This document shows positions 1-64,000 of a stretch of 64,000 nt of DNA, one piece after another. Below the pieces are notes generated by a model. That model worked only from the letters and a program-made list of their open reading frames with translations. It was not told where the DNA came from and did no database searches. Source of the DNA: Oscillospiraceae bacterium (GTDB lineage Bacteria > Bacillota > Clostridia > Oscillospirales > Ruminococcaceae); contig JAFLUH010000002.1 in NCBI GenBank assembly GCA_022508895.1, positions 1 to 64,000 of the forward strand, written 5' to 3'. The translations under genes were made by a program, and so were the position numbers. How positions within the stretch are numbered: the first letter of the stretch is position 1; every line of letters begins with the position of its first letter.

Positions 1-10
1 GCTTTATAGC

Positions 11-85
11 TGGTTGCGGAGGCAGGATTTGAACCTGCGACCTTCGGGTTATGAGCCCGACGAGCTGCCCCTGCTCCACTCCGCG
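11..85 (-). tRNA. tRNA-fMet (CAT), initiator
   Basis: Reverse complement CGCGGAGTGGAGCAGGGGCAGCTCGTCGGGCTCATAACCCGAAGGTCGCAGGTTCAAATCCTGCCTCCGCAACCA folds as a cloverleaf with anticodon CAT. C1:A72 mismatch and three G:C pairs in the anticodon stem are initiator hallmarks; CCA is encoded. Confidence 0.95.
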
Positions 86-101
86 ATTTTAACACTCAGA
101 T

Positions 102-130
102 AGTATACCACAACCGCGCAAATTTGTCAA
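102..130 (-). promoter_or_regulatory. sigmaA-type promoter for tRNA-fMet
   Basis: Minus strand TTGACA - 17 nt - TATACT just upstream of the tRNA. Confidence 0.8.
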
Positions 131-164
131 TGCCTAAAACGTAAATTATTTCAGCTAAATTTTT

Positions 165-260
165 ACAGCGGCCCCAAACCGCACAGCGAAGCCTTTTCCT
201 CTTTCGACAAAATGCGCTTTGGGGTCGAACGGGCGCTGCTCCGCATTATTTGGGGGCTGT
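165..260. other. Structured intergenic element, imperfect inverted repeat followed by a T-run on the plus strand
   Basis: Left arm ACAGCGGCCCCAAACCGCACAGCG against the reverse complement of the right arm ACAGCCCCCAAATAATGCGGAGCAGCG; internal TTCGAC/GTCGAA stem; then TATTTTTTTTATTTT. Confidence 0.55.
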
Positions 261-277
261 TATTTTTTTTATTTTGG

Positions 278-306
278 TTGACTTTTGCGGCTTTTTAGTG
301 TAAAAT
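278..306 (+). promoter_or_regulatory. sigmaA-type promoter upstream of the c-di-GMP signalling gene
   Basis: TTGACT - 17 nt - TAAAAT, about 70 nt before the ATG at 375. Confidence 0.65.
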
Positions 307-374
307 AAATATAAATATACCTATAAAAAATATTTTCTGAGCTGCCGTATAACGGTCAAGCATGGCGAGGGCGT

Positions 375-3300
375 ATGGAAAAAGAAAAAAACACAATTCT
401 GGTAGTTGACGACTCAATGCTCAATCAGGAGTTCCTGTCCACCATATTCGGGGACACCTACAACCTGCTGAAGGCTACCAACGGTACACAGGCGCTGGAA
501 GTAATGAGGGAAAATGCCAAGATCATCGATGTTGTTCTGCTGGACATAGTAATGCCCGGCATGGACGGCTATGAGGTGCTTCAGGTGATGGGCACCGATG
601 AGGATCTGAAATTTCTCCCCGTAATAGTCATAACCGCCGAAAGCGACGTAAAATCCGAGCTGAAGGCATTTCAGCTGGGTGCGGTGGACTTTATCGTCCG
701 CCCCTTCAACAGCCGCCTTGTGCTCCAGAGAGTCAGCAGTGTGCTGCATAAGCGCCAGCTTGAGAATATGCGCACCGAATTTGAGCTGCTGAAAAAGGAC
801 GCCGAGAACGAAAAGATCATCTCCATGATGATGAACAATGCCCCCGGCGGCGTTTCCATGCTGGAAAGGGAAAAGAACGGCACCTACAATTTCCTGTACT
901 GCACCAACGGAATGGCGGAGCTGTTCAAGTATCCGGATTACGTCACCTGCCTGTCGGAGCTGTCCGAAAAGCCCTTCTGTATGCTGGACGAGGGCACCAT
1001 GGAAATGCTGGATACGCAGATACAGGTAGCTCTGGAGAATAACCACCCCGTGGTGGAAAGCACCTTCTGCTGCAAGGCATATAACGGCGAGGACGTCTGG
1101 GTGATGCTCAAGGCTCAGGTCACCAATCTGGGCGACGGCAAGGCGCAGATATACTTCTTCGTCACCGACATAACCAAGGAAAAGAAGTACGAAAACGAGC
1201 TGAAGGCAAACGCATATCAGGACCCCCTCACGGGAATGTACAACCGCAACGCCTTCTACGCCAATGCCGGCAGGCAGATAACGGAGGACAAACACTCGGA
1301 TTACTCCGTGCTGCGCCTCAATGTGGGCGGCTTTAAGCTGATAAACGATATTCTGGGACGTGAGATGGGAGATAAGCTGCTGATGACCATTGCGGACAGT
1401 CTCAGGCGCATAGCACCGAGAAGAGCCATCTACGCCCGCTATCATGCGGATAATTTTGTAATGCTGGTGCCCAGCATAGACCTGGACCCGGAGATGTTCC
1501 ACTGTGAGATAGTGGCTGACATAAACAAAGTAGAATCCATCAAGCATGATATCCAGATATACATAGGCATCTACAAGGCGGAGGACAAGGACGTTTCCGT
1601 GGAGGTGATGTGCGACAGAGCGGGCATCGCCTGCCAGTCCATAAACGGCAGCTACAGCACTCACATCGCATATTACGACGAGAAAATGCGTCAGGCGATG
1701 GTGGAGGAGCAGGAGATACGGGACGAGACCCGCCGTGCCATCGACAACGGCGAGTTCGTGGTGTTCTATCAGCCTGTCTACGGTATCAAGGCAAAGCGCT
1801 TTGTAAGCGCCGAGGCTCTTGTCCGCTGGAACCACCCCACCAAGGGCATGATCTCCCCCGGCAAGTTTATCCCCGTGTTCGAGCGCAACGGCTTTATCGC
1901 AGAGCTGGATATCTATGTGCTGGAGCAGGTGTGCAAGTATCACCAGAAGCGCAGGGAAAACGGGCTTGAGCCTTTCCCCATCTCGGTGAACATCTCCCGC
2001 ATGAGCCTGTATAATCCTCAGCTTTTCGATATAATCGCAGCGCTCACCGAAAGCTACGGCATAGAATCCAAATATTTCAGGATAGAGATAACCGAGACCG
2101 CCTACAACGACAACCCCGCTCAGCTCCTTGAAACGGTAAACAAGCTGAGAGCCAAGGGCTTCCCCGTCCTGATGGACGACTTCGGCAGCGGCTATTCCTC
2201 CCTGAACACACTGAAGGATATACCCATCGACCTGCTGAAGCTGGATATGAAGTTCATGCAGGGCTTCGAGAGCAGCGAAAGGGTAAAGACGATAGTTACC
2301 TCCGTTGCCAGAATGTCCAGATGGCTCAACGTGCCCATGCTTGCCGAGGGCGTTGAGACTAAGGAACAGTACCTGTTCCTCAAGAGCATAGGCTGCTCCT
2401 ACATTCAGGGCTACTACTTCTCCAAGCCCACCCCCGAAAGAGAGTTCACCGAGACCATCGGCAGCTCCGGCGGCAATTCCTCCGATTACAAGCTGAGCGC
2501 CATAAACACCGCCGAAGATATAAACCTGCTGCTGGACAGCAACAGCTTTGTTTCCACGCTGCTGGGCGAAATTTTTGACGGCTACGCCATATATGAGGTG
2601 AACGGCGACAGGCTGGACGTTATCCGCATAAACGACGGATATACCCGTATCACGGGTCTGGATTCGGACGACGTGGCAGCCGAGGATTACAATATTCTTG
2701 ACAAGTTCCATGAGGAAGACAAGAAAAAGGTGCAAAAGGGCTGCGCCGAGTGCTTCGTCAAAAAGGGCGGCGTGAGAGCGGTGCTCCGCATTTACAACAC
2801 CCATGGCGATATGGTTTATATCGACACCCTGTTCAAAAGGCTGGGCGGCACGGACGAGAACCCGATATTCTGCATTGCAGTCACCGACGTTACAAGTCAG
2901 ATGACCGCAGATACCACCTACATAGCCTACTACAACATTGCGCAGGACGACCTGAGGGAGAGAGCCGACGGCAAGTATCCCCACTGCACCGTTCTGGAAT
3001 TTGACCACACCACCAACACCACCATCATCACTCCTACTTTCTCCATGTTCGCCGCCGATGAGCTGATGAATAAGGACGAGATGTTTGAGGAAAAGGAGTA
3101 TATGAAGGCTCCCGCCATTCACCCCGACGACCGCGGCGAGTACAAGGAGTTTCTTCAGAGCGCCTACAAGCAGGATTCGGGCACGGAATGCGTGCTCCGT
3201 TTACAGATGGCGGACAGAAGCTACAAGTGGTGCAGGCTGTTCCTGTACTTCGACAAGGACGAAAAGGGCAAGATACGCAAGTCTATATGCACCATCAACG

Positions 3301-5492
3301 TGGTACACGACGAGATCATGTCGAAGAAAAAGCTGGAGCAGACCATGAATATGCTGGACAAAGCCGTCAGGAACATTCCCGTGGGAGTGGGCATACTGAA
3401 GGTGGAGGACGGCAAGGCGATTCCCGTTTACACCAGCGACCAGATATTCAATATTTTTGCGGCAGACCGCGGCGCAGACAACAAATCGGGTCACGTCAAC
3501 ATTGCGATAGACTTCCCGCGGAACGCACTGTCTGCAGGCTGCCACGGCGACACCACCCGTCTGACCTATAAGGAGGACGGCACTCCCTTCTGGCTCAACA
3601 CAAGATACAACGTTGCCGAGGAGGACGGCGAGCTTATGGTGTACGCCGCTCTTGACGACGTAAGCGAAAAGGTGGAATTTGACCGCCGCCAGACGGTTCA
3701 GGAGCAGATTTACCAGCTGCTGCTGGAGGAGTCCAGAACGATAATATTTGACTACAACACCGAGTCAGACGTGCTGACCTACTACCCTTGGGCTACCCAG
3801 AGCGAGGACGGCACCCGCACTCCCGTGGTGGTGAACGATTTCAAGAAGAACAGCCTGAGCAACTTTGAGGCTATTGAGGCAGAGTACAGAGAGCCTGTGC
3901 GTGAGATGATTGACAATCTTTCCGCAGCCGAAGGCACCGAGGAGCTGCCCATGAGGCTGAACACCTCGGACGGCAGGGAAAAAATATGGTTCCGCTGCCT
4001 GTGCAAGAGCATAAGCGACGAGGACGGCAATGTGTTCCGCATCATCGGCAAGCTGGAGGACGTGGACGACGAGGTCACCCAGATGAATCTGGTGCGTGAA
4101 AAGGCGAAGTACGACGCTCTCTGCGTTGACATCTACAACAAGGCGACCACCGAGGATCTGATACGCAAGGCATTGGAGCGCAACACCAAAGGCTCTCTCT
4201 TGATGCTGGACATAGACGACTTCAAGAGCATTAACGACAGTCTGGGTCACCTGTTCGGGGACGAATTCCTGAAAACCTTTGCCACCAAGCTGAAAAGCGT
4301 GTTCAGAGGCACCGATATCGTAGGACGCTACGGCGGAGACGAGTTTATCGTGTTCCTGAACCACGCCGACCCCGCCCTTGCCAAGAAAAAGGCTGAGACG
4401 GTGCTGCAGCAGATATCCAACATTGAAGTCCCTGAGATAGGCAATGTGAAAAGCAGCATAGGCATCACCATATCCGATTCGGGCAACAGCGATTACATCC
4501 ATCTGATAAAGCAGGCTGACAGCGCACTGTATCAGGCGAAGAACAACGGCAAGAACTGCGTCGTGATGTTTGAGCGGGAGAGCATGGACGAGACCTCCTA
4601 CCGTGTCAGCGACACCGGCTCAGACACTGCAAGACCCATGCTCAGCAGCAATCCCAATTCCTTCTCCTCACTTATAATGAGGGTGTTCAGCGCACTTTAC
4701 AGCAGCGCAGATATGCAGTCGGGCATTGACCGTATGCTGAAGCTGGTGGGCGAGACCTTTGACGTCAGCAGGGTATACATATTTGAAAATTCCGACGACG
4801 ATCTGCACTGCTCCAACACCTTTGAGTGGTGCGCCGAGGGTGCCCAGTCCCAGATGGGTTCACTGCAGAATCTCTCCTACGAGGACGATCTTGACGGCAG
4901 CTACCACGAAAACTGGAACGAGGACGGCATTTTCTACTGCCACGATATAACCTCTCTTGAAGGCTCACAGCGTGAGATACTGGAGCGGCAGGGGGTAAAA
5001 TCCGTGCTGCAGTGCTCCATTCTGGAGGACGGCAAGTTCAGAGGCTTTGTAGGCTTCGACGAGTACAGGAGCAACCGCTTCTGGACTCAGGAGCAGGTGG
5101 ACGCACTGGCGTTTATCGCTAAGGTCCTGTCTACCTTCCTTCTCAAGGAGCGGAACAAGAGGATATCCGAAAAATTCTCCAAATCCATCGAGTCGATACT
5201 GGATTACCACCCCTCATTTGTGTATGTGATAGAGCCCGAGACCCACAAGCTGCTTTACCTGAACAGCATGGCGCAGGAGGCGGTGGGCAGCGACAAGATA
5301 GGCAGCCCCTGCTACGACGTGGTCTGCGGCGACAGCAAGTGCCCCGAGTGCCCTGTCAGGGACTACGAAAAGAACGGCGAGGGGCGCAGCGTCAACATGA
5401 TACTGCCTGCGCTGAAAAAGATCGTGAAGGCACGCACCTACAAGATCGAGTGGAAGGGCAAGCAGGCGCAGCTTATTATATGCGTGGACTGA
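375..5492 (+). CDS. Multidomain c-di-GMP signalling protein: REC-PAS-GGDEF(degenerate)-EAL-PAS repeats-GGDEF-GAF-PAS
   Basis: REC (VVDDSMLNQ...DVVLLDIVMPGMDGYEV...PVIVITA); degenerate GGDEF (ARYHADNFVML); EAL (SAEALVRWNHP, EITETAYND, LMDDFGSGYSSL, AEGVET); second GGDEF intact (RYGGDEFIVFL); C-terminal GAF/PAS with a Cys-rich stretch. Confidence 0.93.
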   Translation: MEKEKNTILVVDDSMLNQEFLSTIFGDTYNLLKATNGTQALEVMRENAKIIDVVLLDIVMPGMDGYEVLQVMGTDEDLKFLPVIVITAESDVKSELKAFQLGAVDFIVRPFNSRLVLQRVSSVLHKRQLENMRTEFELLKKDAENEKIISMMMNNAPGGVSMLEREKNGTYNFLYCTNGMAELFKYPDYVTCLSELSEKPFCMLDEGTMEMLDTQIQVALENNHPVVESTFCCKAYNGEDVWVMLKAQVTNLGDGKAQIYFFVTDITKEKKYENELKANAYQDPLTGMYNRNAFYANAGRQITEDKHSDYSVLRLNVGGFKLINDILGREMGDKLLMTIADSLRRIAPRRAIYARYHADNFVMLVPSIDLDPEMFHCEIVADINKVESIKHDIQIYIGIYKAEDKDVSVEVMCDRAGIACQSINGSYSTHIAYYDEKMRQAMVEEQEIRDETRRAIDNGEFVVFYQPVYGIKAKRFVSAEALVRWNHPTKGMISPGKFIPVFERNGFIAELDIYVLEQVCKYHQKRRENGLEPFPISVNISRMSLYNPQLFDIIAALTESYGIESKYFRIEITETAYNDNPAQLLETVNKLRAKGFPVLMDDFGSGYSSLNTLKDIPIDLLKLDMKFMQGFESSERVKTIVTSVARMSRWLNVPMLAEGVETKEQYLFLKSIGCSYIQGYYFSKPTPEREFTETIGSSGGNSSDYKLSAINTAEDINLLLDSNSFVSTLLGEIFDGYAIYEVNGDRLDVIRINDGYTRITGLDSDDVAAEDYNILDKFHEEDKKKVQKGCAECFVKKGGVRAVLRIYNTHGDMVYIDTLFKRLGGTDENPIFCIAVTDVTSQMTADTTYIAYYNIAQDDLRERADGKYPHCTVLEFDHTTNTTIITPTFSMFAADELMNKDEMFEEKEYMKAPAIHPDDRGEYKEFLQSAYKQDSGTECVLRLQMADRSYKWCRLFLYFDKDEKGKIRKSICTINVVHDEIMSKKKLEQTMNMLDKAVRNIPVGVGILKVEDGKAIPVYTSDQIFNIFAADRGADNKSGHVNIAIDFPRNALSAGCHGDTTRLTYKEDGTPFWLNTRYNVAEEDGELMVYAALDDVSEKVEFDRRQTVQEQIYQLLLEESRTIIFDYNTESDVLTYYPWATQSEDGTRTPVVVNDFKKNSLSNFEAIEAEYREPVREMIDNLSAAEGTEELPMRLNTSDGREKIWFRCLCKSISDEDGNVFRIIGKLEDVDDEVTQMNLVREKAKYDALCVDIYNKATTEDLIRKALERNTKGSLLMLDIDDFKSINDSLGHLFGDEFLKTFATKLKSVFRGTDIVGRYGGDEFIVFLNHADPALAKKKAETVLQQISNIEVPEIGNVKSSIGITISDSGNSDYIHLIKQADSALYQAKNNGKNCVVMFERESMDETSYRVSDTGSDTARPMLSSNPNSFSSLIMRVFSALYSSADMQSGIDRMLKLVGETFDVSRVYIFENSDDDLHCSNTFEWCAEGAQSQMGSLQNLSYEDDLDGSYHENWNEDGIFYCHDITSLEGSQREILERQGVKSVLQCSILEDGKFRGFVGFDEYRSNRFWTQEQVDALAFIAKVLSTFLLKERNKRISEKFSKSIESILDYHPSFVYVIEPETHKLLYLNSMAQEAVGSDKIGSPCYDVVCGDSKCPECPVRDYEKNGEGRSVNMILPALKKIVKARTYKIEWKGKQAQLIICVD

Positions 5493-5516
5493 TGCTTTTT
5501 TGAATATTTTAAAACA

Positions 5517-5544
5517 GCTTAAAGCCGAGTGATCGGCTTTAAGC
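5517..5544 (+). terminator. Rho-independent terminator candidate
   Basis: GCTTAAAGCCGA-gtga-TCGGCTTTAAGC followed by GGTTTTAT. Confidence 0.65.
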
Positions 5545-5599
5545 GGTTTTATGTCAGCGACCTGCCGGTTGTCAGACAAAGGGGAAAGGAAGGCGGCTT

Positions 5600-7069
5600 A
5601 TGGTACTCTATTGTATTCAAGGCTCCGTATGCGTCATAAGGTCTGTCGTGCACAAATTTAAGTATCACCCGCAGGACGAAGCGGTTTTTCTTGTTGACAG
5701 AGAGGTATCCTCACCCTGCTGCCCTCATATTGACAAAATAAAATATTATCAAACGCCCGATCCCCTTGAAACCGTCCGATACGGCGCACGCTCCCGTGAA
5801 GAAACAAAAGCGCATATAAATCATACAATATCCGATTTTTTCAGGAAAATAAGCATAGACCCGCTTCAATTCTCAGATATTTATGTATTATTTGAGGAGT
5901 ACAACCCATTCGTACTATATTTTGAGATGAACTCCGTCAGATATATGTCTGTTGAAGCGGCAGACAACTCCTTTTCCGATCATGCGTCCGGCAGAGCCGT
6001 ATCCCGTTTTATGTATCTGCACCCCGAGGCTTATGCCTACGGCTGCCTGATAAGAGATATGCATTTACAGGACGCTCAAGGCGAAAACTGCACAAAAGCG
6101 TATTTATATTCCGAAAGGTCTGTCTGCGATCCTATAATCGGCAAGACTGACGCTGAAATATTCGGATTTTACGAAGCCCTTGCCGGTCTTGACGAGGAGC
6201 AGAAGCGTCAGCTCACGGCGGGTTATAATGCGGAAAGGTACGATTTTGACACCGTACTGACCTTCGGCTCACCGTTTTATACAAAGCGCTCTTTTGAGAT
6301 ACACAAGCTGGATATGCCCTTCAGGTATATGAGTGAGGACGGGCTTGGCGCGGTATGCTTCTTTTATAAAACTCTTATCGACTATTATTTCAGCGACGCC
6401 GACTATGCGATAAAGCTCCCCGCTGACTTGCCGGAAGGCTTTGTAAAAGCCTTTTCCGCATTTAAGCAATTGCCATCGGAATTTCCGACAGAGGTACTTT
6501 CCCTGATGGACAAGCAGATAGATATTGTATATCCCGACCTTGGCACGGACTGTGATGCTCATAACGCCGGTGCAACGGTTTTTGGGGGACGCATCTTCGA
6601 CTTCTTCAGATACATTCATTTCACTCTTTTAGCCTTTACACTGATAGGCGCCGTGGGTGTTCCCGAAAAAATAACCGTGTCCGGAATTGACATATCGCAG
6701 CTTGACCACTTTAAAAACCGTGCTTACAAGGATTTTAAGGGCGTGATATTTGAGCGTCTCAATCGGCATAACGTATGGGACGCTGATTTTGTGGTTGCAG
6801 ATCCTTCCGAGGAATTTGCGGAGATCATAAAAAACGTGCCAGAGGATTGTCTGATTTTTGTATACGGAGATGACCAAGCGGATACCGCCGCCTTTGCAGG
6901 GCAGGAAATGACCTGCTCTCTTATTGATACGTCAGGAGAGGAGCTTCAGAGCTTCCGCTGGTGGGTCTTATCCAAAAATCAAGGGCTTGTTGACGCTGTA
7001 AGAGAATTTTCCGCTTCCTACACGCTGGAGAATGCCGGGGTGACGGTACAGACGCAGCCGGTTGCGTGA
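5600..7069 (+). CDS. Uncharacterized protein, possible sialyltransferase/polysialyltransferase-like glycosyltransferase
   Basis: 489-aa ORF, first in the glycan operon. N-term MVLYCIQGSVCVIRSVVHKFKYH and C-term IFVYGDDQ resemble GT52/polyST-type layout only loosely. Confidence 0.4.
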   Translation: MVLYCIQGSVCVIRSVVHKFKYHPQDEAVFLVDREVSSPCCPHIDKIKYYQTPDPLETVRYGARSREETKAHINHTISDFFRKISIDPLQFSDIYVLFEEYNPFVLYFEMNSVRYMSVEAADNSFSDHASGRAVSRFMYLHPEAYAYGCLIRDMHLQDAQGENCTKAYLYSERSVCDPIIGKTDAEIFGFYEALAGLDEEQKRQLTAGYNAERYDFDTVLTFGSPFYTKRSFEIHKLDMPFRYMSEDGLGAVCFFYKTLIDYYFSDADYAIKLPADLPEGFVKAFSAFKQLPSEFPTEVLSLMDKQIDIVYPDLGTDCDAHNAGATVFGGRIFDFFRYIHFTLLAFTLIGAVGVPEKITVSGIDISQLDHFKNRAYKDFKGVIFERLNRHNVWDADFVVADPSEEFAEIIKNVPEDCLIFVYGDDQADTAAFAGQEMTCSLIDTSGEELQSFRWWVLSKNQGLVDAVREFSASYTLENAGVTVQTQPVA

Positions 7070-7123
7070 TTTTATGAGCCTGCAGTGATGGGAAAACTTT
7101 TATTCGGTTGTTGGGAGGAAGCT

Positions 7124-9265
7124 ATGAGCGAAAAAAAGACCTTTGAGGAGTATCTGGACGATCTGAAGCACACCAGAGATTTCGAGCTTTATCTGGACAT
7201 TATGAATGAGCTTAAGGACAGATACCTGATCATTCTGTGCACTAAGGAAGTTTCCGGTCCCAACGTTTCCGAGACAGCGGTGGAGAAAATACGCAGCTTA
7301 GGCTTTTTGAGCTTTCCGGATAATTTCCGCTTTATGTATCTGGGAGCCGCCGACAGGGGCAATGTCCTCTGCGACGGCGTTTCCGAGATAGCAAATCAGC
7401 CTGTCCGTTTAGAGGGAACGGCGGGGAAGGCAGAGCTTTACGCCGCCTCCGAGCATTACAAGGCGGAAATAACCATTGACGGAACCAATTGGTCACTGGA
7501 CGAAAGAGGCTTGAATTTCGCCGTCTACGACCCCAAAAAGTCGGAGATCGTAGACGTTACCTGTTATGACGCCTTTGCAAATAAGCCTACATTTTATCAC
7601 CGCAACTTCTTTTACAGCGATCAGTATATTGCCGACCACATTTATATGCCCGTGAAGTATATGGACAGGGTCACCCGTCCAATGAAAAAAAGCTACTTCT
7701 CAAACCGTAAATTAGGCGTCAGGGAGGTTGAGAACGGCATCATTTTGCCGGGCAAGAAGATCAATGGCAAAACGTACGGCGGTGTTTGCGATGAAAGCTT
7801 CAATTTTATAGCGGGACATCAGATTTTTGACCCGGAGCACGGCGGTGGCAAAAGACATTTTCGGGACAGCTATACCGTGCCGCCGGAGGAGATAGAGTAT
7901 CTGGATGAAACCGTTGTATACGGCGGAGCTATGTATAACCATCCCGGGCATTTAGTATGTGAGTGTTTTGCTGACAGGATATGGTGGTTTATAAAAAATG
8001 CCGACAGCAATTTAAAGGTCGCTGTGACGGTATTGTGGGAGTATACGGTCAAAGTTTGGGGAGACAATATAAGGTCATCGGAATATGCATTCTTTGTCAA
8101 GGATTTTTTAAAAACGTTTGGCATACCTGAAGACCGGATCGTTTTTGTGAAAAATCCTATGAAATTCAAAAAGGTCATCATTCCGGATCAGTCTTATATT
8201 CCGCTGGACTATACGCTTCAATATGAGTTTACGTCTGAATATCTGCAGGTATTTCAGCACATGAGAGACCCGAATATTACTGCAAAATATAAAAAGATAT
8301 ACCTTACAAAGCTCAAATCGCCAAGACAGACTTTTATCAATGAAGAATTTTTTATTGATTTTTATAAAAAAAGGGGCTTTGAAATTATTTGCTTTGAAGA
8401 TTATAACGTAAAGGAACAGGTCGAATTATTGTACAGTGCAGACGAAGTTGTAGCACTGGAGGGCACTCTCGCTCACATGGCTGTCTTTTGTAAGCCAACG
8501 GCAAAGTTTACCATTTTGTCAAAAATGTTCAGCTATCTTTGCCCCATGCAACCACAGATCAATGAAGCTTCGGGAGCAGAAATTTATCATGTCAATATTT
8601 CAGGAAGTTTTTTCAGCGATTTTTCTGAAAAAAAAGCCTGTCAGGATCAAGTAGCTTTGTTCTCACAATCTCTGTCTCTTTTGTGTGTAACGGAGGAATT
8701 CAGAAAATATGTGAAATACTATTTTAATGAAGATCTTGACATCACCCCTGAGGAATCCTTAAAAAGCCATCTCTACGAATATATCGCCCGTGCTCCGGAG
8801 CACTTTTTTACGACCTCATACGGATTCAGTACCATAAAGGAACTGAAAATGTCGGATATATTGCAAAACATAAGCGAGGTGTTTTTCAGAAAGAATATCG
8901 ACACATCTCACATCAAACTTTCCACCTCTGCAGATCTTAAATCTTCCAGAGACCTTATTATTCAGAAGCGAGAAAACGAGTTGAACTTAGAGAAAGTAAA
9001 AGTCCTGACTTCCCGGGCAAATGCCCTGATCGACGAGAATAAGGATCTTAAGCTTTATATAGCCCGTCTCAGAGATGAGATAGACCAGCTCCGCAGCGGC
9101 GGAGACAGCAAAACCGATGCAGAGATTTACCCGCAAAAGCACGAGACGGAGGAAGAGCTTGAGGAGGCTTACCGCAGGATGGACGAGCTGGAAAAGCGGC
9201 TTATACAGGCCGAGGAGGAAAAATCCGCACTGGCAGCCTATTTGACCGAAACGGGCAAAGTATAA
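7124..9265 (+). CDS. ILEI/FAM3-like N-terminal domain fused to a GT61 (DUF563)-type glycosyltransferase, with C-terminal coiled coil
   Basis: Start moved to the ATG at 7124 (SD GGGAGGA). N-term YLIILCTKEVSG...RGLNFAVYDPKKSEIVDVTCYDAF is ILEI-like; KKIYLTKLKSPRQTFINEEFFIDFYKKRGFEIICFEDYNVKEQVELLYSADEVVALEGTLAHM is GT61-like; C-term is heptad-rich. Confidence 0.75.
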   Translation: MSEKKTFEEYLDDLKHTRDFELYLDIMNELKDRYLIILCTKEVSGPNVSETAVEKIRSLGFLSFPDNFRFMYLGAADRGNVLCDGVSEIANQPVRLEGTAGKAELYAASEHYKAEITIDGTNWSLDERGLNFAVYDPKKSEIVDVTCYDAFANKPTFYHRNFFYSDQYIADHIYMPVKYMDRVTRPMKKSYFSNRKLGVREVENGIILPGKKINGKTYGGVCDESFNFIAGHQIFDPEHGGGKRHFRDSYTVPPEEIEYLDETVVYGGAMYNHPGHLVCECFADRIWWFIKNADSNLKVAVTVLWEYTVKVWGDNIRSSEYAFFVKDFLKTFGIPEDRIVFVKNPMKFKKVIIPDQSYIPLDYTLQYEFTSEYLQVFQHMRDPNITAKYKKIYLTKLKSPRQTFINEEFFIDFYKKRGFEIICFEDYNVKEQVELLYSADEVVALEGTLAHMAVFCKPTAKFTILSKMFSYLCPMQPQINEASGAEIYHVNISGSFFSDFSEKKACQDQVALFSQSLSLLCVTEEFRKYVKYYFNEDLDITPEESLKSHLYEYIARAPEHFFTTSYGFSTIKELKMSDILQNISEVFFRKNIDTSHIKLSTSADLKSSRDLIIQKRENELNLEKVKVLTSRANALIDENKDLKLYIARLRDEIDQLRSGGDSKTDAEIYPQKHETEEELEEAYRRMDELEKRLIQAEEEKSALAAYLTETGKV

Positions 9266-9371
9266 GGCCGGCGTGCCGACACAACAGATTTCGTGAAAAT
9301 ACCGCAGATTTGGTGTAAGAGAAAACCATTATTGAAAAAAAGATCATATCATTGTATTCACAAGGAGCGGC

Positions 9372-10106
9372 ATGATGAGAGATATAAGAGTTTGTGTTAT
9401 TACAGATAACGAATTCTTATTTCATGGATTTAAGAAAATTATTCAGAAATATAGCGGTATTTACGAATTTGAATTCTACTATTCGTATTTCAATACAGGA
9501 ATTATGCCTGAATGTTTTGCGAAAGAAGAATATCGTCCTATTTGCCTGAAAAATGAAAATGAACAATTTTTCAGCAAATTTGATCTTTTTTTGTCAATAC
9601 ATTGTAAGCAGTTATTCCCAAAAGAGCTGGTAATGAAACATAGATGTATTAATATACATCCCGGTTTTAATCCTTATAATCGAGGGTGGTTTCCACAGGT
9701 GTTTAGTATTATTGATAAACAACCGGTCGGAGTTACTATTCATGAAATGGACGCAGAGTTAGATCACGGACCTATCATAATTCAGCAAGAGATACCCATT
9801 TATGAACACGAAACATCTTTTGACGTTTATCAAAAAATTCAGGAATTAGAGTTGAAATTGCTCGCTGATAATTTGGAGGTACTGATCTTAGGTGATTACA
9901 AAACATGGCTTCCCGATTTTGAGGGAAATATAAATAATGAGGCAGATTTCCGTTCGCTGTGCGAGCTGGATATGGATCGTGTGGGAACATTCAGAGAGTT
10001 TTTAGATATTTTGCGTGCAACTACTTTTGCACCTTATGATAATGCATATTTTTTAGATAAAGATAATAATAAAATTTTTGTATCCGTCAATCTAAAAAAG
10101 AGTTGA
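9372..10106 (+). CDS. Sugar N-formyltransferase (dTDP-4-amino-4,6-dideoxyhexose formyltransferase, VioF/QdtF-like)
   Basis: Formyltransferase core CINIHPGFNPYNRGWFPQVFSI...GVTIHEMDAELDHGPIIIQQEIPI; adjacent to a sugar aminotransferase and rmlAB. Confidence 0.8.
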   Translation: MMRDIRVCVITDNEFLFHGFKKIIQKYSGIYEFEFYYSYFNTGIMPECFAKEEYRPICLKNENEQFFSKFDLFLSIHCKQLFPKELVMKHRCINIHPGFNPYNRGWFPQVFSIIDKQPVGVTIHEMDAELDHGPIIIQQEIPIYEHETSFDVYQKIQELELKLLADNLEVLILGDYKTWLPDFEGNINNEADFRSLCELDMDRVGTFREFLDILRATTFAPYDNAYFLDKDNNKIFVSVNLKKS

Positions 10107-10138
10107 TAAAAGGAAATCGCACAGTAAATCGTGGTGAG

Positions 10139-10234
10139 ATGAAAAATATTATCAAAAAAAGAGACAGGGTTTTCGCTTTTTTAGATCATATTGTGCAAGA
10201 TAATATAAATTTTTACAGAAAAGAGAGCCTATGA
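10139..10234 (+). other. Short ORF (31 aa) whose stop overlaps the aminotransferase start
   Basis: ATG AAA AAT ATT ATC ... AGC CTA TGA reads [31 protein letters not shown]; the TGA overlaps the next ATG (ATGA). Confidence 0.3.
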
Positions 10235-11346
10235 AAGAGGATATTTTTGTCACAAGACCTTCAATGCCGCCATTAGAAGAATACGTTGAGGAGATTAAAG
10301 AAATCTGGGAGAGTCATTGGCTCACCAACATGGGTTCAAAGTACAAGCAATTTCAGGCAGAACTTGAAAAAATGCTTGATGTACCTCATATCGTATTTTA
10401 TTGCAACGGTCATCTTGCACTGGAAAATATCATAGAGGCGATGGACTTTCCCAAAGGCGGTGAGGTGATCACTACTCCTTTCACCTTTGCATCGACAACT
10501 CACGCAATCGTCAGATGCGGATTAAAACCTGTTTTTTGCGACATTAATGATAGCGACTACACTATTGATGCCAAAAAAATTGAAGCCTTAATAACCAACA
10601 AGACCGTAGCGATTATCCCTGTTCATGTGTACGGGAATATGTGTGACGTTGAAGCTATCAAAGCCGTTGCAGACAAGCATGATCTAAAAGTTATCTATGA
10701 TGCGGCACACGCTTTTTCTGTCAAGTATAAAGGTCGAAGCTCCGCTTGTTTCGGTGATGCATCAATGTTCAGCTTTCATGCAACAAAGGTTTTTAATACC
10801 ATTGAGGGCGGTGCAGTCTCCTTTCATGATGATGAGCTGGTTCAGAAGCTGAATGAGCTTAAAAACTTCGGAATTCATGGATCGGAGGAAGTACCTTACA
10901 TAGGCGGAAACGCTAGAATAAATGAGTTCTGTGCAGCTATGGGAATCTGTAATCTTCGTCATGTTGATGAAGAGATTTCAAAGCGAAAGACGGTCGTAGA
11001 GCGCTATAGAAGTCATTTGAAGAATGTTGCCGGCATCAAACTCAGCCCTGTCCAGGCTGATGTTGAGCCCAATTATGCATATTTTCCGGTATTATTCGAT
11101 GAAGCCGTATTTGGTTCAAACAGAGATGAGGTCTTCACAAAGCTTGCAGAAAACGGAATATACGCAAGAAAATATTTCTATCCGCTAACAAATACATTTG
11201 ATTGCTACAAAGGAATGTTTACCACTGACAATACACATATTGCACTTGAAATCAGTATGAAAGTGCTGACGCTCCCGCTTTATGCAGATTTAAGCATGGA
11301 TGACGTCGACAGAATTTGTGAAATAATTCTACTTTGTAAAAAATGA
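10231..11346 (+). CDS. DegT/DnrJ/EryC1 sugar aminotransferase (dTDP-4-amino-4,6-dideoxyglucose transaminase, VioA-like)
   Basis: [68 protein letters not shown] (PLP lysine motif). Confidence 0.88.
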
Positions 11347-11359
11347 GGAAGGCAAGAAA

Positions 11360-12241
11360 ATGAAAGGCATGATCCTCGCCGGCGGCAAAGGCACCCGTCT
11401 CTACCCCAGCACCATCGCAGTCAGCAAGCAGCTGCTGCCCATATACGACAAGCCCCTCATATACTACCCGCTGTCCGTTCTTATGCTGGCAAGCATTCAG
11501 GACATTCTGATAATCTCCACGCCTCAGCACGTCGAGAGCTACCGGGAACTGCTACGCGACGGCTCCCAGCTCGGTATACATATCGAGTACAAGGTGCAGG
11601 GAACGCCCCGTGGACTTGCCGACGCATTTATTATAGGCGAGGAGTTTATCGGAAACGACAGCGTATGCTTAGTCCTCGGCGACAACGTGTTTTACGGGCA
11701 GTATTTTACGAACCTGCTGAACAACGCAAAGCAGCAGGCAGAAGCCTCAGGCGCAGCCATCTTCGGTTATCCCGTAAAAAATCCCAGTGAATTCGGCGTG
11801 GTAGAGTTTGATGAAAACAATCATGTTATTTCCCTTGAAGAAAAGCCGAAGCACCCCAAATCCACCTTTGCCGTTCCCGGACTGTATTTTTATGACAACA
11901 GCGTGGTGGAGATCGCAAAAAACGTCACGCCCTCCGCCCGTGGAGAGATAGAGATAACCTCGGTCAACAACACCTATCTTGAACAGGGAAAGCTGCGTGT
12001 AACGCTTATGGGCAGAGGAATGGCGTGGCTTGATACCGGCTCACCCAAGGGAATGCACAAGGCGGGAGATTTCGTAAAAACGGTGCAGGAAATGCAGGGT
12101 TTTTACATTTCCTGTATCGAGGAGATAGCATGGCGGCGCGGATTTATCACCTTGGAGCAGCTTCACTCTCTGGGTGAGCAAATGAAAATGACCGATTACG
12201 GAAAGTACATTTTATCGCTGAGGCAGGAGGACGGGCTGTGA
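11360..12241 (+). CDS. rmlA: Glucose-1-phosphate thymidylyltransferase
   Basis: [62 protein letters not shown]. Confidence 0.96.
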
Positions 12242-13233
12242 AGATCATTGTGACCGGCGGAGCAGGATTTATCGGCTCAAACTTTATTTTTTACCTGAGA
12301 AAAAAATATCCCGATTACAGGATAGTTTGTATCGACAAGCTGACATACGCAGGTAACCTGCATACGCTTAAAGGTATATTGAACAGCGAAAATTTCAGGT
12401 TTGTCAAGGCGGATATATGCGACCGCAAAGCTGTTGATCCTTTGTTTGCGGAGGAACGCCCCGATATTGTGGTAAATTTTGCCGCAGAATCCCATGTTGA
12501 CCGCTCTATCGAGAATCCTGAGATATTTCTTCAGACAAATATAATCGGCACTGCCGTTCTTATGGACGCCTGCCGTGAGTACGGGATAAAGCGGTTCCAT
12601 CAGGTCTCCACCGACGAGGTATACGGCGACCTGCCCCTTGACCGCCCCGACCTGTTTTTCACCGAGCGGACACCCCCGCACACCAGCAGCCCATACAGCT
12701 CCTCAAAGGCGTCCGCAGACCTTCTTGCCCTTGCCTATCACAGAACCTATCAGCTTCCTGTCACCATCAGCCGCTGCTCCAACAACTACGGTCCTTACCA
12801 ATTCCCTGAAAAGCTGATACCGCTGATGATCGTCAACGCCCTTAACGACAAGCCCCTTCCCGTTTACGGTGAGGGAATAAATGTCCGTGACTGGCTTTAC
12901 GTCGAGGATCACTGCAAGGCTATCGATATGATAATCCATAACGGCAAAGACGGCGAGGTCTACAATGTGGGCGGTCACAACGAGATGAGAAACATGGACA
13001 TCGTAAAGCTGATCTGCAAAGAGCTGGGAAAACCCGAATCACTGATAGAACACGTTACCGACCGCAAGGGTCATGACATGAGATATGCCATAGACCCCGC
13101 AAAAATTCATGCCGAGCTTGGCTGGCTGCCTGACACTAAGTTTGAAAACGGCATAAAGACCACAATAAACTGGTATATTAACAACAAAAATTGGTGGGAA
13201 AGCATCTTAAACGGAGCTTACAGGAATTACTGA
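12238..13233 (+). CDS. rmlB: dTDP-glucose 4,6-dehydratase
   Basis: GTG start overlapping the rmlA stop; [60 protein letters not shown]. Confidence 0.96.
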
Positions 13234-13380
13234 GGAATGAACGGATTTTGAATTTACATAGTTGTTCGGAGGAACCTGCGGACAAAAAATGACCTTTGGG
13301 GTAAGACCGTATGTCTTTTGATCGCACCTGAATCCTACCGCTCGCAAGTATAATTTAATTTTATATATTAAGGAGCAGAC

Positions 13381-14688
13381 ATGGATAAGCAAAAAACAGT
13401 CTATATATGTTTTTCAACCGATATTGTACATAGCGGGCACCTGGCAATATTGAAAAAAGCGGCTCAGCTTGGGGAACTGATCGTCGGTGTACTTTCGGAC
13501 AGTACGGTGGCCGGCTTTAAACGTTATCCCTTGCTTCCGTTTGAGGAGAGAAAAAACCTGTTTGAAAACATAAAAGGTGTAAGCCGTGTGATTTGTCAGG
13601 ACACGCTTAGCTATCGGGGTGTGATCAAACAGCTCCGCCCCGATATCATAGTGCATGGAGACGATTGGACTCAAGGCTTCCTGCAGCCAATTCGTGCAGA
13701 GGTGGAAGCCCTTCTGAAAGAGTACGGAGGAGAGCTCGTTGAATTTCCCTATGACGAATCGCCGGAATTGCGTACTATTGAGCATCGCAGGTTTGCAGAA
13801 GCCGCTCTTCCTGACTTTCGCAGGGCCAGACTGAAAAAATTATTGGAGCTGAAAGGGTTCGTCCGCATTATTGAGGCGCACAGCGGATTGAGCGGACTGA
13901 TCGCAGAGACGGCAACGGTATATCAGGACGGCGTCGGACGCTCCTACGACGGTATGTGGCTGTCCTCCCTGTGCGACTCCACCATTAAGGGGAAGCCGGA
14001 TATAGAACTGGTGGATATGACCAGCCGTATGCAGACGATAAACGAGATCATGGACGTGACTACCAAGCCGATCATTCTGGACGGAGATACCGGCGGACTG
14101 AGCGAGCATTTTGTGCATCATGTAAGGACGCTTGAGCGGATAGGCGTATCCGCCGTCATTATCGAGGACAAGATCGGGCTGAAAAAGAATTCTTTGTTTG
14201 GTACGGAAGTGGAGCAGCGTCAGGATTCCATTGAAAATTTCTGCTCTAAAATACAGGCTGGAAAGTATGCAAAGCGCACGAAGGATTTCATGATAATTGC
14301 CCGGATAGAGAGCCTGATACTGGAGCAAGGAATGGAGGACGCTCTGAAGCGGGGCTTTGCTTATGTTCAGGCAGGAGCGGGCGGCATCATGATCCACAGT
14401 CGCCGCAGTGAGCCGGACGAAATTTTTGAGTTTGTGCGCCGTTTTCGGGAGAAAGATAAGGTCACGCCTGTTGTTGTAGTACCTACCTCATTTAATACCG
14501 TGACGGAGGAAGAGTTTCAAAAGCGGGGCGTGAACATCGTTATTTATGCCAATCAATTGATCCGCAGTGCGTTCCCTGCTATGATGGGTACTGCAAAGTG
14601 CATTCTGGAGCACCACAGAGCCAAGGAGGCGGACGAGCGGTGTCTGTCGATAAATGATATTCTTAACCTTATTCCGGAGAAAGGGTGA
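13381..14688 (+). CDS. Bifunctional HxGH cytidylyltransferase-phosphoenolpyruvate mutase (Fom1-like architecture)
   Basis: N-term FSTDIVHSGHLAILKKA nucleotidyltransferase; C-term PEP mutase IILDGDTGG...VIIEDKIGLKKNSLFG...IARIESLI...GGIMIHSR. Confidence 0.9.
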   Translation: MDKQKTVYICFSTDIVHSGHLAILKKAAQLGELIVGVLSDSTVAGFKRYPLLPFEERKNLFENIKGVSRVICQDTLSYRGVIKQLRPDIIVHGDDWTQGFLQPIRAEVEALLKEYGGELVEFPYDESPELRTIEHRRFAEAALPDFRRARLKKLLELKGFVRIIEAHSGLSGLIAETATVYQDGVGRSYDGMWLSSLCDSTIKGKPDIELVDMTSRMQTINEIMDVTTKPIILDGDTGGLSEHFVHHVRTLERIGVSAVIIEDKIGLKKNSLFGTEVEQRQDSIENFCSKIQAGKYAKRTKDFMIIARIESLILEQGMEDALKRGFAYVQAGAGGIMIHSRRSEPDEIFEFVRRFREKDKVTPVVVVPTSFNTVTEEEFQKRGVNIVIYANQLIRSAFPAMMGTAKCILEHHRAKEADERCLSINDILNLIPEKG

Positions 14689-14694
14689 TCGCAC

Positions 14695-15711
14695 ATGGGA
14701 AGAATAAGCCTGCTTGATTGTACTTTACGGGATGGCGGCTATGTCAATAACTGGAGATTTGGTTCACAAAAAATAAACGATATCATTCGGGGGCTTGCGA
14801 GATCCGGGATCGATATTATTGAAATAGGCTTTCTGCGTGATGAGCAATATGATCCTGACAGAGCCGTTTTTGCCCGCTGTGAAGAAATAAAGTCTGTTAT
14901 TGGCGACACAAAAGACGTTAAATTTGCTGCGATGATCGAGGCGAAGGAAGATGTATCAAAACATTTTCCTCTTGAAAAGGCGGCGCTGCTGAAGGACGCC
15001 GGGCTCAGTTTTATCCGCATCATGGCATGGGAATGGAAGCTCGAGGAGCATCTGGAGTATTGCAAAAGAGTAAAGGAGCTGGGTATCGAGATATCCATTC
15101 AACCCACATCGGTGGTGGATTACACAGATGAACGATTCATGCAATTGTTGGATATGGCAAATGAAATAAAGCCTTTTTCCCTGTATATTGTGGACACCTG
15201 GGGCACGGAAATGCCCGGAAAGATCCGACATCTTGCCGAAATGGCAAACAAGACTCTGGATCCCGATATTGCGTTGGGTTATCACGGTCACAACAACAAA
15301 ATGCAGGGAATGGCCTGTCTGGAAGCTATTTTGGGAATGGATATGTCAAGGCAGGTCCTGTGTGATGTGAGCCTTGGAGGGATCGGGAAAGGTCCGGGCA
15401 ATCTGCAAACGGAGGTTATTGCGGATCTGCTGAATGAAGAAGAAGGCGGCGGATATGATGTGGATAAGCTTTGTGATTTATATTCAAAGAATGTGAGCGA
15501 TTTTTTCTACGAAAACCCATGGGGCTACTCACTATATCATTTTATCGGCAGCAGGAATTTGGTGACGCAGAATTATGCCACCTACTTCCGTCAGATGCGC
15601 TACGGTGAAGACGTATTTTACAAATTCGTTCAAAGCCTGAAAGGTCGGGAAAAGGTCGTCTTCAACAGAGAATTTACCGAAAATCGCCTTAAGGAGTTGG
15701 GACTGAAATGA
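14695..15711 (+). CDS. HMGL/DRE-TIM-like aldolase catalytic domain protein
   Basis: LLDCTLRDGGYVNNWRFG; IIEIGFLRD; LYIVDTWGTEMPGKI; ALGYHGHNNKMQGMA. Confidence 0.85.
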   Translation: MGRISLLDCTLRDGGYVNNWRFGSQKINDIIRGLARSGIDIIEIGFLRDEQYDPDRAVFARCEEIKSVIGDTKDVKFAAMIEAKEDVSKHFPLEKAALLKDAGLSFIRIMAWEWKLEEHLEYCKRVKELGIEISIQPTSVVDYTDERFMQLLDMANEIKPFSLYIVDTWGTEMPGKIRHLAEMANKTLDPDIALGYHGHNNKMQGMACLEAILGMDMSRQVLCDVSLGGIGKGPGNLQTEVIADLLNEEEGGGYDVDKLCDLYSKNVSDFFYENPWGYSLYHFIGSRNLVTQNYATYFRQMRYGEDVFYKFVQSLKGREKVVFNREFTENRLKELGLK

Positions 15712-17306
15712 AGGTTTCAGATTATATCGTCGGCGTTCTGGAAAAGGAAAACGTAACGGACATTTTTGGCGTTCCGGGCGTAGGATGCGGCCATTTTACC
15801 GATTCTCTGATAAGAAGCAGTATCCGTAATCATTTGACATACCATGAGCAGGGTGCTGCGTTCGCTGCCTGTGCATACGGTCAGGCTTCCGGAAACATAG
15901 GTGTCGCTTATGCAACGGCAGGACCCGGAGCGACAAATCTTCTTACAGGTGTTGCCAATGCTTATGTTGACTCTGTTCCGACGCTCTATATTGTCGGAGA
16001 CAAGGATCTGGACACGCTCAAGGGCGACCTGAAAATTCGGCAAAAAGCGTCCCAAGAGGTAGACATAGTGGAAATGGCACGTCCCGTGACAAAATGGAGC
16101 TATCAGATCACAGATGTCAGAGACGTGCAGTGTGCACTGGAAAAGGCATTTTATATCGCCCGAAGCGGCAGACCCGGTCCGGTGCTGCTGGATATTCCCA
16201 GCAGTATCCAAAGAATGGAATACTGCGAGGGACAGAGATTTGCTCCTGACGGCAGGAAAGAGTTTGACGTACATAGTCTGACAGATATCATAAACAGTTG
16301 TTCACGTCCGCTTTTCCTTGTCGGCGGAGGCGTCAGGCAGGCAGGTATGATGGGTCAGCTCAAGGCTGTCTCATCAAAAGCCAACATTCCCATTGTCGCT
16401 ACCGTAGTGTGCGACGACGAATTTTTTGATTTTGAAAACTATATCGGCTTTTTCGGAGTAGACGGCGATGTATGCGCCAATCAGGCTATCAGGGACTGCG
16501 ATGCTTTGATCTGTCTCGGCACACGGCTGAATATCAAGGAGGTCGGAACGGAACGCACCCGATTTGCACAGCAGGCACGGATAATAAGGATAGATATAGA
16601 TCAGGCGGAATTGGACTACAGGCTCGGCAATGAAGAGGTGATCCATGCAGACCTGAAGGACGTTATTCCTGCGCTGCTGGCGGAGGCTTCCGCACTCAAG
16701 GAAAAAGAGGTCTGGGTCAAGCGGGACATAAAAAGAAACGAAAAAGCAGCGTCTTCAAACGGAGCAGCCCTTGAACTGACGTGCGCTCTGGCAGAGCAGA
16801 TCCCGGAGAACGTAGACATAACCGTAGGGATCGGAAGTCATAGAAGGTGGTTTATTTCCGGCAGGGTCGTAAAAAAAGGATGGCGGATCTTTCAGTCCGC
16901 AGGACTTGCGTCGATGGGCTTTGCCCTGCCTGCGGCGATCGGCGTACATTTCGCAGCCAAGCGCCCCGTTGTCTGTCTGGACGGCGACGGCGGACTGATG
17001 ATGAATGTTCAGGAGCTGCAGCTGCTCCATCGGGAAAATCTGCCCATCACGGTGGTAGTGTTTAACAACCGCTGTCTGGGCGAGATCATGGAATTTCAGA
17101 AAAAGATTTTCGGTGGGAACTATTTTGCGACGACGGAAGAAACGGGATATTTATCCGCCGATTTTGAAGCGCTGGCTGCGGCATTTAAGCTTGCATACAG
17201 GAGAGTAAGCAGTATTGACGAGCTGAAGCTGCTGAAGGCTGATTTCAGCGGACCAAGTCTGATAGAAGTAGTCATACCGGCTGATAACGGGGAGGCAGGT
17301 TTATGA
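15708..17306 (+). CDS. Thiamine-diphosphate-dependent enzyme, acetolactate synthase-like
   Basis: YHEQGAAFAACAYGQASG (catalytic Glu), ATAGPGATNLLTGVANAYVDSVP, CLDGDGGLMMNVQELQLLHRENLPITVVVFNN (ThDP motif). Confidence 0.88.
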   Translation: MKVSDYIVGVLEKENVTDIFGVPGVGCGHFTDSLIRSSIRNHLTYHEQGAAFAACAYGQASGNIGVAYATAGPGATNLLTGVANAYVDSVPTLYIVGDKDLDTLKGDLKIRQKASQEVDIVEMARPVTKWSYQITDVRDVQCALEKAFYIARSGRPGPVLLDIPSSIQRMEYCEGQRFAPDGRKEFDVHSLTDIINSCSRPLFLVGGGVRQAGMMGQLKAVSSKANIPIVATVVCDDEFFDFENYIGFFGVDGDVCANQAIRDCDALICLGTRLNIKEVGTERTRFAQQARIIRIDIDQAELDYRLGNEEVIHADLKDVIPALLAEASALKEKEVWVKRDIKRNEKAASSNGAALELTCALAEQIPENVDITVGIGSHRRWFISGRVVKKGWRIFQSAGLASMGFALPAAIGVHFAAKRPVVCLDGDGGLMMNVQELQLLHRENLPITVVVFNNRCLGEIMEFQKKIFGGNYFATTEETGYLSADFEALAAAFKLAYRRVSSIDELKLLKADFSGPSLIEVVIPADNGEAGL

Positions 17307-18406
17307 AGCTGTATAATCCGACCAAGGTATATTTTGAAAACGGATGTGTCGCAAAATACGGCAATGAGATCGTCGGCAAGCGTATATTGATACTGACAGG
17401 AAAAAATTCCTCCAAGGCAAATCACTCTCTGGACGACGTGACAGACGGCGTCGGCGCCGATGCGCAAATTGCCGTTTTTGATGAAGTGGAATCGGACCCT
17501 TCCATTGCAGCCGTTGTAAAGGCGGCAAAGCAGTATCGCAATTTCAAGGCAGATGTGTGTATCGGAGTTGGAGGCGGTTCTGCGATAGATGCGGCAAAGG
17601 CGGTCGCCGTTTTATTGGCGAATGATGAAAATGCGGATATCGAGAGACTGTTTTTTGAGGAAAGAAAGGCGCGGCACCTTCCTGTCGTGGCTGTACCTAC
17701 CACCTGCGGGACAGGATCGGAGGTCACGCCGTTCTCCGTTTTGACAGACACTGAAAAGAATACGAAGCGGACGATTTTTTCCCAGCTGTATCCGCAGCTT
17801 GCTCTGGTGGATCCCCGATATTTGAGAACGATTTCTTATAAAGACTGCGTTTCGACCTGTGCCGACGCACTTTCCCATTTGATCGAAGCTTTTTTATCGT
17901 CTCGGGCAAATGATTATAACCGTTTATACAGTACTGCGGGATTAAATTTATTCGGGGAGTTTAAAGATCATCTGTCGGAGCCGGGGAAGTTTGAAAAGGC
18001 GGGGGACACCGTTCGGGAAAAGATGATGGCCTGCGCCATGCTTGGCGGATATGCGATCGCAGCAAACGGTACAAGCATTCCGCACGGGTTAGCCAACACC
18101 ATTACACACGATCTGAAAATTTCTCACGGCAGGTCTGTGATTTTATTTATTCCCGGTTATCTGCGGAATTTTGAAAATCGGGAAGCCGTGGACCGCATTG
18201 TGAAAATGCTGGGCTTTGGCAGTGTCGATGAATTGGAGGACTATCTGCATTTTATTCTGGGCAGCGTTTCCGTTCCGGAAAAGCTGTGGCACAGTGAAAT
18301 TGAGAAAATGCTTTCCAACACCCATAAATTATCCAGCTATCCCTATGAGATGACACGGGATATTCTGGAAAAATATCCGGGCAGTCTGTTTTGCATACAG
18401 TCATAG
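17303..18406 (+). CDS. Iron-containing alcohol dehydrogenase, probable phosphonoacetaldehyde reductase (FomC/PhpC-like role)
   Basis: IGVGGGSAIDAAKAVAVL, VPTTCGTGSEVTPFSVLTD, DALSHLIEAFLS, GTSIPHGLANTITHDLKISHG; embedded between PEP mutase and phosphonopyruvate decarboxylase genes. Confidence 0.82.
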   Translation: MKLYNPTKVYFENGCVAKYGNEIVGKRILILTGKNSSKANHSLDDVTDGVGADAQIAVFDEVESDPSIAAVVKAAKQYRNFKADVCIGVGGGSAIDAAKAVAVLLANDENADIERLFFEERKARHLPVVAVPTTCGTGSEVTPFSVLTDTEKNTKRTIFSQLYPQLALVDPRYLRTISYKDCVSTCADALSHLIEAFLSSRANDYNRLYSTAGLNLFGEFKDHLSEPGKFEKAGDTVREKMMACAMLGGYAIAANGTSIPHGLANTITHDLKISHGRSVILFIPGYLRNFENREAVDRIVKMLGFGSVDELEDYLHFILGSVSVPEKLWHSEIEKMLSNTHKLSSYPYEMTRDILEKYPGSLFCIQS

Positions 18407-18431
18407 CTACGAAAGGAAAGGAACAGGAAAA

Positions 18432-18890
18432 ATGGAGTATACCTGCAGGGAAGACCTGAACCTCGAAGAAGGTGAAAAGCTGGTTTATGTGCCCATGGCG
18501 GCGGATATTATCCATCCGGGACACATAAATATCCTGAGAACGGCAAGAGAGCTGGGGAAGGTAATGGTCGGTCTGTTTACCGACGATGCCATCAGAAGCT
18601 ATAAGCCGGAGCCGTACATGGACTATGAGAAGAGAAAAATCGTTATTTCCGAAATAGTGGGCGTGGCATTCGTTGTGCCTCAGCTCACGAAAGATTATCA
18701 ACCTAATCTTAAAATGTTTCGTCCTGAGTTTTTTGTACATGGGACGGACTGGAGGAGCGGACCCCTTGCCGAAGTGCGCCGTCAGGCGATCGATTTGATG
18801 GCACAATGGGGCGGCGAAGTTATCGAGCCGGAGTACACACAGGGAGTATCGTCTACTGAACTGAAAAAGAAGGCAAAGGGTAAGGAATGA
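18432..18890 (+). CDS. Stand-alone HxGH cytidylyltransferase-like protein
   Basis: VYVPMAADIIHPGHINILRTARELGKVMVGLFTDDAI...FFVHGTDWRSGPLAEVR...GVSSTELKKK. Confidence 0.85.
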   Translation: MEYTCREDLNLEEGEKLVYVPMAADIIHPGHINILRTARELGKVMVGLFTDDAIRSYKPEPYMDYEKRKIVISEIVGVAFVVPQLTKDYQPNLKMFRPEFFVHGTDWRSGPLAEVRRQAIDLMAQWGGEVIEPEYTQGVSSTELKKKAKGKE

Positions 18891-20011
18891 AAGCAGAAGT
18901 ATTTGTGCGCAGCATCGGCTCCGATTTCTACGCAGGCGTACCTGATTCGCTGTTGAATCCGCTGTGCAGTTATCTGACGGAAATCTACGGTATAGGCGAA
19001 CACCATGTCATTGCGGCAAATGAAGGTAACGCAGTCGGACTTGCGGCAGGATATCATCTGGCGACCGGTAAAGTGCCGGTGGTCTATCTTCAGAACAGCG
19101 GACTGGGCAATATCGTCAACCCGGTGGTGTCGCTGCTCAACGGCAGGATATACGGCATTCCCTGCCTGTTTATCGTGGGCTGGCGGGGGGAACCGGGGGT
19201 CCACGACGAGCCGCAGCACCTGTTCCAAGGTGAGATAACCCTGTCCTTGCTGGAAAACATGGATATTCCCGCTTTTGTTATTGACAGGACCACCACGGAC
19301 GAGCAGGTCCAAGGCAAGCTGAACGAGTACCGTGAGCTGTTCGCTCAAGGCAGACAGGCGGCTTTTGTCATACGCAAGGGCGGTCTGGAATACGGCGGAA
19401 AAATCCTCTGCAATAACCGTTTCACCCTGCTTCGGGAGGAGGCGATCAGGCATATTGCCGCCTGCTCCGACGGCGGAGTGGTAGTCTCCACCACAGGCAA
19501 GGCAAGTCGGGAGCTGTTTGAGATAAGAGAAGCAAACGGGCAAAGCCATAAGTACGATTTCCTGACGGTAGGCTCCATGGGACACAGCAGCTCCATTGCG
19601 CTTGGTATCGCATTCAACAAGCCCGAAACAAAAGTCTGGTGCATCGACGGCGACGGAGCGGTGCTTATGCACATGGGAGCCATGGCTCTCATCGGCGCAA
19701 ACCGACCTGCCAACCTTATTCACATTGTACTCAACAATGCGTCTCATGAGTCCGTGGGCGGTATGCCTACCGTGGCAGGGCGATTGGACCTGCCTGCCAT
19801 TGCCGAAGCCTGCGGTTACCCCAATGCCGTGTCGGTGAGTACGGCTGAGGAGCTGGACGAAGCGCTGACTGCGGCAAAAGCGAGATGCGAGCTGACGTTC
19901 ATCGAGGTAAAATGTGCCCTTGGAGCACGGGAAAATCTGGGGCGCCCCACTGCTGCGCCTGTTGAAAATAAGCAGTCGTTTATGGAATTTTTGCAGGGTG
20001 GATCGATATAG
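18887..20011 (+). CDS. Phosphonopyruvate decarboxylase
   Basis: DFYAGVPDSLLNPLCSYL; AANEGNAVGLAAGYHLATGKVPVVYLQNSGLGNIVNPVVSLL; WRGEPGVHDEPQH; CIDGDGAVLMHMGAMALIG. Confidence 0.93.
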   Translation: MKAEVFVRSIGSDFYAGVPDSLLNPLCSYLTEIYGIGEHHVIAANEGNAVGLAAGYHLATGKVPVVYLQNSGLGNIVNPVVSLLNGRIYGIPCLFIVGWRGEPGVHDEPQHLFQGEITLSLLENMDIPAFVIDRTTTDEQVQGKLNEYRELFAQGRQAAFVIRKGGLEYGGKILCNNRFTLLREEAIRHIAACSDGGVVVSTTGKASRELFEIREANGQSHKYDFLTVGSMGHSSSIALGIAFNKPETKVWCIDGDGAVLMHMGAMALIGANRPANLIHIVLNNASHESVGGMPTVAGRLDLPAIAEACGYPNAVSVSTAEELDEALTAAKARCELTFIEVKCALGARENLGRPTAAPVENKQSFMEFLQGGSI

Positions 20012-20044
20012 GCATTTATATACCGAAAAAAGGAGCATACGAAC

Positions 20045-21559
20045 ATGAGCAACCAAAAGGACAATGTAATAATGCAGCAAACCGAGCTGCTGAAAAACAC
20101 GACCGAAATGACTGAATATCTCGATATCCTGAAAACGCTTCGGTCGGAATATCTTATCATACTCGGAGTGAAGGACTCGCCGGGCAAAAGAATGCTTCCG
20201 TCTATGCTGCAGCAAATTCGTGAGCTCGGTTTTTCAAAGTTCGATAACAGCTTATGGTATATGTATGCAGGGATCATATACAAGTCTGAGGTGCTGCTTG
20301 ATGAGTCAGGCATGGTACCTGAAATGCCTGTTTTTTATGAAGGTGATATCGGCGGGTATCATATTGAAATAGGCAGCGAATCCTACTTGAAAGGGAATCG
20401 CAGTATAATTTCGATAGACGGGAACGACTATTCCACGGACGGGATAGGCGTGAATATTGTTGTCTATGACGTTTATAACAACCAGCTTGTTGATTCCATC
20501 GCTTATGATTCTCACAGCAACCCCGCCGGTATATTTAAAAGAGGAAAACGTGCGGCAGAATGTAAAAAAGTCAACACTGAAAGTGCTCTGATACAGATAC
20601 TCGGCAAATTGGAAGTTCTTACCCAAAAAATCGATTTAGAAAATTATAAAGCGGAGTATGTTCTCTGGAACAATGCCCGCATGGACGGCGAAACCACTTT
20701 GGACGCCAAAAAGCGCTTTTTCAGGTCTCTGCGGACGGCGGATCGGAATATGTTCATCTGGCAGAAAGCGACGACAATAATACTGGCAGAGTTTGGAAGA
20801 ATATGCAGGGAAAATAATATTGATTACTGGCTGGACTGCGGAACGCTTTTGGGAGCTGTACGTCACGGCGGTCCTATCCCGTGGGACGACGATATGGACA
20901 TAGGTATGCTGAGAAAGGACCTGCCTAAACTGGAAAAGGCCATTGCCGAAGCGGATACATTTATACGGCTGAACAAATTCTTTTCGATAATAGTTCCTTA
21001 TTATGCAATGAACGTTTACAGACTTCAGTTTAAAGATCCTTCTGCTGCTATGTTTGTTGACATTTTTATATATGACTACTGCGAAAGTGACAGCCTCGAA
21101 AGATGGCGCAAGCTCATAACGGACAGGGAAAGCTATTTTTCACAGTTGACTGAATTTGCACCTGTCGCCAAAGCTGAGCCGGGAAGGAGCATTGCTGAAT
21201 ATTTTGCCGTTACCGATCCGGATCATATCAGTGAGATCGCTTCGATCTCAAATAAGATATTGGAATCGTCTGAAACAGTCGAAAACGGTGATTACATAAT
21301 ATGGGGATTTGATAACTGCCCTTATGTAGAAAATAAAAAGCCTATTTACAGAACATCTGACATCTTTCCGCTGAAGGAACTGGAATTTAACGGTAAGCCG
21401 TATAAGGTTCCGAATCAATATGAAAAATATTTATATAAGTTTTATGGAGATATATATACTTTGCCCGACGACCTGCTGACACATATGCATGTTGATGTAT
21501 CACAGGAAGTGATAGATAAGTGCACTGAGATAATAGAGCAATATTCCGATAAGCTTTGA
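20045..21559 (+). CDS. ILEI/FAM3-like domain + LicD family phospho(no)transferase, copy 1
   Basis: N-term GIGVNIVVYDVYNNQLVDSIAYDSHSNP; LicD core ENNIDYWLDCGTLLGAVRHGGPIPWDDDMDIGMLRKD. Confidence 0.88.
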   Translation: MSNQKDNVIMQQTELLKNTTEMTEYLDILKTLRSEYLIILGVKDSPGKRMLPSMLQQIRELGFSKFDNSLWYMYAGIIYKSEVLLDESGMVPEMPVFYEGDIGGYHIEIGSESYLKGNRSIISIDGNDYSTDGIGVNIVVYDVYNNQLVDSIAYDSHSNPAGIFKRGKRAAECKKVNTESALIQILGKLEVLTQKIDLENYKAEYVLWNNARMDGETTLDAKKRFFRSLRTADRNMFIWQKATTIILAEFGRICRENNIDYWLDCGTLLGAVRHGGPIPWDDDMDIGMLRKDLPKLEKAIAEADTFIRLNKFFSIIVPYYAMNVYRLQFKDPSAAMFVDIFIYDYCESDSLERWRKLITDRESYFSQLTEFAPVAKAEPGRSIAEYFAVTDPDHISEIASISNKILESSETVENGDYIIWGFDNCPYVENKKPIYRTSDIFPLKELEFNGKPYKVPNQYEKYLYKFYGDIYTLPDDLLTHMHVDVSQEVIDKCTEIIEQYSDKL

Positions 21560-21612
21560 TAAGCACTTGATATTTACGGCTGACCGCTACAAAAATAAAG
21601 GAGAATACGAAC

Positions 21613-23130
21613 ATGAGCAACCAAAAGAACAGCGCAATAATGCAGCAAACTGAACTGCTGAGAAACACTACCGAAATGATCGAATATCTCGATATTCTGA
21701 AAACACTCAGATCGGAATATCTTATCATACTCGGCGTGAAGGACACACCCGGCAGAAAAATGTTCCCGTCTATGATACGTCAAATTCGTGAGCTGGGATT
21801 TTCAAGGTTTGACAATCAGATGTGGTATATGTATGGCGGTATTATATACAAGTCTGAGGTCCTTCTTGATGAGTCAGGCATGGTGCCTGAAATGTCGGTT
21901 TGCCGCGAATGTGATATTGATGGGCACCGCATTGAAATAGTCAGCGAATCTTACATGAAAGGAAATCGCAGTATAATTTCAATAGACGGGAACAACTATT
22001 CCGCTGACGGTATAGGCGTGAATATCGTTGTTTATGACCTTGACAACAACGAGCTTGTCGATTCCGTTTCCTATGACACTCACCGCACGTTCTTCGGAAT
22101 GTTTACAAGAGGAGAGCGTACTGTGGAATGTAAAAAAATCGACACTGAAAATGCCTTGGTTCAGGTGCTTGGCAAATTGGACGCTCTGTCCCAAAAAATC
22201 GATCTGAATAATTACAAAACGAATTATGTCCTTTGGAATAATGCCCGCATTGATAGCGAGACCTCTTTGGACGCCAGAAAGCGCTTCTTCGGTTCTCTGC
22301 AGACAGAGGATCAAAAGATGGCTGTCTGGCAGAAATCAATGACGATACTGTTGGCTGAATTGGCAAGAATATGCGATGAAAATAATATTGATTACTGGCT
22401 GGATTGCGGAACACTTTTGGGAGCGGTTCGTCACAAAGGCTTTATCCCTTGGGACGACGATATGGATATAAGCATGATGAGAAAGGACCTGCCCAGACTG
22501 GAAAAAGCAATTGCCGAAGCGGATACATTTATACGGCTGAATAGCTTCTTTTCGATACGACCGGCTCCTCATGCAGCTACCCTGCATAAAGTTCAATTTA
22601 AAGATCCTCTTGCCGATCCGTTTGTTGATATTTTTTTCTTTGATTATTGTGAAAATGACAGCATCGAACGCTGGCATAAATACATGAAAGACAGGGAAAA
22701 TTATTCATCACAAGTGGCTAAATATGAGCCTATTCCCAATAATGACCCGGGAAAGAGCCGCTCTTTTTGGTACGCTGTTACCGATCAGGATCACATAAAT
22801 GAGCTTACTTCAATTTCAAATAAAATGTTGAGTTCCTCCGAAACGATAGAAAACGGAGAATATATAATTGTAGGATTTGACAAGTACCCTTATTCAAAGG
22901 ACAGAAAACGTATTTACAGGGTATCTGATGTCTTTCCGCTGAAGGAATTGGAATTCGGCGGAAGGCTGTATAAGGTCCCGAATAATTATGAAAGATATTT
23001 GGATGTATTTTTCGGAGAAGATATATATACTTTGCCCAACGATATGATAATTCATCAGCATTTTGAAATATCCCAGGAAATGGTGGATAAGTGTACTGAA
23101 CTAATAGAAAAATACTCCGACAAGCACTGA
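21613..23130 (+). CDS. ILEI/FAM3-like domain + LicD family phospho(no)transferase, copy 2
   Basis: N-term GIGVNIVVYDLDNNELVDSVSYDTHRT; ENNIDYWLDCGTLLGAVRHKGFIPWDDDMDISMMRKD; near-identical N-term to the 20045 gene. Confidence 0.88.
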   Translation: MSNQKNSAIMQQTELLRNTTEMIEYLDILKTLRSEYLIILGVKDTPGRKMFPSMIRQIRELGFSRFDNQMWYMYGGIIYKSEVLLDESGMVPEMSVCRECDIDGHRIEIVSESYMKGNRSIISIDGNNYSADGIGVNIVVYDLDNNELVDSVSYDTHRTFFGMFTRGERTVECKKIDTENALVQVLGKLDALSQKIDLNNYKTNYVLWNNARIDSETSLDARKRFFGSLQTEDQKMAVWQKSMTILLAELARICDENNIDYWLDCGTLLGAVRHKGFIPWDDDMDISMMRKDLPRLEKAIAEADTFIRLNSFFSIRPAPHAATLHKVQFKDPLADPFVDIFFFDYCENDSIERWHKYMKDRENYSSQVAKYEPIPNNDPGKSRSFWYAVTDQDHINELTSISNKMLSSSETIENGEYIIVGFDKYPYSKDRKRIYRVSDVFPLKELEFGGRLYKVPNNYERYLDVFFGEDIYTLPNDMIIHQHFEISQEMVDKCTELIEKYSDKH

Positions 23131-23170
23131 TAAGCGAGCAGCACCGACCGTCTGCTCCCCAATACATAAC

Positions 23171-23210
23171 AACAGCCGAGATCCGCAAGCGACCTCGGCT
23201 GTTATTTTAT
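23171..23210. terminator. Terminator hairpin between converging operons, possibly bidirectional
   Basis: AACAGCCGAG...CTCGGCTGTT followed by ATTTTATT, between stops at 23130 (+) and 23228 (-). Confidence 0.7.
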
Positions 23211-23227
23211 TAAGTCTTAAAATGAGC

Positions 23228-25546
23228 TTAAACCTTTACCGTCCTCGTAAACCTCTCAACCAGATCGTACCCGTCCCAAACCAGATCAAAATCCATCGTA
23301 TGTCCAATCGGCACAACACGGTCCACACCCTTGATGCCCGACCTGAGCAGCGGCTCCACTATCGCTTTATCCCCAAGCAAGCCTATAGTCTGACAATGAG
23401 TATCATTGCAGAAATCCCGTACCGCCATAATATCATCGCAGTCATATTCATAGAAATATCCGGAATTTCCCCTATGCTCCATAAGCTCATGGGGCAGCTC
23501 TGACACCTGAACTCTCACAAGCCGGTTGTCGCCCCCGTGTACGCATTTCATGCCGCATATCCCGCAGGCAGCCGCAGTATATTCCGTGGCAAGCTTATCC
23601 ACTCCCTGTATCGGCTGAAACAGGTATCTTTCCTTTACCGGTGCGGACAGACTATCCCAGAATATCTCCTTTGCTTCCTCTTTTGCGCCGCCTGTCCATA
23701 CCACCGCACGGGGACTTGAGCAGGCATTCTGATCGGATAAATAGGTATCGTTGTAAAAATCGGCTGCAATGCGTGCTGCCGCCTTGCCGTCATCGCTCAC
23801 TGCACGCATATACTCGTCGGAATCTATCACCGCCAGCGAGTAGCGGTCAGCAAATGTTATCTCTGTCGCTCTTGGCGGCAGCGGTGATTTGCGCAGCTCC
23901 GCAACGGTATCGTCGCCGCCCCAGATAACACGCACATCGCACATAGCCGACAGCATATCGTTGATCTCCCTATCACGCTCATACCGCAGCAATACGATAT
24001 ACGGCTTCATATCGGGGTGCTTTTCAAGTGCTGCACAGATAGCCCCGTTGATTATCCTCACCTGCGGGAACTCCCTTGAGGTTACTCTCACCGCATTTGC
24101 GTTGCCGCAGAGCAGCCCCGCAAAAAGCGAATACGCATAGTTCACCGGCACATTCGAGGGCGCAACATGAAAAGCCGCCCCACGTCCCACACGCAGCTCA
24201 CCGTCCGGCACGAACCTCTTCTTCATAGCCAAAACCGAGGATTTCCTCAGCCAGAAGCCCAGAGTTGCCACATCGGGAAACGCCTTTGCCTCAGCACTTT
24301 GCATAAGCTCCTTCGACAGATCGTTCAGAAAGTCGATTATATCGTCGCCGAAAGGCATTTTAGGCGCAGCCTTGGGAATATTCAGCAGCGTCTCCCTGTT
24401 TCCGATAAGATAGGTGATCTTATCCGATGCCGAAGCTTCGGTATCGCCTTTATTTACGGCACGCTCAGCCGCAAAGGTATCGCTGCAGCCCCGCAGCTCC
24501 GCATTTTTGAGCCGTCCCAGTATCCTGAAATACTTGCCCTTCCGTCCGCAGGGGCAGTCGTCCTCGCCCAGTATCACGCCCTCGTCCTCGGTGAGCAGAC
24601 AATGTCCGGGATAGGATTCGGGAATGGTCGATACTACCTGAAGTATACCCCTTTCCCCTATCTCGCACTCGGAAAAATCCTCCGGTCTTCTTGCGATAAC
24701 GTCGGAAAAAACGCTTGCGTGCAGATGCCCCTGCTCGCACTCCATATAAATGCAGCCGGTCTGCTCCACCATACCGTAGTAATCATGGATATGCTCCAGT
24801 CCGCACACGTCCTTCAATGCCCTGCGAAACTCCTCGGGACTTACCGCTTCGCCGGCAAGCTTTTTCCAGCCGCCGCCGTGTATCAGTATCCCGTGGGACA
24901 GGTCAAAGCTCATGCCCTCGCCCTTTAAGCGCAGCAGCTCCTTGTAAAAATACTGCCACACCATAAAGGTAAAGCCGAAAAGGAGTATCCTCTGTCCCTT
25001 ATTCTGCTCCAAAAAAGCCTGCAAGCCCGACCTGTCAAGCTGCATATCGTCGTTCAGCGCATATATCTTCTTTGCGCCGAAAATCGAAAAGCCCAGTATA
25101 CCTGCGCCTCTTGCCGAAAACATATTGCGGTCCTTCACCACCGAGGGGCAGTCCAGTATTATCATGGGCATTCTGGCTGAGCCTGTGAAGTCGTTCACTA
25201 TCTTGACCATAGCCTTTTGCTGGTTGGAGGAGGTGGTGCGGTCAAGGTAAATTTTTGACACCTTCTGCCCCGACGTCCCCGAGGAGGTCATGGTCTTCAC
25301 TATTCCGTCCTCGGAAACGCTTTTCAGCGACAGCTCCTTGAAAAGCCTGACAGGGAGAAAGGGGATATCCCTGTATGAGCTTACCTTTTGTCCGTCGTAT
25401 GAAACGGCGTTTAAAATGCGAGCATATTCGGGGCAATTTTTTCTGTGATGCTCGGTAAGCTCCGCCAGTCTTTCGGTGAGCAGCCTTTCCTTTTCCGCCT
25501 TTTCAAGGGAATAAGGCGAAATATTCAGCAATTCCTCAAAGCTCAC
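23228..25546 (-). CDS. LuxE-type acyl-protein synthetase fused to LuxC-type acyl reductase
   Basis: N-term IPFLPVRLFKELSLKS...TMTSSGTSGQKVSKIYLD (LuxE); C-term RGAAFHVAPSNVPVNYAYSLFAGLLCGNANAVRV...IADFYNDTYLSDQNACSSPRAVVWTG (LuxC). Confidence 0.88.
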   Translation of the reverse strand: MSFEELLNISPYSLEKAEKERLLTERLAELTEHHRKNCPEYARILNAVSYDGQKVSSYRDIPFLPVRLFKELSLKSVSEDGIVKTMTSSGTSGQKVSKIYLDRTTSSNQQKAMVKIVNDFTGSARMPMIILDCPSVVKDRNMFSARGAGILGFSIFGAKKIYALNDDMQLDRSGLQAFLEQNKGQRILLFGFTFMVWQYFYKELLRLKGEGMSFDLSHGILIHGGGWKKLAGEAVSPEEFRRALKDVCGLEHIHDYYGMVEQTGCIYMECEQGHLHASVFSDVIARRPEDFSECEIGERGILQVVSTIPESYPGHCLLTEDEGVILGEDDCPCGRKGKYFRILGRLKNAELRGCSDTFAAERAVNKGDTEASASDKITYLIGNRETLLNIPKAAPKMPFGDDIIDFLNDLSKELMQSAEAKAFPDVATLGFWLRKSSVLAMKKRFVPDGELRVGRGAAFHVAPSNVPVNYAYSLFAGLLCGNANAVRVTSREFPQVRIINGAICAALEKHPDMKPYIVLLRYERDREINDMLSAMCDVRVIWGGDDTVAELRKSPLPPRATEITFADRYSLAVIDSDEYMRAVSDDGKAAARIAADFYNDTYLSDQNACSSPRAVVWTGGAKEEAKEIFWDSLSAPVKERYLFQPIQGVDKLATEYTAAACGICGMKCVHGGDNRLVRVQVSELPHELMEHRGNSGYFYEYDCDDIMAVRDFCNDTHCQTIGLLGDKAIVEPLLRSGIKGVDRVVPIGHTMDFDLVWDGYDLVERFTRTVKV

Positions 25547-25548
25547 AT

Positions 25549-26241
25549 CTACACCCCCAATTTTTCCATGATAAGCTCCGCCACTTTTTCGCAGTGCTTA
25601 TTGATAAAGAAATGTCCGCCCGTATATTCCGCAAGCTCGCAGCAGCCTGTAAAATGCCTTTTCCACAGCTCCATTTCCTCTCTTGGGATATCCTCCGGCG
25701 AATAAAGAAGCAGTGCGGGAATATCCGTTGTAAAATCAATGCCTTCAAAATCATATCTGCCGATCATCAGGTAGTCCGCCTTAAAAAGCGGCAGATAAAT
25801 ACGCCAGAAGGTCTCGCTGTCCACAAGCTGCTCAGGTATCCCACCGAAGCGAATGGTTACTTCCCGTGTATATTCGTCCAATTTGTCGGGATCGCACCGT
25901 GTCAGATTGACCACCAGCTTAGGCTGATGCGAAGCCATAAAAATATATTTGGGAGCGGGCAGCTCTTTGGTTTTTGTCACATACCGCAAAACCTCCAGCG
26001 CCGCAACACACCCCATGCTGTACCCCAGCAGCGCATATTCTCCGCCGCTGTATTTTTCCCGCATCTGCGCATACAGATCCCGTGATAGCTCCTGATATGT
26101 CTCGCAGAACTTTTCCTTGCGCCTTGTGCCATGACCGGGGTACTCCAGCTTTACAAGCTCTGTTTTCCCTTCAAGGGCTTTCCCAAGCTCATTAAAAAAT
26201 GCAGCCGTTCCGCCTGCATAGGTAAAGCAAAAAAGCTGCAT
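25549..26241 (-). CDS. Type II thioesterase (GrsT/SrfAD-like alpha/beta hydrolase)
   Basis: LFCFTYAGGTAAFF; EYPGHGTRRKE; YALLGYSMGCVAALEV; GGHFFI. Confidence 0.87.
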   Translation of the reverse strand: MQLFCFTYAGGTAAFFNELGKALEGKTELVKLEYPGHGTRRKEKFCETYQELSRDLYAQMREKYSGGEYALLGYSMGCVAALEVLRYVTKTKELPAPKYIFMASHQPKLVVNLTRCDPDKLDEYTREVTIRFGGIPEQLVDSETFWRIYLPLFKADYLMIGRYDFEGIDFTTDIPALLLYSPEDIPREEMELWKRHFTGCCELAEYTGGHFFINKHCEKVAELIMEKLGV

Positions 26242-26252
26242 AACTGCCTCCG

Positions 26253-27668
26253 TTACCGATAGTATTTTTCCAGTTCCTTGTATAACGTTTTTCCCGAATC
26301 GTTTTTAGGTATCTCGCTTACCACCACCGTCTTGAACGCCGCCGGATTAAGCCCCGTTTTAGCCGCAGCAAAGCTCTTTACCTCTTCGGCGATTTCCCCG
26401 TCCGTAACAAAAATATACATATGGTCGTCCACCCCTGCGCTGGCGCAGTCTATGTTGTCAAACCGTGCTTTTATCAGTCGGTCTATCTCGTCAAGATTCA
26501 CCCGATTGCCGTATATCTTCAGAAATCTCTTTTTCCTGCCCACGATATAGTAATATCCGTCCTCGTCGAACTGCGCCATATCGCCGGTCTGCAGCACGCC
26601 GCCCCGTTCGTCTCCCTTTATCAGGTCCTCGCCCCGTTCCGCATAGCCCGGGGTGACGTTATCTCCCTCGTAAACCAGCTCTCCGGTCACATGAGGTTCC
26701 GTAATATCCTGCCCGTCAGCGTCTGTCAGGCGGAATTTCCCGCCCGGGATAGCAATGCCCATTGACCCGCACTTTTCGATGGCTTTTTCCGCCGGAAGAT
26801 ACCCCATTCTGGCGGTAGCCTCGCACTGCCCGTACATGACGATGAACTTGGTCCCTTTCTCACAGGCATACTCGGCGAACTTCCTGTGCAGCTCAGGTGT
26901 CAGCTTTCCCCCTGCCTGAGTGGAATACCTGAGAGAGGGCAGCTCCATGCGGAAAAATCTCAGCCGCTCCAGCATTTCATAGGTGTAGGGGACCCCGCCG
27001 AAGGAGGTCGCCTCCTGCTCCTTGAAAAAGCTCCAGAACTCCTTCTGCATAAGCCCCTTATCGGTTAGAAGCAGCGTTGCCCCCACCAGAAGATGACTGT
27101 TTATGACGGACAGTCCGTAGGTGTAATTCATGGGCAGCGTGGAAATGGGGCGTTCCGTCTCGTTCAGCTCCAAATATTCCGCAATCGACCTTGCGTTTGA
27201 AAGCACGTTTTTATAGCTTTGACGGACGAACTTGGGACTGCCGGTGGAGCCGGAGGTGGTGAGCAGCAGCGCCAAATCGTCATGCAGGGGATACTCCCTG
27301 TTATATGCGGTTTTGAGCAGGGTGTAGTCGTAACATCCGTAAACAGGCTGCCACGGGAACATATCCGCCTGCTCAGCGGGCAGCCAGACAAATTTCGGCG
27401 CATAAGTCTCCAGCAGATTTGTCAGCAGCTCTTTTTCCAGATTTGCGCTGAGCAGCATGGGGACTATGCCGCTGTTCATAAATGAAACATACCCCGCAAC
27501 CGAGCCGATGGTGTTTTTGCAGAGTGAGGCAACAAGACATCTGCCGCCCGCTGCCTCTGCAAGCTCCCTACCCGTCCGATAAAGCTCACCGTAGGTCGCC
27601 GAAGTCCCAAGCTCGTCTGTGATTGCGGTATTATTCTCATATCTGAGCAGATCCCACATTTTATTCAT
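26253..27668 (-). CDS. AMP-binding acyl ligase / adenylation enzyme
   Basis: LALLLTTSGSTGSPKFVRQSYKNVL; MYGQCEATARMGYLP; GVLQTGDMAQFDEDGYYYIVGRKKRFLKIYGNRVNLDEID; NDSGKTLYKEL. Confidence 0.9.
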   Translation of the reverse strand: MNKMWDLLRYENNTAITDELGTSATYGELYRTGRELAEAAGGRCLVASLCKNTIGSVAGYVSFMNSGIVPMLLSANLEKELLTNLLETYAPKFVWLPAEQADMFPWQPVYGCYDYTLLKTAYNREYPLHDDLALLLTTSGSTGSPKFVRQSYKNVLSNARSIAEYLELNETERPISTLPMNYTYGLSVINSHLLVGATLLLTDKGLMQKEFWSFFKEQEATSFGGVPYTYEMLERLRFFRMELPSLRYSTQAGGKLTPELHRKFAEYACEKGTKFIVMYGQCEATARMGYLPAEKAIEKCGSMGIAIPGGKFRLTDADGQDITEPHVTGELVYEGDNVTPGYAERGEDLIKGDERGGVLQTGDMAQFDEDGYYYIVGRKKRFLKIYGNRVNLDEIDRLIKARFDNIDCASAGVDDHMYIFVTDGEIAEEVKSFAAAKTGLNPAAFKTVVVSEIPKNDSGKTLYKELEKYYR

Positions 27669-28726
27669 TCAAAATCTTCCTGTACTATGAGAGTGTCCTT
27701 TTCCACCTTATGGGCAACGGTTCTGCCGATAAATTTAGGCATATCCTCGGGAGGGAAGCCCGTACCGGGGCGCTTTGCGTCGATATCCCCCTCGGCGATG
27801 ACCTCGCCCGCCTCCATATCTCTTGTATATATAAGGCTTCTGCGCATATTTTTCCGCTGTTCCAGCTCCGATTCAAATACCACTCTCTCCTTGGAGCCCC
27901 GTGCCGTCCACACGTTATGGCATTGCCGTACCATAAGCTTCATCTCGTCAGGCTCCGTCGCCATCTGGTTGTCCAGTCCTATCTTGGTTTTGTCAGGGGT
28001 GAGGTGCTTTTCGATAAGGCAGGCGCCCAAGGCAATTGCCGCCGCCGCCATTTCAGTTCCTGCGGAGTGATCGGAAAATCCCACGGGATAATTCGGGAAC
28101 TTTTCCTGCAAGCCCACGATGTTCAGCAGATTTATCTCGGATATTTCGGGGGGATAGACGGAAATGCAGTGCAAAAGGCAGATATCGTGATTACCCGCTT
28201 TTTCGATGGTGTCCACCGCACGGCAAACCTCCTCCATGGTGCCCATGCCCGTGGAAAGAATGACAGGCGCACCCTTTCTTGCGATATAATCGAGAAAAGG
28301 ATAATTGTTCAGCTCCATTGAGGATATCTTGATAAAGGGAGCGTCAGCCTCGTCTGCAAGGAAGTCAACCTCCTCACGGGAATAGGGAGTGGAGGAAAAA
28401 TCAACGCCCGCATTTTTGCAGTATTCCGCAAGCTCAAGGAGCTGCTCCGACGACAGCGACCATCTTTTGATAAACCGTGCCGCAATGGGATTTGCCCTGC
28501 TGTAAGTGCGGGAATACAGCGATTCGTCAGACCAGGACTGAAACTTCACGCAGTTGCAGCCGCAGTCCGCCGCTGCGTCTATCATCTGCTTGGCGGTCTC
28601 CATGTTCCCGTAGTGGCTGGAATTTACCTCTGCGATCACATAGGGCTTCTGCTCCCTGCCTATCTTAACTGAATTTCTTAAAGTAAACGTGGGCATATTT
28701 AACTCCTTACTTTCCTTATTGATCAA
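27665..28726 (-). CDS. NeuB-family sialic acid synthase-like protein (PEP-aldose condensing) with SAF domain
   Basis: YVIAEVNSSHYGNMETAKQMIDAAADCGCNCVKFQSW; VDFSSTPYS; VILSTGMGTMEEV; LLHCISVYP; VGFSDHSAGTEMAAAAIALGACLIEKHLT; C-term SAF. Confidence 0.92.
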   Translation of the reverse strand: MINKESKELNMPTFTLRNSVKIGREQKPYVIAEVNSSHYGNMETAKQMIDAAADCGCNCVKFQSWSDESLYSRTYSRANPIAARFIKRWSLSSEQLLELAEYCKNAGVDFSSTPYSREEVDFLADEADAPFIKISSMELNNYPFLDYIARKGAPVILSTGMGTMEEVCRAVDTIEKAGNHDICLLHCISVYPPEISEINLLNIVGLQEKFPNYPVGFSDHSAGTEMAAAAIALGACLIEKHLTPDKTKIGLDNQMATEPDEMKLMVRQCHNVWTARGSKERVVFESELEQRKNMRRSLIYTRDMEAGEVIAEGDIDAKRPGTGFPPEDMPKFIGRTVAHKVEKDTLIVQEDFE

Positions 28727-30503
28727 TAGGTTCTATCACCATTTCGCTGAGGAACAGCTCTCTGTCCAGAAACGGCGCCTGATCCTCAAGAGGACGCTGT
28801 ACAAAGCGTTTTTCCGACGTTCTTGCAATGGAGCAGGAAATGATATCCTGATCTTCAACGCCGTCTATCTCGCACAGCACCGCCCCGTTTTCGGCAAAGA
28901 CCTCGCCGAGCCTCTGCTCAAGCCCGCTGTCCTCCGCTATATGAACGTACTTCAGCCCGAAGCATTCCGCAGCCTTGGCAAAGTCCACCGTTCCCACGCC
29001 GTTTTCGGGGTCGGTGCCTGTGGTCCTTGTGCGGAAAAGCTCCTTCTGCCGCTTTCTGATGACCGAGTACACATTGTTGCTTATCACCAGTATCTTTATT
29101 GGCAGCTTGTTAAAATCCACCGTCGCCAGCTCCTGCAAATTCATCATTGCCGAGCCGTCCCCGATGACCGCAACAACGGGCTTGCCGCTTGAATAATACG
29201 CTCCTATCGCCGCAGGAAGCGCATAGCCCATCGCTCCCTGCGAGGTCGGGTGGATACAGCGGCGTTCGCCTGAGAACACCACGTTGGAGGGAATTATCAG
29301 CTCCTCCAGCCCTGCGTCGCTCAGCAGGACCGCATCATCGGGCAGGGAAGCGGAGAGAGCCTCCGCAAGGCGGTAAAGGTCAACCTTGTCTTTAACACGG
29401 TGAATATCCTCACACAGCGGGAAAGCTTCCTTCCAGTGCCGGCACTTCGCCGCCCACCCGCTGCGTCCGCCTGCGATGTCGCAGTTATTTATCTTATCCA
29501 GAAACGCCTTTACGTCCGAGACGATGAGCCTGTCTATCTTAACGGTATTCTTGGAGTGCTCGGTCTTGTCAACGTCCACCACAATCACCTTGGCTTCACG
29601 GGCAAATTTCGCATACTCGGAACCGGTGGTCATAGGCGAAAGCCGATTTCCCAGCACAAGCACAAGATCGGCGTTTTGCAGAGCAAAGCAGCCCGACCGT
29701 GAGCACGCCATCATTCCCGCACTGCCTATACAAAGCTCTCTGTCATAGCCGTAGGTATCGGGAGCAGACGCGCTGTAAACCACGGGAATGCCGTTTTTTT
29801 CGGCAAAGACCCTCAGCTCATCACAGGCATTTGCCCACCGTATCCCGCTGCCTATAAGCAGAACAGGTCTTTGCGAAGCGGCAAGCGTCTCGACTGTGTA
29901 GGCAATTTCCTCCTCGGTCGCCGCAGGGAGCGCCTCGTCGGGCACAAAATGCTCCTGCTCCTCAGGCTCGATACGCATATTCTGCACGTCAAGGGGAACG
30001 TCTATCCAGACAGGACCCTTTCTCCCATGCTGCGCAAGGTACAGCGCCTTTTCCATCTCATACACGATACGGCTCGGGTCGTCAAGCATAACGGCGTATT
30101 TGGTGATATGCTCTGCAAGGGAAACGATGTCCGCCTCCTGCTGTCCCCACGTTCTGAGCGGTATACCCGAATGCCTTGAGGTCTCTCTCAGGATATTCTG
30201 ACCCGAGACCACCACCATGGGAACTCCGTCCTGCCATGCGCACAGAACGCTTGTGAGAGCATTTGTGCCTGCGCAGCCCGTGGACACCAGACAGGCGCCC
30301 AGCTTTTCGTTATAGGAGGAATACGCCGAAGCGGCAAAAGCGCACGCCTGCTCATGGTGCATAGGCACAGGGACGATGCCCTCCGCCTTTGCGGCGGCGT
30401 CGGAGAGGTACAATACGCCTCTGCCGGTGATCATAAAGAGGTGCTTTACGCCTTCCTCGCTGAGTTTTTCCATTATGTAGTCGGCTGCTCTGACCATTTG
30501 CAT
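28716..30503 (-). CDS. Thiamine-diphosphate-dependent acetolactate synthase-like enzyme
   Basis: PMHHEQACAFAASAYSSY, STGCAGTNALTSVLCAWQDGVPMVVVSGQ, VIGDGSAMMNLQELATVDFNKLPIKILVISNN. Confidence 0.9.
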   Translation of the reverse strand: MQMVRAADYIMEKLSEEGVKHLFMITGRGVLYLSDAAAKAEGIVPVPMHHEQACAFAASAYSSYNEKLGACLVSTGCAGTNALTSVLCAWQDGVPMVVVSGQNILRETSRHSGIPLRTWGQQEADIVSLAEHITKYAVMLDDPSRIVYEMEKALYLAQHGRKGPVWIDVPLDVQNMRIEPEEQEHFVPDEALPAATEEEIAYTVETLAASQRPVLLIGSGIRWANACDELRVFAEKNGIPVVYSASAPDTYGYDRELCIGSAGMMACSRSGCFALQNADLVLVLGNRLSPMTTGSEYAKFAREAKVIVVDVDKTEHSKNTVKIDRLIVSDVKAFLDKINNCDIAGGRSGWAAKCRHWKEAFPLCEDIHRVKDKVDLYRLAEALSASLPDDAVLLSDAGLEELIIPSNVVFSGERRCIHPTSQGAMGYALPAAIGAYYSSGKPVVAVIGDGSAMMNLQELATVDFNKLPIKILVISNNVYSVIRKRQKELFRTRTTGTDPENGVGTVDFAKAAECFGLKYVHIAEDSGLEQRLGEVFAENGAVLCEIDGVEDQDIISCSIARTSEKRFVQRPLEDQAPFLDRELFLSEMVIEPIDQ

Positions 30504-30523
30504 TCTCTCACTTTTCAGGTAGG

Positions 30524-31492
30524 TTATTGCTTCATAAATTCCGCTATTTTCCCGGCAATTTTTTCCGCTGTCAGCCCGTATTTCTCCAGCATCGCTTCGT
30601 AAGAATCCGCAACGGGATAGCTGCTTGGCAAGCCGATCAGCAGCTGCGGAGGTTTGTGGGCGCAGGGTGATATTTCCTCTGCGACTGCCGAGCCAAGTCC
30701 GCCTGTTACGCTGTGCTCCTCGGCGGTGACAATAAGCTTGCAGTCAAGGCATTGCCTTATCATTTCGCCGTCCAGCGGTCTTATTGTGTGAATATCAATG
30801 ACGGAAGCGCTTATCCCCTGTTCCGACAGGGCTTCAGCCGCCTTCAGGGATTCCGCCACCATCGTTCCCGTAGCGATAATTGCCACGTCGATTCCGTCCC
30901 GCAGCTTTATTCCCTTGCCTATACGATAGTCGTAGTCCTCCTTGTATACGACGGGGGAGCCCATGGTGCCGGTCAGTCTGATATAAACCGGCTTATCCGA
31001 TTCGGCAGCGGCAAGGACCGCCTTTACCGTTTCGGTGGAATCGGCGGGGGACAGTATCGTTATGTTTGGTATGGAGCGTATTATCGCCATATCCTCCGTT
31101 CCGAGATGGGTGGCGCCTAAAAATCCGGCGCTGAGTCCTGCGGTAAGTCCCATCAGCTTTACAGGAAGCTGCATATATCCCATATTGACTCTGATCTGAT
31201 CGAGAGGTCTTGCCGATGCAAAGGAGGCGAAGGTGGAGGCAAAGACCTTATAGCCCTCGCTTGCCATTCCTGCTGCAACGGCTATCATATTCTGCTCCGA
31301 GATACCCACGTTGACGTAATTTTCGGGATAGCTTCTCCGAAACCTGTCAAGACCTGCATGAACGCCCAGATCGGCTTCCATCGCTATAATGCTCTTGTCG
31401 TTTTCCGCCAGATAACCCATCGCCATGGCGTGAGCGCCGCAGGAACCCAGCCTTGACCACATTCTGATATTAGCAGGTGTAAAATAACTCAT
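30524..31492 (-). CDS. Transketolase, C-terminal subunit
   Basis: DLGVHAGLDRFRRSYPENYVNVGISEQNMIAVAAGMASEG; ATHLGTEDMAIIRSIPNITILSPAD; C-term VTAEEHSVTGGLGSAVAE. Confidence 0.93.
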   Translation of the reverse strand: MSYFTPANIRMWSRLGSCGAHAMAMGYLAENDKSIIAMEADLGVHAGLDRFRRSYPENYVNVGISEQNMIAVAAGMASEGYKVFASTFASFASARPLDQIRVNMGYMQLPVKLMGLTAGLSAGFLGATHLGTEDMAIIRSIPNITILSPADSTETVKAVLAAAESDKPVYIRLTGTMGSPVVYKEDYDYRIGKGIKLRDGIDVAIIATGTMVAESLKAAEALSEQGISASVIDIHTIRPLDGEMIRQCLDCKLIVTAEEHSVTGGLGSAVAEEISPCAHKPPQLLIGLPSSYPVADSYEAMLEKYGLTAEKIAGKIAEFMKQ

Positions 31493-32316
31493 TATGCGCC
31501 TTCCATTTCCGCAATAGCCGTATTGAACTGACTTTCGTTCAGCCTTCCGCTGTGCCAGCTTGGGCTGTTTTCCATGAAGGATACGCCCTTGCCCTTTACC
31601 GTATCCGCAACGATAGCCACAGGCTTTTCGCTTCTGTATTCCAATGCGGTCAGCAGGGCCTCCATGTCGTGCCCGTCCACCGTTTTCGTATCCGGACCGA
31701 AGGCGGATATCTTTTCCGCAAGGTCCCCCATGGAAAGTATCTCCTCGGTAAATCCGTCATGCTGCAGGCGGTTGCGGTCCACGATGACGGTCAGATTGTC
31801 CAGCTTAAAGTGCGAGGCAGACGCCAGCGCCTCCCACACGGAGCCCTCGTTGCATTCTCCGTCACCTAACAGGACGAACACTCTTGCAGGATTACCCTTC
31901 TTTTTCAGTGCCATCGCAACGCCTACCGCCAGACATATCCCCTGACCGAGGCTGCCGGTGGAAAACTCTACGCCTATATCCCTGTCACGGGTGGAATGTG
32001 CATACAGTCTTGTACCGCTCTGCTTGAAGGTCATCAGCTCCTCGTCGGTGATCGCGCCTATCTGCTTCAGCGCCGCATACTGCGCCAGCGAGCAGTGCCC
32101 CTTGCTGAGTATGAACCTGTCTCGGTCGTCACTTTGGAGCTTCTCCTTACTGATATTCATAACGCCGACATACAGCGCCGCCATTATATCCATCGCCGAA
32201 AGCGTCCCGCCGATATGGGTGCCTGTTTTTCCGCCGGCATACATTGCACGGATAGCGTCTATCCGCATTTCCTTGGCTGCATTTCTGCATTTTTCCGCAA
32301 CAGAAGCATCGACCAT
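31492..32316 (-). CDS. Transketolase, N-terminal subunit
   Basis: GGTLSAMDIMAALY; FILSKGHCSLAQYAAL; STGSLGQGICLAVGVAMALK; LLGDGECNEGSVWEAL. Confidence 0.93.
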   Translation of the reverse strand: MVDASVAEKCRNAAKEMRIDAIRAMYAGGKTGTHIGGTLSAMDIMAALYVGVMNISKEKLQSDDRDRFILSKGHCSLAQYAALKQIGAITDEELMTFKQSGTRLYAHSTRDRDIGVEFSTGSLGQGICLAVGVAMALKKKGNPARVFVLLGDGECNEGSVWEALASASHFKLDNLTVIVDRNRLQHDGFTEEILSMGDLAEKISAFGPDTKTVDGHDMEALLTALEYRSEKPVAIVADTVKGKGVSFMENSPSWHSGRLNESQFNTAIAEMEGA

Positions 32317-33059
32317 CAGTACAAACCTCCATCTACTCTTAAAACCTGACCCGTGACAAAGCTGGACATATCCGACGCTAAGAACAGAATTGCATTTGCT
32401 ATCTCTCTCGGCTCTGCGTCCCGTTTCATGATGCAGTGGTTCAGTGTATTCTCATGAATTTGTTCGACCATATTTTCGTCCACCATTTTTGTCTTGGTGA
32501 TACCGGGCGCAACGGCGTTTACCCTTATGCCGTATTCTCCCAGCTCGATGGCGGATTCCTTTGTCGAACCTATCATTGCCGCTTTGCTTGAAGCATATTC
32601 AAAATTGCCGGGCGACCCGAGAATGGCTGAAACGGAGGAAACGTTCACGATGCTTCCGCTCTTGTTCCTTGACATCATTCTGGCGATATACTGGGTAAGC
32701 ACAGTCTGACCAAAGAAATTCACTTCAAAGACCCGTCTTATCTTGTCGATGGGCGTCATCTGGTACGGCGTGTATTCCAGCACCATGCCTGCGTTGTTGA
32801 CAAGGATATCAACGGTCTTTGTATTCTTGGTAAGGGCTCTGACAGCCTCCTTTATGCTTGCTTCGCTGCCGATGTCGCATTCAATGACGTGAACGGCAGC
32901 TCCCTGAGCCGTCAATTGCGATATATGCTCCGTGAGATCGGGACGTTCCTCCCTTACAAAGGCATAGACCTCCGCACGGTTCTCGCAAAAAAGGTCTAAG
33001 CAGGCACGCCCGATACCTCCGGCAGCCCCCGTGATCACAGCAATTTTACCTGACAGCAT
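32316..33059 (-). CDS. SDR-family oxidoreductase (FabG-like)
   Basis: AVITGAAGGIGRACLDLF; LVNNAGMVLEY; NVSSVSAILGSPGNFEYASSKAAMIG; VNAVAPGITKTKM; SSFVTGQVLRVDGGLY. Confidence 0.93.
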   Translation of the reverse strand: MLSGKIAVITGAAGGIGRACLDLFCENRAEVYAFVREERPDLTEHISQLTAQGAAVHVIECDIGSEASIKEAVRALTKNTKTVDILVNNAGMVLEYTPYQMTPIDKIRRVFEVNFFGQTVLTQYIARMMSRNKSGSIVNVSSVSAILGSPGNFEYASSKAAMIGSTKESAIELGEYGIRVNAVAPGITKTKMVDENMVEQIHENTLNHCIMKRDAEPREIANAILFLASDMSSFVTGQVLRVDGGLY

Positions 33060-33097
33060 AGTTTTTCTCCCTGTTCTGAAATAATAACGTGCGCCGA

Positions 33098-33127
33098 TGC
33101 GCTTTGCGGCGAAAAGCCGCAGGCGCA
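33098..33127. other. GC-rich intercistronic hairpin between ACP and SDR genes
   Basis: TGCGCTTTGCGGC-gaaaa-GCCGCAGGCGCA. Confidence 0.5.
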
Positions 33128-33143
33128 GCAGCGCAGGAACCTG

Positions 33144-33380
33144 TCACACGGTCACCTCATACTTGGCGAGAATTTCCTTGCCCTTTTCGTATGAGCTGAA
33201 ATCAATGATGTCGTCTGTCTCCATCATGATATCAAAGCCGTCCTCGAGAGCTGCGACAAGGTTCATGTGACCTACGCTGTCCCATTCGGGGATAGCTTGG
33301 TATTCCAGCCCTGCAAGGGCGCCTTCTTCAACTCCGAACGCTTCCTTGAAAGCGTTATTGTAGATTTCCAGATTAGACAT
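33144..33380 (-). CDS. Acyl carrier protein
   Basis: MSNLEIYNNAFKEAFGVEEGAL...IPEWDSVGHMNLVAALEDGFDIMMETDDIIDFSSYEKGKEIL; DSVGHM phosphopantetheine site. Start set at the ATG at 33380 with SD ACGGAGGAAA. Confidence 0.92.
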   Translation of the reverse strand: MSNLEIYNNAFKEAFGVEEGALAGLEYQAIPEWDSVGHMNLVAALEDGFDIMMETDDIIDFSSYEKGKEILAKYEVTV

Positions 33381-33444
33381 GATATTTCCTCCGTAATGAT
33401 TTATTATCACACTTTAAGTGCAATTTACCGTGGCTGTAAGTCCT

Positions 33445-34464
33445 CTAATTCGGCCGATCCTGATCTGCGTCCGCTTTGAAGAAAAGCGCCCCCTCAACGG
33501 ACGCATGAGTATATATCTCTATGTTTCTCCGCTCAAAGGGGTGAAAATAATTGGGAATGATATTGCCGTCATTCTCAGTCCTCAGCACAAAGCCTGCGTC
33601 CAGGATATAAGCCTCCTCAAAGCCCTCGCAGTAAAAGTCGATATATTCGTACTCCTTTTCCCGCACCAGACCGCAGAAAAACAGATACAGCTTCCCGAAG
33701 CGCTTTTGCTCGCCCAGAAAGTCCACGATACGAAGCGCCTTTCTGCCGAAGACTTCCTCCTCTCTTACCACAAAGAAAGCCTCTATGCGCTCTCCCGAAA
33801 ATATTCCGTAGGTGTCATAGTGATATATCGGGTGCCTGAAAAACCGCTTGCCTATATAATATGCGTCCTTGCAGGGAACGATCTCCTTACACTTTGCAAA
33901 ATCAAACCCTTCCTGCAGCTCCTCTATGGAATTTATCTTCCGCACGTCCACATTTTCAACCGGCTTGCCGCACTGCTCCGGAAAATGCACGATCTCGGCG
34001 ATCCTAAACTCCTTGCAGTTCCCCAAAAAATAGTACTGCTTCAGCTTGCCCATCACACGGTGGTGCATTCTTTTGATCAGTGGCACTGCCGTATTAGGAT
34101 TCAGTCCCACGCCCAGGCTGTGTTTGCACTCGCACAGTCGGTTCATTCTGAGCGTAAGCTCCATGCCGAGAAACGGCATATTCCCGTCCTTCACCTTCCA
34201 CAGGCTGCCCCATATATCCGTGCCGGTCTTGCCCTCAGAGGCTTTCAGAAAGCCCTGTATACCCTCCAGACTCCCCGTTTCCCTCTTTATCGCAAGGGCA
34301 AAGTTTACCGTCCCGTCCTCCTCCAAAAACTCATACTCGAAAAACTCCCTGTTTTCAGCAAGTATATGTCCCTTTTTCCAGTATGTATCTATAAACTCCA
34401 TGATAACGGGAATATCGTCTTTTCGTGCCAGCCGTATCTCGTACACTTCATCGTAGCGGCTCAT
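33445..34464 (-). CDS. GNAT-like acyltransferase
   Basis: YEIRLARKDDIPVIMEFIDTYWKKGHILA N-terminal GNAT motif; position in the ACP/AMP-ligase operon. Confidence 0.6.
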   Translation of the reverse strand: MSRYDEVYEIRLARKDDIPVIMEFIDTYWKKGHILAENREFFEYEFLEEDGTVNFALAIKRETGSLEGIQGFLKASEGKTGTDIWGSLWKVKDGNMPFLGMELTLRMNRLCECKHSLGVGLNPNTAVPLIKRMHHRVMGKLKQYYFLGNCKEFRIAEIVHFPEQCGKPVENVDVRKINSIEELQEGFDFAKCKEIVPCKDAYYIGKRFFRHPIYHYDTYGIFSGERIEAFFVVREEEVFGRKALRIVDFLGEQKRFGKLYLFFCGLVREKEYEYIDFYCEGFEEAYILDAGFVLRTENDGNIIPNYFHPFERRNIEIYTHASVEGALFFKADADQDRPN

Positions 34465-34469
34465 TGCTG

Positions 34470-35423
34470 TTATTTCTCCTTATAGCTTTCACTTACGGGC
34501 GGGAAATCGTTGCAGTCCAGCCTCGGCAGCTCAAGGGCGTTATCCTTTCCTATCTCTGCGGCTCTCACTGCGGTGGTAAGCCCCAGACAGGCGCCCTCGC
34601 TCCTTACATATTCCAGCACGTCCCGATCATAATTGCCGTAAGGATAATTCATGACCCAGCGTTTCCTGTCTATGAACTCGTCCAGAGCCTCCAGCCCCTT
34701 GGAAATATCCCGCTTCATCTGCTCCGGTGGCAGGTTTCCCAGCCAGTAATGATCGTACCCGTGAACGCCGATAAACATACCGTGCCGCTTCATGGTGCGT
34801 ATCTGGTCCTCCGTCATATAAAGCTCGTAGGCGAGCTGCTCCTCCGCAACTCCCACATACTTTTCAAAAAGCTCGCTTGAAATGGTATTTCTCAGCCTTT
34901 CGGGAAGCGCCGTCTGGAGCATTCTCTTTACAAAGACGGTTTCCTTTGCGTCAAAGCGGTTGGCGACCGCATACTCGCTGAACAGTTCCTCCGTGGCAGG
35001 GTAGTCATACTCGGCTCCCCGATAACGGTCCATCTGCTTCTTCACGTCCTCCGTCAGCTCGTAAATATCTGCGCTTGCCAGAATGTAGTGTATTTTGTTT
35101 ACGTCCAGCAGCTTATGCTCGGCAAAGGTTTTGCCCGGAATAAAAAAAGAGCCCTGAACATGAAATTCTTCCAGAAGGGGGAGAGCAAAGGCGTAGTTAT
35201 CCGCATAGCCGTCGTCGAAGGTCAGCAGCAGCGCATTTTCGGGAAGCTCAGACCTTCCCTCGGCAGCGTCCGTGACCTGTTCCATGGTCACCGCATTGAA
35301 ATTGCTTTTCATGAATTCGAGCTGGCGGCGGAACAGAGCGGTGTCCAGCCCCTTGATCTGCGGGTATCTGCTGTGCTTCAGATCTCTGGTATAGTGATAC
35401 ATGCAAATATATAATCTGCTCAT
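34470..35423 (-). CDS. Polysaccharide deacetylase (CE4/NodB-like)
   Basis: ALLLTFDDGYADNYAFALPLLEEF; IGVHGYDHYWLG; VMNYPYGNYDRDVLEYV. Confidence 0.9.
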   Translation of the reverse strand: MSRLYICMYHYTRDLKHSRYPQIKGLDTALFRRQLEFMKSNFNAVTMEQVTDAAEGRSELPENALLLTFDDGYADNYAFALPLLEEFHVQGSFFIPGKTFAEHKLLDVNKIHYILASADIYELTEDVKKQMDRYRGAEYDYPATEELFSEYAVANRFDAKETVFVKRMLQTALPERLRNTISSELFEKYVGVAEEQLAYELYMTEDQIRTMKRHGMFIGVHGYDHYWLGNLPPEQMKRDISKGLEALDEFIDRKRWVMNYPYGNYDRDVLEYVRSEGACLGLTTAVRAAEIGKDNALELPRLDCNDFPPVSESYKEK

Positions 35424-35481
35424 TTCTCTTCTCTTTTTGGGTATATGATTTTGTGACTGCGGAGCCGCGTCCGCCTTTTTA

Positions 35482-35510
35482 ATAATAACACAAAAACGAC
35501 ATTTTGTCTA
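35482..35510 (-). promoter_or_regulatory. Promoter candidate for the minus-strand 35.4-23.2 kb operon
   Basis: Minus strand TAGACA - 17 nt - TATTAT. Confidence 0.5.
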
Positions 35511-35648
35511 TAATTTTTTTCAATTTTTTGCCTTACCTGTCCCTTCCTGAAATTTCCTCCCTCACCGCCGCAGGAAAGGGCGGCGGGACCGCCTTTTCAG
35601 CATAATTTACATAAAACGCCAAAAAACGTAAAAAAATGCAATTTTTAC

Positions 35649-35677
35649 TTGAAAAAGCAGAATGTTAGTGATATAAT
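35649..35677 (+). promoter_or_regulatory. sigmaA-type promoter for the GT2-GtrA group
   Basis: TTGAAA - 17 nt - TATAAT. Confidence 0.7.
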
Positions 35678-35739
35678 AAATTGGAATGCCCGCAAGACGG
35701 CGGGACTTAAAGTGAAAAGGAAAGCGAACAGATACATAG

Positions 35740-36828
35740 ATGGAAAGCAATTTTTCTGACATATCGGTAATAATACCGTCCTATAAGCCCGACGGCAAGC
35801 TGATAAACACGCTACAGGGCATACTTGCGGCGGGCTTCGGCGATATCATCGTGGTGGACGACGGAGGAGGAGACGAATACGCCGCCTTTTTTGACCAAGC
35901 CGAGAAGCTGGGCTGCACCGTGCTGCGCCACGAGGTCAATCGGGGCAAGGGAGCGGCGCTGAAGACCGCATTTTCATTTTTTTCCGAAAACCGCAGCGGT
36001 TTTGCGGGCGCAGTGACCGCAGATGCGGACGGACAGCATCTCCCGAAGGATATCGCCGCCGTTGCGGAGGAGATGAGGGAGACGGGAAAGGTGATACTCG
36101 GCAGCCGTGATTTTTCCGACCCTATGGTGCCTAAGAGGAGCCGCTACGGCAACAGATTTTCATCACTGCTGTTCCGCCTGTTTATCGGCATGAAGATAAA
36201 CGACACGCAAACGGGACTGCGTGCCGTTCCGAGCGGATACATACCCGACCTTGCGCAGGCGAAGGGCGACAGATACGAGTACGAGACCCGTATGCTTTTT
36301 CTCATGAAGCAGAAAAAGATACCCTACCTTGAAAAGACCATCACCACCGTATACATAGACGACAACGCTTCCTCGCATTTCCGACCGATAAGGGACAGCC
36401 TGAGGATATATTCGATGATACTGCTGTTTGTCCTCAGCTCCATATCCTCAGCCCTTGCGGACTCTCTTTTTTATTACCTGTGCCTGCGTATCATCGGCGC
36501 GGCGCTTGCAGGACCTGCGGCGCACGCCGTATCCATTGTGACAGCAAGGGTCCTGTCCTCGCTGCTGAACTATACCATCAACGCCAAAACGGTTTTCGGC
36601 GGCAGAATGGGCAGCCGCACGATGATCAGATATATCGTGCTGGCAGTATGTCAGATAACCGTGTCCGGCGTCCTTATATGGCTGATAAAGACCGCTCTCG
36701 GCATAACCTCTCCCGAGCTTCAGACGCTGGTGAAGATGCTTGTGGACACCGTACTGTTCTTTTTCAGCTTCAGGATACAGCATGGCTGGGTATTCAGGGA
36801 AAACCGCAAAAGCGAAAAGGAGGACTGA
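35740..36828 (+). CDS. GT2 glycosyltransferase (DPM1-like) with C-terminal GtrA domain
   Basis: SVIIPSYKPDGKL...IIVVDDGGGDEY...ADADGQHLPKDI; C-terminal four-helix membrane region with NYTINAKTVFGG...FSFRIQHGWVF. Confidence 0.88.
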   Translation: MESNFSDISVIIPSYKPDGKLINTLQGILAAGFGDIIVVDDGGGDEYAAFFDQAEKLGCTVLRHEVNRGKGAALKTAFSFFSENRSGFAGAVTADADGQHLPKDIAAVAEEMRETGKVILGSRDFSDPMVPKRSRYGNRFSSLLFRLFIGMKINDTQTGLRAVPSGYIPDLAQAKGDRYEYETRMLFLMKQKKIPYLEKTITTVYIDDNASSHFRPIRDSLRIYSMILLFVLSSISSALADSLFYYLCLRIIGAALAGPAAHAVSIVTARVLSSLLNYTINAKTVFGGRMGSRTMIRYIVLAVCQITVSGVLIWLIKTALGITSPELQTLVKMLVDTVLFFFSFRIQHGWVFRENRKSEKED

Positions 36829-36885
36829 CCCGCACCTGCGGCAGCTAAAATCGGCGCTGATGCGCGGAAAGGTACATTCACTCAA

Positions 36886-38421
36886 ATGAGAAAAAAATTC
36901 GCAGTAAAATTCAAATTCGTTTATCTTATATTTCTCGGTCTTATGGTAATTCTCGCAGCTGCGGCGATAATATACGTCCGCATGACTCTGGGGGAATACA
37001 GAGACTCCCTGCCTGAAAGGGTGGTGGAGGCGCAGATAGAAACCTTCCGAAGTGCCGCCTCCGACGGCACGATCTGGGACAAATACCCGCTGTCGGAGAG
37101 CGAAACAGGGAAATTCGAGCAGGACATCGACATAAAAACCTTTTACGCAGAGCTTTTTGCCGCCGAAGGGGTCACATACTCCCTCAAGGCAGGCAGCGCC
37201 ACCGAGACCGAGCAGACATACAACATAGTGAGCGGCGAATACACCGTTGCCGAGGTCACTCTGCAAAAGCAAAGCGAGGACAGGACGAAGATATTCATAC
37301 TGAACATTGCGGACTGGGCGCTGAAGGACGTAACTCTGCTGATAGGAACTCACAGCTACACCATCGACGCGCCCTACGATTTCATCGTGACGGTCAACGG
37401 CGTACAGCTTGGCGTGGAGGACCGTGATACCGTAAACGGCGAAGCCTCCGGCTATAAGATAGAGGGCTTGTTTCTCCCGCCGTCCGTTTCCATAACGGAC
37501 AAGGACGGACAGCAGGCGGAATATAACATTTCAGGCTCGAACATAAAGACGGTTTTATACGATTACTCTCTCACCCTGCCCAGAACGCTCAAAGTCACGG
37601 TGGACGGCGCTCTGCACACGGGAGAAGCCATCTCCGACGAAATGATACGCCACGACATACGCTGTCTCACACGTCCCGAGGTGAAGATATCCGACCTTTT
37701 CGGCAACACCGTATCCTACGAGGGCGGAAGCAGTCTCGATCTTACATACTTCTCCTTCAAGGCTCCGGGGAATTACAGCATAACCGTTGACGGCAGACCG
37801 GTGCCCGATGAAGCCCGTGAACGTGTGGAAAACGTTTCCCTTGACAATATAAGAGCCTTCGACCCCACCGTGCCTGAATATTACGATTACTGCGTCGCCG
37901 TCGTCAAAAAGGACGCCGACATGGTGATAAAGGATCTCTTCGGGAATACGGTGGAGTATGACAGGGAGGAGACCTCCTTTGACCTGACCGAATCAAACGG
38001 GCTTGCCGATATTCCGGAGGAAATCGCGGCAGAGGTGGACGTGCTGGAGATCGCAAAAAGGTGGAGCCTCTTTATGACTCTGGACCTGCCGGGAGAATCC
38101 TACGGCTTTTACAATATCAGCAAAGACCTTATCAAAGGCTCTCCCTCGTATGAGGGTGCAAGGAAATGGGCGACCAGCTACGACGTCAATTTTGTCAGCA
38201 TTCACTATCTGGGCAATCCTCCTTTCTCCGAGGAAAGGGCGTCAAACTTCACCTATCTCTCGGAAAACAGCTTTTATGTAGACATTTTCCTTGTGAAGGA
38301 TATGTATGTTCTTTACTCTCTTGTGCCCGATACAATGGAAAACAGGCTGTATTTCGTCAAATACGACGACACCGACGACGGCGTTGACAATCCGGTATGG
38401 AAGCTCGCCGATATGAGCTGA
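36886..38421 (+). CDS. Membrane-anchored extracellular protein of unknown function
   Basis: N-terminal TM (FKFVYLIFLGLMVILAAAAIIYV) then about 480 aa extracellular with repeated DLFGNTV(S/E)Y-containing units. Confidence 0.65.
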   Translation: MRKKFAVKFKFVYLIFLGLMVILAAAAIIYVRMTLGEYRDSLPERVVEAQIETFRSAASDGTIWDKYPLSESETGKFEQDIDIKTFYAELFAAEGVTYSLKAGSATETEQTYNIVSGEYTVAEVTLQKQSEDRTKIFILNIADWALKDVTLLIGTHSYTIDAPYDFIVTVNGVQLGVEDRDTVNGEASGYKIEGLFLPPSVSITDKDGQQAEYNISGSNIKTVLYDYSLTLPRTLKVTVDGALHTGEAISDEMIRHDIRCLTRPEVKISDLFGNTVSYEGGSSLDLTYFSFKAPGNYSITVDGRPVPDEARERVENVSLDNIRAFDPTVPEYYDYCVAVVKKDADMVIKDLFGNTVEYDREETSFDLTESNGLADIPEEIAAEVDVLEIAKRWSLFMTLDLPGESYGFYNISKDLIKGSPSYEGARKWATSYDVNFVSIHYLGNPPFSEERASNFTYLSENSFYVDIFLVKDMYVLYSLVPDTMENRLYFVKYDDTDDGVDNPVWKLADMS

Positions 38422-38470
38422 GCCGCCGAAAGCTATTTTGATAATCATGCAGGGAAAGGAAACCTAACCA

Positions 38471-39673
38471 ATGAACAGCAGCAAAGAAAAAGGTCAGACA
38501 GCATTAGCGGAGCGGGAGGACGGCGAGACTGCCGCAGGCGCAGGAAAGAAGGGCGGCTCAGGCAAAGCCGAAAAGCCGTCGAAGGGCGGCAGTCACTTAA
38601 AGCGCAGATCTCCCCTGCGCACCATAGGCAAATATGTGCTTTACGGTCTTGCCTTCATATTTACCGCCGTTGCAACGTTAGTGGTCATATTGGCGGTATC
38701 GCTCAACATGATGTGCTCCGACTCCTTCCCCGACCTGCAAAGCAGGCTTGTCACCACCTTCCTTGAAACGGGACAGCTCAAATTCATACCGTCGCTGTTT
38801 CTGTCGGACGAAAAGATACAGGCTATCGTCAACGAAAATTCCATGGCGGATTTCAACGAGGAGGTGGACAGCGGGCTTATAGACGTAGGCGGCACCGGCA
38901 GCATCGACCTGTCCGAGGAGGAACAGGAGTGGGGAGACATCGAGATATTTGAGGTAAAGGGCTCCACCTTCTATGCAACGATGCTGTACCTGAAGGACCC
39001 CTCACGGCTCAGCGTCGCCACCGTTTACCCGTGGACCAATCAGGGCGTGTCTCTGGATAAGCTGGTGGAGTCTGCGGGAGCCATCGGCGGCATAAACGGC
39101 GGACTTTACAACTCCACCAACAACGGAGGCGGAGCGCCCTTCGGAGTGGTGGTGTCCAACGGCGAGATACAGAAGAACGAGCCGCAGTCATGGCCGGGAC
39201 TTGTGCTTATCGGACTGACCAACGACCATATACTTCAGATAATACCTCTTTCCTCGATGACGCCAAGAGACGTGGAGGAGATGGTGAAGGAAAAGGGCAT
39301 AAGGGACGCCGTTACCTTTCAGGAGGAGAGCAGCGACGCCAGCAACCACTTTGTCCAGCTTATAATAAACGGAGAGCCGAGAGAAATGAGCGGCACGGGA
39401 AGCGGTCTGAACCCCCGCACGGCGATAGGACAGAGAGCCGACGGTTCGCTTCTGCTCCTTGTCACCGACGGAAGGGGCAAAAACGGTCACACCGGCGCCT
39501 CCGCCTTCGACCTTATCAACGTCATGATGTCCTACGGAGCGGTAAATGCGGCAAACCTTGACGGCGGCAGCTCCTCCTGTATGTATTACGAGGGCGAATT
39601 TCTCATGGACAGCGTGACCTTCTACTATTCCAATTCCTCATGGAAGCTTCCCGCAGGCTTCGTGATAAAGTAA
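38471..39673 (+). CDS. Phosphodiester glycosidase family protein (NAGPA-like), membrane-anchored
   Basis: Low-complexity cytoplasmic N-term, one TM, then GAIGGINGGLYN...GLNPRTAIGQRADGSLLLLVTDGR...ASAFDLINVMMSYGAVNAANLDGGSSSCMYYEGEFL. Confidence 0.9.
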   Translation: MNSSKEKGQTALAEREDGETAAGAGKKGGSGKAEKPSKGGSHLKRRSPLRTIGKYVLYGLAFIFTAVATLVVILAVSLNMMCSDSFPDLQSRLVTTFLETGQLKFIPSLFLSDEKIQAIVNENSMADFNEEVDSGLIDVGGTGSIDLSEEEQEWGDIEIFEVKGSTFYATMLYLKDPSRLSVATVYPWTNQGVSLDKLVESAGAIGGINGGLYNSTNNGGGAPFGVVVSNGEIQKNEPQSWPGLVLIGLTNDHILQIIPLSSMTPRDVEEMVKEKGIRDAVTFQEESSDASNHFVQLIINGEPREMSGTGSGLNPRTAIGQRADGSLLLLVTDGRGKNGHTGASAFDLINVMMSYGAVNAANLDGGSSSCMYYEGEFLMDSVTFYYSNSSWKLPAGFVIK

Positions 39674-39688
39674 AGGGAGATCGCGCTT

Positions 39689-40555
39689 ATGAAAAAAACA
39701 AAATGGGCAGTCTGCACGGCGCTTGCTCTGACAGTGAGCCTTTGCCTGTCTGCCTGCAATGAAAATGAAAAGGAGGAGGATAAAATGGAGCTTCAGTCAG
39801 GCGTGACCGCAATTCAGGTGGAGCACCACGGCAGGACGGTTTACGGCGATGCTTACATACCCGAAGGGTCAAGCTTCCCGCTGGTGATATTCAGCCACGG
39901 CTACAACGGCTATAAGGACGATTTCAGGGATTCTGCAAAATACCTGATGGAAAACGGCATAGCCTCTCTGACCTTTACTTTCTGCGGCAGCGGCGGACGT
40001 GACCCCAGCGGCTTCGGCACCACCAACATGACCCTCTTTACCGAAAAAGAGGACCTGTCCGCACTTATCGACTACGCAAAGAGAATACAGGGCTGGAACG
40101 GCAGCCTGTACCTCTGCGGCGGCAGTCAGGGCGGCATGGTGTCCGCAATGGCGGCAGAGGAGCGGGGAGAGGAGATAAAGGGAATGGCGCTGCTCTTTCC
40201 CGCCTTCTGTATCCCGGACAACTGGAACGACACAAATTACCCCGTCAGCCGCTACCCGACTCCCGAAAGCATACCCGAGACGATAGATTTCTGGGGCGTG
40301 AAATTGGGCAGAGGCTTTGTCCTCACCCTGCGGGAGCTGGATATTTACGCAAACATGGCGGAATACAAAAACCCCGTCCTTCTCTTTCACGGCACGGACG
40401 ACCCCATAGTCCCTATCAGCTACAGCCGCAGAGCAAACGAGACCTACCCCAACGCAGAGTTAGTGGTATACGACGGCGAGGGGCACGGCTTTACTCCCGA
40501 TACCATGAGAGACGTGGAGAAAAGGCTGCTTGAGCTTATAAAGAATGACCCGTAA
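39689..40555 (+). CDS. Alpha/beta hydrolase lipoprotein
   Basis: Lipobox LSAC in MKKTKWAVCTALALTVSLCLSAC; LVIFSHGYNGYKDDF; CGGSQGGMVSAMAA; FHGTDDPIVPISYS; GEGHGF. Confidence 0.87.
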   Translation: MKKTKWAVCTALALTVSLCLSACNENEKEEDKMELQSGVTAIQVEHHGRTVYGDAYIPEGSSFPLVIFSHGYNGYKDDFRDSAKYLMENGIASLTFTFCGSGGRDPSGFGTTNMTLFTEKEDLSALIDYAKRIQGWNGSLYLCGGSQGGMVSAMAAEERGEEIKGMALLFPAFCIPDNWNDTNYPVSRYPTPESIPETIDFWGVKLGRGFVLTLRELDIYANMAEYKNPVLLFHGTDDPIVPISYSRRANETYPNAELVVYDGEGHGFTPDTMRDVEKRLLELIKNDP

Positions 40556-40559
40556 AAAA

Positions 40560-40583
40560 GTGCAGCGGTAAACGCCGCTGCAC
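40560..40583 (+). terminator. Rho-independent terminator
   Basis: GTGCAGCGG-taaacg-CCGCTGCAC followed by TTTACTTTTG. Confidence 0.75.
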
Positions 40584-40667
40584 TTTACTTTTGTAAAGCA
40601 CTGCCACGGCACCGCAAAACCCTTGAATTGCACAAATAACCCCCAAAATAATTGGTAAAAACACATC

Positions 40668-40696
40668 TTGAACACCGCCCACCAAAATTGTATAAT
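40668..40696 (+). promoter_or_regulatory. sigmaA-type promoter for the GH2 operon
   Basis: TTGAAC - 17 nt - TATAAT, lying inside the upstream extension of the ORF-track call. Confidence 0.75.
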
Positions 40697-40735
40697 AATC
40701 CAAGAAACAAAAATGAAAATGAGGGAGAAAAAATC

Positions 40736-43081
40736 GTGATAAGGTTAAACAACGACTGGGAATTTACCTACCGTTGGACGGAGGATTTTTTGCAGGGCAA
40801 AGGCGACCCCGAGCAGGTCCGCCTGCCCCACACGGTAAAGGAGCTGCCCCTGCACTATGCCGACCCGTCGGATTATGAAACGGTCTGCGGTTACCGCAAG
40901 CGCCTTACCCTACCCGAAAATTCGGAGGGCAAGCGCATTTTTCTGCAATTCGACGGCGCTGCTCATATCGCCACGGTTTATATGAACGGACAGGAGCTTG
41001 CCGCCCACCGCTGCGGCTACACCTGTTTCCGTGTGGAGCTGACCGACACGGTGAAGCAGGGCGAAAATCTTCTTGCAGTAAAGTTAGACACCACGGAAAA
41101 CCCCGCAGTACCGCCCTTCGGCTTCGTGATAGACTACCTGACCTACGGCGGACTTTACCGTGACGTGTGGCTTGACATACGCCCGCAGAAATACATATCC
41201 GATGTTTTTGTATATACTCCGAGTTTAAATACTGCAAAAATATCCTGTCAGGCGAATTTGTCGGCAGGCGATTTGCTGCGCTTCGACATAATCTCCCCTG
41301 ACGGCGCAGTTGCTGCAAGCCGTACAAGCGAAGCGGCAGAGCTGACCCTCGAAGTCCCCGACGCCAAGCCGTGGGACACCGATGCTCCCAACTTGTATAC
41401 CTGCCGTGTAACGCTCACAGAAAACGGCAAAGACGGTGACACCGCCGAAACCGTCTTCGGCTTCCGCACCGCAGAGTTCAGAAACGACGGCTTCTACCTC
41501 AACGGCAAAAAGCTGTTTCTCCGCGGCATAAACCGCCACCAATCCTACCCCTATGCGGGCTACGCCGTTCCCGAAAAGTTACAGCGGGAGGACGCCCGCA
41601 TAATCAGGCACGAGCTTCAGTGCAACACCGTCCGCACCAGCCACTACCCTCAAAGCCGCTATTTCATTGACGAATGCGACAGACAGGGCTTGCTGGTATT
41701 CACCGAGCTGCCGGGCTGGCAGCATATAGGCGACGAGCAGTGGAAGGAGCAAGCCTGCGAAAACCTCCGTGAAATGATACTCCAGTACCGCAATCACCCC
41801 AGCATTATCCTCTGGGGCGTGCGGATAAACGAGAGCCTTGACGACGACCCATTCTACACCAAAACCAACGCCATTGCCCACGACCTCGACCCCAGCCGTG
41901 CAACCAGCGGCGTGCGCTACCTTGAAAAAAGCCATCTCTTGGAGGACGTGTACGCCTTCAACGACTTCTCCCACACGGGCGACAATGCGGGAGCAAGACA
42001 GAAAAAGGACGTTACTGCCGACATGAGCAAGCCTCTGCTGATTTCCGAGTGCAACGGTCACATGTACCCCACCAAATCCTACGACACATGGGCGCACAGA
42101 CAGGAGCACGCCCTGCGCCACGCAAGAGTGCTTGACGCCGCAATGTCCGACGGCGGACACGTTGGCTTCTATAGCTGGTGTATGTTCGACTATCCCACCC
42201 ACAAGGATTTCGGCTCAGGGGACAGGATATGCTACCACGGCGTAATGGACGCCTTCCGCAACCCCAAGCTTGCGGCTGCCTTCTACGCCGCTCAGGGCGA
42301 GGAGTTTCCCGTCCTTGAGGTAGGAGCCTCCATGGACATAGGCGACTACCCCGGCGGACAGATAGGCAAGATATACGCCTTCACCAACGCCGACGAAATT
42401 GCCCTCTACAAAAACGGAGATTTTGTCACCAAGCTCCGTCCCACAGGCTGGAAGTCCCTTAAACACGCTCCCATAGCCGTAGAGGACACCATAGGCGAGC
42501 TTCTGGAAACAAAGGAGGGCTTCCCCAAGAAGAAAGCCGACACCCTGAGAAAATGCCTTTTATCGGCAGGGAAGCACGGGCTTGCAAATATGCCCCTGAA
42601 AGATAAGCTCCGCATGGCTTGGTGCATGGTGCGCTACAAAATGAGCTTTCAGGACGGCTACGACCTTTACGGAAAGTATGTGGGCAACTGGGGCGGCGAA
42701 TCCACGGTATGGCGCTTTGACGCAGTAAAGGGCGGCAAGACGGTGGCTTCCGTCACCAAATGCCCCTCCGCAAAGCTGCACCTTGAAGCAAAGCCCAGCC
42801 ACACCTCCCTCACCGAGGGCGAGGTGTACGACATGGCGGCAGTACGCATACGTCTGCTGGACGAATACGGCAACCTTGCCCCTTATGCACAGCTCCCCGT
42901 CACCCTGACGGCAACAGGCGAAGCGATGATCGTCGGTCCCGCCGCAGTGACCCTTGAAGGCGGCAGCGCAGGCGCCTACATACGAACCGTCGGAAAGGAG
43001 GGCACGGCAGCTCTGACGATTTCAGCAGCAGGAGTTGAACCCGTAAAAATAGAATTTACCATAAAAAAGGAGAGAGATTAA
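40736..43081 (+). CDS. Glycoside hydrolase family 2 (beta-galactosidase-like)
   Basis: GTG start at 40736 after AGGGAG SD (ORF track start 40652 rejected). FYLNGKKLFLRGINRHQSYPYAG; TSHYPQSRYFIDECDRQGL; ILWGVRINES; LLISECNGHMYPTK. Confidence 0.9.
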   Translation: MIRLNNDWEFTYRWTEDFLQGKGDPEQVRLPHTVKELPLHYADPSDYETVCGYRKRLTLPENSEGKRIFLQFDGAAHIATVYMNGQELAAHRCGYTCFRVELTDTVKQGENLLAVKLDTTENPAVPPFGFVIDYLTYGGLYRDVWLDIRPQKYISDVFVYTPSLNTAKISCQANLSAGDLLRFDIISPDGAVAASRTSEAAELTLEVPDAKPWDTDAPNLYTCRVTLTENGKDGDTAETVFGFRTAEFRNDGFYLNGKKLFLRGINRHQSYPYAGYAVPEKLQREDARIIRHELQCNTVRTSHYPQSRYFIDECDRQGLLVFTELPGWQHIGDEQWKEQACENLREMILQYRNHPSIILWGVRINESLDDDPFYTKTNAIAHDLDPSRATSGVRYLEKSHLLEDVYAFNDFSHTGDNAGARQKKDVTADMSKPLLISECNGHMYPTKSYDTWAHRQEHALRHARVLDAAMSDGGHVGFYSWCMFDYPTHKDFGSGDRICYHGVMDAFRNPKLAAAFYAAQGEEFPVLEVGASMDIGDYPGGQIGKIYAFTNADEIALYKNGDFVTKLRPTGWKSLKHAPIAVEDTIGELLETKEGFPKKKADTLRKCLLSAGKHGLANMPLKDKLRMAWCMVRYKMSFQDGYDLYGKYVGNWGGESTVWRFDAVKGGKTVASVTKCPSAKLHLEAKPSHTSLTEGEVYDMAAVRIRLLDEYGNLAPYAQLPVTLTATGEAMIVGPAAVTLEGGSAGAYIRTVGKEGTAALTISAAGVEPVKIEFTIKKERD

Positions 43082-43082
43082 C

Positions 43083-44483
43083 ATGAAACTGACCAAATCC
43101 CAGACCGCCGCCTTTGGTATAGGCGCAATAGGAAAGGACATGGTCTACGCCCTGTCCGCCTCTTATGTAATGTACTTCTATCAGGACATTTTAGGCTTGT
43201 CCGCAACCTTTGTGGGACTTATCCTGATGATAGCCCGTGTCTTTGACGCACTGAACGACCCCTTTATGGGGATTCTGGTGGCAAAGACCCGCACCCGCTG
43301 GGGACGCTTCCGTCCGTGGCTGTTCAGCGGCACCGTGCTTAACGCCGTCGTCCTCTACGCACTGTTTGCGGCGCCCAACTTGGACGAAAGCGGCATGATG
43401 GTGTACTTTGCCGTTATCTACATAGTATGGGGAACCACCTACACCATGATGGACATTCCCTACTGGTCCATGATACCCGCCGTTACCGAAATGCCCAAGG
43501 ACAGAGAAAATCTTTCGGTGGTAGGACGTACCTGCGCAGGCATAGGCTCCGCCATTATCCAAGTGGGAACGCTCCTTATGGTAAATGCCCTCGGCGGCGG
43601 CGATGAGCGCACAGGCTTCGGCTTGGTAGCTCTTATCGTGGCAGTTCTGTTTATCGTGACAGAGGTTTTCTGCTGCTTCAAGGTAAAGGAGCAGCGCCTT
43701 GAAAAGGTCGAGACCTCCACCGTTGGACAGATGTTCAAGGCTTTGTTCAGCAACGACCAGGCTTTGATAACCGTTCTGGCAATTCTGCTGGTAAACGGCT
43801 CCCTGTACCTCACCTCTAATCTGATAATCTACTTCTTCAAATACGACGTGGGCGGCACAGGCTGGATGGGCAACTACACCCTCTTTACAATGGTAGGCGG
43901 CGTGTGCCAGATACTGGGCATGATGGTGGTATATCCCCTGCTCCACAAAAAGCTCAGCAATACCACCCTTTTCAAGATAGCCCTTACAATGGCTATCACG
44001 GGCTACGGTCTGATACTTGGCGTATGCCTTCTCGGACTCAGCTCCAACATGATACTCCTCTGCGTCTGCGGCGCACTTGTGTTTATGGCAAACGGCATAC
44101 TTACCGTCCTCACCACCGTATTCCTGTCCGGCTCGGTGGACTACGGTCAGATGAAAACGGGCAGACGTGAGGAAAGCGTCATCTTCTCCATGCAGACCTT
44201 CGTGGTAAAGGCTGCATCAGGTATTGCAGTTTTTATCACAGGTATCGGACTTGACCTTATAGGCTTGGTAGGCGACACCTCCGAGACTGAGGAGATAGTT
44301 GCCCAGAGCGCCGACACCATTCTCGGACTTCGCCTGCTTATGACCATACTGCCCATACTTGGACTTGCCGTAGCATTCATCTTCTTCGCACTGAAGTTCA
44401 AGCTCACCGACAAGAAGGTACAGGAGATAGCGGAGACCCTTAAAGCTCAGAAGGAACAGCAGGAGGTAACGGAAAATGCTTGA
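43083..44483 (+). CDS. GPH family (MFS) glycoside:cation symporter
   Basis: 12-TM ORF; YQDILGLSATFVGLILMIARVFDALNDPFMGILVAKTRTRWGRFRPWLFSG. Confidence 0.93.
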   Translation: MKLTKSQTAAFGIGAIGKDMVYALSASYVMYFYQDILGLSATFVGLILMIARVFDALNDPFMGILVAKTRTRWGRFRPWLFSGTVLNAVVLYALFAAPNLDESGMMVYFAVIYIVWGTTYTMMDIPYWSMIPAVTEMPKDRENLSVVGRTCAGIGSAIIQVGTLLMVNALGGGDERTGFGLVALIVAVLFIVTEVFCCFKVKEQRLEKVETSTVGQMFKALFSNDQALITVLAILLVNGSLYLTSNLIIYFFKYDVGGTGWMGNYTLFTMVGGVCQILGMMVVYPLLHKKLSNTTLFKIALTMAITGYGLILGVCLLGLSSNMILLCVCGALVFMANGILTVLTTVFLSGSVDYGQMKTGRREESVIFSMQTFVVKAASGIAVFITGIGLDLIGLVGDTSETEEIVAQSADTILGLRLLMTILPILGLAVAFIFFALKFKLTDKKVQEIAETLKAQKEQQEVTENA

Positions 44484-46074
44484 TTGGCAGATAACGGTAG
44501 ATACTGACGAGGGCGTAAAAACCTTAGAGGGTCAGTCCGAAATCCCCGAGGGAAAGGGAGCGCTTACTGTAGCCTGCGACCTGCCCGAGGGCAAGATAAA
44601 AAAGGTCAAGGCGCTGCTTGACCTGTCCGTACAGGACGACGAAAAAATATTCATGAACGGCTACCAGACCTGGACCAACTGCCCCGAATACGGCAAAAAG
44701 GGCAGGATAAGGGGACTGAACGGACTTCCTCAGTTCATGATAAACAAATTCGGGCTTGACCGCTACGGCGATTACCACTTCGTAAACTACCCCCACAAAA
44801 AGGGAATAACCCACGGCTTTTCCTGGTGCTATTTCCGCAGGGGCGACAAATACCGCCTGATAGCCTCCACCGACGAGAAAAACGGCTACACCATGTTCAC
44901 CTACGACAGTGACAGGGGACAGCTGGGCATAGTCCGTGACTGCTCAGGAGTAAAGTGCGGCGGCGATTTCCATGCCTTCGACCTTTACTTTGCCGAGGGC
45001 ACCGAGGACGAGGTGTTCGACGGCTGGTTCAGCGCCATGAATGTTCACGCAGATGCAAAGCCTCTCCGCGGCTACTCAAGCTGGTACAACCGCTACGAAA
45101 ACATCACCGAGGAGACTATCAGGACTGACCTGAACGGCTGCAAGACTTTACTTGCAAAAGGCGACCTGTTCCAGATAGACGACGGCTGGGAGCCTGCGGT
45201 GGGCGACTGGCTGGTACCCGACGAGAAGAAATTCCCCGACGGACTGAAATCCCTTGCCGACGAGATACACGAAGCAGGCTTTATTGCAGGCCTGTGGCTT
45301 GCCCCCTTCGTATGCAGGAACGGCTCTGCGCTTATGACCGAGCACCCCGACTGGCTGCTTCAGGTAAACGGCAAGCCCTGGAGCTGCGGCAGCAACTGGG
45401 GCGGCTTCTGCTCCCTTGACATCGACAATCCCGAGGTTATGGACTACCTGAGAAAGGTATTCGACAGAGTGCTGAACGAGTGGGGCTTCGACCTTGTGAA
45501 GCTGGACTTCCTCTACGGCGCCGCTCCCTTCGGCACCGAAACCGAAAGCCGTGCAGGGCGCATGATACGGGCAATGGACTTTCTTCGTGAGGTTTGCGGC
45601 AATAAGCTGATACTGGGCTGCGGCGTTCCCGTAATGCCCGCCTTCGGCAGAGTGGACTATTGCAGAGTGAGCTGCGACGTAGGTCTTGACTGGGACGACA
45701 AGCCGCTCATGCGCATTATCCACCGTGAGCGTGTGTCCACCAAGCAAGCCATAGAAAACACCGTATTCCGCCGCCAGCTCAACGGCAGAGCCTACCTCAG
45801 CGACCCCGACGTATTCTTCCTCCGTGAGGAAAACCTCAGCCTTACAGCGGAGCAGAAGCGGCTTTTAGCACAGGTAAACGCCCTGCTTGGCGGAGTGCTG
45901 CTGACCTCCGACGACCCAAGCTCCTACACGGACGCACAGCGTGAGACTTACCGTGAGCTGCTGCATTTGCAGGAAGCGGAGCAGGTGCGGGTGGATTGGG
46001 ACGCTCACCTTATAAGCTACCTCTTGGACGGCGAGACGCAGACGCTTTCCCTCCCGCAGGAATGGTTCAGATAA
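44476..46074 (+). CDS. Alpha-galactosidase, GH36-like
   Basis: GYSSWYNRYENITEE; FQIDDGWEPAVGDW; GLWLAPFVC; FDLVKLDFLYGA; RVSCDVGLDWDD. Confidence 0.88.
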   Translation: MLDWQITVDTDEGVKTLEGQSEIPEGKGALTVACDLPEGKIKKVKALLDLSVQDDEKIFMNGYQTWTNCPEYGKKGRIRGLNGLPQFMINKFGLDRYGDYHFVNYPHKKGITHGFSWCYFRRGDKYRLIASTDEKNGYTMFTYDSDRGQLGIVRDCSGVKCGGDFHAFDLYFAEGTEDEVFDGWFSAMNVHADAKPLRGYSSWYNRYENITEETIRTDLNGCKTLLAKGDLFQIDDGWEPAVGDWLVPDEKKFPDGLKSLADEIHEAGFIAGLWLAPFVCRNGSALMTEHPDWLLQVNGKPWSCGSNWGGFCSLDIDNPEVMDYLRKVFDRVLNEWGFDLVKLDFLYGAAPFGTETESRAGRMIRAMDFLREVCGNKLILGCGVPVMPAFGRVDYCRVSCDVGLDWDDKPLMRIIHRERVSTKQAIENTVFRRQLNGRAYLSDPDVFFLREENLSLTAEQKRLLAQVNALLGGVLLTSDDPSSYTDAQRETYRELLHLQEAEQVRVDWDAHLISYLLDGETQTLSLPQEWFR

Positions 46075-46078
46075 ACAA

Positions 46079-46109
46079 AAACGCTCTCGGTATCATGCCG
46101 AGAGCATTT
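46079..46109. repeat. 31-bp direct repeat copy 1 (terminator palindrome)
   Basis: AAACGCTCTCGGTATCATGCCGAGAGCATTT, identical to 46296-46326. Confidence 0.9.
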
Positions 46110-46227
46110 CAGCTTGGTGAAAACCCTCCCTGCGGTCGGATCTTCCGCCAAGCTGCCTAAAAATCGGTCAGCCCGCTTTGCGGGCTTCCTCGATTTTTGC
46201 CGCTCTGCGAGCGGCTTTGATTGCTAT

Positions 46228-46260
46228 TTGGAGGGGGAACCCTGATGGTTCCCCCTCCAA
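46228..46260. repeat. Perfect 14-bp hairpin inside the inter-repeat segment
   Basis: TTGGAGGGGGAACC-ctgat-GGTTCCCCCTCCAA. Confidence 0.85.
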
Positions 46261-46295
46261 GCCTCCCCTTCCTTCCGGTGTTTTTCTACAGACTG

Positions 46296-46326
46296 AAACG
46301 CTCTCGGTATCATGCCGAGAGCATTT
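46296..46326. repeat. 31-bp direct repeat copy 2 (overlaps the 3' end of the CPBP gene)
   Basis: AAACGCTCTCGGTATCATGCCGAGAGCATTT; contains the TGA stop of the minus-strand CPBP protease ORF. Confidence 0.9.
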
Positions 46327-47173
46327 TTTCTTTCTTATTATCCCGAAGCAATAAAACCCCGAATATCGCCGCCAAAATGACCAGCGGAGCAAATTCGCAG
46401 ACATAAGCGACGAGTGCTTCGCCACCCTGCTCATATCCCTCCGTCATACCGCCCGCAGCAAGCATACTCCTCGTCAGGCTGATGGCGCTGTTATAGGTAA
46501 AATGCAGTATAACGGCAGGCCACACCGAACCCGTTTTCCTGGTGACCCACATAAGCAAAACGCTCAGCAGGACCAGCACCGCCATACGTTCAAGGCAGTT
46601 CTGCAGCGCAGCGGGAAAGCTGACATAGCCGTTCAGCCAGTTCAGTATATCGTTAGGGAAGTGCCACAGCCCCCAGATAACGCCTCCTGCCGCACAGGTC
46701 CCTATCGTACCCAGCAGCGGCTCCATGCGCTGATTCATGTACCCACGCCAGCCCAGCTCCTCGCCAAGCAGTCCGATACTGCCCACCACCGCCGCCGAGC
46801 CAAGCTGCAATAGGTCAGCACCGACATTTGCCCAAGTCAACCCGCTCAGCCATTCGCCGTGCCCGTTCAGCACCACAGGCAGCACCTCCGTTATCGGCAC
46901 AAACACAACAGGCAGCGCAAAGGCGAGAAGATAATACCGCAGATTTCCTTTCAGCCGCAAATGCAGCTTCATATCCCGAAATCCCTCTTTTGTGACGGCT
47001 CTTGTGACGATGCAGGCAATCGCAGGCGACCAGCAGAACAGCTGCTGCACAAGGAAAAACGCAGTCAGTGACTCGCCTACAGGCTTGTAAAACAGGAGCA
47101 GTGTCAAAGAAGCGGCAAACACAACAAGCAGGTAAATGCCCAGCCGCTTTACATTCACCGATTTATTTGTCAT
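46310..47173 (-). CDS. CPBP family intramembrane metalloprotease
   Basis: GLLGEELGWRGYMNQRM; GGVIWGLWHFP; WPAVILHFTYN. Confidence 0.9.
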   Translation of the reverse strand: MTNKSVNVKRLGIYLLVVFAASLTLLLFYKPVGESLTAFFLVQQLFCWSPAIACIVTRAVTKEGFRDMKLHLRLKGNLRYYLLAFALPVVFVPITEVLPVVLNGHGEWLSGLTWANVGADLLQLGSAAVVGSIGLLGEELGWRGYMNQRMEPLLGTIGTCAAGGVIWGLWHFPNDILNWLNGYVSFPAALQNCLERMAVLVLLSVLLMWVTRKTGSVWPAVILHFTYNSAISLTRSMLAAGGMTEGYEQGGEALVAYVCEFAPLVILAAIFGVLLLRDNKKEKMLSA

Positions 47174-47891
47174 ACTGCTCCACCCCCTTCATGTAAATGC
47201 GGCAGGAGATGAGATAGGAAAGGAAGTACGCAGCCAAAGCAGCGAACGGGAGCAGACCGAGCGCCAACAAAATACCGTCCCCGTCAAACCCGTTTTTCAA
47301 GACGTTTATCAGCGCCTCACCAATATCCTTGGGATCTATCATCACCGCCGCCGTAAACAGTATAAACAGCACCACGACAATGATCGCTTTGATCATGCTG
47401 CCCCGCTTGTCGCCAAATCGGATAATGAAAGGAATATCCAAAGCCCGCAGAAATATCTGCAAAAACACTAAAGCAACGTATACCCCGCTGAGGTCGGGCA
47501 GCGCTTCTCCCGTTATATCAAATACGACAGCCCCCAAAAGCTGCTCAAAAAACAGGCACCCCGACACCGCAAGCACGCTCATTGCAAAGATCATCTCATA
47601 TTTTATGCGGAGGAACCCCTTTTCCGTCTCGGGGGAAGAAGCGATAAAAATACCCCACCCCTTGCGTTCGTCGCCCCTGAGCGCAAGACTCTGCAATGCC
47701 CCCACGCCCAAAAAGCCCAGCAGCAGGGCAACTACACGGACGATCATGCCCTTCTCCCCTGCAAGCGCCTGCAGTCCATCGCCGCCCGTCAGTATCAAGG
47801 GTATCGGGATAAAGACCGCAGCTGCGCCGCAGACCGCCGTGAGAATAATGTACAGCCTGTTCTGCCGCCACTCCTTGTAGATAAGCCCCGT
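47163..47891 (-). CDS. ABC-2 type transporter permease
   Basis: MTGLIYKEWRQNRLYIILT with multiple TMs; start moved to the ATG at 47891; part of the GntR-ABC operon. Confidence 0.75.
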   Translation of the reverse strand, partial: TGLIYKEWRQNRLYIILTAVCGAAAVFIPIPLILTGGDGLQALAGEKGMIVRVVALLLGFLGVGALQSLALRGDERKGWGIFIASSPETEKGFLRIKYEMIFAMSVLAVSGCLFFEQLLGAVVFDITGEALPDLSGVYVALVFLQIFLRALDIPFIIRFGDKRGSMIKAIIVVVLFILFTAAVMIDPKDIGEALINVLKNGFDGDGILLALGLLPFAALAAYFLSYLISCRIYMKGVEQYDK

Positions 47892-47893
47892 CA

Positions 47894-48679
47894 TCACGGC
47901 TCTCTCCTTTCCTGGGCTTTGGCTGACGCAAAGAATGAGCATACCGCCAATAATATCAGTACTATAAACGGTATAAATGACAAGCTCTTCGCTGTATCCA
48001 AAATACCTGCGGCAGCTTCCATTGAGAGATTTTCACCGTTTTCCACCATGTCGTTGACATTTTCCAGAAACTTGTCGAAGTAGGATATATACAGCCAAAG
48101 GAAAAAGGCGCCTGCCAAAAGGAGGTTAAACAGCATACCCGGCAGCCTTGCCTGCTTTTCCGTCAGACCCGCCGCCATAAGCAGCTCACGAAACAGCCCC
48201 GCCAGCAGCAAAGCGTCCAGCGTCACAAGGTAAGTATTTACCGTGCCTGCCACAAGCTGCTGCCCCATAGGAGCTTCGATGACCGCCGCAAATATCCCGC
48301 AAAGAATGCCGCCCACAAGCATGGCAGCACCCTTGACGGAATAATGCGCCAGCGCCTTATCCTTAGCCGTGACAGGCAAAGCATAGGAATACCGTTTCCA
48401 GCCGCAGTTCACGTCGGACTTGAGCACGTCGGTATCATACCCCGCCAAAATAGCACTAAGCAGTCCGAACATCATACCGAACATGGCGATGGAAGTCTCT
48501 ATCATCTCCGAGTCTCCCGAGCCCGGGGCATTTGCAATATCCTCTTTCCACGCCACAAACACCGCAAGCATCAGCAATGCCGCAAAGCTCACCATCAGCA
48601 AAATGCGGACGACATAATGCCGCTTTGATATCTTCAGCTCCCGAAATATCAGCGATTTGAACAGCTTCATCACCACCAC
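47894..48679 (-). CDS. ABC-2 type transporter permease
   Basis: MKLFKSLIFRELKISKRHYVVRILLMVSFAALLML; multi-TM; next to the ATPase. Confidence 0.75.
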   Translation of the reverse strand: MVVMKLFKSLIFRELKISKRHYVVRILLMVSFAALLMLAVFVAWKEDIANAPGSGDSEMIETSIAMFGMMFGLLSAILAGYDTDVLKSDVNCGWKRYSYALPVTAKDKALAHYSVKGAAMLVGGILCGIFAAVIEAPMGQQLVAGTVNTYLVTLDALLLAGLFRELLMAAGLTEKQARLPGMLFNLLLAGAFFLWLYISYFDKFLENVNDMVENGENLSMEAAAGILDTAKSLSFIPFIVLILLAVCSFFASAKAQERREP

Positions 48680-49554
48680 TCCTTTGCGCCCTTATGCACG
48701 TAGAAAAGCATTATATCGTCCAAAGAAGCAGGGTCGATGATAGCGCCGTCGTACCTGCGTGCAGCCGCCTCACGGTCGCTCACCATCACCTCGGCGCCGT
48801 AGCTGTTTGTGCGGACGCTGACGATATCGGCGCTGTCGATGCCCGCCAGCTCTTCCTTGCTGCATTTGAGTATACCGTGCTTTTCAAGCACCTCGTCCTT
48901 ATAACCCGAAAGCAGTATCTTTCCACCGTCAATAAAGGTAACGCTGTCCGCAATTTTTTCAAGGTCGCTTGTAATATGTGAGGACATGAGTATACTCCGC
49001 TCCCCGTCCTGCAGATACTCCATGAAGATATGCAGTATCTCGTCACGGACAACGGGGTCAAGCCCCGTGGTAGCCTCGTCCATCACCAGCAGCTCCGCAT
49101 TATGAGAAAGCGCACAGGCGATCTGCAGCTTCATCTTCATTCCCTTGGAAAACTGTCCTATCTTCTTTTTTCTCGGCAGTCGGAACCGCTCTAAATAATC
49201 GGAATACAGTTTATTATCCCACTGCGGATACATTCCCTCAAATATCTTAGCCATATCGCCCGCATTGAAAAAATCGTGGAAGGGCAGCTCGTCAAACACC
49301 ACCGCCAGTCGCTTTTTTATCTCCGCCTCGTCTCTGACGTGATCAAGCCCCAGCAGCGCTATCTCGCCCTCGTCGATTTTTGTGATATTCAGCAGACTGC
49401 GTATAGTGGTGGTCTTTCCCGCCCCGTTCTGCCCGATAAAGCCCATGATACAGCCCTTAGGCACCTCAAAGCTGACGTTATCTAGCGTAAAGCCGTCATA
49501 ACGCTTGACAACGCCCTTTAATTCGATTGCGTTTTCGTACCCGCTCATATTCAT
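48670..49554 (-). CDS. ABC transporter ATP-binding protein (YtrB-like)
   Basis: GFIGQNGAGKTTTIRSLL; QFSKGMKMKLQIACAL; LLVMDEATTGLDP. Confidence 0.95.
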   Translation of the reverse strand: MNMSGYENAIELKGVVKRYDGFTLDNVSFEVPKGCIMGFIGQNGAGKTTTIRSLLNITKIDEGEIALLGLDHVRDEAEIKKRLAVVFDELPFHDFFNAGDMAKIFEGMYPQWDNKLYSDYLERFRLPRKKKIGQFSKGMKMKLQIACALSHNAELLVMDEATTGLDPVVRDEILHIFMEYLQDGERSILMSSHITSDLEKIADSVTFIDGGKILLSGYKDEVLEKHGILKCSKEELAGIDSADIVSVRTNSYGAEVMVSDREAAARRYDGAIIDPASLDDIMLFYVHKGAKEWW

Positions 49555-49925
49555 TCCCCTCCGTTTACAAGCTCAAGCAGCCCGTGCAGCTCCTCCATGG
49601 TTATCCCGCATTTTCGCGCCTTATCCCCTGCCTCGGTAAGCAGCGCCTCGATAGCCCTTATCTGCATTTCACGGTAAAGCTCCAGATTCTGCGCCTTGAC
49701 GAAGCTGCCCCTGCCCGTGTAGGATTCGATGAAGCCGTCCCGCTCAAGCTCCTCATAGGCGCGCTTTGTAGTCATGAAGCTTATCCTCAGCTCAAGGGCA
49801 AGATTTCGCATGGAGGGGAGCATTTCCCCCTCTTTCAGCCTGCCCTCCAGTATCATCGTCTTTATCTGCCCAGCAATTTGCAGATATATCGGCTCTCCCG
49901 ATGCGTTGCTGATATTGATATTCAT
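49551..49925 (-). CDS. GntR family transcriptional regulator (YtrA subfamily)
   Basis: GEPIYLQIAGQIKTMILEGRLKEGEMLPSMRNLALELRISFMTTKRAYEELERDGFIESYTGRGSFV. Confidence 0.93.
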   Translation of the reverse strand: MNINISNASGEPIYLQIAGQIKTMILEGRLKEGEMLPSMRNLALELRISFMTTKRAYEELERDGFIESYTGRGSFVKAQNLELYREMQIRAIEALLTEAGDKARKCGITMEELHGLLELVNGGE

Positions 49926-49962
49926 TTAACTGTACTCCTTCTGCTTTGTAGGCAACATGAGA

Positions 49963-49987
49963 ATTGTATAAATGATATATATACAAT
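49963..49987 (-). promoter_or_regulatory. Palindromic operator candidate for the GntR regulator
   Basis: ATTGTATA-aatgatata-TATACAAT, overlapping the -10 and start region. Confidence 0.65.
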
Positions 49988-50014
49988 TATAACGCTTATA
50001 CCGCCTCCTGTCAA
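49986..50014 (-). promoter_or_regulatory. sigmaA promoter of the gntR-ABC operon
   Basis: Minus strand TTGACA - 17 nt - TATAAT (consensus). Confidence 0.85.
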
Positions 50015-50036
50015 GAGGAAAAAAGCGGCGCACGAA

Positions 50037-50063
50037 TAAAAAAGCTCCCCTCAGAGGGGGAGC
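50037..50063 (-). terminator. Rho-independent terminator for the HD-GYP operon
   Basis: Minus strand GGCTCCCCCTCTGAGGGGAGCTTTTTT. Confidence 0.75.
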
Positions 50064-50068
50064 CTTCG

Positions 50069-53053
50069 CTATTTATTAAGATCGTCAGCTATCTGCTCCA
50101 GCGGCTTCAGCAGCTCAGAGCAGGGCACCTTGCCCTCCTCGATAAGCTCCAGCATCACATCTGCGATCTCGGGGTCGAACTGCGTGCCCGAGCCTTCCCT
50201 CAGCTCCCTGACTATGATATCCGAGGAAAGGTTTCCCTGATAGTAGCGGACGCTGGACATGGCGTCATAGGAGTCGGCAACACAGATTATCCTTGCAAAA
50301 TACGGTATCTCCTCGCCCTTCAGCCCCTCATTGTAGCCGGTGCCGTCGTAACGCTCATGGTGATACCTTGCGCCGTCGCCGATACCCTCCAGCGCGGTGA
50401 AATCCTTCAGTATACCGCCGCCGATGGTGGGGTGCTGCTTTATCATCTCCCGCTCCTCCTCCGTCAGCTTGTCGGGCTTTGTGAGTATGGTGTCGGGAAT
50501 GCCTATCTTGCCTATATCGTGGAGGAGAGCGATATAGTAGATACGCTCCTGATCCTCCTCGGACAGTCCCAGCTTTTTCGCTATTTCAACGGAATAATGC
50601 GCCACTCTTGCGGAGTGACCGTTGGTGTACTTGTCCTTTGCGTCGATCGTCCGTGCAAAGGTGAGAAGCGCCTGATTTATTATCTCACGGTATTCCTGCT
50701 GGCGGTGGCGGAGGGCGGTGGTCTTTGCCCGATGCACCAGCACGACCGTCAGTATCACCAGCAGGGAAATGCCGATAACGATGATCGTCCACAGCCACGG
50801 GCGCTCCAAAAGGCTGTACTCCTTCTGAACGCTGACGGAGCAGTCGGCTATTACCGTCTCGCCGTCCCTGCCCAGAACTTCGACGGTGAAATTGTAGTTT
50901 CCTCCCGGCAGATTGGTGTAGCTTGCGCTCATTGCGCTGTCATTGGTAAGGGTGTACGCCCTGTCGTCAAAGCCGATGAGCCTGTATCTCACGGTGACCG
51001 AGGTGCCCGAAAAGGCAAGGGGAGCAAAATTGAAGGTGAGACGTGTGGTGCTCCCGCTTATGCTGATGGAGGTCGGATTTTCAAAGGTAACGTCGTCTGC
51101 GGCGACCTGACTGATAACCGCCTTTATCTGCGTATCCGACGAGCCGACAGCGTCCGTATCCAGTATGGAAAGCCCGTTTGAGGTACACAGGTACAGTTTC
51201 CCGTCCCGTATCACGTTCCAGGTGTTTGCGTTAAGGGAGCCGGTGAGACCGTAGGCTGCTCCGATAAGGTTTACCGGAGTTTCCTTTCCCGACATGAGCT
51301 GCTGCCTGTTTACGATATTCACGCCGTTGCTCTGCATAAGCCACAGCTCCTCGCCCACTATCCGTATATCGAAGATACTCCCTGCGCTTTTGCGGTAGTT
51401 GTCCACGGTGGTGAAGCTCTTGTGATCCCAGTAATACAGGCTGTTGCCTGCGCTGATAAACAAGCCGACCTCGTCAGCCGCCATTCTCAGCACCACGCCT
51501 GCGGGAAGCCCCTCGTCAAAGCCGTAGCGGGTCACCTTCCCGTCCTTTATTGCAAAGATGCCCTGCCCGTCGCTGCCTGCATAAATCGTGCCGTCGCTGC
51601 CCTCGCATAGGGTCAGTATTATCGGGTAGCTGAGCCCCTGCTCCTCGGAGTAGGTCTCGGCGACCTTTCCGTCCCGTATCACGTTCACGCCCTTCTGGGT
51701 GGCAGCGGCGATACTGCCGTCGGAAAGCTCGATGACCTGCCGTATCTGGGTACTGGTAAGCCCGCTCTCCTGAGTAAAGGGCGTTATAGCTCCCGTATCG
51801 GGTTCGTAAAGCACCAGCCCGTTGTTGTAGTAGGTGCCTATCCAGACATTGCCCCTGCTGTCCGCTAAAATGTTGCGTATCCTGTCTCCGTACAGCATTT
51901 CCGTCAGCTCGTTCTCCACGGGTCTGAAATTTCCGTCCAGCATTATCAGCCCCGTATCCGTGCCGATATAGTAATTATCCTCAGTTACCGCCACGGTATT
52001 CACCGAGGTGTCGGAAAGCCCCGCCACGGCGTTGGGGCTGTGGTAAAGCCCCGATACAAGGTGTATTACCCCGTGACTGGAGGAGGCGACCCAGACGTTG
52101 CCCTGATAGTCGAAGGCAAGGGCGTTTGCCGCAGTTGCACGCTCGGAGTCCGCAGTGTGCCAGTCGCCGTCGGAGTCTATGTAGCCCGTCCCGTTAAGCG
52201 CCGCCGCCCAGATATTCCCGTTTATATCCTCGCCGATTGCGTTGAAGGTGGAAAGCTCTCCCGTGGAATATTTGGTGAATTCAAAGGAATTATCGGTGTA
52301 ATCCCCGTCTCTGAAGCTGACTTTATAAATAACGCTGTCGTCGGTGCCCAGCCAAAGCCCGCCGTCCTTGTCCGTCCCTGCGCAGTAAAGAGCCGCTTCA
52401 AGGAATTTTGCCGACTCGAAGGTGTATATCACATTCCCGTCTCTGACCAGCTTTGCAATACCGCCGTCAAGGCAGGTCCACAGCACGCCGTTTTTATCGG
52501 TCTGCATACTGTAAACGGTGCCGCCGCTTACCGCCTCCACCGCCTCTATCCCGCTTTCCGACACCTTGGCAAGCCCCGAGGTGGTCCCTGCGTACACCGT
52601 GCCGTCCTTACCCTCCGCAAAGGAGCGGACGGACAGGTATGCGTTGTCGTTGTCGTTGTCAACAAGGGTAAAGGTATCGTTTTTGCAGAGGTAGACCCCC
52701 ATATCGTTGGTGCCTATCCACAGCCTGCCCTGACTGTCCTCGAAAAGGGAGCGGATACTGGAGGAGGCAACGCTGCCCTCCTCGCTGTAATTTCTGAAGG
52801 TGGTGCCGTCGTAGCGGATAAGTCCGCCGTAGCTGCCTATCCAGACATACCCGTCCGAGGTCTGCAGCACCGTGTTTGCCTCTCCCGTAGGCAGACCGTT
52901 GCTCTGGTTGTACTCCCTCACTATCCTGTTTGTGAGAGGGGAATCGCCGTAAGCAAATACAGGCTGTGCCGCCGTCAGTAAAATGCAGCAGCACAGCAAA
53001 GCGGAAATACATTTTGCGGTTTTCTTTCTCATCAGATAAATACGCCTGCTCAT
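50069..53053 (-). CDS. Extracytoplasmic two-component-sensor-type beta-propeller (Reg_prop/Y_Y_Y)-TM-HD-GYP protein
   Basis: Signal peptide; repeated DG-VWIGT/GLWLGT propeller motifs; Y_Y_Y region; TM WTIIVIGISLLVILTVVLV; HDIGKIGIPDTILTKPDKLTEEE...HHERYDGTGY. Confidence 0.9.
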   Translation of the reverse strand: MSRRIYLMRKKTAKCISALLCCCILLTAAQPVFAYGDSPLTNRIVREYNQSNGLPTGEANTVLQTSDGYVWIGSYGGLIRYDGTTFRNYSEEGSVASSSIRSLFEDSQGRLWIGTNDMGVYLCKNDTFTLVDNDNDNAYLSVRSFAEGKDGTVYAGTTSGLAKVSESGIEAVEAVSGGTVYSMQTDKNGVLWTCLDGGIAKLVRDGNVIYTFESAKFLEAALYCAGTDKDGGLWLGTDDSVIYKVSFRDGDYTDNSFEFTKYSTGELSTFNAIGEDINGNIWAAALNGTGYIDSDGDWHTADSERATAANALAFDYQGNVWVASSSHGVIHLVSGLYHSPNAVAGLSDTSVNTVAVTEDNYYIGTDTGLIMLDGNFRPVENELTEMLYGDRIRNILADSRGNVWIGTYYNNGLVLYEPDTGAITPFTQESGLTSTQIRQVIELSDGSIAAATQKGVNVIRDGKVAETYSEEQGLSYPIILTLCEGSDGTIYAGSDGQGIFAIKDGKVTRYGFDEGLPAGVVLRMAADEVGLFISAGNSLYYWDHKSFTTVDNYRKSAGSIFDIRIVGEELWLMQSNGVNIVNRQQLMSGKETPVNLIGAAYGLTGSLNANTWNVIRDGKLYLCTSNGLSILDTDAVGSSDTQIKAVISQVAADDVTFENPTSISISGSTTRLTFNFAPLAFSGTSVTVRYRLIGFDDRAYTLTNDSAMSASYTNLPGGNYNFTVEVLGRDGETVIADCSVSVQKEYSLLERPWLWTIIVIGISLLVILTVVLVHRAKTTALRHRQQEYREIINQALLTFARTIDAKDKYTNGHSARVAHYSVEIAKKLGLSEEDQERIYYIALLHDIGKIGIPDTILTKPDKLTEEEREMIKQHPTIGGGILKDFTALEGIGDGARYHHERYDGTGYNEGLKGEEIPYFARIICVADSYDAMSSVRYYQGNLSSDIIVRELREGSGTQFDPEIADVMLELIEEGKVPCSELLKPLEQIADDLNK

Positions 53054-53071
53054 ACAGGCGGCTCTCCTTTT

Positions 53072-54328
53072 TTATGCCGTTTGGCTTCCTGCCATAACAG
53101 TATCCATATCACGGACGATCTTCCCGTTAAGCTCGCCCCTGCTTACCATATCCGTCAGGATAGACATTGTTTTTTCATGGGACATACCGTCCTTATAGGG
53201 TCTTTTTTCCGTAAGCGCCTGATAAATGTCAACGACTGCCATCAGCTGATCCTCGAAGCTCAGCTCCTTTTCGGTAAGCCCGCGGGGATAGCCCTTGCCG
53301 TTCAGCTTTTCGTGGTGGTTTGCCGCCCACTCCAGTATATCGGGTATCTCCTTTATCTGGCTGAGTATGTAGTAGGTCGCCGAGGCGTGGTTTTTCATCT
53401 GTGCAAATTCCTCCGCCGTGAGCTTGTCCGGCTTTTCGAGGATACCGTTTGCGATGGCGAGCTTGCCTATATCGTGCAAGGCTCCCGCAAAATAAAAGCG
53501 AATGGATTTTTCCGGGTCGAAGCCGTAGTAATGCGCCATGATCTCCGCCTTCCGTGCAACGCCCGTGGAGTGCCGCTGGGTGAATTCGGATTTATAGTCA
53601 ACTATTTTAGCAAAAAACTCGGCGATATTGCGTATCTCCTCATCGGAATAATCCAGCACCTTTTTGTGCAGCTCCTCATGCAGTGCGTCGGTCAAGCCCT
53701 TTTCCCGCATTGCAAGCAGCTTGTCGTAGGTCACCGCTTTAACGAACAGCTCCGACACTTCTTCGGAAAACAGCGTCCCCGTCCTGTCCTTTATCCAGCT
53801 GCAGAGCTTTTCGTATTCATCGGCAGTCAGCCGCTCCAAGTCAAGATGAAGCGTTGCGTCCGCAAGGTCTGCCAAGTGCAGTATCTGAGCCTTGAGATTG
53901 GTCTCAGCCGCCTTCTTGCCCAGCGCTCCCGTTCCGTCCGCATTTTCGTGGTGATACAGGATTATGTCCTTAACGTCGGTGCGAAAGGGCAGCAGGCGTA
54001 TATTTTCCTCGCCCACGATACTGTGGTGGCGCAGCAGCTTAGGCTTGCTCTGCTCAGCCAGCTCGGAGAGCTTCACGTTGGTGCCGTCGGAAAGGCGGCT
54101 GCCTGACAGCTCCTCATATATGAACTCAGTCAGCGCATTGTCATGCAGCAGGCAGCAGCCGATAAAATCCCGCAGCTCCTCTTCCTCATAGCCTGCCAGC
54201 TTTCCCGTCAGCAGCGCCATATACGCCACCCGCTTGCCGTGACCCGTGTCAACGCCCACCAGCTCCGTCTCCACCTTATCCAGAGCGAAGGACAGCGCAT
54301 AAAGCATATCGGTGAGGTCAAGTTTCAT
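53072..54328 (-). CDS. Tandem HD-GYP domain protein
   Basis: First HD unit CCLLHDNAL...HHENADGTG; second HD-GYP ALHDIGKLAIANGILEKPDKL...NHHEKLNGKGYPRGL. Confidence 0.88.
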   Translation of the reverse strand: MKLDLTDMLYALSFALDKVETELVGVDTGHGKRVAYMALLTGKLAGYEEEELRDFIGCCLLHDNALTEFIYEELSGSRLSDGTNVKLSELAEQSKPKLLRHHSIVGEENIRLLPFRTDVKDIILYHHENADGTGALGKKAAETNLKAQILHLADLADATLHLDLERLTADEYEKLCSWIKDRTGTLFSEEVSELFVKAVTYDKLLAMREKGLTDALHEELHKKVLDYSDEEIRNIAEFFAKIVDYKSEFTQRHSTGVARKAEIMAHYYGFDPEKSIRFYFAGALHDIGKLAIANGILEKPDKLTAEEFAQMKNHASATYYILSQIKEIPDILEWAANHHEKLNGKGYPRGLTEKELSFEDQLMAVVDIYQALTEKRPYKDGMSHEKTMSILTDMVSRGELNGKIVRDMDTVMAGSQTA

Positions 54329-54375
54329 AATTATACACTCCGGTTTTTTTATTCCATACTATTCCATAGTATACT

Positions 54376-54404
54376 ATTATACTGTATCACGGAAAAAAAG
54401 TCAA
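54376..54404 (-). promoter_or_regulatory. sigmaA promoter for the HD-GYP operon
   Basis: Minus strand TTGACT - 17 nt - TATAAT. Confidence 0.75.
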
Positions 54405-54437
54405 CCGTGATAAAACGGACAGGTGCAGCTTTTTGTA

Positions 54438-54466
54438 TTGACATAAAAGCGGCAAAGTGATATAAT
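54438..54466 (+). promoter_or_regulatory. sigmaA consensus promoter for the ABC exporter pair
   Basis: TTGACA - 17 nt - TATAAT. Confidence 0.85.
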
Positions 54467-54513
54467 TATACAGCTAAAGAAAGATATTTTGCCGCAAAAG
54501 AAGGAGCAACCGA

Positions 54514-56793
54514 ATGTTAAACATCTTCCGCAACCTGAAAAAGTATTGGTACCTCGTACTGCTGATACTTGCCCTGCTTTTCGTGCAGGCGTACTGCGAC
54601 CTGTCCCTGCCCGACTACACCTCGGTGCTGATAGACGTGGGCATCGCAAATTCGGGCATAGAATACGCAGTTCCGCAGTACATAAGCAAAAGCGGCTTTA
54701 TGGAGGTACAGCTTTTCCTCACTGAGGAGGAAAAGCAGCACTGGAACGAGGCGTATGCCCCCGACGGGGACAGGTACGCCCTGACCTCCGGGTCGCAGGA
54801 AAATTGGAGCGCCCTTGACGAGGAATTTTCCCACATCATCGCCGTAGTGTACATGATGACCTCACAGGCAGGCTCAGAGACCGAGGGCATGGACTTTTCC
54901 GCCGTGAATTTCGGCAATATGGATATGTCTGCCCTTGACCCCACCGTGATGACCCCCGAGCAGCTCCAACAGCTTCAGACAGCCGGGCAGATGCTGGCGG
55001 AGCTGGGCGTTGACATCACCAGCCCCACTTTAATGCTTGACCTTCGTCAGGTGTTTGAGGAAAAGCTAAGCACCCTTGGCGACTCGATAATCTCCTCAAT
55101 GGCAAAGCAGTTTGCCCGTGAGCAGTATGAGCAGTGCGGGATAGACCTTGACAAAATGCAGACGGACTACCTGTGGGTAACGGGTCTGAAAATGATGGCA
55201 ATGGCGCTCATTATGGCGGTGGTAGCGATAATCATCGGCTTTGTAGCGTCAAAGATAGCGGCAGGCGTAGGCAGAGACCTGCGCGGCAATGTGTTCAGAA
55301 AGGTCATGGGCTTCGGCAACGCCGAGCTTGACAAATTCTCCACCGCTTCACTCATCACCAGAAGCACCAACGACGTGCAGCAGATACAGTTCGCCACCGT
55401 AATGCTGCTGCGAATGGTGCTGTACGCACCGATACTGGCAATAGGCGGCATAATCAACATCAGCCGCTACGATTCGGGCATGAACTGGATAATCGTCCTT
55501 GCCATCGCGGTGGTATTCTGTCTTATCCTGCTTTTGCTTGCCCTGACAATGCCCAAATTCAAGATAATGCAGAAATTAGTGGACAGGGTGAACCTTGTTG
55601 CAAGAGAGATACTGACGGGTATCCCCGTTATCCGTGCCTTTGGCAGAGAGGAAAAGGAGAACGAACGCTTTGACGAGGCGAACACCCACCTTACCAAGGT
55701 AATGCTGTATGTCAACAGGATAATGTCCGTAATGATGCCCACCCTTATGATAGTCATGAACGGCGTGTCCGCTCTGATAATCTGGGTAGCGGCGCAGCAG
55801 ATAGACGCAGGCGTGCTGGAGGTAGGCGCAATGACCGCCTTCATCACCTATGCAATGATAATAATAATGGGCTTCCTTATGCTTACCGCAGTATCGATCA
55901 TGCTCCCCAGAGCAGGCGTTGCCGCCGACCGCATACAGGAGGTACTGGATACCGAGCCTTCCATCAAAGATAAGGAAGGAGCAGCTGCCGCAAAAACCGC
56001 CCCTGCCGAAAACGCAGCCGTCCGCTTCGACCATGTAAGCTTCAAATACCCCGACGGCGGCGAGAACGTCCTCACCGACATCGACTTCATAGCCGAGCCG
56101 GGCAAGACCACCGCCATCATCGGCAGCACGGGCTGCGGCAAATCCACACTTGTAAAGCTGATACCGAGGTTTTTCGACGTTACCGAGGGCACGGTCTCCC
56201 TTGGCGGCACGGACGTGCGGGACATAGCATTGCAGACCCTGCGAGGGCAGATAGGCTACGTTTCCCAGAAAGCAGTGCTGTTTTCGGGCGACATAAGCTC
56301 CAACATAGCCTACGGCGCTCCCGACGCCACTCAGGAGAATATTGAGGAAGCGGCAAGGATAGCCCAAGCCACCGAGTTTATCGAGGCAAAAGAGGAAAAA
56401 TACGAAAGTGCGATAGCTCAGGGCGGCACCAACGTCTCAGGCGGACAGAAGCAGCGCATTTCCATCGCCAGAGCCATTGCCAGAGACCCCAAGGTGTACA
56501 TATTCGACGACAGCTTCTCCGCCCTTGACTTCAAGACGGACACCGCCCTCAGAAAGGCGCTGTCCGAAAAGACAAAGGACGCAGCGGTGATAATCGTTGC
56601 TCAGCGTGTCAGCACCATTCTCAGCGCCGACCAGATAATCGTCCTTGAGGACGGCAAGATGGCAGGCAAGGGCACTCACAGGGAGCTGGTGGAAAGCTGC
56701 GAGGAATACAGAATGATAGCCAAGTCACAGCTTTCCGAAAAGGAATATCTTGCCAGCATAAATGCAAGCGTCAATGGAAAGGAGGGAGTATAA
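54514..56793 (+). CDS. Heterodimeric ABC exporter, subunit with large extracellular insertion and degenerate Walker B
   Basis: Walker A GSTGCGKSTLVKL, signature NVSGGQKQR, Walker B YIFDDSFSALD; about 180 aa insertion after TM1. Confidence 0.93.
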   Translation: MLNIFRNLKKYWYLVLLILALLFVQAYCDLSLPDYTSVLIDVGIANSGIEYAVPQYISKSGFMEVQLFLTEEEKQHWNEAYAPDGDRYALTSGSQENWSALDEEFSHIIAVVYMMTSQAGSETEGMDFSAVNFGNMDMSALDPTVMTPEQLQQLQTAGQMLAELGVDITSPTLMLDLRQVFEEKLSTLGDSIISSMAKQFAREQYEQCGIDLDKMQTDYLWVTGLKMMAMALIMAVVAIIIGFVASKIAAGVGRDLRGNVFRKVMGFGNAELDKFSTASLITRSTNDVQQIQFATVMLLRMVLYAPILAIGGIINISRYDSGMNWIIVLAIAVVFCLILLLLALTMPKFKIMQKLVDRVNLVAREILTGIPVIRAFGREEKENERFDEANTHLTKVMLYVNRIMSVMMPTLMIVMNGVSALIIWVAAQQIDAGVLEVGAMTAFITYAMIIIMGFLMLTAVSIMLPRAGVAADRIQEVLDTEPSIKDKEGAAAAKTAPAENAAVRFDHVSFKYPDGGENVLTDIDFIAEPGKTTAIIGSTGCGKSTLVKLIPRFFDVTEGTVSLGGTDVRDIALQTLRGQIGYVSQKAVLFSGDISSNIAYGAPDATQENIEEAARIAQATEFIEAKEEKYESAIAQGGTNVSGGQKQRISIARAIARDPKVYIFDDSFSALDFKTDTALRKALSEKTKDAAVIIVAQRVSTILSADQIIVLEDGKMAGKGTHRELVESCEEYRMIAKSQLSEKEYLASINASVNGKEGV

Positions 56794-58590
56794 ATGCCTC
56801 CACACGGAAGAATAAATCCCGCCTCAAAGGCGAAGGACTTCAAGGGAACCATCAGGAAAACGGTAAAATACGTAGGCAGCTATAAAATAGGCGTTATAGC
56901 GGTGATGATATGCGCCGCCGCAGCCGCCGTGTTCCACATCGTGGGACCGAAGGTATTAGGTAAAGCCACCACCGCTCTTTCCGAGGGACTCATGGGCAAG
57001 ATAACGGGCACAGGCGAGATAGATTTCGGCTATATCGGGACTATCCTGCTGACCGTTCTGGGACTCTACGGCATAAGCTATGTATTCAACCTGATACAGG
57101 GCTTCACCATGACCAAGATAACCCAGACCCTCTGCTACAAGCTTAGAAAAGAGATAACCGAAAAGATAAACCGTATGCCCCTGAAATACTTCGAGAGCAG
57201 GACCTACGGCGAAGTGCTGTCCCGTATCACCAACGACGTGGACACCTTCGGCAACGGCTTCAACCAGAGCGTCACCCAGCTCATAACCTCCGTCACCACC
57301 ATGATAGGCGTGGTGATAATGATGCTTACCATAAGCCCTCTGATGACGCTGATAACCCTGCTGATACTGCCAATAAGCCTTATCTTCATCAGCATTGTGA
57401 TGAAGAAGTCCCAGAAATACTTCAAGCAGCAGCAGGCGTACTTAGGACACATAAACGGTCAGGTGGAGGAGAATTACTCAGGACACCTTGTGGTAAAAGC
57501 CTACGGCAAGGAAAAGGACGTTATAGAGAAATTCGACGACACCAACGCCACCCTCTACGAATCCGCATGGAAATCCCAGTTCCTGTCGGGACTTATGATG
57601 CCTGTAATGCAGTTCGTGGGCAACTTGGGCTACGTTGGAGTTGCGATCTCAGGCGCATTCCTTGCCATACAGGGAGCCATCGAGATAGGCGACATTCAGG
57701 CGTTCATCACCTACGTGAAAAATTTCACCCAGCCCATGCAGCAGATAGCGCAGGTTACAAACATGATGCAGTCCATGGTAGCCGCCGTGGAGCGTGTATT
57801 CGAGTTTCTTGAGGAAGAGGAGGAAGACCAGACCACCGAAAACGCAGTTTCCGTAAACGACGTAAAGGGCGTGGTGGATTTCAGGCACGTCCGCTTCGGC
57901 TACGACCCCGAGCAGATAATCATAAAGGACTTCAACGCCCACGTCGAGCAGGGACAGCAGATAGCCATAGTAGGTCCCACCGGCGCAGGCAAGACCACCA
58001 TGGTGAAGCTCCTGATGCGCTTCTACGACGTAAACGGCGGCTCCATAGAGCTGGACGGACACGACCTGAAGGCATACAACCGCAACGAGCTGCGCAGCGC
58101 CTTCGGAATGGTGCTTCAGGACACATGGCTGTTCAAGGGCAGCATAATGGAGAATATCCGCTACGGCAGGCTTGAGGCTTCTGACGAGGAAGTGATGGCA
58201 GCCGCCAAATCCGCCCACGCCGACCACTTTATCCGCACCCTGCCCGGCGGCTACGATTTCGAGCTGAACGAGGACGCCACCAACGTTTCCGCGGGACAGC
58301 GCCAGCTTCTCACCATAGCAAGAGCCATACTTGCCGACAATCCCGTGCTGATACTGGACGAGGCGACCTCCTCGGTAGACACCCGCACCGAGCAGCGCAT
58401 ACAGAAGGCAATGGACAATCTGATGAAGGGAAGGACCAGCTTCATAATCGCCCACCGCTTAAGCACCATACGGGGCGCCGACCTTATCCTTGTAATGAAG
58501 GAGGGCGACATTATCGAGCAGGGCAATCACGACCGGCTTATGGAGCAGGAGGGCTTCTACGCAGAGCTTTACAATGCGCAGTTTGCGTGA
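56794..58590 (+). CDS. Heterodimeric ABC exporter, canonical subunit
   Basis: Walker A GPTGAGKTTMVKL, NVSAGQRQLL, Walker B LILDEATSSVD. Confidence 0.94.
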   Translation: MPPHGRINPASKAKDFKGTIRKTVKYVGSYKIGVIAVMICAAAAAVFHIVGPKVLGKATTALSEGLMGKITGTGEIDFGYIGTILLTVLGLYGISYVFNLIQGFTMTKITQTLCYKLRKEITEKINRMPLKYFESRTYGEVLSRITNDVDTFGNGFNQSVTQLITSVTTMIGVVIMMLTISPLMTLITLLILPISLIFISIVMKKSQKYFKQQQAYLGHINGQVEENYSGHLVVKAYGKEKDVIEKFDDTNATLYESAWKSQFLSGLMMPVMQFVGNLGYVGVAISGAFLAIQGAIEIGDIQAFITYVKNFTQPMQQIAQVTNMMQSMVAAVERVFEFLEEEEEDQTTENAVSVNDVKGVVDFRHVRFGYDPEQIIIKDFNAHVEQGQQIAIVGPTGAGKTTMVKLLMRFYDVNGGSIELDGHDLKAYNRNELRSAFGMVLQDTWLFKGSIMENIRYGRLEASDEEVMAAAKSAHADHFIRTLPGGYDFELNEDATNVSAGQRQLLTIARAILADNPVLILDEATSSVDTRTEQRIQKAMDNLMKGRTSFIIAHRLSTIRGADLILVMKEGDIIEQGNHDRLMEQEGFYAELYNAQFA

Positions 58591-58606
58591 CAGTCTCAAC
58601 ATTATA

Positions 58607-58630
58607 CGCCGCACGGAATTTGTGCGGCGT
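58607..58630 (+). terminator. Rho-independent terminator of the ABC operon
   Basis: ACGCCGCAC-ggaatt-TGTGCGGCGT then TTTGTT. Confidence 0.7.
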
Positions 58631-58644
58631 TTTGTTAAAAGCGG

Positions 58645-58673
58645 TTGTTTTTTTGTATCGGGTATGGTATAAT
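58645..58673 (+). promoter_or_regulatory. Promoter candidate for the AIM24 gene
   Basis: TTGTTT - 17 nt - TATAAT. Confidence 0.55.
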
Positions 58674-58709
58674 TTAGGTATTATAATAACCGAAAAAACG
58701 GAGGTTTTT

Positions 58710-59387
58710 ATGAAGTACCAGATATTAGGTGAAACGCTGCCCGTAGTCATCTGCGAGCTGGAGCCCGAGGAGCAGATGATAACCGAGGCGGGAGCAATGT
58801 CCTGGATGAGCCCCAATATGCAGATGGAGACCACCACCAACGGCGGTATCGGCAAGGCTATCGGCAGGGCGTTTACCGGCGAAAAAATGTTCCAGAATAT
58901 TTACACCGCGAGGGGCGGTCCCGGCATGATCGCTTACGCTTCCAGCGTTCCCGGTTCCATTCGTGCCTTCGAGATAAGCCCCGGCAGAGAGATGATCTTC
59001 CAGAAGGGCGCATTCCTTGCAGGAGCCAGAGACGTCACTCTGGAGGTGCATTTCAGGAAAAAGCTGGGCGCAGGTCTGTTCGGCGGCGAGGGCTTCCTCA
59101 TGCAGAGGATAAGCGGTAACGGCGTCGTATTCGCTGAATTTGACGGTCATGTTGTAGAATACGAGCTGAGACCCGGTGAAAGTATCATACTCGATACCGG
59201 TCACTTAGCCGCAATGAGCGCTACCTGCTCCATAGATATCCAGAGCGTTGCAGGCGCAAAGAACAAGTTCTTCGGCGGCGAGGGCTTCTTCAACACCGTT
59301 GTTACGGGTCCCGGTCATGTATGGCTCCAGACCATGCCCATATCCAATCTGGCAGGCGCTGTCCGCCAGTTCATACCTACAAGCTGA
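58710..59387 (+). CDS. AIM24 / TIGR00266 family protein
   Basis: Start at ATG 58710 after GGAGG. MKYQILGETLPVVICELEPEEQMITEAGAMSWMSPNMQMET...RPGESIILDTGHLAAM. Confidence 0.88.
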   Translation: MKYQILGETLPVVICELEPEEQMITEAGAMSWMSPNMQMETTTNGGIGKAIGRAFTGEKMFQNIYTARGGPGMIAYASSVPGSIRAFEISPGREMIFQKGAFLAGARDVTLEVHFRKKLGAGLFGGEGFLMQRISGNGVVFAEFDGHVVEYELRPGESIILDTGHLAAMSATCSIDIQSVAGAKNKFFGGEGFFNTVVTGPGHVWLQTMPISNLAGAVRQFIPTS

Positions 59388-59500
59388 TATATTACACAAT
59401 GCTGCTCACAGTCGGTCAACACGGCAGCGGGCAGTTTTTAAGGCAGCGCACCGCAAAGCGTGTGCGTGAGCCATAAATACTTAAAAGAGAGGAATTCACG

Positions 59501-62224
59501 ATGTCAAAGAAAAGAAGATCGCTGCTTGATCGGATAATAAGCAGCCTGCTGGCGCTTACCCTGCTGCTGACAATGACTGCGGGAGCAGTAAGCGCCGCCG
59601 ACGGTGACGGCATAGTGATAAAGCTGCACTACCACCGCCCCGACGGAGAATACGACGGCTGGGACGTGTGGTTCTGGGCTGAGGGCAAGGACGGAAACGG
59701 CTACCCATTTGCCGAGGAGAACGGAGAAATGGTGTCCACCTTTGTTGCCGATGCGGGAGTTGCCAGAGTAGGCTTCATCGTCCGCACCGCCGGCTGGGAC
59801 AAGGACATCAACGCCGACCAGTTTATCGACATTGCCGACGTGGTATCCGGCACGGTACACGTTTATGTGGAATCAGGCGTGGAGGGCTACACCCGTGAGC
59901 TTGGCGAAGACGCCGCCACAGGACTGAAAATATTGGGGGTACGCTACGATATGGACAAGAACGTGATAACCGTCACCACCACAGGCGAGGTGCCCGACAG
60001 CGACACCGCATTCACTCTGACGGACGAGAGCGGCAGCGAGGTGGCAATACACTCGGTGGAGCAGTCAGGCGAGTGGAAGTACAGCGTCATACCCCAAGGC
60101 CTGCTGGACATGAAGGGCGCATACAAGCTTAAATACGACGGCGCAGAGTACGACGTGGTACTGCCCAACATCTACTCCACCGCCGGCTTTGAGTCCGACT
60201 ACACCTATACAGGCGACGATTTAGGCGCAAATTGGACTGCCGAAAAGACCACCTTCCGCGTATGGGCGCCCACCGCCTCCGCAGCTGCCGTAAACCTCTA
60301 CAAAAGCGGCACCGCCGGCACCAACGACTTAATAGAGCAAATCACCATGACCGCCGACGTAAACGGCACATGGGTTGCGGAAAAATCAGGCGACCTGAAC
60401 GGCACCTACTACACCTACACGGTAACGGTAAACGGACAGGAGAACGAAGCCTGCGACCCCTACGCAAGGACTACGGGCGTAAACGGTGCAAGAGCCATGG
60501 TGATAGACCTTGCTTCAACGAATCCCGAGGGCTGGGAAAACGACAAAAACCCCAACGCGGACCTTACCTACAACGACGCAATAATCTACGAGCTGCACGT
60601 CCGTGACCTGTCCTCGGACAGCAGCTCAGGCATAACCAACGCAGGCAAATTCCTCGGTCTCACCGAAACGGGGACCACTACCTCAGGCGGTATCCCCACA
60701 GGCATAGACCACATCAAGGACTTAGGTATAACCCACCTGCACCTGCTGCCCATCTACGATTACGGCTCGGTGGACGAGAGCAAGCTGGACACACCGCAGT
60801 ACAACTGGGGCTACGACCCCGTAAACTACAACGTTCCCGAAGGCTCCTACTCCACCGACCCCTACAACGGCGAGGTAAGAGTAAGCGAGCTGAAGCAGAC
60901 GGTGCAGTCCCTCCACCAAAACGGGATAAGCGTGGTAATGGACGTGGTGTACAACCACGTTTACAACGCAGGTGAATTCTGCTTCAACAAGATAGTTCCC
61001 GGCTACTTCTCCCGCATAGACGATTACGGCGTCTACTCCAACGGCTCAGGCTGCGGCAACGACACCGCCTCCGAGCGCAGCATGGTGCGCAAATACATAG
61101 TGGACTCCGTGAAATACTGGGCTGACGAATACCATATCGACGGCTTCCGCTTTGACCTTGTGGGACTGCTGGACATTGAGACGGTAAACGAGATAGTGAC
61201 CGAGGTGCATAAGGATCACCCCGACGTTATCTTCTACGGCGAGGGCTGGGAAATGGCTACCTCCGTCACCAAGTCCGACATCGCCATGGCGACCCAGAAA
61301 AATTCCACCCAGACCCCCGGCTTCGCCTATTTCAGCGACAGTATCCGTGATGCGCTTAAAGGCAGCGTGTTTGACAAAAACCCCGGCTACGTTTCCGGCT
61401 CCTACGGACAGGCAAGCATAATCCAGATGCTGTTCAAGGGAATGTCCTCCTGGTGCACCACCCCTGCACAGACGGTAAACTACGCCTCCTGTCACGACAA
61501 CAACACCCTTATAGACCGCATAACCCTCTCAGTCCCCGACGCTTCAAGAGAGGACATAATAAAGATGAACAACCTTGCGGCGGCTATTTACCTCACTGCC
61601 GAGGGAATACCCTTCATGCAGGCAGGCGAGGAAATGCTCCGCACCAAGCCCAACGCCGACGGCACCCTCAACGAGAACAGTTACAACGCCTCCGACGAGG
61701 TGAACAGCCTAAAATGGGATACTCTTGAAAACGAGGAGTATTGGAGCGTTTACGAGTATTACAAGGGACTTATCGAGTTCCGCAAGGCGCACCCCGCCCT
61801 GCGCCTCACCAACGCCGAGGACGTAAAGGCAAACGTGACCTCGATACCCGGTCTGGACAACCACGTTGTTGCATTTGACATCAAAGGCGGCGTAAACGGC
61901 GAGACAGCCGAGGAGATATACATTATCTTCAATCCCAATAAAGAGGAGCAGGAGATAACCGTTCCCGAAGGCACATGGAACGTCTGCATAAACGGCACCA
62001 CGGCGGGAACAAGGTCCCTTGCAGTCATCTCCGACGGAAAGGTGACCGTAGAGCCTATTTCCGCAATGGTACTGGTAAAGGGCGAGACGGCAGCTCCCTC
62101 CGCTGACAGCGGCAAGGGCAGCAACGCCGCTCTCTGGATAATCCCTGCTGCGCTGGTTGCAGCGGCAGGCGCAGTAGCAGGTCTGGCATTCTTCATCAGA
62201 CACCGCAGCAAGAAGAAGGATTAG
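59501..62224 (+). CDS. Secreted type I pullulanase with N-terminal CBM41-like domain and C-terminal membrane anchor
   Basis: Signal peptide; HYHRPDGEYDGWDVWFWAEG (CBM41-like); YNWGYDPVNYNVPEGSYSTDPY; DVVYNHVYN; GFRFDLVGL; C-term ALWIIPAALVAAAGAVAGLAFFIRHRSKKKD. Confidence 0.93.
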   Translation: MSKKRRSLLDRIISSLLALTLLLTMTAGAVSAADGDGIVIKLHYHRPDGEYDGWDVWFWAEGKDGNGYPFAEENGEMVSTFVADAGVARVGFIVRTAGWDKDINADQFIDIADVVSGTVHVYVESGVEGYTRELGEDAATGLKILGVRYDMDKNVITVTTTGEVPDSDTAFTLTDESGSEVAIHSVEQSGEWKYSVIPQGLLDMKGAYKLKYDGAEYDVVLPNIYSTAGFESDYTYTGDDLGANWTAEKTTFRVWAPTASAAAVNLYKSGTAGTNDLIEQITMTADVNGTWVAEKSGDLNGTYYTYTVTVNGQENEACDPYARTTGVNGARAMVIDLASTNPEGWENDKNPNADLTYNDAIIYELHVRDLSSDSSSGITNAGKFLGLTETGTTTSGGIPTGIDHIKDLGITHLHLLPIYDYGSVDESKLDTPQYNWGYDPVNYNVPEGSYSTDPYNGEVRVSELKQTVQSLHQNGISVVMDVVYNHVYNAGEFCFNKIVPGYFSRIDDYGVYSNGSGCGNDTASERSMVRKYIVDSVKYWADEYHIDGFRFDLVGLLDIETVNEIVTEVHKDHPDVIFYGEGWEMATSVTKSDIAMATQKNSTQTPGFAYFSDSIRDALKGSVFDKNPGYVSGSYGQASIIQMLFKGMSSWCTTPAQTVNYASCHDNNTLIDRITLSVPDASREDIIKMNNLAAAIYLTAEGIPFMQAGEEMLRTKPNADGTLNENSYNASDEVNSLKWDTLENEEYWSVYEYYKGLIEFRKAHPALRLTNAEDVKANVTSIPGLDNHVVAFDIKGGVNGETAEEIYIIFNPNKEEQEITVPEGTWNVCINGTTAGTRSLAVISDGKVTVEPISAMVLVKGETAAPSADSGKGSNAALWIIPAALVAAAGAVAGLAFFIRHRSKKKD

Positions 62225-62237
62225 TGCGGTGACACGA

Positions 62238-62452
62238 CCGTGCTCTGGGGGAGACCCTTTTGGACAAAAGGGTCGTCCCCCAGACCCCCTCCCTAAAACT
62301 TCTAATAAAAATTTTTTAGGACCGGCGTACGTCGGTCCTAAAAAATTATTAAAAGTCTTTGGAAATGGGGTTCGTACTTATTTCCAAATAAAATATTTGG
62401 AAATAAGTACTGGGAATAACCTTTCTTCAGAAAGGTCTCCCCCGGAGCACGG
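62238..62452. repeat. About 215-bp intergenic element with about 20-bp imperfect terminal inverted repeats and internal palindromes
   Basis: CCGTGCTCTGGGGGAGACC...GGTCTCCCCCGGAGCACGG; internal TTTTTTAGGACCGGCGTACGTCGGTCCTAAAAAA and TACTTATTTCCAAATA-aaa-TATTTGGAAATAAGTA. Confidence 0.8.
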
Positions 62453-62457
62453 CTGCG

Positions 62458-63579
62458 TTACAGCAGCAAATTCTTCTCACTCTCGGGGTCAAAGAAGTGC
62501 ATAACCTTCCCCTCGAAGGAGATATTCAGCTTCTGTCCTGCCACAAGCTCACTTCTCGACTTATTATCCAGGTCGATCGTAGGCACTCTTACGATAAGCC
62601 TTGTCTGATCCTCCGTGTACACATGGAGGTGCAGCTCGGAGCCCATCATTTCGTTTACCTCAAGTGTGCAGGGAATGGATTTTTCGCCCGGCTGAGCCAG
62701 CACGATATGCTCGGGACGAACGCCCAGCAGTATCTTACCCTCCGGCACGTTCTTATCCGCCAGCATTTTTCCCTTATCGCCGTCCACCGGTATCTTTGCG
62801 CCGAAGGGGTGAACGAAGTACTGCCCGTTCAGCTTAGTAAGCTCCGTTTTGATGATATTCATTTTGGGAGCGCCGATGAACTCTGCCACAAACAGGTTTT
62901 CAGGCATCTCAAACACGTCGGTGGGAGTGCCAACCTGCATGATAAAGCCGTCCTTCATGATAACGATACGGTCGCCCAAGGTCATTGCCTCGGTCTGGTC
63001 GTGAGTAACGTACACGAAGGTGGTGTCCAGCTTCTGTCTCAGCAGGATTATTTCGGCTCTCATCTGGTTGCGCAGCTTTGCGTCAAGGTTGGACAGCGGT
63101 TCGTCCATCAGGAACACCTTGGAATCTCTCACCATTGCACGACCGATAGCCACACGCTGCCTCTGACCGCCTGAAAGAGCACGGGGCTTGCGCATCAGAT
63201 ACTCGGTGATACCCAGTATCTCAGCGGCGTTTGTGACCTTCTGATACACCACGTCCTCGTTCACCTTCTGCAAACGCAGAGAGAATGCGATATTGTCGTA
63301 CACCGTCATATGCGGATACAGTGCGTAGTTCTGGAAAACCATTGCGATATGGCGATCTTTGGGCTGCAGGTCGTTCACGACCTCGCCGTCGATCTCGATG
63401 GTGCCGTCGCTTATCTCCTCCAGACCCGCTATCATACGCAGGGTAGTGGACTTGCCGCAGCCTGAAGGCCCTACCAGCACCACAAATTCCTTGTCCTTTA
63501 TCTCAAGGTCGAAGTCATGCACTGCGATAACCTTGTTGTCGTACATTTTTTTGACCTTTGTGAGTTTTACACTTGCCAT
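62458..63579 (-). CDS. Carbohydrate ABC importer ATPase (MsmX/UgpC/MalK-like)
   Basis: VGPSGCGKSTTLRMIAGLEEI; ALSGGQRQRVAIGRAMVRDSKVFLMDEPLSNLDAKLR; C-term OB/TOBE region LLGVRPEHI. Confidence 0.94.
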   Translation of the reverse strand: MASVKLTKVKKMYDNKVIAVHDFDLEIKDKEFVVLVGPSGCGKSTTLRMIAGLEEISDGTIEIDGEVVNDLQPKDRHIAMVFQNYALYPHMTVYDNIAFSLRLQKVNEDVVYQKVTNAAEILGITEYLMRKPRALSGGQRQRVAIGRAMVRDSKVFLMDEPLSNLDAKLRNQMRAEIILLRQKLDTTFVYVTHDQTEAMTLGDRIVIMKDGFIMQVGTPTDVFEMPENLFVAEFIGAPKMNIIKTELTKLNGQYFVHPFGAKIPVDGDKGKMLADKNVPEGKILLGVRPEHIVLAQPGEKSIPCTLEVNEMMGSELHLHVYTEDQTRLIVRVPTIDLDNKSRSELVAGQKLNISFEGKVMHFFDPESEKNLLL

Positions 63580-63589
63580 ATTATCCTCC

Positions 63590-64000
63590 TTATCCCTTTA
63601 CGGCGCCGCCTGTAACGCCCTCGACATAGTATTTCTGCAGGCATAGGAACAGAATGGTGACCGGCAGTGCCACGATAACGCCGCCTGCGCAGAAAGTGGT
63701 GTACCAGTTGTTTATCTGGTCCTGAGTGAGCCAGCCGTACATACCTACCGCCACGTTCATGCCCGAGGAGGTGCCGAAGGAGACGTACTGTGCGAACACA
63801 TAGTCGCCCCATGGCGCCATGAAAGCGGTGAGTATGGTGTAGATAACGATAGGCTTGGCCAGCGGCAGGATTATCTTGCGAAGCACCTGGAATCGGGTCG
63901 CCCCGTCCACTCTTGCCGCCTCGTCCAGCGACTTGGGTATCGTATCGAAGAAGCCCTTGGACACATAGTAGCCCATGCCCGAGGAAGCGATATACACCAA
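63590..64000 (-). CDS. Carbohydrate ABC importer permease (MalG-like), truncated at the window edge
   Basis: EAA-type loop KSLDEAARVDGATRFQVLRKIILPLAKPIV; the true N-term lies beyond 64000. Confidence 0.9.
   Translation of the reverse strand: MVYIASSGMGYYVSKGFFDTIPKSLDEAARVDGATRFQVLRKIILPLAKPIVIYTILTAFMAPWGDYVFAQYVSFGTSSGMNVAVGMYGWLTQDQINNWYTTFCAGGVIVALPVTILFLCLQKYYVEGVTGGAVKG

Follow-up and report, generated by a model that had tools for sequence, protein, structure and literature searches.

The eleven minus-strand genes at positions 23228-35423 of the analysed DNA (64,000 nucleotides from a gut Oscillospiraceae bacterium, hereafter the window) may make a short polyhydroxylated acyl group and attach it to an amino sugar in a surface glycan, with a NeuB-like enzyme supplying the donor for a ThDP enzyme; we regard the chances for and against this proposal as evenly balanced. 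The core of the operon is already known from the surface-sugar loci of other bacteria, and the operon is a combination of known pieces. Few descriptions exist of a sialic-acid-synthase-like enzyme paired with a sugar-branching thiamine enzyme, a pairing found in at least five phyla. The operon genes, beginning with the first, and the cluster converging on them are as follows.

34470-35423, minus strand: DEAC, polysaccharide deacetylase (CE4-type, with PgaB/PdaB-like segments; PF01522, 1.9e-23)
33445-34464, minus strand: GNAT-like putative N-acyltransferase (low-confidence fold model)
33144-33410, minus strand: acyl carrier protein (ACP; W-D-S-V-G motif)
32316-33059, minus strand: SDR, FabG-like reductase, member of an SDR-TKN-TKC module (PF13561, 1.1e-60)
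31492-32316, minus strand: TKN, N half of a split transketolase, ThDP-binding (PF00456, 1.6e-36)
30524-31492, minus strand: TKC, C half of the split transketolase (PF02779, 1.4e-35; PF02780, 2.5e-27)
28716-30503, minus strand: ALS, YerE/JanthE-like ThDP carboligase (TPP enzyme N/M/C, about 1e-31)
27665-28726, minus strand: NeuB-like PEP condensing enzyme of a distinct subfamily (PF03102, 1.1e-76; SAF, 1.7e-8)
26253-27668, minus strand: LIG, AMP-forming acid-ACP (or CoA) ligase, 471 aa (PF00501, 1.6e-41)
25549-26241, minus strand: TEII, type II (editing) thioesterase (PF00975, 3.4e-29)
23228-25546, minus strand: LuxE-LuxC fusion, 772 aa (LuxE PF04443, 2.9e-56; LuxC PF05893, 3.5e-27)
7085-23130, plus strand: converging glycan cluster (GT61, formyltransferase, DegT, RmlA, RmlB, PEP mutase, phosphonopyruvate decarboxylase, two LicD)

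All eleven genes are intact ORFs at the positions given by an earlier sequence-only reading, and they are as tightly packed as it had described. The intergenic gaps range from -11 to +84 bp, so a single transcription unit is likely. Pfam families were matched by nine of the genes; the ACP (33144) and the GNAT-like protein (33445) had no Pfam match. The true start of the ACP is probably Met11 (33144-33380), because its homologues (78-80 aa) begin there, and for the same reason NeuB probably starts at its own Met11 (28696). Catalytic motifs are present in LuxE (Cys354, invariant in 84/84 aligned sequences), LuxC (the Cys of NACSS, 74/74), the ligase (A3 motif and C-terminal Gly-Lys), the thioesterase (the GxSxG Ser and a His, both invariant across 21 aligned proteins), the ThDP enzyme (GDG and Glu51) and the SDR (Tyr and Lys). 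The D-S of the carrier protein is invariant across 61 aligned ACPs, as is the Glu of GI[SA]EQN in the TKC alignment. Judged by family, LuxE-LuxC would activate an acid, transfer it to the enzyme cysteine and reduce it with NAD(P)H to an aldehyde. The carrier-protein chemistry, acid-to-aldehyde reduction, ThDP carbon-carbon chemistry and PEP condensation proposed earlier all fit the genes present, and, as had also been noted, no ketosynthase, NRPS, PKS, NeuA or NeuC was found in the window.

ACP, AMP-ligase, LuxE and LuxC, which together with their catalytic motifs mark a tetronate-type cassette, are all found in the window operon. This is a common surface-glycan cassette with at least 579 relatives. 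We compared 80 loci selected by LuxE, from several phyla, and almost all of them carry the ligase, LuxE and LuxC (with or without ACP); TEII is present in 20 of the 80. The commonest extension of the core is SDR plus split transketolase: of the 38 TKN genes at other loci, 26 come directly after an SDR and 36 are followed by TKC. The window shares with other loci both the order SDR-TKN-TKC and the placing of ALS next to NeuB.

The enzyme first described as ALS-like is, judged by its sequence relationships, a YerE/JanthE-like ThDP carboligase and not an acetolactate synthase proper. Its best PDB match is JanthE (8rph), with 344.7 bits versus 213 for AHAS, and in the tree it joins the YerE/JanthE-like group on a branch with support of 99, long branches being flagged. 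JanthE, the closest solved structure, has a CDG motif where the window enzyme has GDG. Among the YerE/ErwE/JanthE carboligases, relatives adjoin 4-hydroxy-2-oxo-acid aldolases, whereas the partner in the window is NeuB. For the YerE-like enzyme ErwE, 4-hydroxy-2-oxo acids are the preferred donors.

Among the 80 LuxE-selected loci, a cassette NeuB occurs in 12 of the 15 that contain ALS (odds ratio 32, p 7e-7, with related species treated as independent), and in 11 of these 12 it is the gene next to ALS. In L045 an ACP lies between the two genes, and in L065 a frame break divides NeuB. The remaining three ALS-positive loci (L068, L083, L122) have an HMGL/DmpG-type 4-hydroxy-2-oxo-acid aldolase instead of the cassette NeuB, accompanied in L122 by its acetaldehyde dehydrogenase. 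NeuB-partnered and aldolase-partnered ALS enzymes occupy different regions of the ALS tree; the NeuB-partnered clade is well supported and the window ALS groups with it. At six loci with a cassette NeuB there is no ALS within reach, so NeuB can work without ALS. The two TPP systems reported earlier are both present in the window, but elsewhere they are mostly alternatives, and the NeuB-type ALS module was seen together with transketolase at the window locus only. Strict mutual exclusion of transketolase and ALS (0/33) is weakened by L034, L172 and L173, which join the two; in L083 a TKC lies at the locus edge. An HMGL gene (14695) and a ThDP gene (15708) in the window were considered as a second YerE-type module and rejected, as this ThDP enzyme groups with acetolactate synthase in the tree.

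The likeness to YerE also allows another reading, in which a NeuB-derived acyl unit is added directly to a keto sugar nucleotide, in the manner of YerE, by the ThDP enzyme, with the transketolase perhaps taking part, while ACP, ligase and LuxE-LuxC just supply the aldehyde. The sugar nucleotide could be dTDP-4-keto-6-deoxyglucose made by RmlA and RmlB, which lie at 11360-13233 on the strand opposite to the operon, and distant ALS relatives (33-40% identity) have RmlB-like and DegT genes, and in many cases an HMGL aldolase gene, as neighbours. However, a close RmlB is present in only 5 of 69 cassette loci, linkage to ligase, ACP, thioesterase and N-acyltransferase genes is strong and favours acyl loading, and the Shewanella group is small and nitrogen-free. 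We consider this reading unlikely.

The sequence-only reading had inferred an atypical nonulosonate-like or acyl-modified sugar; taken as a nonulosonic acid made by NeuB and decorated by the ACP and ThDP genes, this view does not hold up well. Like the NeuB, LegI and PseI synthases of sialic, legionaminic and pseudaminic acids, the window NeuB has the same fold, a SAF domain, all PEP and metal-binding residues and several sugar-pocket residues (including the equivalents of Tyr186, Asp247 and Arg314), and the best scores of its subfamily are against sialic acid synthase models. However, it is below the TIGR03569 and TIGR03586 cut-offs, is only 35-38% identical to canonical NeuBs, and forms with 15 cassette NeuBs a 100/100 clade outside the canonical one. 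In all 16 the substrate loop is 9 residues shorter, and the window NeuB lacks the Asn74 position. No CMP-transferase or epimerase gene stands beside it, and the genome has separate neuC-neuA-neuB-neuD-like genes on another contig (C141). NeuB thus stands apart from the canonical clade and has a YerE-like ThDP enzyme as its partner, so an atypical nonulosonate is not the favoured product; the window NeuB probably does not synthesise nonulosonates, and we consider the decorated nonulosonate improbable. We propose instead, rating it at slightly below an even chance, that the cassette NeuBs form a new branch of enzymes, which make 4-hydroxy-2-oxo acids as donors for YerE-like enzymes from PEP and the aldehydes produced by LuxC, in place of the pyruvate aldolase of the sister group. 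Here, with transketolase extension added, the result would be a so far undescribed acyl group or higher sugar.

A secreted specialised metabolite unrelated to glycans is very improbable: TEII, ACP and ligase do resemble natural-product loading modules, but none of the assembly-line genes named above was found in the window, the cassette relatives are located in glycan or flagellin loci, and glycan genes flank the operon on both sides.

Break-up of the block in relatives had been named as refuting the earlier reading, and the outcome of this check is divided. The exact block breaks apart within the genus and its modules reshuffle: this NeuB is in 2 of 71 same-genus genomes and ALS, above threshold, in 3 of 71, the own genome counted in both. 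On the other hand, the modules recur in at least five phyla. A plasmid collection searched with NeuB and ALS gave no match at the limits used. That mobile modules came together by chance, or decayed, with no common product would agree with this reshuffling but is scarcely credible given the intact ORFs, kept catalytic motifs, short gaps and gene orders shared with other loci.

For the acyl-group proposal the likely order of steps, which gene order does not fix, would be the following. In a small hydroxy acid, LuxE-LuxC would activate one carboxylate group and reduce it to an aldehyde, which the NeuB-like enzyme would condense with PEP to a 4-hydroxy-2-oxo acid, a donor type of YerE-like enzymes. 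The YerE/JanthE-like enzyme would decarboxylate this acid and couple the acyl anion to a carbonyl acceptor, for which a small oxo acid, an aldehyde or a keto sugar are candidates; the rarity of close RmlB in cassette loci speaks against the keto sugar. The split transketolase could extend the same LuxC-made aldehyde by C2, the resulting ketone being reduced by the SDR. The finished acid would be loaded on ACP by the ligase, with wrong loads cleared by the type II thioesterase; the deacetylase would free a sugar amine and the GNAT would move the acyl group from ACP onto it.

The 33445 product is a putative GNAT-superfamily N-acyltransferase of the tandem-GNAT/NMT-Eis-like kind, according to an AlphaFold2 model of low confidence (pLDDT 65) whose PDB fold matches are NMT and Eis (E about 1e-7 to 1e-8, TM about 0.4-0.5). 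It has only three known relatives (30-34% identity; L045, L076, L110), and in all three loci it co-occurs with the deacetylase and a canonical NeuB. DEAC, the first gene of the operon, has a PgaB-like NCBIfam match under the cut-off and, on inspection by eye, no evident signal peptide. The acyl acceptor may be a nonulosonate made by the C141 genes, and the plus-strand glycan cluster (7085-23130) is a possible source of the acceptor sugar. Adjacent flagellin or Maf genes would mark a flagellin glycosylation island; the operon has neither. The flagellins are on contigs C93, C95 and C46, and the Maf glycosyltransferase family (PF01973) had no match in the own genome; a simple route to flagellin by Maf was therefore dropped.

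The comparison suggests a testable rule for reading a widespread, mostly unexplained class of surface-glycan locus, present in gut Clostridia, spirochaetes, Selenomonads and other bacteria: the core that turns an acid into an aldehyde and loads the acyl group stays fixed, while the modules for carbon-carbon chemistry can be exchanged. If our proposal is true, a whole NeuB subfamily would be reassigned to a different reaction, YerE-like biocatalysts would gain a PEP-driven donor source, and there would be a lead on the chemistry of the unsolved 236/264-Da flagellin group of Shewanella oneidensis MR-1.

The Vibrio cholerae tetronate locus has an iron alcohol dehydrogenase (RfbM) and an acyltransferase of a different type, and it is not known to encode a NeuB, an ALS-like enzyme, a transketolase, a GNAT or a deacetylase. 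None of the eleven operon genes encodes an iron alcohol dehydrogenase; a PsrA-like one lies at 17303 in the plus-strand cluster. V. cholerae RfbL activates 2,4-dihydroxybutanoate, and at 471 aa WbeL/RfbL is equal in length to the window ligase. In Treponema denticola the published flagellin glycan mass of 450.2 Da fits 274 + C7H12O5, and the acyl group is reportedly 2-methoxy-4,5,6-trihydroxyhexanoyl.

The full gene set was not found in the literature, in agreement with the statement that no characterized pathway with it was known, but the core of ACP, ligase, LuxE and LuxC, with or without a FabG-like SDR, is already published from loci whose product is known at least in part, one of them being the tetronate locus of V. 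cholerae O1 (PMC3441752, PMC12208996). There, by description, ACP, AMP-ligase and a LuxE-type protein of VC0248-VC0252 (rfbKLMNO/wbeKLMNO) serve the N-acyl group (2,4-dihydroxybutanoyl) of an amino sugar (PMC3441752, PMC12208996, PMC4772473). Aeromonas group II flagellin islands (orf1-3, luxE, luxC) contain ACP, 3-oxoacyl-ACP reductase, AMP-ligase, LuxE and LuxC (PMC7874193), and Enterobacteriaceae flagellin islands have the same core (PMC4875605). The role of these islands is in flagellin glycosylation, but near the window block there is no flagellin; transketolase and acetolactate-type genes are not mentioned for Aeromonas (PMC7874193). Like the window operon, Shewanella oneidensis sfmABCDE, likened here by description, combines NeuB, a ThDP enzyme and an SDR in one operon (PMC3765264), but ACP, AMP-ligase and LuxE-LuxC are absent from it, a methyltransferase and an ATP-grasp ligase are encoded, and its SfmA is 290 aa. 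sfmABCD (NeuB, ThDP enzyme, SDR and methyltransferase) is required for flagellin modification (PMC3765264), and the mass formula of the nitrogen-free group, C9H16O7, is compatible with NeuB and ThDP steps as well as with other routes.

The minus-strand run comprises eleven ORFs, all intact and tightly packed, in this order:

23228-35423, minus strand: deacetylase, GNAT-like protein, ACP, SDR, N half (TKN) and C half (TKC) of a split transketolase, ALS-like ThDP enzyme (ALS), NeuB, AMP-ligase, type II thioesterase, LuxE-LuxC fusion

Nine of the eleven proteins matched Pfam families with strong scores, and every gene named in the sequence-only reading is real. The same search gave no match for the ACP and the GNAT-like protein. 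The ACP is identified by its D-S motif, and a low-confidence structure model (pLDDT 65, TM about 0.4-0.5) tentatively likens the GNAT-like protein to tandem-GNAT acyltransferases. As shown by alignments, the operon proteins retain the catalytic motifs of their families, which are largely invariant among homologues; past the family level, we infer the function of every gene.

A LuxE alignment (the window LuxE and seven from relatives) was used to scan 85,488 species genomes. At least 579 relatives were found and 80 loci were kept, in which genes were labelled by BLAST thresholds against the window proteins. At these thresholds, and for LuxE-selected loci only, the ligase was present in 68 of the 69 loci of at least 12 kb, LuxC in 61/69 and ACP in 60/69. 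Beside this core of ACP, ligase, LuxE and LuxC stood two kinds of carbon-carbon module, SDR-TKN-TKC and an ALS-containing one. TKN and TKC were each found in 34 of the 80 loci; TKN was followed by TKC in 36/38, and SDR lay directly before TKN in 26/38.

An ALS homologue (at least 40%) was found in 15/80 loci, 12 of which carried a window-type NeuB (51-62% identity; OR 32, p 7e-7, descriptive because related species are not independent). NeuB was the gene immediately after ALS in 11 of these 12, including L065, whose NeuB reads as two overlapping ORFs, and L115, where the ALS is truncated at the start of the locus. The twelfth, L045, has an ACP and a short ORF between the two genes. The other three of the 15 ALS loci, L068, L083 and L122, have an HMGL-family aldolase instead of NeuB. 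The L122 aldolase has a DmpG domain and adjoins an acetaldehyde dehydrogenase, the textbook pair making 4-hydroxy-2-oxovalerate. An ALS search gave two further aldolase-type loci, L172 and L173 (the ALS of L173 is identical to that of L068); L034, from the same genus as the window, also falls in this group, any aldolase partner of its ALS being putative. Six loci (L044, L055, L067, L071, L097, L107) have NeuB with no ALS in reach, most with an SDR nearby.

None of the loci examined besides the window held ALS-NeuB together with transketolase within flanks of at most 10 kb, so joint presence farther out would escape. L097 has NeuB and transketolase, L034, L172 and L173 have ALS and transketolase, and L083 has TKC at the locus edge. 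L034, L172 and L173 are composite, their ALS having an aldolase-type or unassigned partner, with two LuxE-LuxC copies or parts. FabA/FabZ-like small proteins directly precede ALS in nine NeuB-type loci (L054, L065, L084, L098, L101, L105, L108, L121, L123) and one follows it by a few genes in L110; none is present in the window operon.

A quick tree was built from 51 rows, the L115 ALS being left out as too incomplete; the cassette ThDP enzymes formed one group of 18 rows in it (SH-aLRT 100). Within it, the 12 NeuB-partnered enzymes, including that of the window, grouped together (support 100), five aldolase-type rows formed a separate group (support 100) and L122 stood apart. The known carboligase JanthE fell on the cassette side, away from acetolactate-synthase types (AHAS); as both branches are long, its placing rests mainly on the PDB search, in which the window ALS scored 344.7 bits to JanthE versus 213 to AHAS. 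According to a review, YerE-like enzymes branch surface sugars, and ErwE favours 4-hydroxy-2-oxo acids as donors. Changing JanthE Lys567 to Ser opens the active site; of 15 cassette enzymes, 13 have Ser at this position and the other two Gly or Ala, an observation to which we give little weight since the region is weakly aligned.

Sixteen cassette NeuBs, from Bacillota, Pseudomonadota, Spirochaetota, Melainabacteria and Thermodesulfobacteriota, formed a 100/100 clade that excludes canonical NeuBs, whether from these loci or from the window's own genome; the Neisseria and L116 sequences have long branches. The cassette NeuBs keep the equivalents of the Neisseria NeuB residues that bind PEP and metal, together with those of Tyr186, Asp247 and Arg314. 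The stretch bearing Asn74 has 50 residues in all 16, whereas six canonical NeuBs have 59 and the Neisseria enzyme has 55; Asn74 itself aligns with a gap. The cassette NeuB therefore appears to be an active PEP-condensing enzyme whose substrate pocket is predicted to have changed.

In each of these loci, the LuxE-LuxC pair would be the obvious supplier of aldehyde; because loci of the aldolase and transketolase types have the pair too, NeuB would not be the sole user of that aldehyde. NeuB would condense PEP with R-CHO to R-CHOH-CH2-CO-COOH, a 4-hydroxy-2-oxo acid. The sister-group aldolase gives a product of this class; most simply read, NeuB has stepped into the aldolase's place, supplying the donor to the ThDP enzyme. 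The ligase, ACP and thioesterase would then load the completed acid.

Exactly 3 of the 80 loci held homologues of the GNAT and deacetylase, in each case both of them and a canonical NeuB as well (3/5 canonical-NeuB loci; p 1.9e-4, descriptive); L045 and L110 also show NeuA- or NeuC-like genes, assigned by eye. This joint occurrence suggests that the two enzymes may exchange the N-acetyl group of a nonulosonate for a special acyl group. The window's own genome has neuC-neuA-neuB-neuD-like genes on contig C141 and flagellins on other contigs; Maf was not found in it. Two mutually similar proteins of about 489 aa, neither with a Pfam match, are encoded at window 5600-7069 (plus strand) and beside those C141 genes (L130:2479-3945, minus strand). 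A conserved family of about 240 aa starting MKI-DA-WEK-NLG occurs in 14/80 loci (L034, L049, L068 and L098 among them), with a weak Acetyltransf_1 match in L098, and is perhaps an N-acyltransferase in place of the window GNAT. In Roseburia faecis (L090:1-14000), one run joins LuxE-LuxC and the ligase with a distant ALS homologue, a Maf/MptE-like protein and a flagellin-like ORF, and so resembles a Gram-positive island for flagellin glycosylation that has the core cassette.

A plus-strand phosphonate-glycan cluster (7085-23130) neighbours the operon:

13381, plus strand: PEP mutase fused to cytidylyltransferase
17303, plus strand: PsrA-like Fe-ADH
18432, plus strand: CTP-transferase-like
18887, plus strand: phosphonopyruvate decarboxylase (472 bits)
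within 7085-23130, plus strand: two LicD, GT61, dTDP-4-amino-4,6-dideoxyglucose-type formyltransferase, RmlA, RmlB, DegT

Its content suggests a hydroxyethylphosphonate-type decoration. Inside it (14695-17306, plus strand), an HMGL aldolase-like gene is followed by an AHAS-like ThDP gene, whose product groups with AHAS in the tree, outside the YerE-like clade.

Conservation of the block in relatives had been proposed as a check. Among 71 same-genus genomes, window-type NeuB was found only in the window's genome and G036, and ALS above threshold only in the window's genome, G002 and G029 (35%); the exact eleven-gene block is not conserved within the genus. By the sequence-only reading, no characterized pathway is known to have the full combination. 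Neither the full gene set nor a NeuB-ThDP pairing beyond the Shewanella oneidensis sfm operon was found in the open-access literature, most subscription journals lying outside this scope. The core, however, is already known from published glycan loci, being present in flagellin glycosylation islands of Aeromonas group II (PMC7874193) and Enterobacteriaceae (PMC4875605) and also reported in Vibrio cholerae O1. The V. cholerae ligase RfbL/WbeL, of 471 aa like the window ligase, activates 2,4-dihydroxybutanoate for perosamine N-acylation and is required for normal O1 antigen, and LuxE is linked to this system too (PMC3441752, PMC12208996, PMC4772473); a putative acid-loading role of the ligase-ACP-thioesterase set fits this model.

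The sfmABCDE genes encode NeuB, a ThDP enzyme, an SDR, a methyltransferase and an ATP-grasp ligase, and loss of any one of sfmA-D moves the flagellins to about the unmodified-protein mass (PMC3765264). Before methylation, the Shewanella group has the formula C9H16O7, with no nitrogen, and it is carried on a mono-N-acetyl nonulosonate (PMC3765264). In a small enumeration, one route to this formula joined a tetrose with PEP, coupled the product to pyruvate with decarboxylation and reduced it once; five other ways among those tried reached it too. The formula is consistent with NeuB and ThDP chemistry, short of proof.
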